A program made the translations under genes and the position numbers. The notes below the pieces were generated by a model. It did no database searches and was not told the DNA's origin. It saw only the letters and a list, made by a program, of their open reading frames with translations. A stretch of 58,186 bases of DNA. It comes from Granulicoccus phenolivorans DSM 17626 = NBRC 107789 = JCM 15570 (lineage in GTDB: Bacteria; Actinomycetota; Actinomycetes; Propionibacteriales; Propionibacteriaceae). Location of the stretch: the NCBI RefSeq assembly GCF_000423085.1, contig NZ_AUHH01000027.1:1-58186 (forward strand). Direction: 5' to 3'. Each line of letters begins with the position of its first letter. The stretch's first letter is position 1. Of this stretch, positions 1-58,186 are shown one piece after another.

Positions 1-297
1 CTTCGTGATGGCGGCACGGACCTCGTCGGGATCCACCGGACCGGTCACGGTGACCGTGGAGACGCCGCCGGAGGTCAGGTCGACCTCCACCGCCGAGGCC
101 CCGGGCACGGTCGCTACCTGTCTTGTCACCGAGGCAACACAGTGCCCGCAGGTCATCCCGTCCACCCGGTACGTCGTGGTGCCGGGCGCGGGCTCGGTGA
201 TGCTGCGAGTTTCGTGCCGGCCGGTGGCGGGATCGGGGGTGCAGCAGGCGCAGCCTCCGGTAGCCATCGGTAGCAGGGTGCGCGGGGTGTTCGCCAT
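1..297 (-). CDS. HMA-domain copper chaperone-like protein (partial, 3' end outside window)
   Basis: Only the first 99 residues are inside the window; the gene runs off the left edge. After a short Cys-rich head (GGCACC, residues 14-19) comes a heavy-metal-associated domain with the metal-binding motif GMTCGHC (Cys50, Cys53). HMA proteins of this kind bind Cu(I) and pass it to a CopA-type ATPase, but the visible part cannot exclude that this is the N-terminus of the ATPase itself. ATG at 297 is preceded by AAGGAGACCACCC, a good ribosome binding site. A CsoR-like palindrome lies 61 bp upstream, so copper-responsive control is likely. The extra Cys-rich head is unusual and could be a second metal site. 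Confidence 0.8.
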   Translation of the reverse strand, partial: MANTPRTLLPMATGGCACCTPDPATGRHETRSITEPAPGTTTYRVDGMTCGHCVASVTRQVATVPGASAVEVDLTSGGVSTVTVTGPVDPDEVRAAITK

Positions 298-357
298 GGG
301 TGGTCTCCTTGATGGAACGTCGGTGAGGTGGGAACCGGGGCGGCTTCTCCGTTCGAC

Positions 358-380
358 AATATACCCCTCAGGGGTATATT
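358..380. promoter_or_regulatory. CsoR-type copper operator candidate
   Basis: A perfect 23-bp palindrome with 11-bp arms around a single central C: AATATACCCCT, C, AGGGGTATATT. The TACCCC...GGGGTA core is the known form of CsoR/RcnR operators. It sits between the divergent HMA gene and the XRE-type gene, so it could control either or both. The AT-rich outer arms stand out from the GC-rich surroundings and may overlap a promoter. Confidence 0.75.
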
Positions 381-548
381 TCGTTGCGATGGCGCCGACT
401 CGGAGTGGGTCCTGCCCCCGAGCAGGCGAAGGACGGACCACTCCGGTGCCTGCCGTGATTCCGCGGCGGAACCGCGGAGTCCCTGGGCGTGGGACTGTGC
501 CATGCTTTGCTCACAATAAGGGCCCCTTCACCTCCCGGGAGCAGAACG

Positions 549-1211
549 ATGAGCAGCGCCACGGCGGGCACTCCCGTCGAGACGGCCGAGACCCGGACCC
601 AGGAAGCGGTGCCGGCCCCGATCCCGGCCCTGACCGGCCAGGAGGTCCGGGACATCCGGCTCGCCATGGGCCTGAGCACCCTGCGGCTGGCACAGCTCCT
701 GGGCCGCTCCCGCAGCATCGTGCAGAAGTGGGAGGCGGGCACGGCGCCGGTGCCCGAGGGCGTCGCCGAGCACCTGCCGCACATGCTGGCCCGGCAGCAG
801 GCCGACCGGGCAGCACGGCGGCAGCTGGTGGACCTGCTGCAGGCCGCGGGCTTCCGGCGGCCGCCCACGGCGCAGCGGCTGCCCGACGGGCGCCTGGAGA
901 TCACCGGCGGGCCGTTCTCGGGCGTGCTTGGGGCGTCCGCGCCGGCGGTGAGCGCGATCGTCACGTTCGTGCGCGACGCTCCGGTGGGGGAGCGGGTGGC
1001 CACCGACCTGTCCACCTCCTACCGACCGGCGTCCTGGCGGCAGCTGCGCCTGGACGAATGGATCGACTGCGAGAACCTGGGCATGCCGGGCTGGTGGCCG
1101 GTCCTGGTGCACGCCGGACCAGCCAGTGACGCGTGGCGAGCGGCCCGGTCGGCGGCGGTGGAGAGTGCTCAGGTGGAGCGCAGGCCTTCATGTGGCTCCC
1201 TGCTGGTCTGA
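549..1211 (+). CDS. XRE-like helix-turn-helix protein
   Basis: A 220-residue protein. An N-terminal helix-turn-helix segment (about residues 32-65) reads LTGQEVRDIRLAMGLSTLRL followed by AQLLGRSRSIVQKWEAG, the typical Cro/C1 pattern with a recognition helix ending in KWE. The C-terminal 140 residues, ending near a WIDCENLGMPGWWPV-containing stretch, match nothing I recognise. ATG at 549 was chosen because CGGGAGCAGAACG precedes it; the frame is open further upstream without a comparable binding site. It is divergent from the metal-chaperone gene, with the CsoR-like palindrome between them. The function is inferred as a DNA-binding regulator; the target is unknown. Confidence 0.65.
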   Translation: MSSATAGTPVETAETRTQEAVPAPIPALTGQEVRDIRLAMGLSTLRLAQLLGRSRSIVQKWEAGTAPVPEGVAEHLPHMLARQQADRAARRQLVDLLQAAGFRRPPTAQRLPDGRLEITGGPFSGVLGASAPAVSAIVTFVRDAPVGERVATDLSTSYRPASWRQLRLDEWIDCENLGMPGWWPVLVHAGPASDAWRAARSAAVESAQVERRPSCGSLLV

Positions 1212-1384
1212 CCGCGACGGGTGCCGGAGTTGCACGGGTCGACAGTGATCGATTCGACGTACTCGCCGTCCCCGACATCCAGCGACCAGGCAAGGGATCA
1301 CGACATGTTCGGGCCGGCGCGTGATGATGGACGCGCCGCCGGGCGAGCCGGCCCGCTGCCCACCTGCCGACTCCGGGTGATCTG

Positions 1385-2416
1385 TCAGGTCAGCGCGAAC
1401 AGGGCCTCCCAGGTCGGGCCGTCCACGATCCCGGTCTGGGCCAGGCCCTCCCGTTCCTGGAACGCCGCCACGGCTTCCTTGGTGATCGGCCCGAGTTCGC
1501 CGTCCCCGTTGAGGTCGGTGCCGAAAACCAGGTTGAGCCGCATCTGAATGCGCTGCACATGAATGCCGGTGGCGCCCTCGGCCAAGGAGATCCCCGGGAA
1601 CGGTCGGGTCCCGGCCACCAGATCCCAGGAGGCCGAGGCCGGATCGCCGGCCCGGGTGCAGAACCAGAGGCGGCAGCTGCCGCCGGCGGTGGTGGCGAGC
1701 AGGTCGCCACCGGCCCCGGCGACCCGACCCTCGGGGGTGTCCAGATCCCGCGGCAGCAGGCGCAGCTGGGCGTTCGCGCCCGACTCGAACACCCCGCCCG
1801 GGCCGGACCTGCTGTTTCCGTGCACCCCGAAGCCGGAGTCACTGCTGCCGAAGACGCCCGTGTTGCGGTCGCTGGCCCCGTGGCTGCCGATGCCGCCGGT
1901 ACTGTGACCGAAAACGGCGGTGTTGGTCGCGCTGTCCCCGTGGACACCGAACCCGGTACTACTGGTGCCGTGCAGACCCGTCCCCGACCCGCTGGTGCCG
2001 TAGACGCCGGTCCCCTCCCCGGTGCCGGGGTTGGGCAGGGGGTCGAAGGTCGCCAGCGGGTTGCCGAGGCTGTTGACGTTGACCCCGGCCACGGCCGCTC
2101 CGCCGCGCATCACCGCACCCAGCACCCCGGTGTGTCCCTGGTTGTCCTGGCCGTACACCCCGGCGACCCGGGCGATACCGCCGCTGACGGTCTTGCCGAA
2201 GACGCCGATCGTGGTGCCGCTGCCGTAGGTGCCGACACCTTCGACGTCGGTGTCGGGTCCGGCCTGGCTGCCGCAACGGCCAACGAGTCCGGCACGATCC
2301 CCGGCGACGTTCGCCCCGTAGACCATGCCGGTGGCTCTCGTGGAGAAGCCGGCGAAAGGTACGCCGGACCCGGACAGGGGAGGCCCGACTGCGGTGAATT
2401 GATCTTCATGAGGCAT
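1385..2416 (-). CDS. Glycine-repeat protein with C-terminal peptidoglycan-binding domain
   Basis: About 343 residues from the ATG at 2416. The middle carries many degenerate repeats of the form GVFG-x-GFGVHG (GVYG, GLHG, GVHG, GSHG), suggesting a beta-solenoid or beta-sheet stack. The last 65 residues form a PG_binding_1 domain (GATGIHVQRIQMRLNLVFG, then DLNGDGELGPITKEAVAAFQ). Such domains usually bind peptidoglycan or act as protein-docking modules. I see no signal peptide, so how it would reach the cell wall is unclear. The start is uncertain: the frame stays open up to 2767, but the upstream part is Arg/Pro-rich and looks non-coding. No operon partners are apparent. Confidence 0.6.
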   Translation of the reverse strand: MPHEDQFTAVGPPLSGSGVPFAGFSTRATGMVYGANVAGDRAGLVGRCGSQAGPDTDVEGVGTYGSGTTIGVFGKTVSGGIARVAGVYGQDNQGHTGVLGAVMRGGAAVAGVNVNSLGNPLATFDPLPNPGTGEGTGVYGTSGSGTGLHGTSSTGFGVHGDSATNTAVFGHSTGGIGSHGASDRNTGVFGSSDSGFGVHGNSRSGPGGVFESGANAQLRLLPRDLDTPEGRVAGAGGDLLATTAGGSCRLWFCTRAGDPASASWDLVAGTRPFPGISLAEGATGIHVQRIQMRLNLVFGTDLNGDGELGPITKEAVAAFQEREGLAQTGIVDGPTWEALFALT

Positions 2417-2770
2417 GACGCGATCCGTTCTGGTTGTGGCGCCGGAGATCCGGGCCTGCCGGGGAGAGACCGCACCCACGGTCGGTGCGACCGCTCGATC
2501 CCAGAGTAGAGCCGCGCGCTGGGCCCCGGCACGTCCGTAGATGGGGGACCCCAGCGCCCGGATCGATCGGGCCGGGACATCGGGCGCGGATTCGTGGGCG
2601 GGGGTGCGATCACGGGGACGTGACCGATGCCCGGTGCCGGGTTCGACCGCGCTGAACCGAATCCTTCGGAACCATCGCCGCCGGGCGTCCCGGTGCTGGC
2701 GGGTCGACGCGGCGGACCTCCGTGTGAGCAGGCAGGTCAGTCCCGCTGCTGGCGTCTGGTCGTCCACAGC

Positions 2771-3661
2771 TCACGGCACCGATCGTCCCGCCCGGTCCCG
2801 CTCCCGGCGTGCCTGAGCTTGAGTGGCGTCGCGGGCCCGGTCGCGGACCAGCAGCGCCCGCTGGTCGGTAAGCGGTGCATCCTCCAGCGGCGTGTGCCCG
2901 CGCAGGAAATTCTCGCTGCGGTCGGCGACCAGGTAGGCGGCCAGCTGTTCGACCACCGCGCCGGTCTCGCGGACGTCGCGGAGGTCGCGGCACAGTCGCT
3001 GCAGCTCGCTGCGGCGTTCGCGTTCCCGGTCCTCGAGCGCGTCGAGGCGCGCCACGGCCCGGCCGAGCAGCGGGTCCCGGGACCGGAACAGCTGGATGCA
3101 GCGGGTGGTCGCCGGATCCGCCGCGAGCGGGACATCCAGCTGCGCGGACAGGAAGGCGGTCACCAGGGTGCCCTGGCTGAGCCGCTCGCTGAACGCCCGC
3201 GCGTCCCGGTCCGGGACCGCGAGCTCGCGCACCGCCGCGGCACGAACCTGTTCGCGCAGAGCCGCCACGAGCACGTCGGGCAGGGACTTGATGTGCGGCT
3301 GCCGGGTCGCGCCGGCCAGGTGCAGCGCGGTGTGGGGGAGCGGGATGGTCCCGTCCGAGGGTGTGCCACCGCCCGGTTTGGAACGGCGGTGCGGTAGCGG
3401 CGAGCTGGCGGCGGGGTGATCGGCGTGCGGCGAGGACACGGGCTCCGTGGCAGGCTCCCCGGACGCACCTGGTTCGGTGTCGGGAATGGCTGCAGTCTCG
3501 TCGTCGGGAGCTGGAGAGCTCGTCGCGGGGGAATCCACCCCACTGCCTTGCTGCCGTGTCGGCGGATCGTTCCGGCCGCGTCGGTAGGCGTCCAGGAAGC
3601 CGGTGTCGACGTCCATCCGGGCGTCGGTGGTCAGCAGGTCCGCGCTCCGGCCGTTATCCAT
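2771..3661 (-). CDS. Hypothetical protein, coiled-coil C-terminal half
   Basis: A 296-residue protein of unknown function. The first 110 residues are Pro/Ser/Glu-rich and probably disordered. The second half is helical and highly charged (RLDALEDRERERRSELQRLC), consistent with a coiled coil. Its ATG overlaps the last codons of the upstream ribbon-helix-helix gene by 8 bp, so the two are translationally coupled and probably work together. A small DNA-binding protein plus a larger helical partner is seen in plasmid mobilisation and copy-control modules, but no motif here proves either role. Confidence 0.6.
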   Translation of the reverse strand: MDNGRSADLLTTDARMDVDTGFLDAYRRGRNDPPTRQQGSGVDSPATSSPAPDDETAAIPDTEPGASGEPATEPVSSPHADHPAASSPLPHRRSKPGGGTPSDGTIPLPHTALHLAGATRQPHIKSLPDVLVAALREQVRAAAVRELAVPDRDARAFSERLSQGTLVTAFLSAQLDVPLAADPATTRCIQLFRSRDPLLGRAVARLDALEDRERERRSELQRLCRDLRDVRETGAVVEQLAAYLVADRSENFLRGHTPLEDAPLTDQRALLVRDRARDATQAQARRERDRAGRSVP

Positions 3662-4073
3662 GGGTCCCCGGCTCCTCGTCCGCGGGATCCGTCAAATACG
3701 CACCGTCCCCGCGGGTGAGGCCGAGCAGGGCGCCCAGGCCCTGGGTGACCACGTGCTCCAGGTTCGCCACGTTGGTGGACAGCGCGGTGATCTGGTCGAC
3801 CAGTTCGTTGAGCCGGGCGATCTCCAGGGTGGGCAGGTCGTAGTCCTGGTTCTCCCGGCGCACCTGTTCGGCGACGGCTTCGGCCAGGTATTCGTTCAAC
3901 GACGGGTAGCCGCGTTTCTCGGCCCAGTAGGTGGCCTGCATCTTGTCGGCAGCGGAGATCCGCAGCCACGTTCGCTCCCGCCGGTCGGGGGTAGGCGGGG
4001 CACCGTGGGCCGGAGCCGGCCGTAGGCCCGGCGCATGCGGAGTTGCGGGTGGGGTTTGCCCGACGAGGGTCAC
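3654..4073 (-). CDS. Ribbon-helix-helix-like DNA-binding protein
   Basis: A protein of about 139 residues. The core RTWLRISAADKMQATYWAEK followed by GYPSLNEYLAEAVAEQVRR has the strand-helix-helix pattern of CopG/Arc/MobC-like proteins. A helical tail (LNELVDQITALSTNVANLEH) probably mediates oligomerisation. GTG at 4073 was chosen because AGGAGTGATC precedes it; a TTG at 4094 is also open. A 14-bp palindrome lies just upstream of the binding site, the usual place for an autoregulatory operator. The gene is translationally coupled to the downstream coiled-coil gene. Alternatives are a relaxosome accessory protein or a partition or copy regulator. Confidence 0.6.
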   Translation of the reverse strand: MTLVGQTPPATPHAPGLRPAPAHGAPPTPDRRERTWLRISAADKMQATYWAEKRGYPSLNEYLAEAVAEQVRRENQDYDLPTLEIARLNELVDQITALSTNVANLEHVVTQGLGALLGLTRGDGAYLTDPADEEPGTHG

Positions 4074-4085
4074 GATCACTCCTGA

Positions 4086-4099
4086 CTGTATCAATACAG
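4086..4099. promoter_or_regulatory. Operator candidate of the ribbon-helix-helix gene
   Basis: The perfect inverted repeat CTGTAT-CA-ATACAG (6-bp arms, 2-bp spacer) sits in an AT-rich island (about 4083-4130) otherwise unlike the GC-rich neighbourhood. It lies immediately upstream of the ribosome binding site of the gene starting at 4073. Further TATTGAT/ATATATCAATA elements follow upstream. The layout suggests autoregulation by the ribbon-helix-helix protein. Confidence 0.55.
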
Positions 4100-4458
4100 C
4101 TATGAATACAATATATCAATAAAAGGATCGATGCATAGGTAGAAGCGCGGGGTGTGACCATAGGGGTGCGGACTGTGCCTCATCGTGAGTGAGCCGCTCG
4201 CTCGGCGATTACAATGAGGCTGCGCTGTGGAGATCGGTCGTGGAGTCCGCTGGGACCGTCGCCGGATCTCTCGATGTCCGTCCTTCCGTTCCTCTCGAGG
4301 ATGGGGCCGCCTCTGGGCGTCACGTGTGGCTTGTAGGGGGGGCCCGTCGGGCTGCCGTTTAATGAGGCGCTTGGTCGGTGCTGCAAGGGCTCGCCAATTT
4401 GATTCTGGTACGCGCGTGCCGGCCCTACAGGGCGAGTCAGGAGGGCTGGCTTGACTTC

Positions 4459-4725
4459 ATGCGTCCCGACTGGGCATCGACTCTTCAGTTGGTAGCTGGG
4501 GTCAGCGAAGATGGGCAAAGCCCCCAGGTCGCCATGCGGGTCGTTGTGGAAGATGCGTTCACCGGGGATGCGCTTCAGCAGGCCGACGCTTCAGGTGGGA
4601 AGCCCGCGACCCTGGCCATTCCGGTCTCATCGAACCGCGTGCGAATCCGCCTCATTCTTACTACTGATGCTCCGAAGGGAAGCGGTGCTCCCACCATCGG
4701 CCTCAGCGGGGAATGGAAGAAGTGA
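4459..4725 (+). CDS. Hypothetical short protein
   Basis: An 88-residue frame beginning MRPDWASTLQLVAGVSEDG and ending TIGLSGEWKK. It has alternating hydrophobic residues (VAMRVVVEDAFTG, RVRIRLILTTD) that suggest a small beta-sandwich. No good ribosome binding site precedes the ATG; the frame is open from 4378. Composition is less GC-biased than the neighbours. It could be the remnant of a larger protein. The call rests only on its protein-like composition. Confidence 0.35.
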   Translation: MRPDWASTLQLVAGVSEDGQSPQVAMRVVVEDAFTGDALQQADASGGKPATLAIPVSSNRVRIRLILTTDAPKGSGAPTIGLSGEWKK

Positions 4726-5227
4726 TGTCGGGGCTTCCCCAAGGCCGCCGGTGAGGTTGGGGTGTTAAGTCAGATCCACCTAGGAAAACTCCGGCCTCAA
4801 AAGAGCGAATTGAAATGTATCAAGTTGAATAGATCGGAAATTGTGCCGAATGAAGGGGAAATGATTCGTCAGTTCATATCCGCTATATCGCGGGGGGAAT
4901 GCTAGCTGAAAGTCCGACTCTGCCGTGCCGCACGTGACGCTCGTATGTTCGGGAGTTGCCCCTGCGCACGGGTGCCTGCGGGAGCAGTCGTCCTCGGCGG
5001 ATCGGTGGTATTGGGGCAACGTCGTCACAGTCACCCGTCGCGAACGTCCGTCTCACGCACCAGCCGGGGGTGCTCCGCTCCCTGCCGCTGGTCCGCCCGC
5101 CCCGGCCCGGCGGCCGGTCAGCGGGACGAGCATGAGTACAACTCCGTCCGTAGAGCCGCTCTCGATGTAGTAGACGGGCGCTTCTCATGCACCGAAGGGT
5201 CGATCACAGGTCCGGGTCGCGAGGCGA
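4726..5227. other. Gene-poor, relatively AT-rich stretch
   Basis: No convincing gene on either strand. The part around 4790-4910 is distinctly AT-rich (AATTGAAATGTATCAAGTTG) and looks foreign or regulatory. No strong hairpin was recognised. Confidence 0.4.
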
Positions 5228-5884
5228 TCATCTGCTGCGGCGGGCGGAGACGGCTGTCAGGGAAGGGCGTTCCGCACGGAGCGTGGTGTCCTCGCCGTGG
5301 CCGGGATGGATGACGGTGTCCTCGGGGTACCGGTCGAGAAGCTCGGCTCGGAGGACGTTCACCAGACTGAGCAAGGCAGCGGGGGTATCGGTTCTGCCCA
5401 TGGCGCCGTGGAGGATGCAGTCCCCGGCGAAGATCCTGATCGGGCCGTTCGGCGGCCGGTACGCCAGCATGATCGAACCGGGGGTGTGCCCGCTCGCCCC
5501 GATCACGTCGAGGTGGCCGCCGCCGGGCAGGTCCACCCGGCTTCCGGTCCAGACCGGCTCCTGGATCGTTCCGGTCGCGTCCTCGATCACAGCGCGGTCG
5601 GGTCTGCCGCAGACCAGCCGTGCCCGCGTGGCCGCGGCCACCTCGGCGAGCGCCTGGAACTGATCGGTGTGGCTGTGTGTGGTGACGATGGTCTGCAGCG
5701 GGTAACGGCCCAGGAAACGCAGGATTGTGGGCGCATCGGCGGCGGCGTCGATGAGCAGCGCTCCGGCGGGACCGGCGAGCAGATACACGTTGGTCTGCGC
5801 CTTGTTCACCGCGAACTTGGTGAGGCTGAGGGTCCCGGTCAGCGACTGCGTCCAAGCTCTGCGATGCGCAGGTGTGTGGGGCAC
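5228..5884 (-). CDS. MBL-fold metallo-hydrolase
   Basis: 218 residues with the metallo-beta-lactamase fold order: DAAAD strand, the metal motif THSHTDQF (His70, His72, Asp74), a GHTPGS loop supplying another histidine, GDCIL (Asp) and HPGHGED near the end. The family usually has HxHxDH; here the sixth position is Gln75, so one metal ligand differs. Close relatives are glyoxalase II-like and lactonase-like hydrolases. The substrate is unknown. GTG at 5884 has AGGAGG seven bases upstream. It is monocistronic, with no informative neighbours. Confidence 0.75.
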   Translation of the reverse strand: MPHTPAHRRAWTQSLTGTLSLTKFAVNKAQTNVYLLAGPAGALLIDAAADAPTILRFLGRYPLQTIVTTHSHTDQFQALAEVAAATRARLVCGRPDRAVIEDATGTIQEPVWTGSRVDLPGGGHLDVIGASGHTPGSIMLAYRPPNGPIRIFAGDCILHGAMGRTDTPAALLSLVNVLRAELLDRYPEDTVIHPGHGEDTTLRAERPSLTAVSARRSR

Positions 5885-6216
5885 CGTTGCCTCCTGCGTG
5901 TGCGGGCTCGTTGGGGGAACCGATCGAGCTTCTACGACTTCACGGTATCAAGAGCACGCAGACACCTCTCCCGGGGGTCGGTGAGAAGAGTCGCCGCTTG
6001 CGACGGGACCTGAGGTGTGGTCACCGGCCGGCGCTGGGCACCATGTCGTCGGCGCAGGTGTTCTTGGGATCCACTACGGCAGTCTGGCCCGTGCCGGCGC
6101 GGGGATGGTGCAGGCGTCCGGTCCACATGTCGGACTTCCTGGGTGGTTGGAGCAGACTCAGCTGAGCCAGCGTGTGGGCCGGTCCACCCGGCGGACGTCC
6201 GCGTTCTTGGTGTACG

Positions 6217-6521
6217 TCACCAGTTGGTACAGGTGGCCAGGTAGATGAACAGACCCTGCTCGCCGTCGTTCTGGAGCACGTTGATCAGGTGGTACTGGGT
6301 GCCGAGGGCTAGCAGAACGTCGACCTGCTCGTCGAGTCCGAGATCGCTCATCGTCTTCTGCTCCGCCCGGACGACGTTGCTGTTTCCGGCGGCAGCCACC
6401 TCCGGACTGAAGCCCGGGTTGCCGCCGGCCAGCGCCATGCCGCTGCGATATCAACCACCGCGGCGCCGGCGGCACCGTCGATGGACAGGAGTTCCTGAAT
6501 GGAGTGGTCAAGCTGAGACAT
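6217..6521 (-). pseudogene. Roadblock/LC7-like protein gene with frameshift
   Basis: Frame one starts at ATG 6521 behind AAAGGAACGTTGCT and reads MSQLDHSIQELLSIDGAAGA followed by AVVDIAA. The rest continues in another frame from ATG 6438: MALAGGNPGFSPEVAAAGNS, then VVRAEQKTMSDLGLDEQVDV and LGTQYHLINVL. Joined, the two halves match the actinobacterial roadblock/LC7-like pattern (IDGA...VVD...MAL...AAAGN..VVRA..LGTQYHLI). One missing base near 6440 explains the break. It may be a true pseudogene or an assembly error. The last residues (YLATCTNW) also look shortened. Such proteins often accompany small GTPases and sensor kinases, but none is nearby. Confidence 0.6.
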
Positions 6522-6964
6522 AGCAACGTTCCTTTCTGAACGCTTTGTTCCGGGGCCGGGGGTCGGCTGTACCGGGTCCGTGTCACCACGGGGAACGGGG
6601 GCGCTGCAACGGGCGGTGGGGTGTGCGGCTCCACGCGCGGTTCACCCGGAGTGCGCGGCTCCGGGCACGGTCCGACCGGCTTAACCGGGGTATGCGGAGT
6701 GACCGGGTCGACCGGGGTGACCGGTCGAGGGAGGCGCGGCGGGGCAGGCCCGGGCCCGGACCGGCCGCAGACGCCTCGGCGAGCGGGGCATGATCCTCGA
6801 TCCCGCGCCGGGTCACCGGTCGTCGCATGGCCGGATCTTCAACGGGAAACAGGGGCACATCCACACTTTCCGGACGCAACCAATCAACAGGCTCGGCCTG
6901 CTTTTCTTGTCCTTTCCGGGACCACCAGGCCACGTCCACCTTCTATTCCTACATTGATCAGCAC
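6522..6964. other. Gene-free interval before the insertion sequence
   Basis: No supported gene. It contains loosely repeated GACCGGG and ACCGGGGT blocks around 6660-6730 without clear periodicity. The AT-rich part (6860-6964) leads into the left inverted repeat of the insertion sequence. Confidence 0.4.
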
Positions 6965-8414
6965 TTGACAATGGGTGAGTCCCATAGCGTGGTGTGACTT
7001 CCTGCGGGACTCTCGTCACTGTTGATCAGGGCCATCGTGGGATCCCCCTGGTTGTTTCCGCCAAGAAGCAAAGAAGCGAGTCCCACGATGACCATGAATC
7101 AGTCTGCCCTAGCGACCCTGATCGGCGAAGTCCTCACCGATCCCGACCTGGCCCATTCCGACGTCTTCCGGCGCATGCTCCAAGCCGGACTCCAGGACCT
7201 GATCGATGCCGAAGCAACCGCCAAGATCGGCGCCGAACGCTACGAACGGACCCCACACCGAACCACCCGCCGCAACGGCACCCGAGCCAAGACCCTCGCC
7301 ACCCCGGCCGGGGAAGTCGACCTCGCCATCCCCAAACTCCGCGAAGGCTCGTTCTTCCCCGCCCTGCTCAGCCCCCGCCGCCGCGTCGACAAAGCCCTCT
7401 ACGCCGTCATCTGCCAGGCCTGGATCGACGGAGTCTCCACCCGTAAAGTCGACCACCTGGTCCGCGCCCTGGGCAACGACACCGGCATCTCCCGCTCCAC
7501 GGTCTCCCGAATCTGCGCCGAGATCGACGACACCGTCCAGGAATTCCTGCACCGCCGCATCGATCACACCTGGTTCCCCTACCTGTTCCTCGACGCCACC
7601 TACCTCGACGTCCGGATCCGGGGCCGGGTGTCCTCCCAGGCCCTGGTCATCGCCACCGCCGTCAGCGCCAACGGCCGCCGCGAGATCCTCGGCATGGCCC
7701 TCGGCGACGCCGAAACCACCGACTTCTGGACCGAGTTCCTCCGCAGCCTGCGCGAACGCGGCCTGAAGGTCGCCACCGAAACCGACCCCCTCGGAGTCAC
7801 CCTGGTCACCTCCGACGCCCACGCCGGCCTGAAAGCCGCAGTCAAAGCGATCCTGCCCGGAGCCGGCTGGCAACGCTGCCGGGTCCACTTCGCCCGCAAC
7901 ATCACCCAACGCCTGGGCTCGGCTCGATCCAAACCGGTCAACGCGCTGATCACCACGATCTTCGCCCAGACCACCCCCGAAGCAGTCACCGCGCAATACC
8001 ACGCCGTCATCGACAGCGTCGCCCGCATGTTCCCCGAGATCGCCGACATGCTCACTACCGCTGAGCCCGACCTGACCGGGTTCGCCGTGCTCCCCCGCGA
8101 GCACTGGCAAAAAGTCTGGTCGAACAACCCGATCGAGCGCCTCAACCGCGAAATCAAACGCCGCGCCGACGTCGTCCAGATCTTCCCCGACCGAGACAGT
8201 GTCACCCGCCTGATCGGCGCCGTTCTCCAAGAACAACACGAGGAATGGCAATACGGCGAACGCCGCTACCTCTCCGACATCTCCATGCGCAAACTCATCC
8301 AGACCCTCCACGAAAACCCCGAAACCACACGATCCGAGCTATACCTCACCGCCTGACCACCCACCAGGACCACCCCACCAAAGACACCACCCCACCGGAC
8401 TTGACCCTTGACAA
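6965..8414 (+). mobile_element. IS256-family insertion sequence
   Basis: A single transposase gene is bounded by imperfect terminal inverted repeats. The left end from 6965 (TTGACAATGGGTGAGTCC) and the right end read inward from 8414 (TTGTCAAGGGTCAAGTCC) match at about 22 of 32 positions, including a shared GTGGTGT further in. Flanking 8-bp sequences do not match, so no target duplication is evident. The ends may be off by a few bases, or the copy may have recombined. The left repeat contains TTGACA, which could serve as a -35 element. Confidence 0.75.
7088..8356 (+). CDS. IS256-family (mutator-type) transposase
   Basis: A 422-residue DDE transposase of normal family length. The catalytic residues are recognisable: Asp169 in FLDATYLDV, Asp243 in TSDAHAGLKAAV, and the Glu of NPIERLNREIKRR near residue 350. 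The CRVHFARNI segment between the second Asp and the Glu is also typical. ATG at 7088 follows AAAGAAGCGAGTCCCACG; the frame is open from 7022. The coding sequence is intact, so the element may still be active. Confidence 0.92.
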   Translation: MTMNQSALATLIGEVLTDPDLAHSDVFRRMLQAGLQDLIDAEATAKIGAERYERTPHRTTRRNGTRAKTLATPAGEVDLAIPKLREGSFFPALLSPRRRVDKALYAVICQAWIDGVSTRKVDHLVRALGNDTGISRSTVSRICAEIDDTVQEFLHRRIDHTWFPYLFLDATYLDVRIRGRVSSQALVIATAVSANGRREILGMALGDAETTDFWTEFLRSLRERGLKVATETDPLGVTLVTSDAHAGLKAAVKAILPGAGWQRCRVHFARNITQRLGSARSKPVNALITTIFAQTTPEAVTAQYHAVIDSVARMFPEIADMLTTAEPDLTGFAVLPREHWQKVWSNNPIERLNREIKRRADVVQIFPDRDSVTRLIGAVLQEQHEEWQYGERRYLSDISMRKLIQTLHENPETTRSELYLTA

Positions 8415-8805
8415 TTGGTTCTTGAACGGTCACGCGCCAGGGGAAATCTCCGAAGAACGAAAAAATTGATGCCCTACTTATGGGGCATTCGCGCAGTTTC
8501 GGCACGGCGGTCCGGCGGCGCTGCCCTGGGTGGAGCAGGAGCTCTCGTGGGCCGGACAGGCTCCGGTGGGACGGGACAGGCCCCGGTGGGACGGCATGGC
8601 CGGACCGCAGCCTCGGTCGGCGAACGATCCACCCGGCTGCGCGGCAAGGCCGGCTTCCGGCGAGGCCGGCGCACCCGGTTGCGCACGCGTGAGAACACCC
8701 GGAATGGATGTCGCACGAAATCGCTACTATCACGTCCCGACCCACGGATCTAGCCTGAATATTGATGGCGAACCTGTCGCCACGTCACCCCTCCAAGGAC
8801 ATGCC
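8415..8805. other. Gene-free interval with a two-copy 20-bp tandem repeat
   Basis: No gene is supported. A 20-bp unit GACAGGCTCCGGTGGGACGG occurs twice in tandem at 8555-8574 and 8575-8594 with one mismatch. This looks like a local duplication. Confidence 0.45.
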
Positions 8806-9126
8806 ATGGCAAACTGCGAGAACTTCACCATCCACCTGTTCAACGACACCGGTGTCGAGATCCGGGCCACCAAGTTCGAGTACCGCGACGGCACCCGATC
8901 CAAGACGGAGAACATGTTCGGAATCAACGGCGGCGACCGGATCGACAGCGGCGGCGACGAGCGGTACGTTCGCAACCTGCAGGGCATCGGGAGCGAGAAC
9001 ACCGAGTTCACGGTCACCTACCAGCAGCGCCAGGGCACCCACAACTGGAGCTCGAACCAGGTGCACACCACCGGCACGTTCCGCGCGGAGGACAACGGCC
9101 ACGAGGACATCCACATCACCGGTTAG
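8806..9126 (+). CDS. Hypothetical protein, probable beta-sandwich
   Basis: 106 residues beginning MANCENFTIHLFNDTGVEIR. It is rich in alternating polar and hydrophobic residues (TEFTVTYQQRQGTHNWSSNQ), suggesting an all-beta fold. This composition recalls small lectin-like or aegerolysin-like proteins, but I recognise no diagnostic motif. ATG at 8806 follows CAAGGACATGCC. There is no signal peptide or membrane segment, and no operon context. Confidence 0.6.
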   Translation: MANCENFTIHLFNDTGVEIRATKFEYRDGTRSKTENMFGINGGDRIDSGGDERYVRNLQGIGSENTEFTVTYQQRQGTHNWSSNQVHTTGTFRAEDNGHEDIHITG

Positions 9127-9284
9127 CCCCGGCCCGGGCCGGTGTTGAGACTGCCCGGCGATCGGCGGCACCGGTCTCGTCGACCCCCGGACCACCGTCG
9201 ACGCGCCGCCGACCCCGGAACGGAGTCGAATCGGACGACCAGGGTGTCGGGGCAGTCCGCCTCGGCAGGTGGTGCCGTCCCGGC

Positions 9285-10254
9285 TCAGCCGGGGCCGGAG
9301 GTCTCCTGCAGCACGACAGTGACCTCGGTTGCCACCTCGTCCAGCAGGAGTTGGAATCCGGGCCCTTCGCGAGGAAAGGGGCCGCAGCCGGGCAGGATCA
9401 CCGATCGGGTCGGGCCCGCCAGGGAATCCAGGTAGTCCAGGCTGAGGGCGAGGTCGGTCCGGTGGTCCTGCCCCGGGTGGAGCAGGACAACCGGCGGACC
9501 GGCATAGGCCTCGGGTGGGACGCCGGGCCGGCGTCGAGGAAGGAGCGGTACCAGCCCAGCGGCATCGATCCATCTCCACCGTGCGGATCGGTGAGGACCT
9601 CGCGGCTCACGCGAGGGTCGTTGGCGATCGCGGCCATCGGGGTGAGCAGACGCACCGGGATCGGCAGGTCGGCCAGCGGCCCTGTCGCCAGGGGCAACAG
9701 CGCACGCCCGAGCCGGACCATCCAGGGTGCCCGGATGATCGCGGCCGGCACCCCGGGCCGGGTCGGATCAAGCAGGCAGGTTGCGATCACCCGGCTCGCC
9801 CTGCCCGACACCGCAGCCTTGTCTACCGCCAAGGCCCCGTGCTGGCATCCACCACGATCAGCGGACGGTCGTCGTGATGGCGGACACCAGATCGACCAGC
9901 AGGCGTTCAAGGCGGGGTAGCGCACACCGCGGTCGCCATGGGCCAGCCGCCGGGTGCGTCCATAGCCGGGCAGATCGACCGTGGTCACCGGGGCCCCCAG
10001 GGTGCTCAGGTGCGCCGCGCAGGGCCACATCGCTGCGGCGTTCCCGCCGGCCCCGTGGATCAGGTACTCGGTCCGGTACGCGATCTCGGCCCGCCCTCGG
10101 CCCAGAATGACGGCCACGATCTCCTCGGGGTATTCCCCGCGATCCGTCCTGTCCTCCAGGGGCTTGCGCTCCGGCGCGATCTCCAGATGCTCCGGCCAGG
10201 GTGACGCCCGGGGGCTGCGCCTCGTCCGGGTAGCCGGGTAGGGCGACGCTCATC
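9285..10254 (-). pseudogene. Alpha/beta hydrolase, broken by several frameshifts
   Basis: Pieces of an alpha/beta hydrolase are spread over three frames. They include YLIHGAGGNAAAMWPCAAHL (oxyanion-loop region), VTTVDLPGYGRTRRL, then LERLLVDLVSAI, then PLIVVDASTG (nucleophile elbow in a third frame). The C-terminal part around 9285-9450 reads GPPVVLLHPGQDHRTDLALS and ends QETSGPG. The apparent start near 10254 (MSVALPGYPDEAQPPG) also needs a shift to join. At least three indels are required, so this is a decayed gene rather than a single sequencing error. Confidence 0.65.
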
Positions 10255-10486
10255 GGGAAGCCGGACGACGCGTCCCGGAGGCGTACAGGAGCTGGAAGCA
10301 GCGGTCCTCGATAACCGCGACCTGGGCATCGACGCGGACCTCCTCCGAGATCACTTCTTCGGCCAGGGCCGGATCGGCCTCGAGCAGGGCCCGGGTCGCG
10401 TTGCGGACGGCGGTCGCACCGAGCTGCGAGGTGTGCACCAGGCCGGACACGATCCGGTCCACCCCGCTCCGGTACCCCTCCCGCAT
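10250..10486 (-). pseudogene. Truncated PhoU-like protein (N-terminal fragment)
   Basis: 78 residues starting MREGYRSGVDRIVSGLVHTS and continuing AVRNATRALLEADPALAEEV, then EDRCFQLL. This matches the N-terminal helical repeat of PhoU, the negative regulator of phosphate uptake, normally about 220 residues. After CFQLL the sequence diverges (YASGTRRPASR) and stops, directly against the start of the broken hydrolase. A deletion has probably removed the remaining two-thirds. A functional product is unlikely. Confidence 0.65.
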
Positions 10487-10820
10487 GCCTGCTTCCCTCC
10501 CGGCGAGATGGCGGCAGCCGTTGCCGTTCCCCCTCGCATTCTCGGGACCCTACATGGATGTATCGACCGACGATGCTTCCGGGGTCCGGCCCACGGGCGA
10601 CGAGGACTAGCGCGTCCTCGGCGTACGAATGCCAACTCTGTGCAGGCGGTCTTGCGCGCGTGCGAGACGCGCGAGAGGTCCTCGTGGGCGGGGTGCGGGG
10701 TCGCGTCGGCCGGTGGGCGGTGCGGTCGGGCGGTGGTCGCGACTGCCAGCGGAGCTGGCCCGGCCGTGGTGCCGAGAACCGACCACCGACCCACGCACCC
10801 CAGAGAGAGCGACGACTGCT
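10487..10820. other. Gene-free interval
   Basis: No supported gene. It separates the leftward phoU fragment from the rightward small gene at 10821 and presumably carries the promoter of the latter. No motif was recognised. Confidence 0.35.
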
Positions 10821-11120
10821 ATGACCACCCTGATGTTCACCGACCCGCACGTCCTGCACGCCGGCAGGGACATCGACCGGACCTTCTTGCCCGAGCAGGA
10901 CTGGTGCCCCGCCTGCGGACGCTCCGACAGCGACCAGCCGGGGATGCCGCAGGACATCCTGGCGCACTTCAGTGACGGCGAGATCCTGCTCGTCTGCGGA
11001 CACCGGCTCCGCGAACGCGACTACGCCCTCGACGCCCTCGTCCCGGACAACGAGGACGCCGAGGATGCCGAGGGCGAGGGACCCGACGGGGTCGATCCGT
11101 GGGCCAGGCCGGCCGCCTGA
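10821..11120 (+). CDS. Hypothetical acidic protein with CPAC motif
   Basis: 99 residues starting MTTLMFTDPHVLHAGRDIDR. A CPACG motif (Cys29, Cys32) and a later CGHRLRERDYALDAL could form a four-ligand zinc site. The C-terminal third is very acidic (DNEDAEDAEGEGPDGVD). The start follows CAGAGAGAGCGACGACTGCT. It stands in front of ssb in the same direction; the 400-bp spacing argues against a single tight operon. The function is unknown. Confidence 0.6.
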   Translation: MTTLMFTDPHVLHAGRDIDRTFLPEQDWCPACGRSDSDQPGMPQDILAHFSDGEILLVCGHRLRERDYALDALVPDNEDAEDAEGEGPDGVDPWARPAA

Positions 11121-11516
11121 GCAGGGAGGCGGCCTGGGTTCCCGGAGTGCAGCCGGGCCCTGGGCCGGGGAGGGATCACCGAAGGATGATCCGGACGAGG
11201 AGCCGAGGGGCTCCCTCGAACAAACACCCTGGACCGCTGCGTGAGCACCACCGGGCACCGCAGCCCGGCGGACCGAAGCCGCAGCGGACCGGGGTCATAC
11301 CGCAGTCCCTACAGCACCGCACGACGCATACCCCAGGGCACGTCAGCGGCACAGCATGCCGTACGCCCGCGACCGGGGCGACCGGTGGGGATCCGATCGG
11401 AGATCGATCCGGGAGGGTCCCCGACGCAGCCGATCAGCACCCGTCACTCAGCACGATCACTCATCCGGCACGCGGACGCCCGTCCCGCGCCACCTCACCA
11501 TGGCAAGGAGCACACC

Positions 11517-12032
11517 ATGAGCAATCCCCGCAACACCGGCACCGTCATCGGCCGGCTCACCGCCGATCCCCGGGTCTTCGAGAACCGGGACGGATCCAAG
11601 AAGGTCTCCTTCACCGTCGCCGCCGACCAGAACTACACCAACGCCGCGGGCGAGCGGGGCACCGACTTCGTGCCCGTCGAGGCCTTCGTCCGCGCCGAGG
11701 TCCGGGGCACCGGCCCCTACGGGAGCATCCACCGGGGCGACCTGGTCGCGGTGAACTTCTCCGTCCGCCAGGAGCGCTTCCAACGGAACGGTGCCGAGGT
11801 GTTCGAGACCAAGGTGCGTGCCCACGACATCACCTTCCTCGAGTCGCGGTCGGTCACCCAGGCGCGGGTGCACGAGCGCGTCCGGACCGCCGAGGCGCAC
11901 AACCGGGAGCTGCAGGAGCGCCTGCCGCAGCCGGTGCCCGCCGGCGTCGACAGCGAGCCCATTCTCACCGGGACCATCGTCACCGGGACCATCTTCGGCC
12001 AGCCCGGGGAGGGTGAGTACCCGCCGTTCTGA
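11517..12032 (+). CDS. ssb: Single-stranded DNA-binding protein
   Basis: 171 residues with a canonical bacterial SSB OB-fold: GTVIGRLTADPRVFENRDGS, KKVSFTVAADQNY, then TDFVPVEAF and GDLVAVNFSVRQERF. It covers single-stranded DNA and recruits partner proteins through its C-terminus. The tail here ends EGEYPPF rather than DDDIPF, still an acidic/aromatic tip ending in Pro-Phe. ATG at 11517 has AAGGAG eight bases upstream. A strong terminator follows 28 bp after the stop. On this element it probably serves the element's own replication. Confidence 0.88.
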   Translation: MSNPRNTGTVIGRLTADPRVFENRDGSKKVSFTVAADQNYTNAAGERGTDFVPVEAFVRAEVRGTGPYGSIHRGDLVAVNFSVRQERFQRNGAEVFETKVRAHDITFLESRSVTQARVHERVRTAEAHNRELQERLPQPVPAGVDSEPILTGTIVTGTIFGQPGEGEYPPF

Positions 12033-12060
12033 GGTGCGTCCCCGGCATCGAATCAGTGCC

Positions 12061-12093
12061 TCCCCGGTCGAGCCATCCCGGCTCGACCGGGGA
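12061..12093 (+). terminator. Rho-independent terminator downstream of ssb
   Basis: A perfect 14-bp stem TCCCCGGTCGAGCC / GGCTCGACCGGGGA with loop ATCCC, followed by CGTCTTTCC. It lies 28 bp after the ssb stop codon. Confidence 0.75.
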
Positions 12094-12187
12094 CGTCTTT
12101 CCGAGCCCCCTCCCATCGACGCACCCATGCACCGGCGGGCCCCGGCAGCAGACGGCCCGACGACCGGCGGACAAAAGGACACGAAGC

Positions 12188-12478
12188 GTCACGTCGACCC
12201 GCATCAGCAACGGCCAGCTGCTGGTCATGCCCCCGCAGCGGCGCGCCGAGGCCATCGCCGGGCTGGGCCCCGATGTCCGGCGGATGCTCGCGCACATCGC
12301 CACCCTCGGATCAGCGCGCCTGACCGCCCGCAGCCTTGTGCACACCGAGTCCGACAGCCCTGAGCGAGCCCCGGCGCCGCGCGCACAAGCCCGCGAGCTG
12401 GCCGAGCTCGCCGCCGAACTCACCAGTGACCGGGCCACCCACGGCGGGCTGCAGAACAGCGACCCGCTCCCGCGGTGA
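12188..12478 (+). CDS. Hypothetical protein with non-canonical start
   Basis: About 96 residues (STRISNGQLLVMPPQRRAEA, then IAGLGPDVRRMLAHIATLGS). The helical, charged content looks like a real protein. An AAAGGA binding site at about 12174 is ideally spaced from GTC at 12188, which reads GTCACGTCGACC; a GTGACG start with one substitution would fit exactly. The nearest standard start in frame is ATG 12227, with no binding site. The gene lies between two strong terminators. The function is unknown. Confidence 0.5.
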   Translation, partial: VTSTRISNGQLLVMPPQRRAEAIAGLGPDVRRMLAHIATLGSARLTARSLVHTESDSPERAPAPRAQARELAELAAELTSDRATHGGLQNSDPLPR

Positions 12479-12588
12479 GGAGCAAGGGGTGCACATCCGT
12501 GCCAGGGCTCTCCTCTCCCGCGGGGGGCAAACGGTACGTCGTTCGGCGCGGGATCCGATCCTCCGGGCCGTGAATCGTCCCACTACCC

Positions 12589-12632
12589 AGCATTCCCCGG
12601 CGCAGATCACTGCGTCGGGGAATGCTTTTCTT
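12589..12632 (+). terminator. Rho-independent terminator
   Basis: A 17-bp stem (AGCATTCCCCGGCGCAG / CTGCGTCGGGGAATGCT, one G-T pair) with loop ATCA, then TTTCTTCC. It ends the rightward block of ssb and the following small gene, and protects the convergent parM gene from read-through. Confidence 0.85.
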
Positions 12633-13006
12633 CCTGGCCCCACCGGAGTGGGGAACACGTGGATCCCACTAACAAAACTGGGTCATCCCACGGGTGGGGA
12701 ACACCACTCCAGCATGGCAGGCGCGATGGTTGTCCGGGGTCTGGGCGCTGCGGTGGTGCCGAACAACGGGGGGCCCTCTGCGCAGGGCCGTCAGCCCGCG
12801 CCTGAGCCAGGACGTGTGGACGGCCGGACCCCCGGGCATCCCCGGCGTCCGGCCGCAGCCCTCACAATACCCGGCACGGGTGGCAGATCACGGGGTCCGA
12901 TGCTGCGAAGACTCGCCAGGGACAGCCAGCACGCGACGGGCCTGGCGGCGTGCGCTTCGCGTGGTCGCGGATGCCGCGCAGCAAGCAGTCCCGAACCTTG
13001 GCGGAC
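12633..13006. other. Intergenic region between convergent genes
   Basis: No convincing gene. It lies between the terminator at 12632 and the parM stop codon. It has mixed composition and no repeat pattern that I can see. Confidence 0.4.
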
Positions 13007-14299
13007 TCACACCGCCACCTGGGCCCGGGATCGCCGCGGCGCCGGCGGGGACGCCGCGGCCCGGCCGGCCACGTTCCGGGCCGCGAGGTAGAGGCCCTCC
13101 CGGTTCAGGTGCCGCGAGTAGGCGGGGTCCAGGTAGAGCACCGGGACCTCGCCGGCCACCGTGCGCAGGGCCGGGTACAGCTGCTCCTTGATCGGACCGG
13201 AGCCGCCGCCGTAGACGTAGACCGCCTCGCTGGCCTCGCCGGTGGCGGCCAGCACCTCGGCGAAGCGGGAGGCGACCGCCTCGACCAGGTACTTGATGTC
13301 CGGCTCGACCAGGGCCACCGCCCGCCGGTGGCGGCTGCGCTGCAGGGCCGAGGGCGTGACCTGCAGAAAGTCGGCCAGCTGCTTGCGGCTGGTGAAGCGC
13401 AGGCCGGCCTGCTCGAGGCGCTCCATCGCGTTCAGCAGGACGGTGCCATAGCCCATGCCCAGGGTGGTCGACGCCTCCGGATTGAACCGGCCGCCGCCGA
13501 ACACGGCGAAGTTGGCGGTCCCTTCGCCGATGTCGATGCCGATCGTGTTGCGGACCCCGACCAGATCGGCGGGCGTGATCCCCTCAAGCAGGCCCGGCTC
13601 GCGGGAGCGCAGGTCGGCCAGCAGGGCGGCGGCCAGCGGCTCCCCGTGGTCGGTGATCGCGAACTGGGCCGAGGCGCCCTCGGCGATCACCTGGACATCC
13701 ACGAACCGCAGCCGCACCGACACCGGGGTGCTGAAATTCTTGATCGTCACCAGGTGCACCGCCGGATCCCCGGTGACGCCGAGAAAGTCGGCGGCGTAGG
13801 CGTGCCGGCGCGTCACGTACTCCGAGATCGGCAGGGCCAGGCCGGCCCGCACGTTCACCCGCAGCTCGTGATCGGGCAGGACACCATGAGTGCGGACGTG
13901 GTCGCGCAGCGCCTTGGCGGCGAAGACGCCGAGCACGAGCACCTTGCTCAGGTACTGCTCGGCCTTCGAGTCGTGGCCCTGGTGCACGTCGAACTCGGTG
14001 AGCTTCGACCCGCGCGAGGTGAGCGCGGCGCGGCCGAACATCCGCCGGTCGCTGTCGCCGATCAACGGGGTGCTCAACGCGGCATCGAGCCGGTTGTAGA
14101 AGTCCGGGTCGGTGGCCCGCATGACGTCGGCGGCGCTCGCGTCATCGAGCGGGACCCGCGGCGACGCGCTCGGCGTGGCCATCACCGCGCTCGGCAGGTC
14201 GATCCTGTCGAGCACGGCGGTGTCGTCGTTGTGGATGACGCCCTTGACGTAGCCGTTGCCGACGTCGATGCCGCCGGTGAGTCGGAGGGTGCTGCTCAT
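13007..14299 (-). CDS. parM: ParM/StbA-like actin ATPase for plasmid segregation
   Basis: 430 residues of the actin-like partition family. The phosphate-1 loop GGIDVGNGYVKG is at the N-terminus (about residues 9-20), the phosphate-2 motif GIDIGEGTANFAVFGGG lies mid-protein, and the adenosine motif YVYGGGSGPIKEQLYP lies near residue 370. Such proteins form ATP-driven filaments that push plasmid copies apart by way of an adaptor bound to a centromere. ATG at 14299 follows GGAAGGCCAGGCAC. The adaptor-like gene lies 46 bp upstream in the same operon. The gene marks this DNA as a low-copy plasmid or similar element. The C-terminal Ala/Arg/Pro tail is probably disordered. Confidence 0.85.
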   Translation of the reverse strand: MSSTLRLTGGIDVGNGYVKGVIHNDDTAVLDRIDLPSAVMATPSASPRVPLDDASAADVMRATDPDFYNRLDAALSTPLIGDSDRRMFGRAALTSRGSKLTEFDVHQGHDSKAEQYLSKVLVLGVFAAKALRDHVRTHGVLPDHELRVNVRAGLALPISEYVTRRHAYAADFLGVTGDPAVHLVTIKNFSTPVSVRLRFVDVQVIAEGASAQFAITDHGEPLAAALLADLRSREPGLLEGITPADLVGVRNTIGIDIGEGTANFAVFGGGRFNPEASTTLGMGYGTVLLNAMERLEQAGLRFTSRKQLADFLQVTPSALQRSRHRRAVALVEPDIKYLVEAVASRFAEVLAATGEASEAVYVYGGGSGPIKEQLYPALRTVAGEVPVLYLDPAYSRHLNREGLYLAARNVAGRAAASPPAPRRSRAQVAV

Positions 14300-14345
14300 G
14301 TGCCTGGCCTTCCTGCTGGGGTGAGGCGGTGTCCTGGGGTCCTGC

Positions 14346-14720
14346 TCAGCGCAGCTGGTCGAACAGGTCGTTGATGTCCACCTGGCCGGCGGACGGGGCC
14401 GCGTCCGGCACCACCGCGGGCCCAGGATCCGTCGGGACGGCAGGATCCGTCAGGTCGGCAGGATCCGTCGGGTCGACAGGATCCATCGGGTCGACAGGAT
14501 CCATCGGACCGGTGGTGCCCGCCGGCGGTCGCCCGCGGCGGGGGAGTTGATCGACCGGACGGTTCGCGACGTCGACGTATCCCTCGCGCTGAATCAGGTC
14601 CCGGATCACCAGCTTCAGGGACAAGGAGATGTTGTCCTGGGCGTCCAACCAGCGGTTGGTGGATGCGTCGGCCCGCGACACACTCCAACGCAGCCGGCGA
14701 GGCTCAACCGAGGGGCTCAT
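14346..14720 (-). CDS. ParR-like partition adaptor
   Basis: 124 residues. The N-terminal half (RRLRWSVSRADASTNRWLDA followed by QDNISLSLKLVIRDLIQREG) resembles the ribbon-helix-helix DNA-binding part of ParR/AlfB adaptors, which favour a YxDVxxxP-type continuation (here YVDVANRPV). The middle is a DPxDPx repeat encoded by imperfect 18-bp tandem repeats (about 14425-14512). The C-terminal VDINDLFDQLR could be the ParM-binding peptide. It is first in the operon with parM, and a 14-bp palindrome lies about 80 bp upstream. The assignment is from context and pattern, not a strong motif. Confidence 0.65.
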   Translation of the reverse strand: MSPSVEPRRLRWSVSRADASTNRWLDAQDNISLSLKLVIRDLIQREGYVDVANRPVDQLPRRGRPPAGTTGPMDPVDPMDPVDPTDPADLTDPAVPTDPGPAVVPDAAPSAGQVDINDLFDQLR

Positions 14721-14801
14721 GGCGCCTCCCGCCCTGCTGCCTACGGTGCCAAGACCTGGATGCAGTCCTCAACGCACAGGCTCCTTTCGATCCAGCAATT
14801 C

Positions 14802-14815
14802 CGATAGTTCTATCG
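14802..14815. promoter_or_regulatory. Palindromic operator or centromere candidate upstream of the partition operon
   Basis: The perfect inverted repeat CGATAG-TT-CTATCG lies in an AT-rich island upstream of the parR-like gene. It has the same 6-2-6 layout as the palindrome at 4086. Thirty bases further upstream is ATTCGATAGAC (14844-14854), an 11-mer also found at 23583. Autoregulation by the ParR-like protein, or a role as partition site, is likely. Confidence 0.55.
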
Positions 14816-14914
14816 TATGGAGCATTGTGGGGCATTTCAAGCCATTCGATAGACCGGATTGAATCCACCTCGGGCGCATGGCGGAACAGCGGTGATACCT
14901 GGGGTGTGGAGTAC

Positions 14915-15141
14915 ATGTCCCGGGCGCCGAGTCCGCCGCTGGACGGGCTGATCGACGACCTCTACTACCTGGCGGGCGCTCCGCCGTACGCCGTGCTGCG
15001 GCTGCCTCCGGCGCCGGGTTCGGCCACGATTTCCGGGCGTTCACCGGCCTCACCCCAACCCGGTACGCCGCGATCCGGCAGCGATTCGGGTACGAGCACC
15101 CCGGCCACGCCCTGGACAACTGGTCGCTGCCGGCCGGGTGA
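14915..15141 (+). pseudogene. AraC-family regulator with internal deletion
   Basis: The start reads MSRAPSPPLDGLIDDLYYLA followed by GAPPYAVLRLPPAPG, the N-terminus of an actinobacterial AraC-type regulator. Immediately after, in another frame, comes the C-terminus FGHDFRAFTGLTPTRYAAIR and EHPGHALDNWSLPAG before the stop. The whole middle (about 180 residues, including most of the helix-turn-helix) is missing. It is a deletion remnant. The downstream dihydrofolate reductase-like fragment is the usual chromosomal neighbour of this regulator type, so both came in together. Confidence 0.65.
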
Positions 15142-15208
15142 TTTCGTACAGGACCCGCCGCCCCGTACGAGGCGACGATGGGGGTATCCGCACGCAGAGG
15201 AGCCTCCC

Positions 15209-15298
15209 ATGGGCACTGTTGTCATGTACGCCTCGGTCTCGGTGGACGGCTTCATCGCCGACGCGCCCGACCAACCCGGGCCGCTGTTCGACTGGTGA
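15209..15298 (+). pseudogene. Dihydrofolate reductase-family fragment
   Basis: A 29-codon frame, MGTVVMYASVSVDGFIADAP ending GPLFDW, matches the N-terminus of RibD C-terminal/dihydrofolate reductase-like proteins (normally about 190 residues). A stop follows at codon 30, and no continuation is recognisable after it. ATG at 15209 still has GAGGAG upstream. It follows the broken AraC gene. Confidence 0.65.
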
Positions 15299-16215
15299 CC
15301 GGCCGAGATGGTTCCGGGGGACCGGGTTCTTCATCTGCGCTGTCGCGTCCGGCCCGTGCAGGTGGCCTCGGGGCGGGCTGCCTCGGACCCGGAACACGCC
15401 CTCGGCCGGACAGGGCCGGCGGTGCGGGCGCGTTCCCGGTCGGTGCTGAGGCCGATGCGGGCCGTCGGCAGCCCGCAGATGGCCAGATGCCGGCCGGCAT
15501 CAGTCCCCAGCTGCGGGCTCAGGCCTGATGCCGGTGCCGCGCTGCCCGCAAGCGTGGCGTGCCGAGGCGCGGTGGGCCGGGAGCGGCCCAGGAACCGACC
15601 GCGATCAGGCCTGCACGACCGACCCCGGACCCGACGATCCTGTCCGGTGGCGGGCGCGTTCCAAGGTGCCGGACGGGGTCGCACGGGGGGATCCCGGCCC
15701 ACGACCACCCGAGTGATGAACCACCGAAACCCGGCCGCGGCTCCGGCCGCCACCGAGGATCCCGGGAGAACGGCGCCGACCATGGAACGTCCGCGGACGA
15801 CGCGGCCAGCCAGCAGGGTGCTCAGGGCCCGGCGAGGTGCCTCCCGAGGACGCCGCTGGCGCGCTTCCCCGGGTGAGGCGGAGCGGGTGACCACCGGCGG
15901 CCAGCGCGTCAGGTTCCCGGCGCGAGGAGCGGGGTGAGTCCGCCGGGCAGGCCGCCGCCGTTCTGCCGGAGCCGGCCGGAGCGATCCGGAGCAGCGGCGG
16001 CGTTCCAGCCGACACGGCAGGCATCAGGGTCGAAACGCGGGGGAGCGGACCGTTGCCCGACGCATCGTCCAGTCACAGCCCGACGCGACTGCGTCGCGGG
16101 ACCCGGCCCAGGGGCCGGCCGCCGCGGGCGCGGCGCGGGCTGTGCCGCCGGGGGCACCAGCGCGGTGAGGTGACGGCACGATCCGGCGGCAGGCCGCCGG
16201 CGACCCCCGTGAGGT
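15299..16215. other. Long gene-free stretch
   Basis: Several long frames are open on both strands, but all have low-complexity Arg/Pro/Gly composition typical of GC-rich non-coding DNA, without binding sites or recognisable domains. It is probably decayed or structural DNA between the AraC/reductase remnants and the GTACC-rich region. Confidence 0.45.
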
Positions 16216-16420
16216 CCCGAACCCCGGGGGTACCCCTCGCCGGTTCGTCCCTCACCGGCACCCGACCCCCCCGGGGTACGGCTGTGCCACGGGGCACGAA
16301 AAAGGGGTACCCCCGAAAGTGTGCCTGACCAGGCGCAACGCCCGGCACCCGTACCCCCGCTGCGCGAATGAGTGAGGGGGTACGGGCACCAGGGGTACGG
16401 CCCGCTGCGCCTGATGTTCC
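16216..16420. repeat. GGGGTACC-rich repeat region
   Basis: Six GTAC sites in about 190 bp, mostly in GGGGTACC or GGTACGG context. They include an 11-bp inverted repeat CCCGTACCCCC ... GGGGGTACGGG separated by 17 bp, and a GTGCC...GGCAC element. TGACCAGGC (16326-16334) also occurs twice in the GTACC-rich region before the primase-helicase gene. It is a candidate protein-binding array (second origin, transfer or control site) and has no coding signal. Confidence 0.5.
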
Positions 16421-16825
16421 AGTCCTCCGCTGACGCTCCGGACGTGGAACGTGTGAGTAATGGTGGTGAGGCGGAAAGAGCATAAAGAGAAGCTGGCAAC
16501 ACAGACCGGTGGGATTCGCGCTGCGCGCGCCCTGTGTTGGTCGGCAGAGCCGACGGCTTCTGGCTCGCTGCGCTCGCCGGTTCCTCGGTCGCTGGCGCTC
16601 CCTCGGCCTGCTCAGCGCTCCCTGGCGGTCGCTCGGTGAGGTGGGGTGAGGCCACCCTCCGCAACAGTGGTGAGGTGGGGCTGCCAGCAGAGCTGGCCCG
16701 GGAGGGTGCGGAATGCCGCGACCCCTGAGGCCCGCACGAGGCGGGCCTTCAGCACCTGGGCGGCACCCTCCGAACCTCGGGCCCTGGCAGAATCGGCGTA
16801 CCGCCGACTGAGGGGACAGAGAATC
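16421..16825. other. Interval upstream of darT
   Basis: No supported gene. It contains imperfect short repeats around CGCTGCGCTCGCC and GGTCGCTGGCGCTCC (16540-16640), rich in possible small hairpins. The darT promoter must lie in its right part. Confidence 0.35.
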
Positions 16826-17458
16826 TTGGCCTGGCCCGATCCGACCTACGTCTACCACTTCACCCGGGTGGAGCACCTTGCGAGCATCATCGAACGAGGA
16901 CTCGTCTGCGACATGCGTGCTCAGACCGATGGGGTGCTGAACATCGAAGTCGGCAATCGGGACATCAAGGCGGCTCGACGGCATCGGATCGTCTCGGTGG
17001 CTCCCGGCGGCGTGGTAGCTGATTACGTGCCCTTCTACTTTGCTCCCCAAAGCCCGATGCTGTACTCGATCAGCCGAGGGAACGTGCCGACCTACACGGA
17101 CGGTACGGACCGACTCGTCTTCCTCGTGTCGACCGTGGAGCGTCTTCGTGCGTCAGGGCTGACCCTCGTCGTATCGGACCGGAACGCACGGAACAACGTG
17201 ACCAAGTTCCTGCCCCTCGATGAGGCGCGCAAGGACGAGGACTTCGTTGATTTTGAGTTGATGCGCGCTCAGTACTGGGGTGGCTACGACGACGGTAGAG
17301 AGCGTCGCATGGCGGAGTGCCTGGTCCATGGCGGCGTCCCCTGGGATGCGTTCGAAATTGTCGGTACCAGGAGCAAGACTGTCGCCGACGAAGTAGCGGC
17401 GTTGATCGGGTCCGGATCTCTTCCACGTGTGGAAATAGCGCCCCGCTGGTACTTCTGA
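16826..17458 (+). CDS. darT: DarT: DNA ADP-ribosyltransferase toxin
   Basis: 210 residues, the normal length for DarT (DUF4433). It transfers ADP-ribose from NAD+ to thymidine in single-stranded DNA and so blocks replication. Visible motifs are the NAD-binding N-terminus TYVYHFTRVEHLASIIERGL (residues 7-26), VPFYFAPQSPMLYSI (residues 68-82), and the catalytic Glu164 in RRMAECLVHGGVP. The start is a TTG at 16826 with GAGGGGACAGAGAATC upstream; a weak start fits tight toxin control. darG follows after 17 bp. On a plasmid the pair acts as an addiction and anti-phage module. Confidence 0.9.
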   Translation: MAWPDPTYVYHFTRVEHLASIIERGLVCDMRAQTDGVLNIEVGNRDIKAARRHRIVSVAPGGVVADYVPFYFAPQSPMLYSISRGNVPTYTDGTDRLVFLVSTVERLRASGLTLVVSDRNARNNVTKFLPLDEARKDEDFVDFELMRAQYWGGYDDGRERRMAECLVHGGVPWDAFEIVGTRSKTVADEVAALIGSGSLPRVEIAPRWYF

Positions 17459-17475
17459 GGCATGCTGGAGGTGAC

Positions 17476-18534
17476 ATGATTACGCACGCCACTGGGAACC
17501 TGTTGAGGGCTGACGCCGAAGCGCTCGTGAACACCGTCAACACGGTCGGAGTCATGGGTAAGGGCATCGCGCTCCAGTTCAAGAAGGCGTTCCCGGAGAT
17601 GTTCGAGGCCTACCGCCGCGCGGCGAAGGCCGGAGAGATCCGACTCGGGCACGTTCACGTGTGGCCCACCGGCCAGATGACCGGCCCGCGGTACATCATC
17701 AACTTTCCGACCAAGGGTCATTGGAAGGCCCGGTCGAAGCTGGACGACATCGTGACCGGTCTCGACGACCTGGTTGAGGTCGTCCGGCGCCTGGAGATTG
17801 GGTCCATTGCCGTGCCGCCGCTCGGCTGCGGGAACGGCGGGCTGGAATGGCGCGATGTCGAGCCGCGGATTCTCGAGGCATTCGCCCGGGTCCCGGACGT
17901 CGACGTGCAACTCTTTGCCCCGGCGGGGGCTCCGGCAGCCGCAGAGATGGCCACGTCCACGCAACGTCCGACGATGACGCGGGGGCGAGCCGCGCTTGTC
18001 GACCTGGTCGATCGGTACACGCGGCAATCATTCATGGCTCCGGGGCTCATCGAGTCGCAGAAGCTCATGTACTTCCTGCAGATCGCGGGAGAACCGTTGC
18101 GGTTGAACTTCGTCGCAAACCGATACGGACCTTATGCGGACAATCTGCGTCACGTGCTGAATGTCGTGGAGGGACACTTTCTCAGCGGCTATGGCGACGG
18201 CAGCGCGACGGTCGCGGAGGCTGAACCGCTGACCGTACTGCCGGGTGCGGTGGAGCAGGCCACAGTTGCGCTCCAGGATGCGGTTGAAACGCGCGAGCGC
18301 ATTGATCGCGTGCTGGAGCTGGCCGCGGGTTTCGAATCTGCGTACGGGCTGGAGTTGCTTGCGACGGTCCACTGGCTCGCCACCCGGGACCCGTCCGTCG
18401 GGGATGACGTTCTTACCCAGCAGGTCTGGGAGTGGTCCCCCCGCAAGGCGCGGATGTTCACCGCGGAGCACGTTCAGACCGCGCTGGTAGCTCTGCGGTC
18501 GTTGAATTGGCTGCCGGCACCGTCCGTCGCGTGA
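17476..18534 (+). CDS. darG: DarG: macrodomain antitoxin
   Basis: 352 residues. The N-terminal macrodomain (1-155) begins MITHATGNLLRADAEALVNT and carries VNTVGVMGKGIALQFKKAFP, then NFPTKGHW with Lys80, the residue known to remove ADP-ribose from thymidine in DarG enzymes. The C-terminal half (about residues 165-350) is the family's second domain, which binds and inhibits DarT directly; it includes GLIESQKLMYFLQIAG and NRYGPYADNLRHVLN. ATG at 17476 follows GGAGGTGAC. It forms an operon with darT. Confidence 0.92.
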   Translation: MITHATGNLLRADAEALVNTVNTVGVMGKGIALQFKKAFPEMFEAYRRAAKAGEIRLGHVHVWPTGQMTGPRYIINFPTKGHWKARSKLDDIVTGLDDLVEVVRRLEIGSIAVPPLGCGNGGLEWRDVEPRILEAFARVPDVDVQLFAPAGAPAAAEMATSTQRPTMTRGRAALVDLVDRYTRQSFMAPGLIESQKLMYFLQIAGEPLRLNFVANRYGPYADNLRHVLNVVEGHFLSGYGDGSATVAEAEPLTVLPGAVEQATVALQDAVETRERIDRVLELAAGFESAYGLELLATVHWLATRDPSVGDDVLTQQVWEWSPRKARMFTAEHVQTALVALRSLNWLPAPSVA

Positions 18535-18622
18535 GCCAGGTGCGACAGGCGCCTCGGCTCGACCGCGGCCCGCGCGGCGAGCAGTTCCGCCCTCAAGGTC
18601 GGGGGCATGGGAGGATCGCGGG

Positions 18623-18835
18623 ATGGGAAAGCAGGATCGCGCCCAGGCCCTGGCCAGCCTGGAGGTTGTGAAGGACCAGATGGAGCCGGAGCTGTACGCG
18701 CTGCTGCGTGCCCGGACGCTGGCCGGACCGGCCAGGCCGACGGGTGCGCGGCGGCAGCGGGTCGCGTGGGTGGTCGGCGTGCTCGGCGTGGTGCTCGTGG
18801 TCGTTGTGGTGGTGGTCGGCCTGCTCGGCAGGTAG
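18623..18835 (+). CDS. Small single-pass membrane protein
   Basis: 70 residues starting MGKQDRAQALASLEVVKDQM. A short charged helix is followed by one C-terminal membrane segment (VVGVLGVVLVVVVVVVGLLG). The ATG follows GGGAGGATCGCGGG. There are no catalytic motifs. It lies in the same direction after darG and before another small gene. Confidence 0.6.
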   Translation: MGKQDRAQALASLEVVKDQMEPELYALLRARTLAGPARPTGARRQRVAWVVGVLGVVLVVVVVVVGLLGR

Positions 18836-18934
18836 CGCCGCGCCGCTCCGGCGCCCGCGGATCCGGTCCGTCTCTCGTCGCCCCGGATCGAGCAGCACCC
18901 GTTTCCGTGAATCATTCCGAGAAAGGCCTGCCCG

Positions 18935-19252
18935 ATGACGCCGCAGCCGCACGATCGCCCGCTCACGCCCTACGACACCGGGGAGCGCGCCGAGCCGCAG
19001 GTGTGGTCCACGCCGACCCGGCTGGGCTGGGAGCACACCGCGGCGGAGGGCCGGCGCCGGGAGGCGGACCGGTTCGGGAAGGTCGACTTCGACGCCGCCG
19101 CGGGCGACACCTGCTGCACCGTCTGGGTCGAGACCGGCCCGGACGGTCCGGTGGTGCACCTCCAACCGCTGGCGACCGCATCGCTCGGCGTGGTGGTGCA
19201 CGGTCCCGACGGGCGTCCGGAGCGCCTGCGGGCCCGGCTGCCGATCGACTGA
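18935..19252 (+). CDS. Hypothetical protein
   Basis: 105 residues starting MTPQPHDRPLTPYDTGERAE. The second half (VHLQPLATASLGVVVHGPDG) is beta-rich. A CC pair lies mid-protein (DTCCTVWVE). ATG at 18935 follows GAGAAAGGCCTGCCCG. No family is recognised. Confidence 0.6.
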   Translation: MTPQPHDRPLTPYDTGERAEPQVWSTPTRLGWEHTAAEGRRREADRFGKVDFDAAAGDTCCTVWVETGPDGPVVHLQPLATASLGVVVHGPDGRPERLRARLPID

Positions 19253-19401
19253 GCCCCGCGGGACCGGCCGGCCGAATGGGCCGCCGCCGGCGGGGGACCG
19301 GTGCAACGGCCGGCCCCGTGCTCCCGGTCCGGGCGGATCGGTCCGGCACTCGAGAGGGCGCCGCGGCGGGGCGACCCGGCGGGGCCCGGAGGCTGTCCGG
19401 G

Positions 19402-19737
19402 TCAGTCGCGCGGGTGGGCCTCGCGGTAGGCGGCGGTGACCTCCTTGGGGATCCGGCCGTAGGGCCGCAGCTTCGGCCAGCGCTTGGTCCCGAGGGCCCA
19501 GGTCCGGATCTCCTCGCGCTCCTCGGGGGTGGTCTCGGGCCATTTGACCCGGGGTCGCGGCAGGGGGGCCTCGGTCGGCCGGCCCTTGTCGATGTACTTG
19601 CCGAGCAACGTCTCGAGGTGGCGCCGCTCCGTCTCGGTCAGGTCGATCTCGTACCAGTGGTCGTCCACGCCGAAGGCGACGGTCGCCGCGTCCGGCGCGC
19701 CGCTGAGATCCGATTCCCTGACTTCACGCACTGACAT
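19402..19737 (-). CDS. Lsr2-like nucleoid protein
   Basis: 111 residues with the Lsr2 architecture. An N-terminal oligomerisation part (DAATVAFGVDDHWYEIDLTE, then ERRHLETLLGKYI) is followed by a linker and a C-terminal DNA-binding part (EEIRTWALGTKRWPKLRPYG, then RIPKEVTAAYREAH). Lsr2 binds AT-rich DNA and silences foreign genes. The arginine-glycine hook is GRIPKEV instead of the usual RGRIPAE, so DNA affinity may differ. ATG at 19737 was chosen over the longer frame from 19803 because MSVREV begins the conserved region. It is divergent from the RecJ-like gene. A plasmid-borne copy could silence this element's AT-rich promoters. Confidence 0.75.
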   Translation of the reverse strand: MSVREVRESDLSGAPDAATVAFGVDDHWYEIDLTETERRHLETLLGKYIDKGRPTEAPLPRPRVKWPETTPEEREEIRTWALGTKRWPKLRPYGRIPKEVTAAYREAHPRD

Positions 19738-19955
19738 AGCACAAACCATAGAGCATTGCGAGTGGTTCGGGCAACATGTCGATCCGGGATCCGAAAGATC
19801 CATCCGATCCGTGAGCTGATAGGGCGGTTAGGCCGACCGGATCGGGACACAAAAATGCTAGAATTGCAGGAGCCGGGCGGGTCCCGGTCCCGGCCGTGAC
19901 TGCCGCGCGGACCCAGCCTGCCCCCGGTCGGCAGCACCCCGTCGGAAGGACCCCG
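19738..19955. promoter_or_regulatory. Divergent promoter region of lsr2-like and recJ-like genes
   Basis: A 218-bp interval with repeated GATCCG blocks (CGATCCGGGATCCG near 19780, ATCCGATCCG near 19802). A -10-like TAGAAT lies near 19859, facing the RecJ-like gene. It is AT-richer than its flanks. Confidence 0.4.
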
Positions 19956-21953
19956 ATGCCCACGCTCGCCCCGGTCGCGGATCCCGCGATCAGCCCGGAC
20001 CTCGCGCGCGACCGGGCCGGGACCGACCTGTTCGCCCTGCTGTGCGCCCGCCGGGGCTGGACTGCGGAGTACCTGACCGGGATCGAGTGCGCCGACCATG
20101 CCGAGCTGCTGGGCATCCCGGAGATCGTCGCCGCCCTGCATGCGGCGTACTTGGCCGGCGATCCGGTGACGATCGCCCCGGACTTCGACATGGACGGCAT
20201 CAGTGCGGGCGTGCTCGGCTACGCCGGCCTCAGCGAGCTCGGCTTCGCCGTGCAGCTGCACGTGCCCGACTATGAGCGCGGGCACGACCTGACCCCCGCC
20301 GACGTCGCCGAGATCGCGGCCCGCTGGCCGCAGACCCGGGTCCTGCTGACCTGCGATTCCGCGGTCAACTCCCGCGCCGGGGTGGCCGCGGCCCGGGAGC
20401 ACGGCTGGCGCACCCTGGTCACCGACCACCACCAGGAGCTGGCCCCCGGCTCCGGCGCCGACATCACCGTCGACCCGATGCGGCTGGACGAGACCTACGC
20501 GCTGACCGGCATCTGCGGCGCGCACGTGCTGTACCAGGTGCTGGCCGCCTACGCCCGGGCCCACCGGCCGGACAAGCTGTGGGAGATCGGCCTGCTCCGG
20601 CTGTTCGCCGGCCTGGGCACCGTGTCGGACGCGATGCCGCTGGTGCGGGAGAACCGGCAGCTGGTCCGCGATTCGCTGTCGCTGGCCCGGCTGCTGTACA
20701 GCCCCGCCCCGCGGACCGTGCCGAACCGGTGGGGCGGCCTGGACCCCGACCCGGACCGGATCGACGTCGACCGGGCCGCCCTGCTGCAGCTGCTGGCCCG
20801 GGGGGAGCACCATCCGGTCTTCGTCCGCGCCTTCCGCGGCTTCGCCCTGGTGCTGAAGGCGTTCGCCCAGGACGGGCGGCTGCGCGATCCCGACGGCCTG
20901 GACGAGGGCTTCTACGGCTTCTACGTCGCGCCGGCGCTGAACAGCCCGCGGCGCACCGGCGCCCCGCTGGCCCCGTGTTTCGGGGTGTTCACCGCCGCCG
21001 ACCCGGACGAGGGCCTGCGGCTCATGCACGCGGTGATCGCCAACAACGAGCTCCGCAAGGACCTCACCGAGCACCACCTGGCCGAGCTGACCGCGCCGAC
21101 CGACACCGGCGGCGCGGACCCCCAGCCGCTGGCGCCCTGGGTCTACTTCTCCGCGGCCCGGCCCGGCATGTACGGCCTGCTGGCCAACCAGCTGATGCAC
21201 CGGCACGGGCACCCGGTCGTGGTGCTGAACCGGCCCACCCGGCCCGACGAGCCCCTCGCCGGCTCCGGCCGGTCCCCGGAGGGGCTCGGCCTGATCGAGA
21301 CCCTCGAACCCCACCCGGGGCTGCAGGGCATCGGGCACCAGCAGGCGTGCGGCATCCGGGTCGACCGGGCCGACCGGCTCGACACGCTGGTCACCGTGCT
21401 GCGCACGCAGACCGCGCGCGCCCTGCCCGACCCGGATCCGGGGGCCCGGCGCGGGGACCTGGTCCTCGGTGCCGGCGGCGACTGCGACGCGCCGCTGACC
21501 GACGCCGCGGGCCTGTTCGAGCTGGCCCGGCGCACCGCCCGGCTGGCCCCGTTCGGGAAAGGGTTCCCGGAGCCGGTCCACGAGATCGTGCTGGACCCCG
21601 TCGGCCTCCGGGTGGAGCGGATCGGCTCCGACGCCGGCTGCACCCACGCGCAGACCCCCGAGCACGGGCACACGGACGCCCGCGGCCGGTGGATCTGCCA
21701 CCGGTGCAAGCGGCATCTGCGGCTGCGCACCCGCGACGGCCTGGCCCTGCTGTGGTGGAACGCCGCCGACGCGCACCACGACCCGCTGTGCCGCGCGGCC
21801 GACCCGGCCTCCGGCCCTCCCGAGAGCGCCGCGACCGCCGGCCGGCCGGGGGCGGCCACGCCCGCCCGGCTGCGAGTGCTGGCCCGGCTGCAGCTCAGCG
21901 CGTTCCGGGGCGAGGAGCGGGTCCAACTGGTCATCCAGGAGCGGCTCGCCTGA
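19956..21953 (+). CDS. RecJ-like DHH-family single-strand exonuclease
   Basis: 665 residues. The DHH motifs are in order: TIAPDFDMDGISAGVLGY (Asp76, Asp78, Asp80), LLTCDSAV (Asp134) and LVTDHHQE (DHH, residues 157-159). A later GIGHQQACGIRV corresponds to the DHHA1 substrate domain (usually GGHxxAxG, here Gln replacing a His-adjacent residue). RecJ-type enzymes degrade single-stranded DNA 5' to 3'. The C-terminus adds about 150 residues including a Cys/His cluster (GCTHAQTPEHGHTDARGRW, then ICHRCKRHL) that could bind zinc and is not usual in RecJ. ATG at 19956 follows GGAAGGACCCCG. It begins the replication-gene block. Confidence 0.8.
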   Translation: MPTLAPVADPAISPDLARDRAGTDLFALLCARRGWTAEYLTGIECADHAELLGIPEIVAALHAAYLAGDPVTIAPDFDMDGISAGVLGYAGLSELGFAVQLHVPDYERGHDLTPADVAEIAARWPQTRVLLTCDSAVNSRAGVAAAREHGWRTLVTDHHQELAPGSGADITVDPMRLDETYALTGICGAHVLYQVLAAYARAHRPDKLWEIGLLRLFAGLGTVSDAMPLVRENRQLVRDSLSLARLLYSPAPRTVPNRWGGLDPDPDRIDVDRAALLQLLARGEHHPVFVRAFRGFALVLKAFAQDGRLRDPDGLDEGFYGFYVAPALNSPRRTGAPLAPCFGVFTAADPDEGLRLMHAVIANNELRKDLTEHHLAELTAPTDTGGADPQPLAPWVYFSAARPGMYGLLANQLMHRHGHPVVVLNRPTRPDEPLAGSGRSPEGLGLIETLEPHPGLQGIGHQQACGIRVDRADRLDTLVTVLRTQTARALPDPDPGARRGDLVLGAGGDCDAPLTDAAGLFELARRTARLAPFGKGFPEPVHEIVLDPVGLRVERIGSDAGCTHAQTPEHGHTDARGRWICHRCKRHLRLRTRDGLALLWWNAADAHHDPLCRAADPASGPPESAATAGRPGAATPARLRVLARLQLSAFRGEERVQLVIQERLA

Positions 21954-21998
21954 CCCGCACCGGGGCACACCACCGCGACCCATGATCGAGGGGGACCC

Positions 21999-22901
21999 AT
22001 GCCCGCATCCGAGCCTCCGGCCCGCGCGCCCGGCGGGCCCCTGCTGTCCCTGGCCTGGGGCCTCCTGCTGCCGCTGGCGGTCCTGACGGGTTACCTCGGC
22101 CTGGGCCTCGCCGCGCTGGCGGTGACCGGGGAACCGGTGCGCGCCACCCTCCTGCTGAACGGCCTGGTCCTCGGGGCGCTGGGCGGACTCCGGCTCGCCC
22201 GGCCCCGCTGGTGCGCGCCCCGTCCGCCTCCCGTCCCGGCACCTCCCGTCCCGGCGCCTCCGGCCCCGCGCGCAGCCCCGGTGGCGGCCCTGTCCGGCCT
22301 GGCCGTGCTGGCGGGGGTGGCCCTGGCCCAGGGGGTCGCCACCCTGGCCGGCGCGGCGGCCTTCGACGCGTCGGTCCGGGCCCGGCAGCAGGCCGGACCG
22401 GGGCTCACCCTGCTGCTCACCCTCGGGCTGGCCCCGGTCGCCGAGGAACTGCTGTTCCGGGGCCTGCTGCAGCCGCTGCTGCGCCGCCGGCTGGGCGTCC
22501 CCGCCGCCGTGCTGACCGGCGCGGCGACATTCGCCCTGCTGCACGGCAACCCGATCCAGGCCGCCTTCGCGCTGCCGCTGGGGATCCTGCTCGGGCTGCT
22601 GTACGAGCGCACCGGCCGGCTGATCCTCGTGACCGGCGTCCACGCGGCCGCCAACGCCGCCTCGCTGCTGCTCGCCGGGCTGCTCGCACCGCTGGCGCAC
22701 CCGGTGAGCGCCCTGCTGCTGACCGCCGCCTTCGGTGCGGCCGCCTGGCGCTTCCACCGCACCGGCACGTCCCCGGCCGCACCCGGGCAGGAGGGCGGGG
22801 CCGGGGGAGCGCCCCGGCTGAGGCCCACGCAGCGACGCGCCTCCGGGGCCCGGACCGCCCCGGCTCCCGCCGGGCCGGTCCGGCGGAAAACCCGTGGGTG
22901 A
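21999..22901 (+). CDS. CPBP-family intramembrane protease
   Basis: 300 residues with about six to seven hydrophobic segments. The three CPBP (Abi/CaaX-protease-like) motifs are present: EELLFRG (Glu149-Glu150, Arg154), FALLHGN (His182) and HAAANA (His215, Asn219). Proteins of this family cleave within membranes and often give phage or bacteriocin immunity; the bacterial substrate is usually unknown. The Pro/Ala-rich loop (residues 70-95) and the C-terminal tail are probably cytoplasmic. ATG at 21999 follows GAGGGGGACCC. It lies 45 bp behind the RecJ-like gene. Confidence 0.82.
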   Translation: MPASEPPARAPGGPLLSLAWGLLLPLAVLTGYLGLGLAALAVTGEPVRATLLLNGLVLGALGGLRLARPRWCAPRPPPVPAPPVPAPPAPRAAPVAALSGLAVLAGVALAQGVATLAGAAAFDASVRARQQAGPGLTLLLTLGLAPVAEELLFRGLLQPLLRRRLGVPAAVLTGAATFALLHGNPIQAAFALPLGILLGLLYERTGRLILVTGVHAAANAASLLLAGLLAPLAHPVSALLLTAAFGAAAWRFHRTGTSPAAPGQEGGAGGAPRLRPTQRRASGARTAPAPAGPVRRKTRG

Positions 22902-22994
22902 CCGGGGTGATCCGGTCACCGGGGGACGGACCGACAGGGCCCCTGGGTCCTGCACCGATCTGCTGCCCGCGCCGCGACCCGAAAGGAGGCCCGC

Positions 22995-23396
22995 ATGCCG
23001 ATCGTCGACACCTGCGTCTACGACGCCACCACCGGGCTGCTCCGGATGCCGGACTCGCTGGCCTTCGCCCGCGCCCGGGCCAAGGCCGACCTGGACACCG
23101 GGGAGCGCGCCACCTTCGACCGCGGCTACGTGCACGTCGTCGAGTTCCGCGCCCTGGGCCACGACCGCCGGGATGCGACCGGGCGGCTGAATGCCGAACT
23201 GGATCACTTCCTCTCCTGGGCCCGGGACGTCCCGGGCTTCCACCAGATGCAACTCACCCGCGCGGGCGGCCGCGTGCTGGGCACCCAGTTCTCGGCCACC
23301 TGCCGCGTGGTGTACGCCGTCGAGGAGCCCGCCCGGGCCTTCCGGCGCGAGCGCCGCACCCGCCCCAACCCCGCCGAAGCCCCCTACGAGGGCTGA
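22995..23396 (+). CDS. Hypothetical protein
   Basis: 133 residues, MPIVDTCVYDATTGLLRMPD followed by a helix-rich centre (LAFARARAKADLDTG, LNAELDHFLSWARDV). The C-terminus is basic. ATG at 22995 has GAAAGGAGGCCCGC upstream, an excellent binding site. It is the last gene before a terminator and the GTACC-rich region. No family is recognised. Confidence 0.65.
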   Translation: MPIVDTCVYDATTGLLRMPDSLAFARARAKADLDTGERATFDRGYVHVVEFRALGHDRRDATGRLNAELDHFLSWARDVPGFHQMQLTRAGGRVLGTQFSATCRVVYAVEEPARAFRRERRTRPNPAEAPYEG

Positions 23397-23464
23397 GCCG
23401 CGAGAGCGCCGCACGCCACCGGAAGGTGCGCGTCGCCCACCCCCGTCTCGCCGGAACGCAGAAT

Positions 23465-23512
23465 GGCCGGAGAACTCCCTTCCCACGAGGAGGACTCTCC
23501 GGCCCTTCTGTT
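23465..23512 (+). terminator. Terminator hairpin after the recJ-like/CPBP operon
   Basis: A 9-bp stem GGCCGGAGA / TCTCCGGCC with possible inner pairing (CTCC/GGAG), followed by CTTCTGTTTCTTCC. It lies about 70 bp after the stop at 23396 and separates that operon from the candidate origin. Confidence 0.65.
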
Positions 23513-23582
23513 TCTTCCGTTCCCAGCAGCCGAGGGCGCTGCAGTGATGGCCCTTTCCTATCACCACTCCAAACGATATACG

Positions 23583-23593
23583 ATTCGATAGAC
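23583..23593. promoter_or_regulatory. Shared motif ATTCGATAGAC
   Basis: This 11-mer also occurs at 14844 upstream of the partition operon; its core GTCTATCGA is found inverted at 24430 upstream of the primase-helicase. It lies in an AT-rich island (23555-23605) and is a candidate operator or promoter element of backbone genes. Confidence 0.5.
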
Positions 23594-23620
23594 ACAATCA
23601 AGGGATTCGAAAGGAGCGGG

Positions 23621-24004
23621 ATGCGCGGCAGCGGACCGGGCGCCGCCCCGGCGAGACGTCCCGCCACCGGACCCACCCACCCCAGGGGACTCACGGGTCT
23701 CCCCGGTCGCAGCGGGCTCACCCGTACCCCGGGCCGCCGGGTCGCCGGAGGGTGGGGAGGCGGAGAAGGGCCCCGGCCGGCGGTGTACCGGCGGGGTGTA
23801 CCACGCTCGTGGTACGCCGGAAACAGGCCCCTGGTTGGGGAAAACGCCCCGTTTCCGGGCCGCTCGTCCGGACGTGTACCGGAGCTTCCGACGCTCGCGG
23901 TACGGGTGTTTTCCCTGGTCGGCCCGCAGATCATGGGGGATGTACCGCGAGCACCAGGAAATTCCGGATTCTCTCTATGCGTAGGTGTGTGCGCATGTGT
24001 ATAG
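23621..24004 (+). CDS. Possible small gene overlapping the repeat region
   Basis: A 127-codon frame opened by ATG 23621 with a very good binding site (GAAAGGAGCGGG). The product is Arg/Gly/Pro-rich, starts MRGSGPGAAPARRPATGPTH and ends FSLCVGVCACV; I see no domain. It overlaps the GTACC palindromes, so the frame may be accidental. The case for a gene is the binding site and the upstream ATTCGATAGAC motif. Confidence 0.3.
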   Translation: MRGSGPGAAPARRPATGPTHPRGLTGLPGRSGLTRTPGRRVAGGWGGGEGPRPAVYRRGVPRSWYAGNRPLVGENAPFPGRSSGRVPELPTLAVRVFSLVGPQIMGDVPRAPGNSGFSLCVGVCACV

Positions 24005-24182
24005 CTCTCTCAATCCTGGTACTGGTGGTACAGGGGGTATCCAATCCCACGCTGACCAGGCATGACGCCGGTACCACCGGCCGGCTCCAGCCGGTACACG
24101 ACAGCGCGTGGCGGCCGCGCAAACCCGCGCTGACCAGGCGGGATGGCTGTACCACGAGACGTGGTACACCCCACCGGTACCC
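23781..24182. repeat. GTACC palindrome cluster: candidate replication origin
   Basis: About a dozen GTAC sites in 400 bp, in TGTACC/GGTACA context. Perfect inverted repeats are GTACCACG-CT-CGTGGTAC (23798-23815) and TGTACCACG-AGA-CGTGGTACA (24148-24168). A direct repeat GCTGACCAGGC appears at 24051 and as CGCTGACCAGGC near 24128, each followed 10-12 bp later by GTACCAC. The region lies directly upstream of the primase-helicase and polymerase genes, as plasmid origins often do. The same elements occur at 16.2-16.4 kb. The origin role is inferred from position and repeat density. Confidence 0.5.
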
Positions 24183-24429
24183 CCGAGGGGTAGCACGCTC
24201 GCCGCGCTCCGCCGGGCCCACCCCGGGAGGGCCGCCGGTCGGCCGCCTCCCCACCCGACCTCGACCAGGGACCGGCCGGGCGGCTGGCGCCGCCCGCGGA
24301 GGCGGCCGGGCAGTGCGGTGACGCGAGACCGGTGCCGGAGCCTCCCTCCGGGGGCTCCCGACGGCGGCTGTGCCGGGCCGGTCCGCCCGTCTCTCACCTA
24401 TCTGATTGCGAATCGAATGTCTTGTGTTT

Positions 24430-24438
24430 GTCTATCGA
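24430..24438. promoter_or_regulatory. Shared motif GTCTATCGA upstream of the primase-helicase
   Basis: Inverted copy of the TCGATAGAC core seen at 14846 and 23585. It sits in an AT-rich island about 100 bp upstream of the ATG at 24537, a plausible promoter/operator location. Confidence 0.45.
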
Positions 24439-24536
24439 CTCATCTAGGGTTGGTGGCACGTTCCCATTCGACGACGAGGCTGCTCGGTTCCCACTCCCCG
24501 GCGTGTCCTCGTTGCGTTCGTGAGAGAGACCGCGCC

Positions 24537-34245: not shown

Positions 34246-34824
34246 ATGACCGAGACCCTGCCCGGCTTCCGGGCCGAATGCCGCCTGCCCCGGGCGACGC
34301 TGCCGGTGGCGGACGGCTATCTGGCCGACGCACAGGACCCGCGCTGGGCGGAGCTCGTGCCCACCACGGTGGCGTGCGCCTGGACCAGCGCCGACCGCGA
34401 CCCGCGCGACGCCCGCGACGCGTGGGTCCGGCACTTCACCGACGTGCACCGCCACCGCCGCCCGCGCCCCGCTCGCACCGCGGGAGCGCCCCGCACCGCG
34501 GTGACCGGCACCGACCCGACCCCGGAGCAGGCGCAGGCCGCCGCGGCCGGGTTCCGGGCCGCGACCGACTACCGCTGGCTCGAACAGGACCCGACCATCC
34601 CGCCCGACCACCCTGACCGGTGGCGGGAACGCACCGGCCAGTACTGGTGTGCCGCCGCGGAGCCGGGCCAGGTCTGGGTGATCCCGGACCGGCCGCTGCC
34701 CTGCGGGGCGAGCCTGGTCCGGCTGCGCAAGGCCCCGCCCGACCGGCGGGTCTGGCAGCGCTCCGCCGCGTGGCTGGACGGGGTCGTGCTCGAGGAGCGC
34801 GCCCGGCTCCGGCCCGCGGCCTGA
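34246..34824 (+). CDS. Hypothetical protein
   Basis: 192 residues rich in Trp and charged residues (TTVACAWTSADRDPRDARDA, then WVRHFTDVHRHRRPRPA). ATG at 34246 follows AAAGGATCACCGGC. There is no membrane segment and no known motif. It is transcribed with its neighbours, spacing over 200 bp. Confidence 0.6.
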   Translation: MTETLPGFRAECRLPRATLPVADGYLADAQDPRWAELVPTTVACAWTSADRDPRDARDAWVRHFTDVHRHRRPRPARTAGAPRTAVTGTDPTPEQAQAAAAGFRAATDYRWLEQDPTIPPDHPDRWRERTGQYWCAAAEPGQVWVIPDRPLPCGASLVRLRKAPPDRRVWQRSAAWLDGVVLEERARLRPAA

Positions 34825-35006
34825 CCTCCGCGCGCCACCCCGGAACAGGAGCCCACCGAGGGACCTCTCCCTCGACCTCCTGGCCGGCCGGATCCCTGGA
34901 GGCGGCCGGTGTCGCCGGTGTCGCCGGACGTCCCGCCCCCACCAGCCCGCGCCCCACCCTCCCCGGGGCCTCCGCAGCCGCCCCCACCGGGCCCCATGCG
35001 ACCCCG

Positions 35007-35330
35007 ATGACCCGATCGGAGCACGACCATGAACTTCTTCCACAACCCGTTCCGGCGCAACCGCCGCAGCAGCGTCCTGCCCGCGGAGGGTACGCGTCCC
35101 GGATGCCGCGCCAGGTGCGGGAGCACCTGGATTCCGCCCTGCGGGATTGGCTGCGGTTCCTCCCCGAGGAGCCGGGGATCTACGAGGACGGCCACGGCGA
35201 CTACTGGGAGTTGCACGCCGACGGCTCCTGGACCGACCACCTGGGACAGACCCGGGGGCCCGAATGGCAGGGCCTGGTGGCCCTGTTCGGCCCGATGACG
35301 CGGGTGACCGCCGGGACCGGCCGGGGGTGA
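35007..35330 (+). CDS. Hypothetical protein, start or frame uncertain
   Basis: The supported part is the C-terminal 75 residues from ATG 35103, MPRQVREHLDSALRDWLRFL, then EEPGIYEDGHGDYWELHADG, ending in a Gly-rich tail. The frame is open from ATG 35007, but that codon has no binding site. In a different frame ATG 35029 has GGAGCACGACC upstream and begins MNFFHNPFRRNRRSS; a single shift near the GCGGAGGG tract at about 35087 would join it to the conserved part. So either the start is 35103 or the gene carries a frameshift. The function is unknown. whiB follows after one base. Confidence 0.5.
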   Translation: MTRSEHDHELLPQPVPAQPPQQRPARGGYASRMPRQVREHLDSALRDWLRFLPEEPGIYEDGHGDYWELHADGSWTDHLGQTRGPEWQGLVALFGPMTRVTAGTGRG

Positions 35331-35331
35331 G

Positions 35332-35733
35332 ATGAAGATCCATCCGCTCCGGGATCTCGCGTGGCAGGAGCAGGCGCTGTGCGCCCAGACGATCCCGGCG
35401 GCCGCGCAACCGGAGGTCTTCTTCCCCGAACCCGGCGGCTCCGGCGTACTCGCCAAGAAGATCTGCGCCCGCTGTGCCGTCCGCGTCGCCTGCCTGGACT
35501 ACGCGCTGGAGACGAATGTCCGGCACGGGATCTGGGGCGGCCTGGCCGAGGCCGAACGGACCCGGATCCGTCGCGCCGCCGGGACGGGCGGCACCAAGCA
35601 CGCCCGGGACGCCCGCATCCGGCGGCTGGCCGACGCCGGCCTCGGCACCCGGGCCATCGCCGGCCGGCTCGACCTGGACGAGCGCACCGTGCGCCGCGTC
35701 CTGGACCGGACCGACCTGCCCGAGGCCGGCTGA
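35332..35733 (+). CDS. WhiB-family regulator with extra helix-turn-helix tail
   Basis: 133 residues. It has the four cluster cysteines of WhiB proteins (Cys17, Cys45, Cys48, Cys54 in CxxCxxxxxC) and the GIWGG turn (residues 66-70). These proteins bind a [4Fe-4S] cluster and the sigma factor to control transcription. The C-terminal 45 residues (DARIRRLADAGLGTRAIAGR, then LDLDERTVRRVLDRT) form a resolvase-like helix-turn-helix. This is an addition to the usual basic tail and would give its own DNA recognition. WhiB genes are frequent on actinobacterial plasmids and phages. It may control the small genes around it. Confidence 0.88.
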   Translation: MKIHPLRDLAWQEQALCAQTIPAAAQPEVFFPEPGGSGVLAKKICARCAVRVACLDYALETNVRHGIWGGLAEAERTRIRRAAGTGGTKHARDARIRRLADAGLGTRAIAGRLDLDERTVRRVLDRTDLPEAG

Positions 35734-35850
35734 CGCGGGCCGACCCCTCTGCCGCACTCCGCGCCGACCACTCCGCCTCGCGCAGCGATGCCGCTGACGC
35801 GAGTCCGGACCTCGCTTCCTCCCCACCGTTTCGATCCCCAGGAGCCCCCC

Positions 35851-36297
35851 GTGTCCCCCTTCCCCGATGACCTGGACGCCGGCCTGCTGCCGTCGACCGA
35901 CCCCACCTGCCAGCCCGAGGCACGCCTGATCGAGCCTGTGCTCGGCGCCATCCGGATTGCCGTCGACACCGGCAGCATCACCGCGGCCCAGGCGTTCGCC
36001 GGCCGGATCTACCGCCGCAAGACGACCAACGACCTCACGCCGTTCGGGGCGTCCCCGGACGGGACCTACGGCTCCGCCGACGACGACGTCTACCTCGAGC
36101 TCGGCGTCCGGGTGCCGTCGTCGGCGGCCTCCCCGGTGCGCGACGCGATCCGCGCCGTCGAGGCCACGGTGCTCGACCAGCGCCTGTGGGACGCCCACCT
36201 GCGTCTGGAGCAGGCGCGGCGGCGCACCGCCTCCTCGCAGCAGGACGAGGCCCGGATCCGGGACGAGATGGTTCGTCTCTTCGGCAGCCTGCCCTGA
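35851..36297 (+). CDS. Hypothetical protein
   Basis: 148 residues from GTG 35851, preceded by GGAGCCCCCC. Features include PEARLIEPVLGAIRIAVDTG, a basic IYRRKTTND and a helical C-terminus (LWDAHLRLEQARRRTASSQQ). No family is recognised. It is the first of three closely spaced small genes. Confidence 0.6.
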   Translation: MSPFPDDLDAGLLPSTDPTCQPEARLIEPVLGAIRIAVDTGSITAAQAFAGRIYRRKTTNDLTPFGASPDGTYGSADDDVYLELGVRVPSSAASPVRDAIRAVEATVLDQRLWDAHLRLEQARRRTASSQQDEARIRDEMVRLFGSLP

Positions 36298-36324
36298 TCC
36301 CCCCACCCGACCCAGGAGCCCCCG

Positions 36325-36672
36325 ATGACCGGCCTGTTCACCCAGCCCGCCGACGCCGTCCTCGACGACGTCGGCGCGTTCTACACCGGGGGAGTGCTGC
36401 CCTGGTTCCACAGCGCCGTCCGGAGCCGGACCGACCCGCACCGGCTCGCGGTGACCCTGTGGGACCCCGAGGCCGCCACCGAGGGCGGCGCGCTCCGCGT
36501 CTACACCCTGACCGCCACCGACCTCAAGAACGCCGTGCGCGAGGCCCGGCGCCGCGGCTACCGGCTGTGCTGCGCCGCCGACGTCACCGGGGAGGGCATC
36601 GGCTCCGGCTGCGCCTGGGACTTCGACGTCATCGTGCAGACCGCCTGCTACGGCGAGCTGGTCTTCGGCTGA
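36325..36672 (+). CDS. Hypothetical protein
   Basis: 115 residues starting MTGLFTQPADAVLDDVGAFY; a predicted alpha/beta protein with a Cys-rich stretch (RLCCAADVTGEGIGSGCAWD). ATG at 36325 follows CAGGAGCCCCCG, 27 bp after the previous gene. The function is unknown. Confidence 0.6.
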   Translation: MTGLFTQPADAVLDDVGAFYTGGVLPWFHSAVRSRTDPHRLAVTLWDPEAATEGGALRVYTLTATDLKNAVREARRRGYRLCCAADVTGEGIGSGCAWDFDVIVQTACYGELVFG

Positions 36673-36704
36673 CCCCGGTACCCCGACGGAACGGAGATCC
36701 CGCC

Positions 36705-36923
36705 ATCACCGACCCCACCCACCGCTGGACCTGCGCCTGCGGCGAACCGATGGCACGCCACCGGGGAGACGGCGACCAGTGCTGCCCGGCCTGCGGGCAG
36801 TGGTTCAACGCCGTCGGCCAGCGCCTGCGCCCCGACTGGATCGCCAACCCCTCCCTCGGGAACGAGGACCTCGACGACCTGGAGGGGTTCGAGCGGGCCG
36901 CGCTCGCGCGCGAGTCCGCCTGA
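36705..36923 (+). CDS. Zinc-ribbon protein with apparent ATC start
   Basis: About 72 residues: TDPTHRWTCACGEPMARHRG, then DGDQCCPACGQWFN. The CxC ... CCxxC pattern forms a zinc ribbon. No ATG/GTG/TTG lies between the preceding stop and the first cysteines. GGAG at 36693 is correctly spaced from ATC at 36705 (ATCACCGACCCC), one base from ATGACC. Starting at the internal ATG 36750 would delete two cysteines, so initiation at ATC, or a start-codon mutation, is the better reading. Confidence 0.55.
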   Translation: MTDPTHRWTCACGEPMARHRGDGDQCCPACGQWFNAVGQRLRPDWIANPSLGNEDLDDLEGFERAALARESA

Positions 36924-36997
36924 CGGCACCGCCCCGGCCCCATCCCTCCGGTCCCATCACCCCGGGCGGACCCCACCCCACCACCCCGCCGACCGGC

Positions 36998-37118
36998 CGG
37001 ACAACACCCGCGCGGACCCGGACAACACCGGACCGATGCGGACAACACCCGGGCGGTTCGGACACCACCGGGGCGGTTCGGACAGCACCGGAGCGGTTCG
37101 GACACCACTGCACCGTTT
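36998..37118. repeat. Six 20-bp direct repeats (iteron-like)
   Basis: Units beginning CGGACA start at 36998, 37019, 37039, 37059, 37079 and 37099. The consensus is CGGACAnCACCnGnGCGGTT, with the middle copies most alike. Spacing of 20-21 bp (two helical turns) is not a multiple of three, so it does not reflect a protein repeat. A further 12-bp direct repeat (TTCGGGAGACRC) follows at about 37117-37140. It is typical of iterons bound by an initiator or partition protein. Confidence 0.7.
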
Positions 37119-37181
37119 CGGGAGACGCTTCGGGAGACACCTCACGACCAGAATCGAAGAACCCCGTCCCGAGGAGCTTCG

Positions 37182-37976
37182 ATGACCTTCCGCCACAAAG
37201 AACCCGGACCCCGTCTTCCCCGGCCGAACCGACGCAGGTACGCCCGCCTCGCCGCCGTGCGGCGGCGTCCCCACCCCCGTGACCAGCGCGGCGGCCGCCG
37301 GCGTCACCCCACACCGGCCCGGCACGGCGCCGCATGTGCGTGGTGCCCACGCCCGCTGAGCGGACTCCGGCCGGGGCCGTTCCGCCGCGCCCGGCACCGC
37401 CCCGGCCGTCCGCTCATGCCGAGAAGGGCCGTCCCGATGACCTCCGACCCCCGCCCCGACCCGGCCCCCGCGTCCACCGGACCCACCGGTTTCGAACTGG
37501 CCCGGCTGCAGCTGAGGTCCTTCGAGGCCCGCGAGCACGTGCGGCACCACCTGGGCCGCACCGCGTTCGCCGGGGATGCCCGGATCGCGGCCGTCCACGT
37601 CGAGAACACCGCTCGGGTCGACCGGGTGCACCTCACCGCGTTCGACGACGCCGGTCGTGCCGTCGGCCACGCCACGGTCTACCTGGACGTCCTGACCGAA
37701 CGACTCGACCTCACCGTGGAGTTCAGTCACGACACCACCGGGATGACGGTCCCGCCGCACTCCGACCTGGCGCACGCGGTGGCCCGGGCGGACGGCTGGG
37801 TGGTGGACATGGCCGCGCTGCGGGCCTCCCGGCGCGAGGTGGACGTGGCCCGCACCCGGCGGGCGGCGCTGCTCGCCCTGATCGGCGACCTGCTCGGGTC
37901 CGGTGAGGCCCGCGGGTTCCTGCTGGGCCCCCTGGACCCCACCCGTCCCCGACCGGGCGGTCCGGGCCGGACCTGA
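37182..37976 (+). CDS. Hypothetical protein
   Basis: The conserved-looking part starts at ATG 37437 (MTSDPRPDPAPASTGPTGFE), a 179-residue protein with beta-rich centre (VDRVHLTAFDDAGRAVGHAT) and helical end. That ATG has AGAAGGGCCGTCCCG upstream. The same frame is open from ATG 37182, which has GAGGAGCTTCG, giving 264 residues with an Arg-rich head containing CAWCPRP. I give the longer form but consider either possible. It follows the 20-bp repeat array. The function is unknown. Confidence 0.5.
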   Translation: MTFRHKEPGPRLPRPNRRRYARLAAVRRRPHPRDQRGGRRRHPTPARHGAACAWCPRPLSGLRPGPFRRARHRPGRPLMPRRAVPMTSDPRPDPAPASTGPTGFELARLQLRSFEAREHVRHHLGRTAFAGDARIAAVHVENTARVDRVHLTAFDDAGRAVGHATVYLDVLTERLDLTVEFSHDTTGMTVPPHSDLAHAVARADGWVVDMAALRASRREVDVARTRRAALLALIGDLLGSGEARGFLLGPLDPTRPRPGGPGRT

Positions 37977-38090
37977 CCGCGCATCCGCACGCGTGGACCT
38001 CCGCGGACCGGCTCACGCCGGTCCCGGGGGACGCGGCGGACGGCTCCCCGCCGGAGGCGGACTCGGCCCGGTCGGCTCCCCGGTGACCGG

Positions 38091-38648
38091 TCAGGCGCCC
38101 GGGGTGATCCGCAGCGCGGACCCGGCGTAGATCCGGTTCGGGTCGGTGATCCCGTTGGCCCGCATCAGGATCTCCAGCGGGACGCCGGTCGCCGCGGAGA
38201 TCCCGCTCAACGTGTCGCCCCACCGGACCACCCAGATCCACGATCCGTCGGGCGGGGCCGGCGCGGGCGACGGCGGGACCGGTGTCGCCGGCTCCACCGG
38301 GACCGGTGCGGCCGGCGTCTCGTACGCATCGGGTACCCCGTTGCGGTTCGCATCCGGCAACCGGAGCCACCCCGGCTCGGCGGACGCCGCCACCGGGCCG
38401 GGCACCGGACCCGCCGCCGGATCCGCGACCGCCAGCTGGGTGACCCCGACCCCGGCGGCCACTACGGCCGCGCCCACCATCAGACCCGCCGCGAGCACCG
38501 GCCCCGCCCCGAAGCCGAGCGGTCCCCGCCGGCCCCCGGAAGCCGGGGCCTGCGCAGCCGGGCCCGCCGTCTCCGGGGCGGCTGTCTCCGGGGCCGCCGG
38601 CCGGGGCGGGCGCGGTACCGCCGTGCTGAGGTCTTTCGTCCCGGACAT
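38091..38648 (-). CDS. Membrane-anchored LysM protein
   Basis: 185 residues. A Pro/Ala-rich cytoplasmic head is followed by one membrane segment ([20 protein letters not shown], about residues 48-70), a Pro-rich linker and a C-terminal LysM domain ([20 protein letters not shown], then [20 protein letters not shown]). A type II topology would place LysM outside, bound to peptidoglycan. The linker also holds [13 protein letters not shown], a calcium-binding-like loop. ATG at 38648 follows GAAAGGGCCGGG. It is divergent from the 38.8-51.7 kb operon, so it may be co-regulated with it. Confidence 0.75.
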
Positions 38649-38668
38649 CCCGGCCCTTTCACTCGATC

Positions 38669-38699
38669 CTATTGATTCATGCCTCCATTCTATCAATAG
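38669..38699. promoter_or_regulatory. Inverted repeat in the divergent promoter region
   Basis: CTATTGAT at 38669-38676 is repeated inverted as ATCAATAG at 38692-38699. The right half is itself nearly palindromic (TCTAT-CA-ATAGA). It lies in an AT-rich island between the LysM gene and the rightward operon. It resembles the operators at 4086 and 14802. Confidence 0.55.
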
Positions 38700-38789
38700 A
38701 CGTATCATTGTGGTGTCGGCGGATGCCCGGGCGGACGTATCTCCCGGGACCCGGCGCCGCGACCCCTCCGCACCCCGAAGGAACCCACC

Positions 38790-39701
38790 ATGGCCAACTA
38801 CGCCGTCTCCGCCCACCAGCTGACCGAGGGCGGCACCGTCCTGGTCCGCGGCACGCTCGGCTACTCCCGGCTGACCCGCCTGATCGACGGTGAGGACCTG
38901 GTCCGCAGCAACCAGCGCAAGATCGCCGCCGGGATGAACCCGGTCACCAAGCCGCACACCACCGTGACCGTCGCCCAGGCCGAGGTCCTGTACGCCGACC
39001 CGGCAGCCCCGACCATCGACGAGCGGTTCGTGGCCGAGCGCTGCTACCTCTCGCCCAAGCACCCGGACAAGGGGCCCCAGTATTCGATCGACTCGAAGGG
39101 CCAGACCCTGCCGATCATCGCGATCCCCGACGGCGCGGGGACCTACACCCAGGACACCTCCGGCCGTGAGCTGGCCGCCGATCTGACGGTGTCCCTCGTC
39201 CTCCGGGTCTACAAGCCGCAGAACTTCGCCAACTGCGGCCTGGCCCTGGACCAGGTGATCGTGCACGAGCCGGTCAAGTACTACGGCGGGGGCGTGAACA
39301 CCGCCGAGCTGGCGGCCCGTGGGATCGTGTTCAGCACGCCGCCGCGCGCGATCCGCGCCGCCGATGCGACGCCCGCCGGCCAGGTCCCGCCGGTCCCGGC
39401 CGACGGCGCCGTCCCCGGCAGTGCCGTCCCCGGCCTCGAGGCCGCGCCGGCGCTGGTGCTGCCGGAGCCGATGGCCGACGCCCCGGTGCCGACCGCGATC
39501 CCGGCCGTCACCGGGGCGGGGCCGGCGCCCGAGCCTCGCGCGGGGGAGACCCCGGAGCAGAAGCTGGCCCGGCTGGAGGCCGAGAACGCCGCCCTGCGCG
39601 GCGGCGGATCCGCCTTCGGGGACCCCGTCGGGGCCGGCGTGGGCAGCCCCTGGGACCAGGGCGGCCACCCCGTCACCGGCGGCATCGCCTACGAGGGCTG
39701 A
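38790..39701 (+). CDS. Conserved-looking protein, candidate ssDNA-binding
   Basis: 303 residues. The first 175 are beta-rich ([40 protein letters not shown], then [19 protein letters not shown]), a layout reminiscent of phage gp2.5-like OB-fold proteins. The rest is a long Pro/Ala/Val linker and a short coiled coil ([16 protein letters not shown]), ending IAYEG. The position at the head of the AEP primase operon fits a DNA-binding role. There is no diagnostic motif, so this is a guess from pattern and context. ATG at 38790 follows CGAAGGAACCCACC. Confidence 0.5.
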
Positions 39702-39777
39702 GCACCGGGCGCCTCCGCCCCGCCGCCGGCGCCGGGCCGGCGCACCCGGTTGATCCCGCCGCACCGAGAGGAGTCGC

Positions 39778-40836
39778 GTGCCCGCCTTCGACCCGCGGAT
39801 CACCTTCGGGGAGTTCTACCGCAATCCGGTGATCCGCAGCCTCGCGCCCGCCAGCCGCTGGACCGTCTCCGGCCGGCTCGGGGACCTGGCGCCCACGGAC
39901 GCCGCAGGGCCGCCGGCCGGCGGCGGCCCCACCTACAAGGCCCCGATCGACGCCCGGGAACTGATCCGCACCGGCCGGGTCCGGGGCGCCTGGGCGGTCG
40001 ACCGGGCCTGCCTGGTCACCCTCGACGAGCTGACCCGCCACGTGCCGCGGGCCAGCAACGTCGCCTTCCACGTCCAGGCCCAGACCGACGGGGTGCTCGT
40101 GCTCGACATCGAGCCCAGCTGCCCGCCCGACCTCGCCGACGACCTGTTGCGGCTGCCCGGCCTGCTCTACACCGAGCAGTCCATGTCCGGGCTCGGCTTC
40201 CACGCCCTCGCCCCGCTCCCGGCCAACTTCCGGGACTTCCCGGCCGCGACCCGGATGCGCCGGCTGCAGGAGGAGCACCGCTGGTTCGAGCTGCTGCTCG
40301 ACCACTGGATCACCTTCACCCGCCGTCCCGTGGCGGCAACCGTCCGCGCCCGGATCGCCGGCCGGACCACCCCGCCCCGGGTCGCCTCGGTCGCCGCGCT
40401 GTACGCCCAACTCGCCGGGTCCGCGCGCCCCACCGCCCGTCCCGCGGCGCTCGATCTGGGCCCCGGGATGCCGGAGATCCCGCACGCGGACGCGATCGTG
40501 CGGCAGACCCTGGACCGGGTCCGGGGCCGGCTGCGGACCCCGGCGGACTTCCACCACGACCTGTCCCGCTGGGAGTTCTCGGTGCTGGGGGCCCTGCACC
40601 ACGCGATGCGCGGCCCGCTGGCCACCCGGACCGCGTTCGGCACCCGCTACCCGCCCGCCGCGCAGGCCCGGCTGCTCTACCTGGCCGCCCGCGCCGTCCT
40701 GCCGCACCGGCCCAAGCACGACGAACGCCGCCACGGCCGCCCGTTCCTGCTCGACCGGGCCGCGGCCCTGATCGCCGAACGCGAGGCCGCACGGTCCACC
40801 CCCGATCCTTCCTCCGACACAAAGGTCACCCCGTGA
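39778..40836 (+). CDS. AEP (prim-pol)-like primase, divergent
   Basis: 352 residues. Segment 95-185 follows the archaeo-eukaryotic primase pattern of NrS-1-like prim-pols: VLVLDIEPS (Asp110, Glu112), [18 protein letters not shown] (Ser137, His142) and WITFTRRPV. In known prim-pols these correspond to DxD/E, SxxGxH and the third strand. The first motif uses DIE and the third lacks the usual strong signature, so activity is uncertain. The C-terminal 150 residues are helical (PriCT-like in position). The start is GTG 39778 after GAGAGGAGTCGC. The stop overlaps the next start (GTGA). It probably makes primers for the element's polymerase. Confidence 0.65.
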
Positions 40837-42080
40837 AGTTCAACGACACGCTCACCACGCTCGTCCGGCAGGCCCTCGAGGTCGGCGCGACCCCGGCCCT
40901 GATGGGGGAGCCGGGCATCGGCAAGTCCTCCTTCGTCGCGGACCTGGCCTACGCCATGGGCACCCGGGCCTTCGTCCTGCCCTGCAACCAGCTGGCCGAC
41001 AAGGCCGACCTGACCGGCGCCCGCCTGGTGCCCTACACCCGGGCCGACGGCACCGAGACCTACAAACAGGTCTTCTATCCGCATCAGGTCATTCAGGAGT
41101 GCATCGAGTACGCCGAGGCCAACCCCCGGGAACGGCCGCTGCTGTTTCTCGACGAGATCAACCGGACCACCTCCGACGTCACCAGCGGTGCGCTGACCCT
41201 GGTCACCCTGCGCCGGATGGGCCACGTCACCCTGCCCGCCAACGTGCGCCTGCTGGTCGCGGGCAACGACCGGGGCAATGTCACCGCGCTCGACGAGGCA
41301 TCCCTGTCCCGCTTCGTCATCGTTCGGGTGGAACCGGACGCTGGCACGCTGATGTCGGTGCTCGGCGACGCGCTCCATCCCTGGGTGCGCAAGGTGCTCA
41401 CCCAGTTCCCCAATCTGGTCTTCCAGAAGTCGACCCCGACCGCCCTGGTCGCCGACGGCCGCAGCGACGACGACGGCGACGACAACACGGTCACTATGGC
41501 CGAGCTGTTCGACGGCGGGGAGGAGATGAACCAGCTCACCACCCCGCGCACGATCGACAACCTGTCCCGGTGGCTGAGCGCCGCGGACCGGCAGGAGCTG
41601 GCCTCCTACCTGGCCACGCCCGTCCAGATCGGGGCCCGGGAGACGACCCAGCTCAACGAGATCTGCGAGGCCTTCACCGGCGACACGATGTTCACCACCC
41701 AGGTGGTGGCCACGATCGCCGAGGATCTGGCCTCCGGCAGCGGGGGAGCCACGCCGAATCAGATCACCGTGCCGAAGCCGACCTGCTACCCCGACCTCAA
41801 GGCGGCCGGGACGGTCAGCGACCTGGAGACCCTGATCGCCGGGCTGACCCAGAACGAGATCTCCGGATCCCTGGTGTTCGCCCTCCGGGAGCACGCCGAC
41901 AACACCCGGCTGCTGGAGCACCTGGCCCAGGCCCTGACCGAGCTCCAGCAGGAGCACCTGCGCACGCTGCTGGCGCTGGCCGCGGCGGGGCAGCTGAACC
42001 GGCAGAACCAGGAGGCGCTGTTCGACAGCGACGCCCCGGTCGTCGACAAGATCCAGCCGCTGCTGGCGGCGTTCCTCTGA
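40833..42080 (+). CDS. MoxR-family AAA+ ATPase
   Basis: 415 residues. Walker A is GEPGIGKSS (residues 25-33), Walker B PLLFLDEIN (residues 102-110), then RLLVAGNDRG (sensor 1) and LDEASLSRFVIV (arginine finger). MoxR ATPases act with VWA-domain proteins as chaperones or remodelling machines, and the next gene encodes such a VWA protein. GTG at 40833 overlaps the primase stop. An acidic insertion (DGRSDDDGDDNTVTMAELFD, around residue 210) and a long helical C-terminus are present. The target is unknown. Confidence 0.85.
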   Translation: MKFNDTLTTLVRQALEVGATPALMGEPGIGKSSFVADLAYAMGTRAFVLPCNQLADKADLTGARLVPYTRADGTETYKQVFYPHQVIQECIEYAEANPRERPLLFLDEINRTTSDVTSGALTLVTLRRMGHVTLPANVRLLVAGNDRGNVTALDEASLSRFVIVRVEPDAGTLMSVLGDALHPWVRKVLTQFPNLVFQKSTPTALVADGRSDDDGDDNTVTMAELFDGGEEMNQLTTPRTIDNLSRWLSAADRQELASYLATPVQIGARETTQLNEICEAFTGDTMFTTQVVATIAEDLASGSGGATPNQITVPKPTCYPDLKAAGTVSDLETLIAGLTQNEISGSLVFALREHADNTRLLEHLAQALTELQQEHLRTLLALAAAGQLNRQNQEALFDSDAPVVDKIQPLLAAFL

Positions 42081-42117
42081 CCGGCGGCCCGGCCGCCGTC
42101 CCCCGAAGGAGATGCCC

Positions 42118-43842
42118 GTGACGATCACGGTGACCAACCAGCTGCCGGCGGTGCTCGACCCGGTGCACACCCTCGCCTGCGGCGGCGCCTACGACCCGCT
42201 GCCCGCCCTGCGGACGATGCTCGTCGACCCGCTGCTGCGGCCGCTGCCCGGCGCGGCGGCGGTGACCGTCACCGACGGCGGCGGGCACGACCTGACCGCG
42301 GACCTGCCCGACCTGATCCTGCGCTGCCTCGGGGACCGGGTCGACGTGGCCGCCGAGGCCACGGTGAAGAGCGTGCTCGGGCAGACCCTGGTGCACTTCG
42401 ACCCGCAGGCCGCCCTCCCGGTCGGCGAGGTGTTCGCGGTCCAGGCGGGCCAGCAGCACAAGTGGCCCGCCCCGTCGGCCCGGGTGCTGTACTCGGCCCA
42501 GCACGACGTGATCCCCGCGGCCAAGGGCCTGCTGGCCGGATCGGCCGACCCGAGTGAACTGTTCGCGGCCCTCGCCTACACCTACCACCCGCACACCCTG
42601 GGCTTCTGGTTCCCGACCTCGGCCGCCTTCGACGACTTCCGGGCGTGGCTGGCCCAGCAGGTCGGGACCCTCAGCAGCCTCCCCGCGATGCCGCCGGACA
42701 CCGTCCGACTGATGGCCGACTTCGGGAAGCTGACGCTGACCGGGCTCACCGAATCGCTGGTGCTGCGCCGGGACGACGCCGACGGCAATCACCCGTTCTC
42801 CTTCGCCCGGCTGCTGGTCAACCTGCTGATGACCTACGTCCGCCAGCAGCAGACCAACGCCGGAACCGTCCCCGGGAACACCGCCGGGGCCGTCCCGGGG
42901 AGCGCGGCGGCACCGCAGGCCGGAGTCCTGCCGTTCACACTCGGGGAACTGCTGTGTCCCCGGACCCTGGTGCTGGTCAACGTCGAGGCCCATGCCCGGG
43001 CCACCCCGGCCCGGGTCACCCACGAGTGGGACCTGATCCGCCGGTGCCTGGCCGGACAGGTGACAGTCGTCTCGCACACCCACCTGTCGAAGCTGACCTC
43101 GCTGGCCCGCGCCGCGGTCCGGGCCCAGGTGCTCGGCCGCCAGCAGCAACCGGGCCAGCCGGGCTCCCGCTCGGCGCAGGTGAAGTTCCGCAAGGCGCCA
43201 CCCTCCCGGCTGGACCTGTACGGGGACCTGGTCCGGGTGCTCCGGCGGATGCACACGGTCAACCGGTCGCAGCACGTCTTCCGGTCCACGAAGATGACGT
43301 TCCTCAAGGCGAACCGGCGCGACCCGGCCGACTTCAACAAGCCCGGCCGGAGTACCGCGGTGCGGTACCTGCCCGACCTGCACATCTACATCGACACGTC
43401 CGGATCGATCTCCGAGGTGAACTACCAGGAGGCGGTGCTGATGCTGATCGGGATCGCCCAGAAGCTCAACATCAACCTGTACTTCAACTCCTTCAGCCAC
43501 GTGTTGTCGCAGGAGACCCTGCTGAAGGTGGCGAACCGGTCCCGCGGGCGGATCTGGCAGGAGTTCCGCCGGGTGCCGAAGGTGACCGGCGGCACCGACT
43601 TCAAGCAGGTCTGGGACCACATCAACGCCGCCCCGGTACGCCGGCGCCGGTTGTCGCTGATGATCACCGACTTCGTCTGGGCACCTCCGCCCACCCGCGA
43701 GGAGCACCCGGCCACCCTGTTCTACGCCCCCTGCTCGGCGATGGACTGGGGCGCGATGGTCAGCGCCGCCGAGACGTTCACCAAGGCGATGAAGCACATC
43801 GACCCGAGCATCCGGCAGAAACTGCTGGGCATGGTCGTGTGA
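42118..43842 (+). CDS. VWA-domain protein with MIDAS site, MoxR partner
   Basis: 574 residues. The C-terminal third is a von Willebrand A domain with an intact metal site, YIDTSGSISEVNYQEAV (Asp426, Ser428, Ser430), GGTDFKQVW (Thr) and LMITDFVW (Asp). The N-terminal 400 residues are a novel helical/beta region. GTG at 42118 was chosen because AAGGAG precedes it at proper spacing, while ATG 42112 touches the binding site. In CoxE-like and related pairs, VWA proteins deliver substrates to MoxR ATPases. Immediate proximity to the MoxR gene supports the pairing. Confidence 0.82.
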   Translation: MTITVTNQLPAVLDPVHTLACGGAYDPLPALRTMLVDPLLRPLPGAAAVTVTDGGGHDLTADLPDLILRCLGDRVDVAAEATVKSVLGQTLVHFDPQAALPVGEVFAVQAGQQHKWPAPSARVLYSAQHDVIPAAKGLLAGSADPSELFAALAYTYHPHTLGFWFPTSAAFDDFRAWLAQQVGTLSSLPAMPPDTVRLMADFGKLTLTGLTESLVLRRDDADGNHPFSFARLLVNLLMTYVRQQQTNAGTVPGNTAGAVPGSAAAPQAGVLPFTLGELLCPRTLVLVNVEAHARATPARVTHEWDLIRRCLAGQVTVVSHTHLSKLTSLARAAVRAQVLGRQQQPGQPGSRSAQVKFRKAPPSRLDLYGDLVRVLRRMHTVNRSQHVFRSTKMTFLKANRRDPADFNKPGRSTAVRYLPDLHIYIDTSGSISEVNYQEAVLMLIGIAQKLNINLYFNSFSHVLSQETLLKVANRSRGRIWQEFRRVPKVTGGTDFKQVWDHINAAPVRRRRLSLMITDFVWAPPPTREEHPATLFYAPCSAMDWGAMVSAAETFTKAMKHIDPSIRQKLLGMVV

Positions 43843-43872
43843 GCCGTCGCCCACCCCCATCGATACCCCGCC

Positions 43873-43896
43873 GGGCCCGGCACTGCTGCCGGGCCC
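43873..43896 (+). other. Intergenic hairpin between VWA and ClpA-like genes
   Basis: A perfect 10-bp stem GGGCCCGGCA / TGCCGGGCCC with loop CTGC and no following T-run. It may set the ratio of upstream to downstream transcripts (partial terminator, or stability element). Confidence 0.45.
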
Positions 43897-43920
43897 CGGA
43901 CCCCGTCCCGAGGAGGACGC

Positions 43921-45921
43921 ATGGGCCTCAGCAATTTCACGTCCGGCCCCGACGACGACCCGAACACCCCCGGCGGCCCGCCGGCCCCGCCGCCCGGCAG
44001 CGGCCCCGGCAGCAGCTCCGGCACCGGCACCGGCGGGGGTCCCCGCGGCGGCGGGGACCCCGACGTGGCGGACCTGCTGATCGACTACAACGCGAAATTC
44101 CGGACCGCCGGCCCGACCCTGTTCCGCGACGCCCTGATCGAACAGGTCCTGGCGGTGCTGATCGGCCGGACCAAACCGAACGTACTGCTCACCGGTTCCG
44201 CCGGGGTCGGCAAGACCCGGATCGTGGAGGACATCGCTCGCCGGATCGCGCTGGGCGACAGCCTGATCCCCGACCAGCTGCGCGACCACACCGTCTTCGA
44301 GCTGCCGGTCACCAATGTCGTGGCCGGCTCCGGCATTGTCGGGTCGCTGGAGGAGAAGGTCCGCGCGATCGTGCAGTTCGCCGCCGACCCCGCCAACAAG
44401 GTGATCCTGTTCATCGACGAGATCCACCAGATCACCGGGGGCAGCTCCAGCCACGGCGACGCGACCCACCGCAAGATCTCCCAGATCCTGAAACCGGCCC
44501 TGGCCCGCGGCGAGATGGCGGTGATCGGGGCGACCACGACCACCGAGGCCCGCGGGTTCGACGAGGACCCCGCCTTCGCCCGGCGGTTCACCCCGCTGCT
44601 GGTCGACGAGCTGACCGTGGCCCAGTCCCGCCGGATCCTGCACACGGTCCGCCCGGGCCTGATCGCCCACTACCGGCACCAGGTCGGGGTCTCCGACGCG
44701 GTGCTCGACGAGACCGTCCGGGTCGCCGAGACCCACGCCCGCGCCGACCAGCACCGGCCCGACACCGCGATCACCCTGCTGGACCGGGCGATGGCGGTCC
44801 GGGTGCTGGAGCACAAGAAGCTGATCGTCGAGGCCGAGGCCGCCGGGAACACCGCCCTGGTGACCACCCTGCGGTCGATGCCGCAGGTCCCGCTGACCGC
44901 GGCCCGGGTGCGCGAGGTGGCCACCCGGCTGCTGACCGGCAACGCGCGGCGGCACACCTTCGACGTCGCCACCCTGCACGCCACCCTGACCGGGACGCTG
45001 CAGGGCCAGGACGACGTGCTCGCCCGGCTCACCGACCGGATCGCCCGGGCCGAACTCGACCTGTTCCCGACGAAGGTCCCGACCACCTGGCTGCTCGCCG
45101 GGGCGTCGGGGGTCGGCAAGACCGCCACCGCGAAGATCATCGCCGACCAGATGACCGGCACCGCGCCGATCGTGCTCAACATGACCGAGTTCCACACCCC
45201 GGCCGACACCACCAAGATCGTCGGGGCGCCGCCGGGCCACATCGGCTCGGACTCCGGCCAGGAGCTCCCGTTCGACACCCTGGAGACCAACCCGCACCGG
45301 GTGATCCTGCTCGACGAGTTCGAGAAGGCCCATCCGGCGGTGCAGCGGCTGTTCCTGTCCGCCTTCGACGAGGGCTACCTGCGCAACGCCCGCGGCAAGA
45401 TCCTCGACTTCTCGAAGGCGCTGGTGATCGCCACCACCAACGCCGCCCGGGAGGCCCTCACCGGCAGCCACACCGGCTTCGGCGCGCCCCCGGCGGCCGT
45501 CTCGACGCGCAGCCTCACCGCCGCCCTGGAAGGGTTTTTCGACGCCGAACTGCTGGGCCGGTTCTCCCTGGTCGTCGGCTTCAACCCGATCGGCGAGGCG
45601 ACCTACCGGCAGATCATGGCCGCCGAGTACGCCCGCCAACGGGCCCGGATCTGCGACCGGAAGCCCCGGCTGGCCCCGCTGCTGCCACCGGAGATCGACC
45701 CGGCCGACCTGACCCGGCTCACCGCGGCCACGTTCGTCGCGTCCCAGGGTGCCCGTCCCGCGCAGAAGGCGGTGCGGGCCTGGATCGAGGACCGGCTGCT
45801 CGCCGGCCCGTCCGGGGCGCCCAGCGAGCCGGCCCCGGTCCCGGCGGAGGAACTCCCGCCGGCAGCGGTCCCGTCGGCGGCAGCCGTCCTGCCGGACGCC
45901 GCGGCGGCGCCGGACGCCTGA
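43921..45921 (+). CDS. Double-AAA+ ClpA/ClpB-like ATPase
   Basis: 666 residues with two AAA+ modules. The first has LLTGSAGVGKTRIVEDIARR (Walker A near residue 92) and ILFIDEIHQITGG (Walker B). The second has LLAGASGVGKTATAKIIADQ (Lys400), VILLDEFEKAHPAVQ and a sensor region, followed by the ClpB-type C-terminal domain. The Clp N-domain is missing; residues 1-45 are a Gly/Pro linker. The middle domain is short, so it is not a full ClpB disaggregase. Clp ATPases unfold or remodel protein complexes. It is third in the MoxR-VWA operon, ATG 43921 after GAGGAGGACGC. It may disassemble replisome or partition complexes; that is inference. Confidence 0.82.
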   Translation: MGLSNFTSGPDDDPNTPGGPPAPPPGSGPGSSSGTGTGGGPRGGGDPDVADLLIDYNAKFRTAGPTLFRDALIEQVLAVLIGRTKPNVLLTGSAGVGKTRIVEDIARRIALGDSLIPDQLRDHTVFELPVTNVVAGSGIVGSLEEKVRAIVQFAADPANKVILFIDEIHQITGGSSSHGDATHRKISQILKPALARGEMAVIGATTTTEARGFDEDPAFARRFTPLLVDELTVAQSRRILHTVRPGLIAHYRHQVGVSDAVLDETVRVAETHARADQHRPDTAITLLDRAMAVRVLEHKKLIVEAEAAGNTALVTTLRSMPQVPLTAARVREVATRLLTGNARRHTFDVATLHATLTGTLQGQDDVLARLTDRIARAELDLFPTKVPTTWLLAGASGVGKTATAKIIADQMTGTAPIVLNMTEFHTPADTTKIVGAPPGHIGSDSGQELPFDTLETNPHRVILLDEFEKAHPAVQRLFLSAFDEGYLRNARGKILDFSKALVIATTNAAREALTGSHTGFGAPPAAVSTRSLTAALEGFFDAELLGRFSLVVGFNPIGEATYRQIMAAEYARQRARICDRKPRLAPLLPPEIDPADLTRLTAATFVASQGARPAQKAVRAWIEDRLLAGPSGAPSEPAPVPAEELPPAAVPSAAAVLPDAAAAPDA

Positions 45922-46039
45922 CCCGCCCCGCCTCCCGTCTCGTCCCGGCACCCCACACCGTCGCCCCGCGTCCGTCCCGGTCCCGGGGTGGCCGGGCCCT
46001 GCCCCCACCCGCTCTCCCGCGTCCCCTCCAGGAGTGACC

Positions 46040-46387
46040 ATGACCGTACCGATCACCGAACCCGTGACCCCCGCCACCCTGATCCCCGACACCCCGATCC
46101 TCGCCCGGGCGCCCGCGCGGGCCCGCCGCGACGCGACCCGGGTCGCCGCGCAGGCCCGGCAGCACCTGGCCGCCCGGGTCCCCGACCCGGGGGAGTACCG
46201 CGCCCTGGCGCTCATGCTCGGGCTGCTGCAGCCCGACGGGCCAGCGACCGGCGAGGCCGAGGGGGCGGGCGAGGCCGAGGGTGCGGGCGAGGATCTCGCC
46301 CCGGCCGACCCCTGGGACACCGATCCCGGGGGCGCCGTCGTCGTGCTGACCCGCGCCGAACCGGAGGCCGGCGACCCGGCCGAGTGA
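46040..46387 (+). CDS. Small acidic hypothetical protein
   Basis: 115 residues: an Arg-rich helix (ARAPARARRDATRVAAQARQ) followed by a short hydrophobic helix and an acidic GEAEGAG repeat region. ATG at 46040 follows CAGGAGTGACC. It sits between the ClpA-like and UvrD-like genes and may be an adaptor. No family is recognised. Confidence 0.6.
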   Translation: MTVPITEPVTPATLIPDTPILARAPARARRDATRVAAQARQHLAARVPDPGEYRALALMLGLLQPDGPATGEAEGAGEAEGAGEDLAPADPWDTDPGGAVVVLTRAEPEAGDPAE

Positions 46388-46428
46388 GCCCCGCCCCTCC
46401 CGCCGACCGACCGCAGAAAGGGCACACC

Positions 46429-49215
46429 ATGCCCCTCATCCTTGACGAGCTCGACACCGACGCCGCCACCGGGCCCGCGACCTCGATGAACCCGAAATTC
46501 TTCTCCTCCAAGCTCACCGGGGTCGGCAAGAAGACCGGCCTGCTGAACGAGACCCTGCGCCCGGTCAACACGGTCACCAAGTACGCCGTGGCGGCCGACC
46601 TCGAGGTGAAGCAGTCCACGACGCAGCACGACGTCACCACCACGACGGTCCCGCTGGGACCGGTCACCGCCCGGACCCTGCGCTCCGGCGGCCGGTTCAC
46701 CGTGCCCGTGCCGCACCCCGACGACCGGTTCACCGTCGCGGTCGCGCCCGGCGGGGTGCAGGACCGGGAGCTGTCCTTCGACATGACCCCGCAGGCCCTG
46801 GTGCTGTGGGAGGACAAGGCCGGCGACCGGACCGTCCGGGACGTGGTCGTGCAGTACCGGATGGAGGTCCACGTCCTGCGCCGCGGCCGGCCCGAACCCG
46901 AGCGGGCCGCGGTCGTGCTGCCGCCCGGCCGGACCCGGGGCCCGCAGGACGCGGAGGCCTTCGTGTGCTGGGAGACCGGTCCGGTCGAGCACGCCCGGAC
47001 GTTCCTCGAGGTGGTGCTCACCCACACCGGCGTCCGGGCCGCCAACCTGGACGACCTGGCCGACTGGCTGGAGAACTACTCCGTCTACGAGCGGATTGCC
47101 CGGCTGGCCGAGATCTGGAGCACCGAGGCGATCGCCGCCGAGATCGGCCACGTGATCGCCGCCCTGCCGCCGGACCCGACCGAGGACCAGCAGCAGCTGC
47201 TCGCGGCGCAGCTGCGCTACCTGGAGAACTACGGCGTCTCGCTGGAGGCCTACCGCACGATCCACCGGCAGCTGGCCGCCGCGTTCCCCGACGCGACCAC
47301 CGCCCGGCTGGCCAAGCAGAACCTCAACCTGTTGATGAACCACACCCTCAACGAGTTGGCGCAGGCGACGGGACAGCTGGTGACCCCGCCGTCCCCGCCG
47401 GTCCCGCCCGTGCTGCCGGGGCACCTGTCGCAGCAGCAGTTGCGGGCGATCACCACCGCCGCACCGCTCGCGCTGATCCAGGCCGGGGCCGGGTCGGGCA
47501 AGAGCCACACGATCCTGCACCGGATCACCTACCTGGAGGCCTGCGGGGTGCCGTCGGGCGACATCACCGTGCTGTCGTTCACCAATGCCGCCGCGGACAA
47601 CATCACCGCGAAGAATCCGGACGTCGGGTCGATGACGATCGCCCGGATGATCATCGAGATCTACGCGTTGAACCATCCGACCCACCAGGTGTCGGCGGTC
47701 GAGACGCTGGTCAACTCCCTCGACATCTTCTTCCCGAGCAGCGCGTTCGCCGCCACGTTCCGGGCCTGCCTGCTGGCGGTGGAGAACAAGAAGGTGGGCG
47801 CCTTCACCGAGCTGAACAGCTTCGTCGAAGCACACTTCGACGAGGTCGTCACGGTCCTGGACCGGATCCGGCAGACCACGCTGGAGCTGCAGATCATCCT
47901 CTGCTACCAGCGGATCGACACGATGGCCGAGCCGCCCCGGGTCCGGTCGCGGTACCTGATCATCGACGAGGTGCAGGACACCTCGGTGTTCGAGTTCATC
48001 TACCTGATCAAGTACGTGACCAAGCATCGCCAGTCGCTGTTCCTGGTCGGGGACGCGTCGCAGACGCTGTACGAGTTCCGCTCGGCCAACCCCCGGGCGC
48101 TGAACACGCTGGAACGCTCGGAGGTGTTCGCGACCTACCGGCTGACCACCAACTACCGGTCCAACCAGGAGATCCTGGACTTCGCGAACGCGGTGCTCGG
48201 GGGACTGGAGACCAACCGGTTCGCCAACATCCAGCTGCAGGCGAACGCGCTGGCGGTCCCGACCGAACAGTCGTTCCGGGAGAAGGTGACCCTCGACTAC
48301 CGGGGGCTGGCCCGGGTGAAGGGCTTCCTGAGCACCGACCTGCCGCTGATCCTGCGCAACACCATCCTCCCGACCTATGTCCGGCCGCGCCTGGAGCGGG
48401 GCGAGCAGGTCGCGTTCCTGGCCTTCTCCCGCCGGGAGGTGACCACCATCCAGCGGATCCTGGAGGAGACCTACCCGGACAAGAAGGTCGTCTCGCTGGT
48501 CAGCGAACGGGCCTACGCCACCGACGTGTTCTCCACCTACGTCCGGCTGTTCTGGAACGACGTCCGTCAGGTCCGCCCCGGCGACGCGGCGTTCGTGGTC
48601 TCCCAGGGGATCCAGCACAACCTGGCCAAGCTGACCCGCCACGGCCAGGATCCGAAGACCGAGAAGGCGGTCCTGCTCACCCTCGCCGAGTGGTGGACCC
48701 AGAATCAGGCCACCGTCACCGGATGGGTCACCCTGTGCCGCCAGCACGCGCTGAGCGACGACGCGTTCTTCGACCGGCTGCGGCAGAACCTGCTCGACTT
48801 CGAGATCGCGAAGAACCAGCAGAAGCTGAACGTCACCCAGCACCGCAACCAGGAGCGCAAGAAGCGGAACCTGGAGTCCCGGCCGGACCTGGTGGTCTCG
48901 ACCATCCACGGCGCCAAGGGGCTGGAGTTCGACCACGTGGTCGTGCTCTACAACACCGGCACCGCCGCCCAGGCGGACCTGCGGATGTACTACGTCGCCT
49001 TCACCCGGGCCATGCACTCGGAGTACGTCCTGGCCTACGGCACCACCCGCAAGCCGGCGATCGAGAGCGACTACGCGGCGATCGTGGCCCGGCTCGCGGC
49101 CCGGGACCGGGCGACCGCCCTGCGCGCGCAGGGGATCGACCCGGATCTGCTCACCGGCTCCGCGGACGACGCTGCGGCCGGTGATCCGGCGCTCGAGCCG
49201 GCCGGGACCCGCTGA
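46429..49215 (+). CDS. UvrD/Rep-type SF1 helicase with novel N-terminal region
   Basis: 928 residues. Helicase motifs run from residue 325: motif I QAGAGSGKSHTI (Lys358), Ia LSFTNAAADN, II IIDEVQDTS, III LFLVGDASQTLYEFRSAN, IV NYRSNQEILDFAN, V STIHGAKGLEFDHVVV and VI YVAFTRAMHSE. It translocates 3' to 5' on single-stranded DNA. The first 325 residues are not part of UvrD/Rep. They begin MPLILDELDTDAATGPATSM and contain a beta-rich part (residues 60-190) and a helical part. ATG at 46429 follows AGAAAGGGCACACC. It is downstream of the MoxR-VWA-ClpA set, in the same direction. Confidence 0.88.
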   Translation: MPLILDELDTDAATGPATSMNPKFFSSKLTGVGKKTGLLNETLRPVNTVTKYAVAADLEVKQSTTQHDVTTTTVPLGPVTARTLRSGGRFTVPVPHPDDRFTVAVAPGGVQDRELSFDMTPQALVLWEDKAGDRTVRDVVVQYRMEVHVLRRGRPEPERAAVVLPPGRTRGPQDAEAFVCWETGPVEHARTFLEVVLTHTGVRAANLDDLADWLENYSVYERIARLAEIWSTEAIAAEIGHVIAALPPDPTEDQQQLLAAQLRYLENYGVSLEAYRTIHRQLAAAFPDATTARLAKQNLNLLMNHTLNELAQATGQLVTPPSPPVPPVLPGHLSQQQLRAITTAAPLALIQAGAGSGKSHTILHRITYLEACGVPSGDITVLSFTNAAADNITAKNPDVGSMTIARMIIEIYALNHPTHQVSAVETLVNSLDIFFPSSAFAATFRACLLAVENKKVGAFTELNSFVEAHFDEVVTVLDRIRQTTLELQIILCYQRIDTMAEPPRVRSRYLIIDEVQDTSVFEFIYLIKYVTKHRQSLFLVGDASQTLYEFRSANPRALNTLERSEVFATYRLTTNYRSNQEILDFANAVLGGLETNRFANIQLQANALAVPTEQSFREKVTLDYRGLARVKGFLSTDLPLILRNTILPTYVRPRLERGEQVAFLAFSRREVTTIQRILEETYPDKKVVSLVSERAYATDVFSTYVRLFWNDVRQVRPGDAAFVVSQGIQHNLAKLTRHGQDPKTEKAVLLTLAEWWTQNQATVTGWVTLCRQHALSDDAFFDRLRQNLLDFEIAKNQQKLNVTQHRNQERKKRNLESRPDLVVSTIHGAKGLEFDHVVVLYNTGTAAQADLRMYYVAFTRAMHSEYVLAYGTTRKPAIESDYAAIVARLAARDRATALRAQGIDPDLLTGSADDAAAGDPALEPAGTR

Positions 49216-49283
49216 CCGGCGACCGGGCCCCGGCAGGGTTCACCGCCGGTTCCGCTCGACACCCCACGCAGAAGGAGTACCCC

Positions 49284-50603
49284 ATGACCACGTTGAAGGC
49301 TCCCGCCGAATCCGGCACCGGCTCCGGGGCGCACCCCGCCGCCGGGGACACGGTGACCTACGAGCTGACCCTGATGGAAAGCCACCACCCCGTCTTCTGT
49401 GACAAGTACCCGTCGGCCCGGGCGCGGCTGACCCGCTGCGTGTCCCTGTTGTGCGAGGGCGAGGTGTACGGCCGTCGCATCAACGGCGCCCGGGCCGCCG
49501 CGATTCAGCGCTGCTACCACGCGCACAGCGATGACTGGGACACCGATCCGGACGGTGTGTTCCACGCGCTGGCCGCGCTGTGCGAGCCCTGGGACGTGCG
49601 CCTCTACGCCAAGAACCGGCCCGCGCGCGCCGAGCAGCCGTCCACGCCCCGGGGCGCCGGGCAGGCCGGCGCGTCTCGGCGCGCCGAGAAGGCGCCCACG
49701 TCGCCCACGTCGCCCACGCCTCCGCCGCCGGAGCGCCGGGCCTCGGCGGCCGGAGACCCCACGGTCTTCGGGGTGGTCACCGTGTACGGCCCCTGCGAGG
49801 TCGTGAGAGAGTACTTCGCGACCCGGGAGGCGCGCCGCCGCAGTCTGCTCGAGCGGCTCGACACGCTCGGCTGCGACACCGAGTACCCGGACGCGGAGGC
49901 CGGGATGTACGACCGGCGCCTGGTCGCCCGCCTGTCGAGCCTGATCGCCCCGGCCACCGTGGTGCTCACCGAATCCGACTGCGGCCTCGGCACGCACCCC
50001 TGCCCGGCGCGGCACGACGCGGCCGGCGCGACCAAGGCGGCGTCGCACCGGCCACCGGAGCACGCCGCGGGGCCCACCGACCTGCGGACCGGCAGTCCGG
50101 CCCCGGCCGCTCCCGCGGTTCCCGCGGTTCCGGCGATGGTCGACGCCGCCCCGGCCGGAAGCCTTCCGGACGTGGGCCCGCGCCCCGCACCTGCGGGCGC
50201 GACCCTGGCCGAGCAGGCTGCGCTGCTGGCCGCCCAGCAGGCGGCCCACCTGGCCGCCGAGCACGCGGAGATCGCCCACCGGCTGATCTGGAAGGCCACC
50301 CGCGAGCGGATCCTGGCGGTGCGGTCGATCCTGAAGGGCCGCGGACTGATGGGGTGGAACGGCTGCACGCACGGTCTGCCCGCGGAGTTGGAGTTCGCCG
50401 CAACCGCGTGCCTCAAGGGCACCCGGATGTCCATCGAGGACGGGCACTGGCTGGTCACGGTCACCGACCGGGCCCGGCACACCTACGGCCGGCAGATGGA
50501 GATCCCGCCGGCGTTCCTCGGCGTGTCGCCCGAGGAGGCCCGGGTGCTCGCCCGGCAGATCCTGGACGGCCGGCCCCGGCCACCCGGGAACGGTGCCGCC
50601 TGA
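49284..50603 (+). CDS. Hypothetical protein with two conserved-looking domains
   Basis: 439 residues. Segment 30-120 (MESHHPVFCDKYPSARARLT, then CEGEVYGRRINGARAAAIQR) and segment 160-230 (VVTVYGPCEVVREYFATREA) are separated by a Pro/Ala-rich linker. The C-terminal part (ATRERILAVRSILKGRGLMG) is helical. There are no recognisable catalytic motifs. ATG at 49284 has AGAAGGAGTACCCC upstream. It continues the operon behind the helicase. Confidence 0.6.
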   Translation: MTTLKAPAESGTGSGAHPAAGDTVTYELTLMESHHPVFCDKYPSARARLTRCVSLLCEGEVYGRRINGARAAAIQRCYHAHSDDWDTDPDGVFHALAALCEPWDVRLYAKNRPARAEQPSTPRGAGQAGASRRAEKAPTSPTSPTPPPPERRASAAGDPTVFGVVTVYGPCEVVREYFATREARRRSLLERLDTLGCDTEYPDAEAGMYDRRLVARLSSLIAPATVVLTESDCGLGTHPCPARHDAAGATKAASHRPPEHAAGPTDLRTGSPAPAAPAVPAVPAMVDAAPAGSLPDVGPRPAPAGATLAEQAALLAAQQAAHLAAEHAEIAHRLIWKATRERILAVRSILKGRGLMGWNGCTHGLPAELEFAATACLKGTRMSIEDGHWLVTVTDRARHTYGRQMEIPPAFLGVSPEEARVLARQILDGRPRPPGNGAA

Positions 50604-50992
50604 GCGGCGGTAGCGCCGGCCTGCTCAAGTTCACGGAACTTCTTGTCTCCTGCCTGGTTGTCGCCGTGCTCGGTCTCCTGCTGCTCCCGGCGGCCCTGCG
50701 GCGCCTTCGCGGATGCCGCCGCCGGGATTCGCGGCGCTTCTTCACCGCGGCCCAGAAACGCGTCCTGCTGCGCCGGGCCGGCTACCGCTGTGAGCACGTG
50801 TCCCCGCTGGGGCGCCGCTGCCGGCGCACCCGTGCCCTCCAGGCCGATCACGTCGTGCCCTGGAGCCGCGGCGGCCCCACCCGGATCGCGAACGGCGCGA
50901 TCCTGTGCGCCGCCCACAACCGGGCCAAACGCGCCCGGATGCCCTCCCGGCGTGCCCGCCGGCGACTCGCCCTCCGACGCAGAAAGTACTGA
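50600..50992 (+). CDS. HNH endonuclease-like protein with N-terminal membrane segment
   Basis: 130 codons counted from a CTG that overlaps the previous stop. A membrane segment LLVSCLVVAVLGLLLLPAAL is followed by an HNH domain: CEHVSPLGRRCRR (first Cys pair), DHVVPWSRGGPTRIANGAIL (DH and N) and CAAHNRAKRARM. The CxxxC/CxxH arrangement fits McrA-type HNH nucleases. A standard start is missing; alternatives are GTG 50666 inside the membrane segment. The very basic tail could bind DNA. A membrane-anchored HNH nuclease is unusual and might act on incoming DNA. Confidence 0.65.
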   Translation: MSGGSAGLLKFTELLVSCLVVAVLGLLLLPAALRRLRGCRRRDSRRFFTAAQKRVLLRRAGYRCEHVSPLGRRCRRTRALQADHVVPWSRGGPTRIANGAILCAAHNRAKRARMPSRRARRRLALRRRKY

Positions 50993-50994
50993 CG

Positions 50995-51417
50995 ATGCCC
51001 GAATCCTCTCCGCCGACCCAGTCGGCTCTGGCTCCGCCGGCCCCGCCGACCCAGTCGGCTCTGGCTCCGCTGGCCCTGCCGACCCCGCCGGGCCTGCCGG
51101 CCCCCGCATCCGTGCCCGGGCTGGATCCGCAGACGGTGCGCTTCACCCGGGGCGTCCTCGCCCATGCGGCCCGCAAGGGGTTCACCCTCACCCAGATGCA
51201 GGACGCCCTGCGCGACCCCCGCTGGATCAACGACGTCCGGCACCAGCCGGACCCCCGCAACCAGGCGCAGCCCCGGCGCCGCTACTGCGGGCACGGGGTC
51301 TGCGTCATCGTCGAGGGCCGCGTCGCGATCGCGGTGATCGCCGACGATCCCCGGAAGCAGCCGCCGGCCGCGGCTCGCCGCTCGGCCGACCACCCGCCTG
51401 AGGGAGCCCTCCGGTGA
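50995..51417 (+). CDS. Hypothetical protein with Pro/Ala repeat head
   Basis: 140 residues. The head is a tandem PPTQSALAP repeat (about 36-bp DNA repeats at 51013-51085). The globular part (TRGVLAHAARKGFTLTQMQD, then RRRYCGHGVCVIVEGRVAIA) resembles small DUF4258/BrnT-like toxin-type folds in layout only. ATG at 50995 comes two bases after the previous stop. Its stop overlaps the next start. Confidence 0.55.
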   Translation: MPESSPPTQSALAPPAPPTQSALAPLALPTPPGLPAPASVPGLDPQTVRFTRGVLAHAARKGFTLTQMQDALRDPRWINDVRHQPDPRNQAQPRRRYCGHGVCVIVEGRVAIAVIADDPRKQPPAAARRSADHPPEGALR

Positions 51418-51686
51418 CCGGTGCGCCGTCCATGCCGGGGGAGTGCGGCCCGGAACGGGCCCTCGTGCTGTGCGTCTGCTGCGCCGTGAAGCTCGTGAAC
51501 GACGACGACTCGGGCTGCCGGGACTTCCACCCCCACGACCACGCCGGCCTTGAGGTGCCGGCCGGCACCGTCCTCGGCGCCGGCCCGCACGTCTGGTGGG
51601 GCGCCCGGGCCCTGGCCTGCGACGGGCACCGCGACGGCGCGATCGAACCCGGCGGCCTCTACTGGGACGCCGCGGTTCTGGCATGA
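51414..51686 (+). CDS. Hypothetical Cys-rich protein
   Basis: 90 residues from GTG 51414, overlapping the previous stop (GTGA) and preceded by GAGGGAGCCCTCC. CVCCAVKLVNDDDSGCRDFH and CDGHRDG suggest a zinc site. It is the last gene of the long rightward operon. Confidence 0.55.
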   Translation: MTGAPSMPGECGPERALVLCVCCAVKLVNDDDSGCRDFHPHDHAGLEVPAGTVLGAGPHVWWGARALACDGHRDGAIEPGGLYWDAAVLA

Positions 51687-51980
51687 ACCCGTAATGTGAG
51701 CACGGGCGATGATCTCGATGGCGCCCGATGATGCCCTGGAGCGGTCCTAGAAGGTCCGATCCCTGGGACTTCCGGCCGGGTGATCTGGCCCAGACGGTGA
51801 TCGGCGGGAGCCCGGGGCAAACCGCCGATTCGTAACAAAGCATTGCGCCCTTGGCGAGACTGAGGGACGCGCGAGGCTGGGTACGGTCCTGTCAGCGCCA
51901 TGCGTGATACTGAGGGAGAGTCGACGAGGAGCGCTGACAACAACAAGAACGGCACTGGATGCGACAAGGAGGAAGAACTC

Positions 51981-52418
51981 ATGGCTGACGTGCACGCGGT
52001 CGCGGCGTATATCCTTCAGCAGCAGGGGCCGATGACCACGATGAAGCTCCAGAAGCTGGCTTACTACAGCCAGGCCTGGCACTTGGTCTGGGATGCGGAA
52101 CCGCTGTTTCAGGCCCGGATCGAGGCCTGGATGAACGGTCCAGTGGTGCGTGACCTCTACGACCAGCATCGCGGGAACTTCAGAGTGACCGAATGGCCTG
52201 CTGGCGACGCTACGGCCTTGACCGCCAACGAACGCGAGACCATCGATGTCGTTCTGGCCAACTACGGTGATCTCGCTCCCCAGACCCTGAGCGAGATGAC
52301 TCATCGCGAGAATCCGTGGCGAGAGGCACGGAGGGGGCTGCGCCCCACGGCTCGCAGCGACCGTGAGATCAGTCAGGACTCGATGCAGCAGTACTACGAC
52401 GCAATCGCCAACTCCTGA
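51981..52418 (+). CDS. Panacea/SocA-like (DUF4065) antitoxin
   Basis: 145 residues. The N-terminal half has the Panacea signature: VAAYILQQQGPMTTMKLQKL, AYYSQAWHLVWDAEPLFQAR and IEAWMNGPVVRDLYDQHRGN. This domain neutralises many unrelated toxins in two-gene operons. ATG at 51981 has AAGGAGGAAGAACTC upstream. The next gene follows after three bases and is the likely toxin. Composition is less GC-rich than the plasmid backbone, which suggests separate acquisition. Confidence 0.82.
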   Translation: MADVHAVAAYILQQQGPMTTMKLQKLAYYSQAWHLVWDAEPLFQARIEAWMNGPVVRDLYDQHRGNFRVTEWPAGDATALTANERETIDVVLANYGDLAPQTLSEMTHRENPWREARRGLRPTARSDREISQDSMQQYYDAIANS

Positions 52419-52421
52419 CCC

Positions 52422-52931
52422 GTGGCCAAGCGCAGAGCCAAGAATGTCCCAGCGGTCGCACTGGCCGACCACGCCGGGGAATCTGGTAGATCTGTGGCCA
52501 AGCGCATGCGCACTCTCGCCAAGGTCCACGAAACGCCGGACTGGTACCGAGCCACCCCCGCCTGGAGCTTCTCCCTGATCGATCATGAATTCAGCGGCGA
52601 GTGGGGCTGGGACAAGCTGGGTCAGCGGATGGGGCCGGTCTTCGATTTCTTGAAGCAGATGGAGAGCCTGACGTGGAAGGACATCACGGATCAGTCCTAC
52701 CGGCCCAGAACCAGCAGACCGACCCAGAAGCACCATGCGATTCCCCAAGACAAACTGTGCAGGGATGCTCAGGACAGGCTGGTCGAACTCGAGCTTGACG
52801 ATGTGGATGAGCTGTTCCGCTTCCGCACAGGGTTCAAGGAGAGGCTCTGGGGTATCCACGTCCCCGACAGCGGGGTGTTTTGCCTTCTGTGGTGGGATCC
52901 GAACCATCGGGTGTACCCGCTCGACGGCTGA
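52422..52931 (+). CDS. Candidate toxin of the Panacea pair
   Basis: 169 residues from GTG 52422. The C-terminal half (KQMESLTWKDITDQS, LFRFRTGFKERLWGIHVPDS, then GVFCLLWWDPNHRVYPLDG) follows a small RelE/ParE-like toxin layout ending in a WWDPNHxVYP strand. I know this ending from an uncharacterised family of stand-alone proteins. Being second in a Panacea operon, three bases after the antitoxin, strongly suggests the toxin role. The biochemical target is unknown. Confidence 0.6.
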   Translation: MAKRRAKNVPAVALADHAGESGRSVAKRMRTLAKVHETPDWYRATPAWSFSLIDHEFSGEWGWDKLGQRMGPVFDFLKQMESLTWKDITDQSYRPRTSRPTQKHHAIPQDKLCRDAQDRLVELELDDVDELFRFRTGFKERLWGIHVPDSGVFCLLWWDPNHRVYPLDG

Positions 52932-55187
<2,256 letters not shown>

Positions 55188-56021
55188 CTACCGGAAGTGG
55201 TGCAGCAGCCCGTTGACATAGGCGACCGCAGGGTAGGTCGCGAGGAATGAGAGAAAGAAGCTGTTGAGCCCCATGAGGGCGGCGATCCCTGCATGGAAGA
55301 GCACGCCAACGGCCAGCATGACCCATAGGGCAGGTCGATCCACGAGGAGCACACCCACGAACGTCAGCTCGAAGACGATCACCGACCAGCAGGCGATCCG
55401 GCCGAGGGCGGCTCTCCCGCGCAGGATCCCGGCGGCAAGTGAATTCCCATAGATCTTGGTGGTCATTATTCCGGCTATCGCCGTGCCACTTCGCCAAGCC
55501 GGGCCCTTCAGCTTCGCGGATCCGGCGATCAGGTACGACAGCACGGTCTGAGCCGCAATGTAAACGAGACCTGCGGTGGACGCGATGGAGCCGGGTGGCA
55601 TCAGTTTGTATACGGCCAGTCCCAAGAAGATGACGGCAAACATCTGATCGGCACCGTCGAGGCCGTAGACCGACCGTCGCTTCATCAACAGCAGATGCAC
55701 GAGCATTGCGGCCGCCAGGACTCCGAACGCGAGGCGTGCATCCGGGGCTAGGAAGCTGAGCGCCAGAAGCGCGATCGCAGTTGCCAACTTCAGTATCAGA
55801 AGAGACACATAACCGCGGGGTCGGAAGAGCTGATCCACCCGCTCCTGCGCCCATGGCCAGGGTGAGCGCGGTCGAGCCACTTGGAGTACTTGCCAACTCA
55901 AGAGCCCATCGTCGGCGTAGATGCGTCGCATCACGAGCTCCTCCGTCGCCGAGAGTGCGATGCCGAGGCATGCCACGATGAAGACCAACTGCGCGGACGT
56001 TTCCGCAATCGACTCGATCAC
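55188..56021 (-). CDS. HTTM/SdpB-like multi-pass membrane protein
   Basis: 277 residues with about six to seven hydrophobic segments, e.g. LVFIVACLGIALSA, LLALSFLAPDARLAFGVLAA and VLLVDRPALWVMLAVGVLFH. The pattern GSAKLKGPAWRSGTAIAGIM followed by a downstream FELTF and HAGIAALMGLNSFF is that of HTTM proteins (gamma-carboxylase-like), the group that includes SdpB. SdpB takes part in maturation of a toxic peptide in Bacillus. GTG at 56021 lies seven bases after the upstream gene's stop, so the genes are co-transcribed. Confidence 0.7.
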   Translation of the reverse strand: MIESIAETSAQLVFIVACLGIALSATEELVMRRIYADDGLLSWQVLQVARPRSPWPWAQERVDQLFRPRGYVSLLILKLATAIALLALSFLAPDARLAFGVLAAAMLVHLLLMKRRSVYGLDGADQMFAVIFLGLAVYKLMPPGSIASTAGLVYIAAQTVLSYLIAGSAKLKGPAWRSGTAIAGIMTTKIYGNSLAAGILRGRAALGRIACWSVIVFELTFVGVLLVDRPALWVMLAVGVLFHAGIAALMGLNSFFLSFLATYPAVAYVNGLLHHFR

Positions 56022-56028
56022 AGGTCAC

Positions 56029-56529
56029 TCACAACCGATGCCGCTCTGACTGGAACGCAACTCGAGGCGGCTGGCCCGGGTTGCTCACCATGACGAGGAA
56101 CTCGGTCGCGAACGCTCCGGGCGAGCGAGGAAGACACGAGAGATGGTGGATGATGAGCAGATAGGGGGTAGACAGCTTGAGAACATCGGGCCGCATCTCC
56201 TCGCGCCCGAGTTCGAGCGCGAGGATGAGATCGAGGAGAGCCTTCCGCGTGCGTCGGCGTGGGTTCCAGGCGAAGGTCCAGAACCCCCGGCTTTCATCCA
56301 TTCGGTGGACGACGCGCCACGCCGTGACGTCGCCATCGACAGTGAGATCCCGATACAAGAGGTAGAGATTCTGTGTGCCGGGTGCGGGGGCGAAGAAGGA
56401 CCACTGGGGGACCAGCCCGAGCCGGAACAGTGCCCTGACTACCCTCCAGCGTGGCCCCGTCTCATACAGAACGGTCGCCATCAGCAATCCGGCGAAGAGC
56501 ACCAGGATGGCGACATCGAGTAGCGTCAA
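56029..56529 (-). CDS. DUF5819/SdpA-like membrane protein
   Basis: 166 residues from a TTG at 56529 (coupled to the upstream stop). One N-terminal membrane segment (VAILVLFAGLLMATVLY) is followed by PQWSFFAPAPGTQNLYLLYR. The WxFFAPxP motif after a membrane anchor is typical of DUF5819 and SdpA-type proteins, which pair with HTTM/SdpB proteins. The second half is helical. It lies between the candidate peptide gene and the HTTM gene in one operon. Confidence 0.65.
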   Translation of the reverse strand: MTLLDVAILVLFAGLLMATVLYETGPRWRVVRALFRLGLVPQWSFFAPAPGTQNLYLLYRDLTVDGDVTAWRVVHRMDESRGFWTFAWNPRRRTRKALLDLILALELGREEMRPDVLKLSTPYLLIIHHLSCLPRSPGAFATEFLVMVSNPGQPPRVAFQSERHRL

Positions 56530-56532
56530 TCG

Positions 56533-57372
56533 TCAGATTCCGTGCGCTTCGAAGATCTCGCGCCGGAGGGCGACCAGCTCGCGTGCGGTGGCCATCGGAC
56601 CGAGTTGCGCGATCTGCTCTTTCGTCAAGGTCACCCGGTTCATCTGGTCACCCATCTCTTGCCAGATCCCGGCATGGGTCGCGAGCGCGACAGCGATGAG
56701 AACGAGGGCGGTCACGGCTGGACAGCAGCTCGCCTCGCCGATGTTGATGCCGACCTGGTCGGCTGGAACCGCATTGATCGCTTCGATCTCCACCGCGGAG
56801 AGCCTCGGTGGCACCTTGACGAGCAAGGTGGGATATTCAACCGTCTCGCCGACGCGGTGGAACTGGTCGATGGCGAAGGCGCTGTCATCGAGGTTGCCTC
56901 CGTTGTACGGAAACACGACGAAGCAGATCTCCGCACCCTCCGGAAGGGTCAGGGTCCGCGACAGGACCTTGGATCCGTAGCGCACATCAAAGTGCATGGG
57001 GCTCGAAAGCACCGCCGCGGACGCGGCCTCCATCGTTGGGATCGGCTCGTCCACCAACTGGCCGGCGATGATCTCATCGACCTCCTGCAACGTCTTCTGG
57101 TCGCCCCTTTCGTAGGCCTCCTCCAGTCGGCCGAGGATGTCGGAGCCGGGTCGGGCCCAAAACAGCATGATCGATCCCTCAATGGGGGTGAGGGTGTTGA
57201 CCGATCGCCGCTTGCGGGGGAACTCCGTGACCGTGACGACCCTGTCCGGCACGCGCGAGGTGGCGACGCGCCGTCCCTGATCAGTCCTGATGGCCGCGAT
57301 ATGCCTCCCGAGGCCCGGCTCGTCGAAAACCGCATGAACTTGAGCGCGTCGACTGCGTTTCTCGCGATCCAT
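56533..57372 (-). CDS. Unknown protein with C-terminal Cys-Cys hydrophobic segment
   Basis: 279 residues from ATG 57372 (binding site GGGAGCGGTGAA). The body (residues 60-205) is soluble, with AEICFVVFPYNGGNLDDSAF and TLLVKVPPRLSAVEIEAINA. Then comes NIGEASCCPAVTALVLIAVA (Cys216-Cys217) followed by LATHAGIWQEM and a charged helix. The Cys-Cys hydrophobic stretch flanked by soluble parts could be the core of a processed toxic peptide, or simply a membrane anchor. There is no N-terminal signal peptide, unlike SdpC. It heads the operon with the SdpA-like and SdpB-like genes. Confidence 0.55.
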   Translation of the reverse strand: MDREKRSRRAQVHAVFDEPGLGRHIAAIRTDQGRRVATSRVPDRVVTVTEFPRKRRSVNTLTPIEGSIMLFWARPGSDILGRLEEAYERGDQKTLQEVDEIIAGQLVDEPIPTMEAASAAVLSSPMHFDVRYGSKVLSRTLTLPEGAEICFVVFPYNGGNLDDSAFAIDQFHRVGETVEYPTLLVKVPPRLSAVEIEAINAVPADQVGINIGEASCCPAVTALVLIAVALATHAGIWQEMGDQMNRVTLTKEQIAQLGPMATARELVALRREIFEAHGI

Positions 57373-58115
57373 TTCACCGCTCCCTTTCTACGAATTTGCC
57401 TTCTGGTCAAGAATCGTTCTCCGTCGAGACGGCGGTGTCAACCATGACGGGAAAATCATGCCCATTCCGTTGCCGCGGCTGCGGTGCGCCGCTATTTCGG
57501 AGCACATTCTCTGGTCGACAGACAAAGTTGTTCTGAATGCAGAGCCGAGCGCCCAAGAGGGTGTCGACACTGGGCGCTCGAGACGTCATGCGCCTTCGAG
57601 GCTGACCTCCTCTCAGCGCTTCTTCAATGTGATGGTTCAATCTGATTGGCTCACTGGTGCCGGTGCCGCAGGCCCGAATCAAGTGCAACGAACCCTGTCC
57701 ATCACCACATTGACGCACTCCGTCGGACACCACACATCCGTGATCGCGATTCAATCGCCGGCGCATTACCTGATAAATAAGCAATGCCATCCACCGTCGA
57801 GGATTTCCACGCAGTAGTCGCCGCCATCGAACAGGCCAGGATCCAGGCTTCCTGCGAGACCGGCTCCTCGTCAGGCAGCAAGCCGCCGCTGTCACCGTGA
57901 CCGCGCTCCCACTCAGCCGACGCGTGTAGACCGCGTCAAACCTCAGCCGGGCGAAACTCCACCAGCGGTTCCAGCGGAGTGCCGAAGACCCCTGAACCCC
58001 GTCCAGGATCACGCCGCGGGCGATGACGAACTCCACATCATCACAACAGGCAAGGCACCGAGCGAAGTCATGGCCAACCACGTCGGTGGTGATCGCGCGG
58101 TCCGAGCGGTTGCAC
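57373..58115. other. Gene-poor right-end stretch
   Basis: No frame on either strand has recognisable domains or a good binding site. The composition is mixed and AT-richer, especially 57700-57790. It contains the promoter side of the leftward three-gene locus and possibly worn remnants of a mobile element. Confidence 0.4.
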
Positions 58116-58186
58116 TTAGCTGATACCTACGGGTCCTTGCCAGGGATCGTTGCCGTTGACCCACATCACGTTGACGACACCGTTGC
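58116..58186 (-). CDS. C-terminus of a possible lectin/propeller-type protein (partial)
   Basis: Only the last 23 residues are inside the window: NGVVNVMWVNGNDPWQGPVG then IS and the stop at 58116. The pattern (V/L)xVMWVxGxxxWQGPxxIS is the repeat type of beta-propeller lectin-like proteins, usually repeated several times. The rest lies beyond the right edge. Confidence 0.45.
   Translation of the reverse strand, partial: NGVVNVMWVNGNDPWQGPVGIS

Follow-up and report, generated by a model that had tools for sequence, protein, structure and literature searches.

We believe that six adjacent genes in the window (which spans an entire contig of 58 kb, one of 74 in the draft; "plasmid" is the label of an earlier note on this DNA) make up the distal half of a module for replication and DNA processing of about 30 kb, equipped with a dedicated MoxR-VWA-Clp-helicase remodelling unit. 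The module would be largely self-contained and carried by large conjugative elements of actinomycetes, and we read in the same way a distant relative whose low-GC host probably belongs to Bacillota; we put the probability of this reading at about 60%. The block comprises the genes for an SSB-like protein, a primase-like protein, MoxR, VWA, a double-ring Clp and a UvrD-like helicase, all on the plus strand. The element carries an SSB-like gene, an NrS-1-type primase, a D5-type primase-helicase, a family-B-like polymerase, two nucleases (RecJ-like and VRR) and two further helicases; these genes presumably replicate it, while MoxR, VWA, Clp and the UvrD-like helicase would serve as the remodelling unit.

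The order and strand of the six genes are the same in all 31 other carriers, which were detected through similarity to the VWA or the primase, so that incomplete blocks may have escaped notice; the earlier note had allowed for homologues scattered without a conserved neighbourhood, and this was not borne out. Five of the 31 were detected later and lie outside the set used to build the profiles. Many carriers are closely related (the 32, window included, fall into 13 groups that share less than 80% Clp identity). They come from several orders of actinomycetes and, in one case, from a distant low-GC contig, whose host is probably a member of Bacillota and whose proteins show identities to the other block proteins down to 25-43%; a reading of that contig by eye also places a RarA-like gene between its primase and MoxR genes. 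Pairwise distances among the six proteins correlate at 0.90-0.985, which plain descent of whole elements would also give; the conserved linkage speaks for joint function or joint inheritance, not for physical contact. When genome contigs were scanned for the VWA, the single window protein gave no confirmed match and a four-row alignment gave 21. Weak VWA matches in three of the 198 family genomes (G041, G044, G189) disappeared when the 26-sequence profile was used at E 0.01; a further one, in G353, proved to be of the metallopeptidase-VWA type; all four were excluded from the carrier counts.

The five families and the small acidic protein named in the earlier note are real open frames on the plus strand, at the coordinates given there; the block itself, however, starts one gene before the point where that note began it, at 38790, with the gene that is SSB-like by predicted fold. 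From this gene down to Clp the intergenic gaps are 76, -4, 31 and 78 bases, and the 507 bases between Clp and the helicase enclose the small acidic gene. The proposed single operon is plausible in the window, but spacing in relatives is wider and variable: among 25 of them, the bases ahead of MoxR number 68-340 in 23 and 938 and 1559 in the other two, and the Clp-helicase gap is 100-2031 bases, occupied in three annotated plasmids by different small genes. Between 36500 and 51000 a scan found no promoter-like site; the terminator-like sites numbered two, against 3.0 expected, and lie on the minus strand. At 71% GC this result carries little weight.

Table 1. Genes of the block and of the module around it in the window (aa, amino acids; E, expectation value; fractions of 14 are elements with a tblastn match)
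Feature	Position	Strand	Length	Characteristics
ParM-like actin, partition	13007..14299	-		ALP_N, MreB-like_C below cut-off; phrog_691 partition E 3e-17; 6/14
RecJ-like DHH exonuclease	19896..21953	+		Pfam DHH, RecJ_OB; phrog_2484; 12/14
D5/P4-type primase-helicase	24639..26486 (start uncertain)	+		Pfam DUF5906, Pox_D5; phrog_864; 12/14
Family-B-like DNA polymerase	26528..29854	+	1108 aa	phrog_1252 DNA polymerase E 1e-18 to 1e-25
VRR-NUC / Holliday-junction-resolvase-like nuclease	29992..30615	+		PF08774 E 0.0014, below cut-off; phrog_93 E 5e-23; 12/14
SNF2-type / phage DNA helicase	30654..32423	+		Pfam Helicase_C; SNF2-rel_dom just below cut-off; phrog_62 E 3e-101; 14/14
Conserved backbone gene, function unknown	37371..37920	+		11/14
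SSB-like protein, phage type	38790..39701	+	303 aa	predicted OB fold; proline/alanine-rich tail
Archaeo-eukaryotic-primase-like protein, NrS-1 type	39778..40836	+	352 aa	
MoxR-type AAA+ ATPase	40833..42080	+	415 aa	Pfam AAA_5 E 3.7e-11; phrog_1297 E 3e-26
VWA protein	42112..43842	+	576 aa	N-terminal part of ~415 residues, family-specific; phrog_1314 E 3e-9
Double-ring Clp/Hsp100 ATPase	43921..45921	+	666 aa	without N-domain; ClpP-loop-like xGF
Small acidic protein	46034..46387	+	117 aa	19 D+E, 9 K+R; hardly conserved
UvrD-like SF1 helicase	46429..49215	+	928 aa	325-residue N-terminal domain; Pfam UvrD-helicase E 1.2e-23; phrog_1967 E 1e-51

The family-B-like polymerase is present in 25 of 25 carriers and in the distant contig, and is labelled "hypothetical" in relatives. 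Where contig coordinates could be matched, it lies upstream of the block, at a distance of 8-35 kb and on the same strand, the identity of draft contigs being inferred for these distances and ambiguous for L023 and L026. It has no Pfam match and no sequence match in the PDB; its motifs FYDIES, DFTSYYP and STNTDGLY, candidates for the family-B exonuclease motif and polymerase motifs A and C, are conserved in four sequences. The other backbone genes are kept in 11-14 of 14 elements and the ParM-like gene in 6. The suggestion that the system might "load, disassemble or police" the replisome of the element fits these data, with the polymerase in every carrier checked and the primase-helicase, the nucleases and the SSB-like gene in most elements laid out.

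A secretion coupling protein was found in all 24 carrier genomes or records tested, and plasmid pGKT2 of Gordonia KTR9 carries a MobL relaxase too. In the genome of the window the coupling protein sits on another contig (C43), and for this reason a single element comprising both contigs is assumed. Two carriers come from a virus library; they have no match to the coupling-protein domain TraG-D_C (one is only 35 kb) or to Terminase_6N, and the one Terminase_6N match in the genome of the window is also on a different contig (C50). As to integration ends in NtRootA1, six 20-kb pieces contained no tRNA, and no repeat was found beyond one of 18 bases. Since the order is kept in 31/31 carriers, the polymerase in 25/25 and the coupling protein in 24/24, with replication genes around, the block is part of the replication and DNA-processing backbone of conjugative elements rather than loose cargo.

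The two proteins that open the block agree with a replication role by their predicted folds. The SSB-like gene occupies the same place in 31/31 other carriers. Its product has no useful sequence match in the PDB set, and the best structural matches of its model are DUF2815, the Enc34 SSB and T7 gp2.5 (mean pLDDT 66.4; Foldseek E 2.3e-3 at best, hence none at E <= 0.001; VIA Z 7.0-7.6, below 8, with the next unrelated row at 5.7). It would share with these proteins an OB fold over ~120 residues, and differs from them in being longer, with a proline-rich tail. The primase-like protein has no Pfam match and no sequence match to NrS-1 in the PDB set; its residues D110, E112, H142 and E171 are invariant in 27/27. 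The archaeo-eukaryotic primase motifs listed in the relevant passage of PMC5862659 are I hhDhD/E, II sxH and III hD/E. Motif I is present as VLDIE and variants (D110 and E112) and motif II as GFH/GYH (H142), each in 27/27; E171, also in 27/27, is from sequence alone a candidate for motif III. NrS-1 primase-polymerase fills the first three Foldseek and the first six VIA rows of a low-confidence model (mean pLDDT 69.7; no Foldseek match at E <= 0.001; VIA Z 6.4-7.4, below 8, but rmsd 13-15 A); pRN1 gives Z 4.3 with rmsd 3.8 A over 125 residues. The primase identity is thus backed by the motifs and, weakly, by the modelled fold. Motifs I and II and its best, though weak, fold matches link the protein to NrS-1; it counts 352 residues and has no helicase domain.

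In MoxR the AAA+ core is confirmed, with Walker A/B and the arginine finger present in 27/27; throughout the block, the Walker and arginine-finger positions among the active-site residues checked are intact in 27/27. A bpMoxR match in the scan of the block stayed below the cut-off (E 0.018), as did the only, weak, Pfam match of the VWA protein (E 0.14). Its MIDAS (DxSxS..T..D) is intact as the earlier note had it, at all five positions in the window and in 27/27 sequences, except that Thr is Asn in 2/27. Among 72,556 plasmid records this VWA matches just its own three carriers, all actinomycete; a search of 50,697 phage records with it and with the VWA of the distant contig yielded no match, and no useful PDB entry came from a sequence search with its profile.

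MoxR and VWA genes are repeatedly found together in phages (PMC7824862) and conjugative elements (PMC2642839), and the passages of these papers on such pairs prove no client. ORF101 and ORF103 of pCAR1 are MoxR-VWA genes conserved in R478, Rts1, SXT and R391, with a suggested role in transfer (PMC2642839, section on these genes). As here, a MoxR AAA+ gene lies near a VWA gene in a conserved conjugative backbone; unlike here, that section mentions no Clp, primase or UvrD partner. The VWA of the block was set beside the pCAR1/SXT proteins by description only. In the N4-like Pseudomonas phage LIT1 (gp33/gp35) the MoxR-like protein is related (phrog_1297 E 3e-26; profile E 4e-15) and its gene lies near helicase and DNA polymerase genes. 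The phage gp35, labelled an HNH endonuclease, seems to combine a metallopeptidase-like HEIEH stretch with VWA, and even at E 1 the VWA profile of the block family fails to detect it; such a stretch occurs in the phage-type VWA proteins LIT1 gp35 and G353, and none was seen in the block family.

The description of the next protein as a ClpA/B-like ATPase without the N-domain is correct: both AAA+ rings have their catalytic residues (Pfam AAA_2 E 3e-28, AAA E 2e-23), and the nearest known structures are ClpE, ClpB and ClpC. Between the matched rings lie only ~50 residues where ClpB has 158, so a long M-domain is probably lacking. The ClpP-docking loop is defined as [LIV]G[FL] after sensor 1. An xGF loop, which aligns with VGFG of ClpE and VGFN/AGFG of ClpC, is present in 27/27 Clp proteins; 23/27 have the strict [ILV]GF, and the window, with TGF, is among the four exceptions. 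The second-ring pore Tyr is kept in 26/27 (the window alone has His), and 24/27 lack the pore aromatic of the first ring. The block Clp resembles the unfoldases ClpE, ClpC and ClpA in its two AAA+ rings, Walker motifs and xGF loop, but has a short Gly/Pro-rich N-terminus in place of an adaptor domain and mostly lacks the first-ring aromatic. A ClpA-like gene also occurs among structural genes of jumbo phage 121Q, where the surrounding 31.6 kb has neither MoxR nor VWA among its annotations. The helicase of the window has the SF1 motifs GAGSGKS, IDEVQD, NYRS, TIHGAKGLE and YVAFTRA, and four key residues are kept in 27/27. Its N-terminal extension, called novel in the earlier note, is real, though common to the whole carrier family rather than peculiar to the window; it was not found in 395 other genomes of the phylum that were sampled. 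The small acidic protein gave tblastn E 6e-4 at best, in one of 14 elements, and E 0.1-1 in four others.

The six genes have a common neighbourhood, the active-site residues checked are intact, and Clp has a ClpP-docking-like loop. In the mechanism that we propose, the MoxR ring would work with the VWA protein, whose MIDAS would grip a client; the double-ring Clp would thread the client, probably into host ClpP; and the UvrD-like helicase would clear or re-set the DNA. Initiator, primer or relaxosome complexes might thus be dismantled so that replication or transfer could finish one round and start the next. MoxR-VWA contact follows from the protein family; we infer the docking of Clp to ClpP, the identity of the client, and the coupling of VWA to Clp and the helicase. 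A bolder and rather doubtful version is a replisome with built-in regulated proteolysis: MoxR-VWA would pick DNA-bound replication or relaxosome proteins and pass them to the N-domain-less Clp, which borrows host ClpP, and the UvrD-like motor, with a docking domain of its own, would strip the DNA. If so, copy number and transfer would be set by the destruction of spent initiation complexes. The gene set would be old enough to occur both in actinomycetes and in a host that is very distant from them and probably belongs to Bacillota.

The block may instead serve conjugation and not vegetative replication, its SSB, primase and helicase processing the transferred strand and MoxR-VWA-Clp dismantling the relaxosome or establishing the element in the recipient. 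The coupling protein in 24/24 carrier genomes or records, the MobL relaxase of pGKT2 and the transfer role suggested for the pCAR1-type pair (PMC2642839, in the section cited) point this way. We nevertheless consider it a minority possibility: the block lies beside the polymerase, and in pGKT2 and NtRootA1 it is on the strand opposite to the secretion cluster and tens of kilobases away; the lack of TraG-D_C in the two virus-library carriers adds a weak argument. Recombination or repair, with SSB, RecJ, the VRR nuclease and helicases restarting or recombining the element and MoxR-VWA-Clp clearing stalled proteins, seems improbable to us. RecJ, VRR-NUC and UvrD families often are repair proteins, and the RarA-like gene of the distant contig, seen by eye, would suit such a role; however, a nearby polymerase, a D5-type primase-helicase and an AEP-like primase exceed the usual needs of repair.

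Defence against competing elements, the other proposal of the earlier note, is not supported by the data and is less probable still, be it an anti-phage or anti-plasmid island of the MoxR-vWA ternary type or a Gabija-like one. Described conflict systems are built around MoxR-vWA pairs (PMC7159879, where these are outlined); the block shares the core of their ternary type, and PADLOC gives GajB for the helicase (E 2e-32 at best) among other profiles, and for Clp PDC-M37B (E 2e-24), DolB (E 2e-18) and weaker ones. These matches cover the general AAA+ and helicase cores, while MoxR, VWA and the primase have none; the nine proteins scanned include no GajA to pair with GajB, and in Pfam the nine genes show no beta-propeller, VMAP or peptidase domain, so that no third sensor or effector is recognised. 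Linkage to replication genes in a fixed position likewise sets the block apart from such systems. The least credible reading is a virion assembly chaperone of a cryptic phage, a role that has been proposed in jumbo phages and, for an archaeal virus, reported (PMC7824862, in its account of MoxR-vWA). Two virus-library carriers, the phage-like SSB fold and the polymerase family are consistent with it. Against it, the VWA has no match in the phage records, Terminase_6N is missing from the two carriers and, in the genome of the window, found on C50 only, and the metallopeptidase-like stretch of the phage VWA proteins is not seen in the block family.

We thus prefer a replication module with its own remodelling unit, whose presumed mechanism would join protein-remodelling motors to DNA replication on large transferable elements. 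The claim that no described system combines the five families holds for the whole combination, for which no paper was found in the open-access PMC literature, but not for MoxR-VWA on conjugative elements (PMC2642839) and phages (PMC7824862), as stated in the passages cited above. Here the pair is locked to the SSB-like protein, primase, Clp and helicase in 31/31 carriers, inside an element with its own polymerase; because these four neighbours are its likely partners, the question of the MoxR-VWA client becomes directly testable. The data also expose a little-noticed class of actinomycete elements, pGKT2 included, which apparently bring a large part of their replisome with them; several of the replisome genes, among them the polymerase, are annotated as hypothetical.

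All five genes that the earlier note had claimed for this stretch (primase-like, MoxR, VWA, Clp and helicase) are present there on the + strand. In Pfam, AAA_5 matches MoxR, AAA_2 and AAA match Clp, and UvrD-helicase matches the helicase; the VWA match is weak (E 0.14), and the Pfam scan gave no match for the primase-like gene. The spacings from the gene upstream through to Clp are 76, -4, 31 and 78 bases, and the Clp and helicase genes are separated by 507 bases that enclose a small gene. Together with the SSB-like gene these form a block, ssb, prim, moxR, VWA, clp, hel; the module is real and deeply conserved, its families are ordinary, and their union is unusual. No description of the six-gene set was found in the open-access literature.

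The VWA protein was matched in 3 of 72,556 plasmid records (hosts Rhodococcus, Gordonia and Streptomyces) and in none of 50,697 phage records. A search of the species-genome collection with a four-row VWA profile yielded 21 loci (named hosts are Arthrobacter, Pseudarthrobacter, Streptomyces, Nocardiopsis, Promicromonospora, Brevibacterium and Actinomadura), and IMG/VR gave one contig. In all 25 of these other loci (21 species-genome loci, the contig and three plasmids) the six genes have an identical order on a single strand; in the window, the gene table shows moxR ahead of prim only because the stop-to-stop moxR frame opens upstream. An order-level search later added five genomes, each with the block. 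Counting also the distant contig described below, the co-occurrence of the named families in the order that the note had proposed is kept in 31/31 other carriers. These do not count as independent cases: clustered together with the window by Clp identity, they fall into 21 groups (98%), 15 groups (90%) or 13 groups (80%).

Few genomes have the block. With weak matches discarded, the window's own genome is the only one with the VWA protein among 198 genomes of the family sample and among 396 of the phylum sample; the order sample gave 6 of 391, the window's own counted. The primase turned up in a single genome out of 394 in the class sample, and the helicase N-terminal domain in a single one out of 396 in the phylum sample; both times it was the window's own genome, so these samples gave no instance of either outside the block.

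Scanning viral contigs for the primase returned two contigs, one already known and one very distant (251,549 bases; GC 43% over 38.9 kb). The latter has the block in the same order as the window, with MoxR, VWA, Clp and helicase immediately adjacent, and its block proteins are 25-43% identical to those of the window. From the GC content and dockerin-like repeats read by eye, we infer a Bacillota host.

The block lies in a backbone of replication and DNA-processing genes (Table).

Table. Features, their locations (window positions; L-numbers are sequence pieces of other genomes with their own coordinates) and matches by tblastn of window frames to 14 elements, several covered only in part, so that a miss is not absence
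Feature	Location	Elements matched (of 14)
Polymerase	26528-29854	14
SNF2-type helicase		14
RecJ		12
D5-type primase-helicase		12
VRR-NUC		12
ParM-like		6
WhiB-type regulator gene, inside the backbone	35332-35733	4 (similar stretches)
Gene 37371-37920	37371-37920	11
ssb	38790-39701	13 (fourteenth, the Gordonia KTR9 plasmid pGKT2, by profile)
prim, moxR, VWA, clp, hel	39778-49215	14 each
prim	39778-40836
clp	43921-45921
SocA/Panacea-type antitoxin-like gene	51900-52418
VWA gene of carrier G970	L131:9082-11121
Helicase gene of carrier G998	L127:12454-15553
Helicase, Arthrobacter sp. efr-133-TYG-118	L035:14071-17871
TnsA-like and accompanying genes, two carrier plasmids	L043:193-3952; L042:14867-20028
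gp35 of LIT1	L113:9537-10763

The polymerase, labelled hypothetical on three plasmids, matches PHROG phrog_1252 ‘DNA polymerase’ (E 1e-18 to 1e-25) and has conserved family-B-like motifs, with NTDG as motif C; Pfam and PDB sequence searches gave no match. It is present in 25/25 carriers and on the distant contig. Relatives of the pGKT2 coupling protein are present in 24/24 genomes or records; in the window's genome the relative sits on another contig, C43. Beside the module, the SocA/Panacea-type gene and the small gene that follows it are a possible toxin-antitoxin pair. On two carrier plasmids there are genes for a TnsA-like protein, a transposase, and a TniB-like or ATP-binding protein; on that of Streptomyces NBC_01454 they lie about 2.4 kb away from the gene for the D5-type primase.

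We accept the primase as a predicted AEP of the NrS-1 type on the basis of its motifs and an imperfect fold model (pLDDT 69.7). The D-x-E and sxH motifs and the invariant E171, a candidate for motif III, are conserved in 27/27 aligned carriers, in agreement with the AEP motif scheme as given in PMC5862659. NrS-1 primase-polymerase takes the best three Foldseek rows (E 0.01-0.06) and the best six VIA rows (Z 6.4-7.4, rmsd 13-15 A); pRN1, the LigD polymerase domain and Prim-PolC rank lower. The ssb product models as an OB fold (pLDDT 66.4), for which the first six VIA rows are DUF2815, Enc34 SSB and T7 gp2.5 (Z 7.0-7.6, 112-123 residues aligned) and the best Foldseek E is 2.3e-3.

MoxR-VWA genes as such are known on pCAR1, R478, Rts1, SXT and R391, in jumbo phages, where the vWA is fused to a metallopeptidase, and in ternary conflict systems (PMC2642839, PMC7824862 and PMC7159879, respectively). 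The N4-like Pseudomonas phage LIT1 encodes a relative of the MoxR protein close to its helicase and polymerase genes. Its gp35 appears to carry a metallopeptidase-like HEIEH stretch and a VWA domain, and the HNH endonuclease annotation, a name shared with PHROG phrog_1314, seems wrong judging by the sequence; the VWA profile of the block family does not match gp35.

The Clp protein lacks the N-domain and has intact catalytic residues in both rings in 27/27; by sequence, the nearest solved structures are ClpE, then ClpB and ClpC. An xGF tripeptide follows sensor 1 in all 27 ([ILV]GF in 23) and aligns at the position of VGF in ClpE and of VGF or AGF in ClpC. The second-ring pore Tyr is found in 26/27, with His in the window's Clp as the one exception; in the first ring, the pore position holds Ile in 23, Tyr in 2, Leu in 1 and Phe in 1.

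The parsimonious reading is that the block is a replication or DNA-processing core with a dedicated remodelling unit. As families, MoxR and VWA proteins work together in pairs, Clp rings are protein unfoldases, some of which deliver to ClpP, and UvrD-type helicases strip DNA. In the block, the four would share one client pathway and act there on a relaxosome or replication complex, with recruitment of ClpP. Gene content, gene order and intact motor residues are established here, and the replication context is well supported; proteolytic remodelling we put forward as a hypothesis.

Single carriers deviate. In two of the five genomes from the order-level search, a block gene is broken across reading frames, by decay or assembly error: the VWA gene of G970 and the helicase gene of G998. 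The helicase of Arthrobacter sp. efr-133-TYG-118 has an insertion of about 340 residues within the Walker A motif, which looks like an intein.
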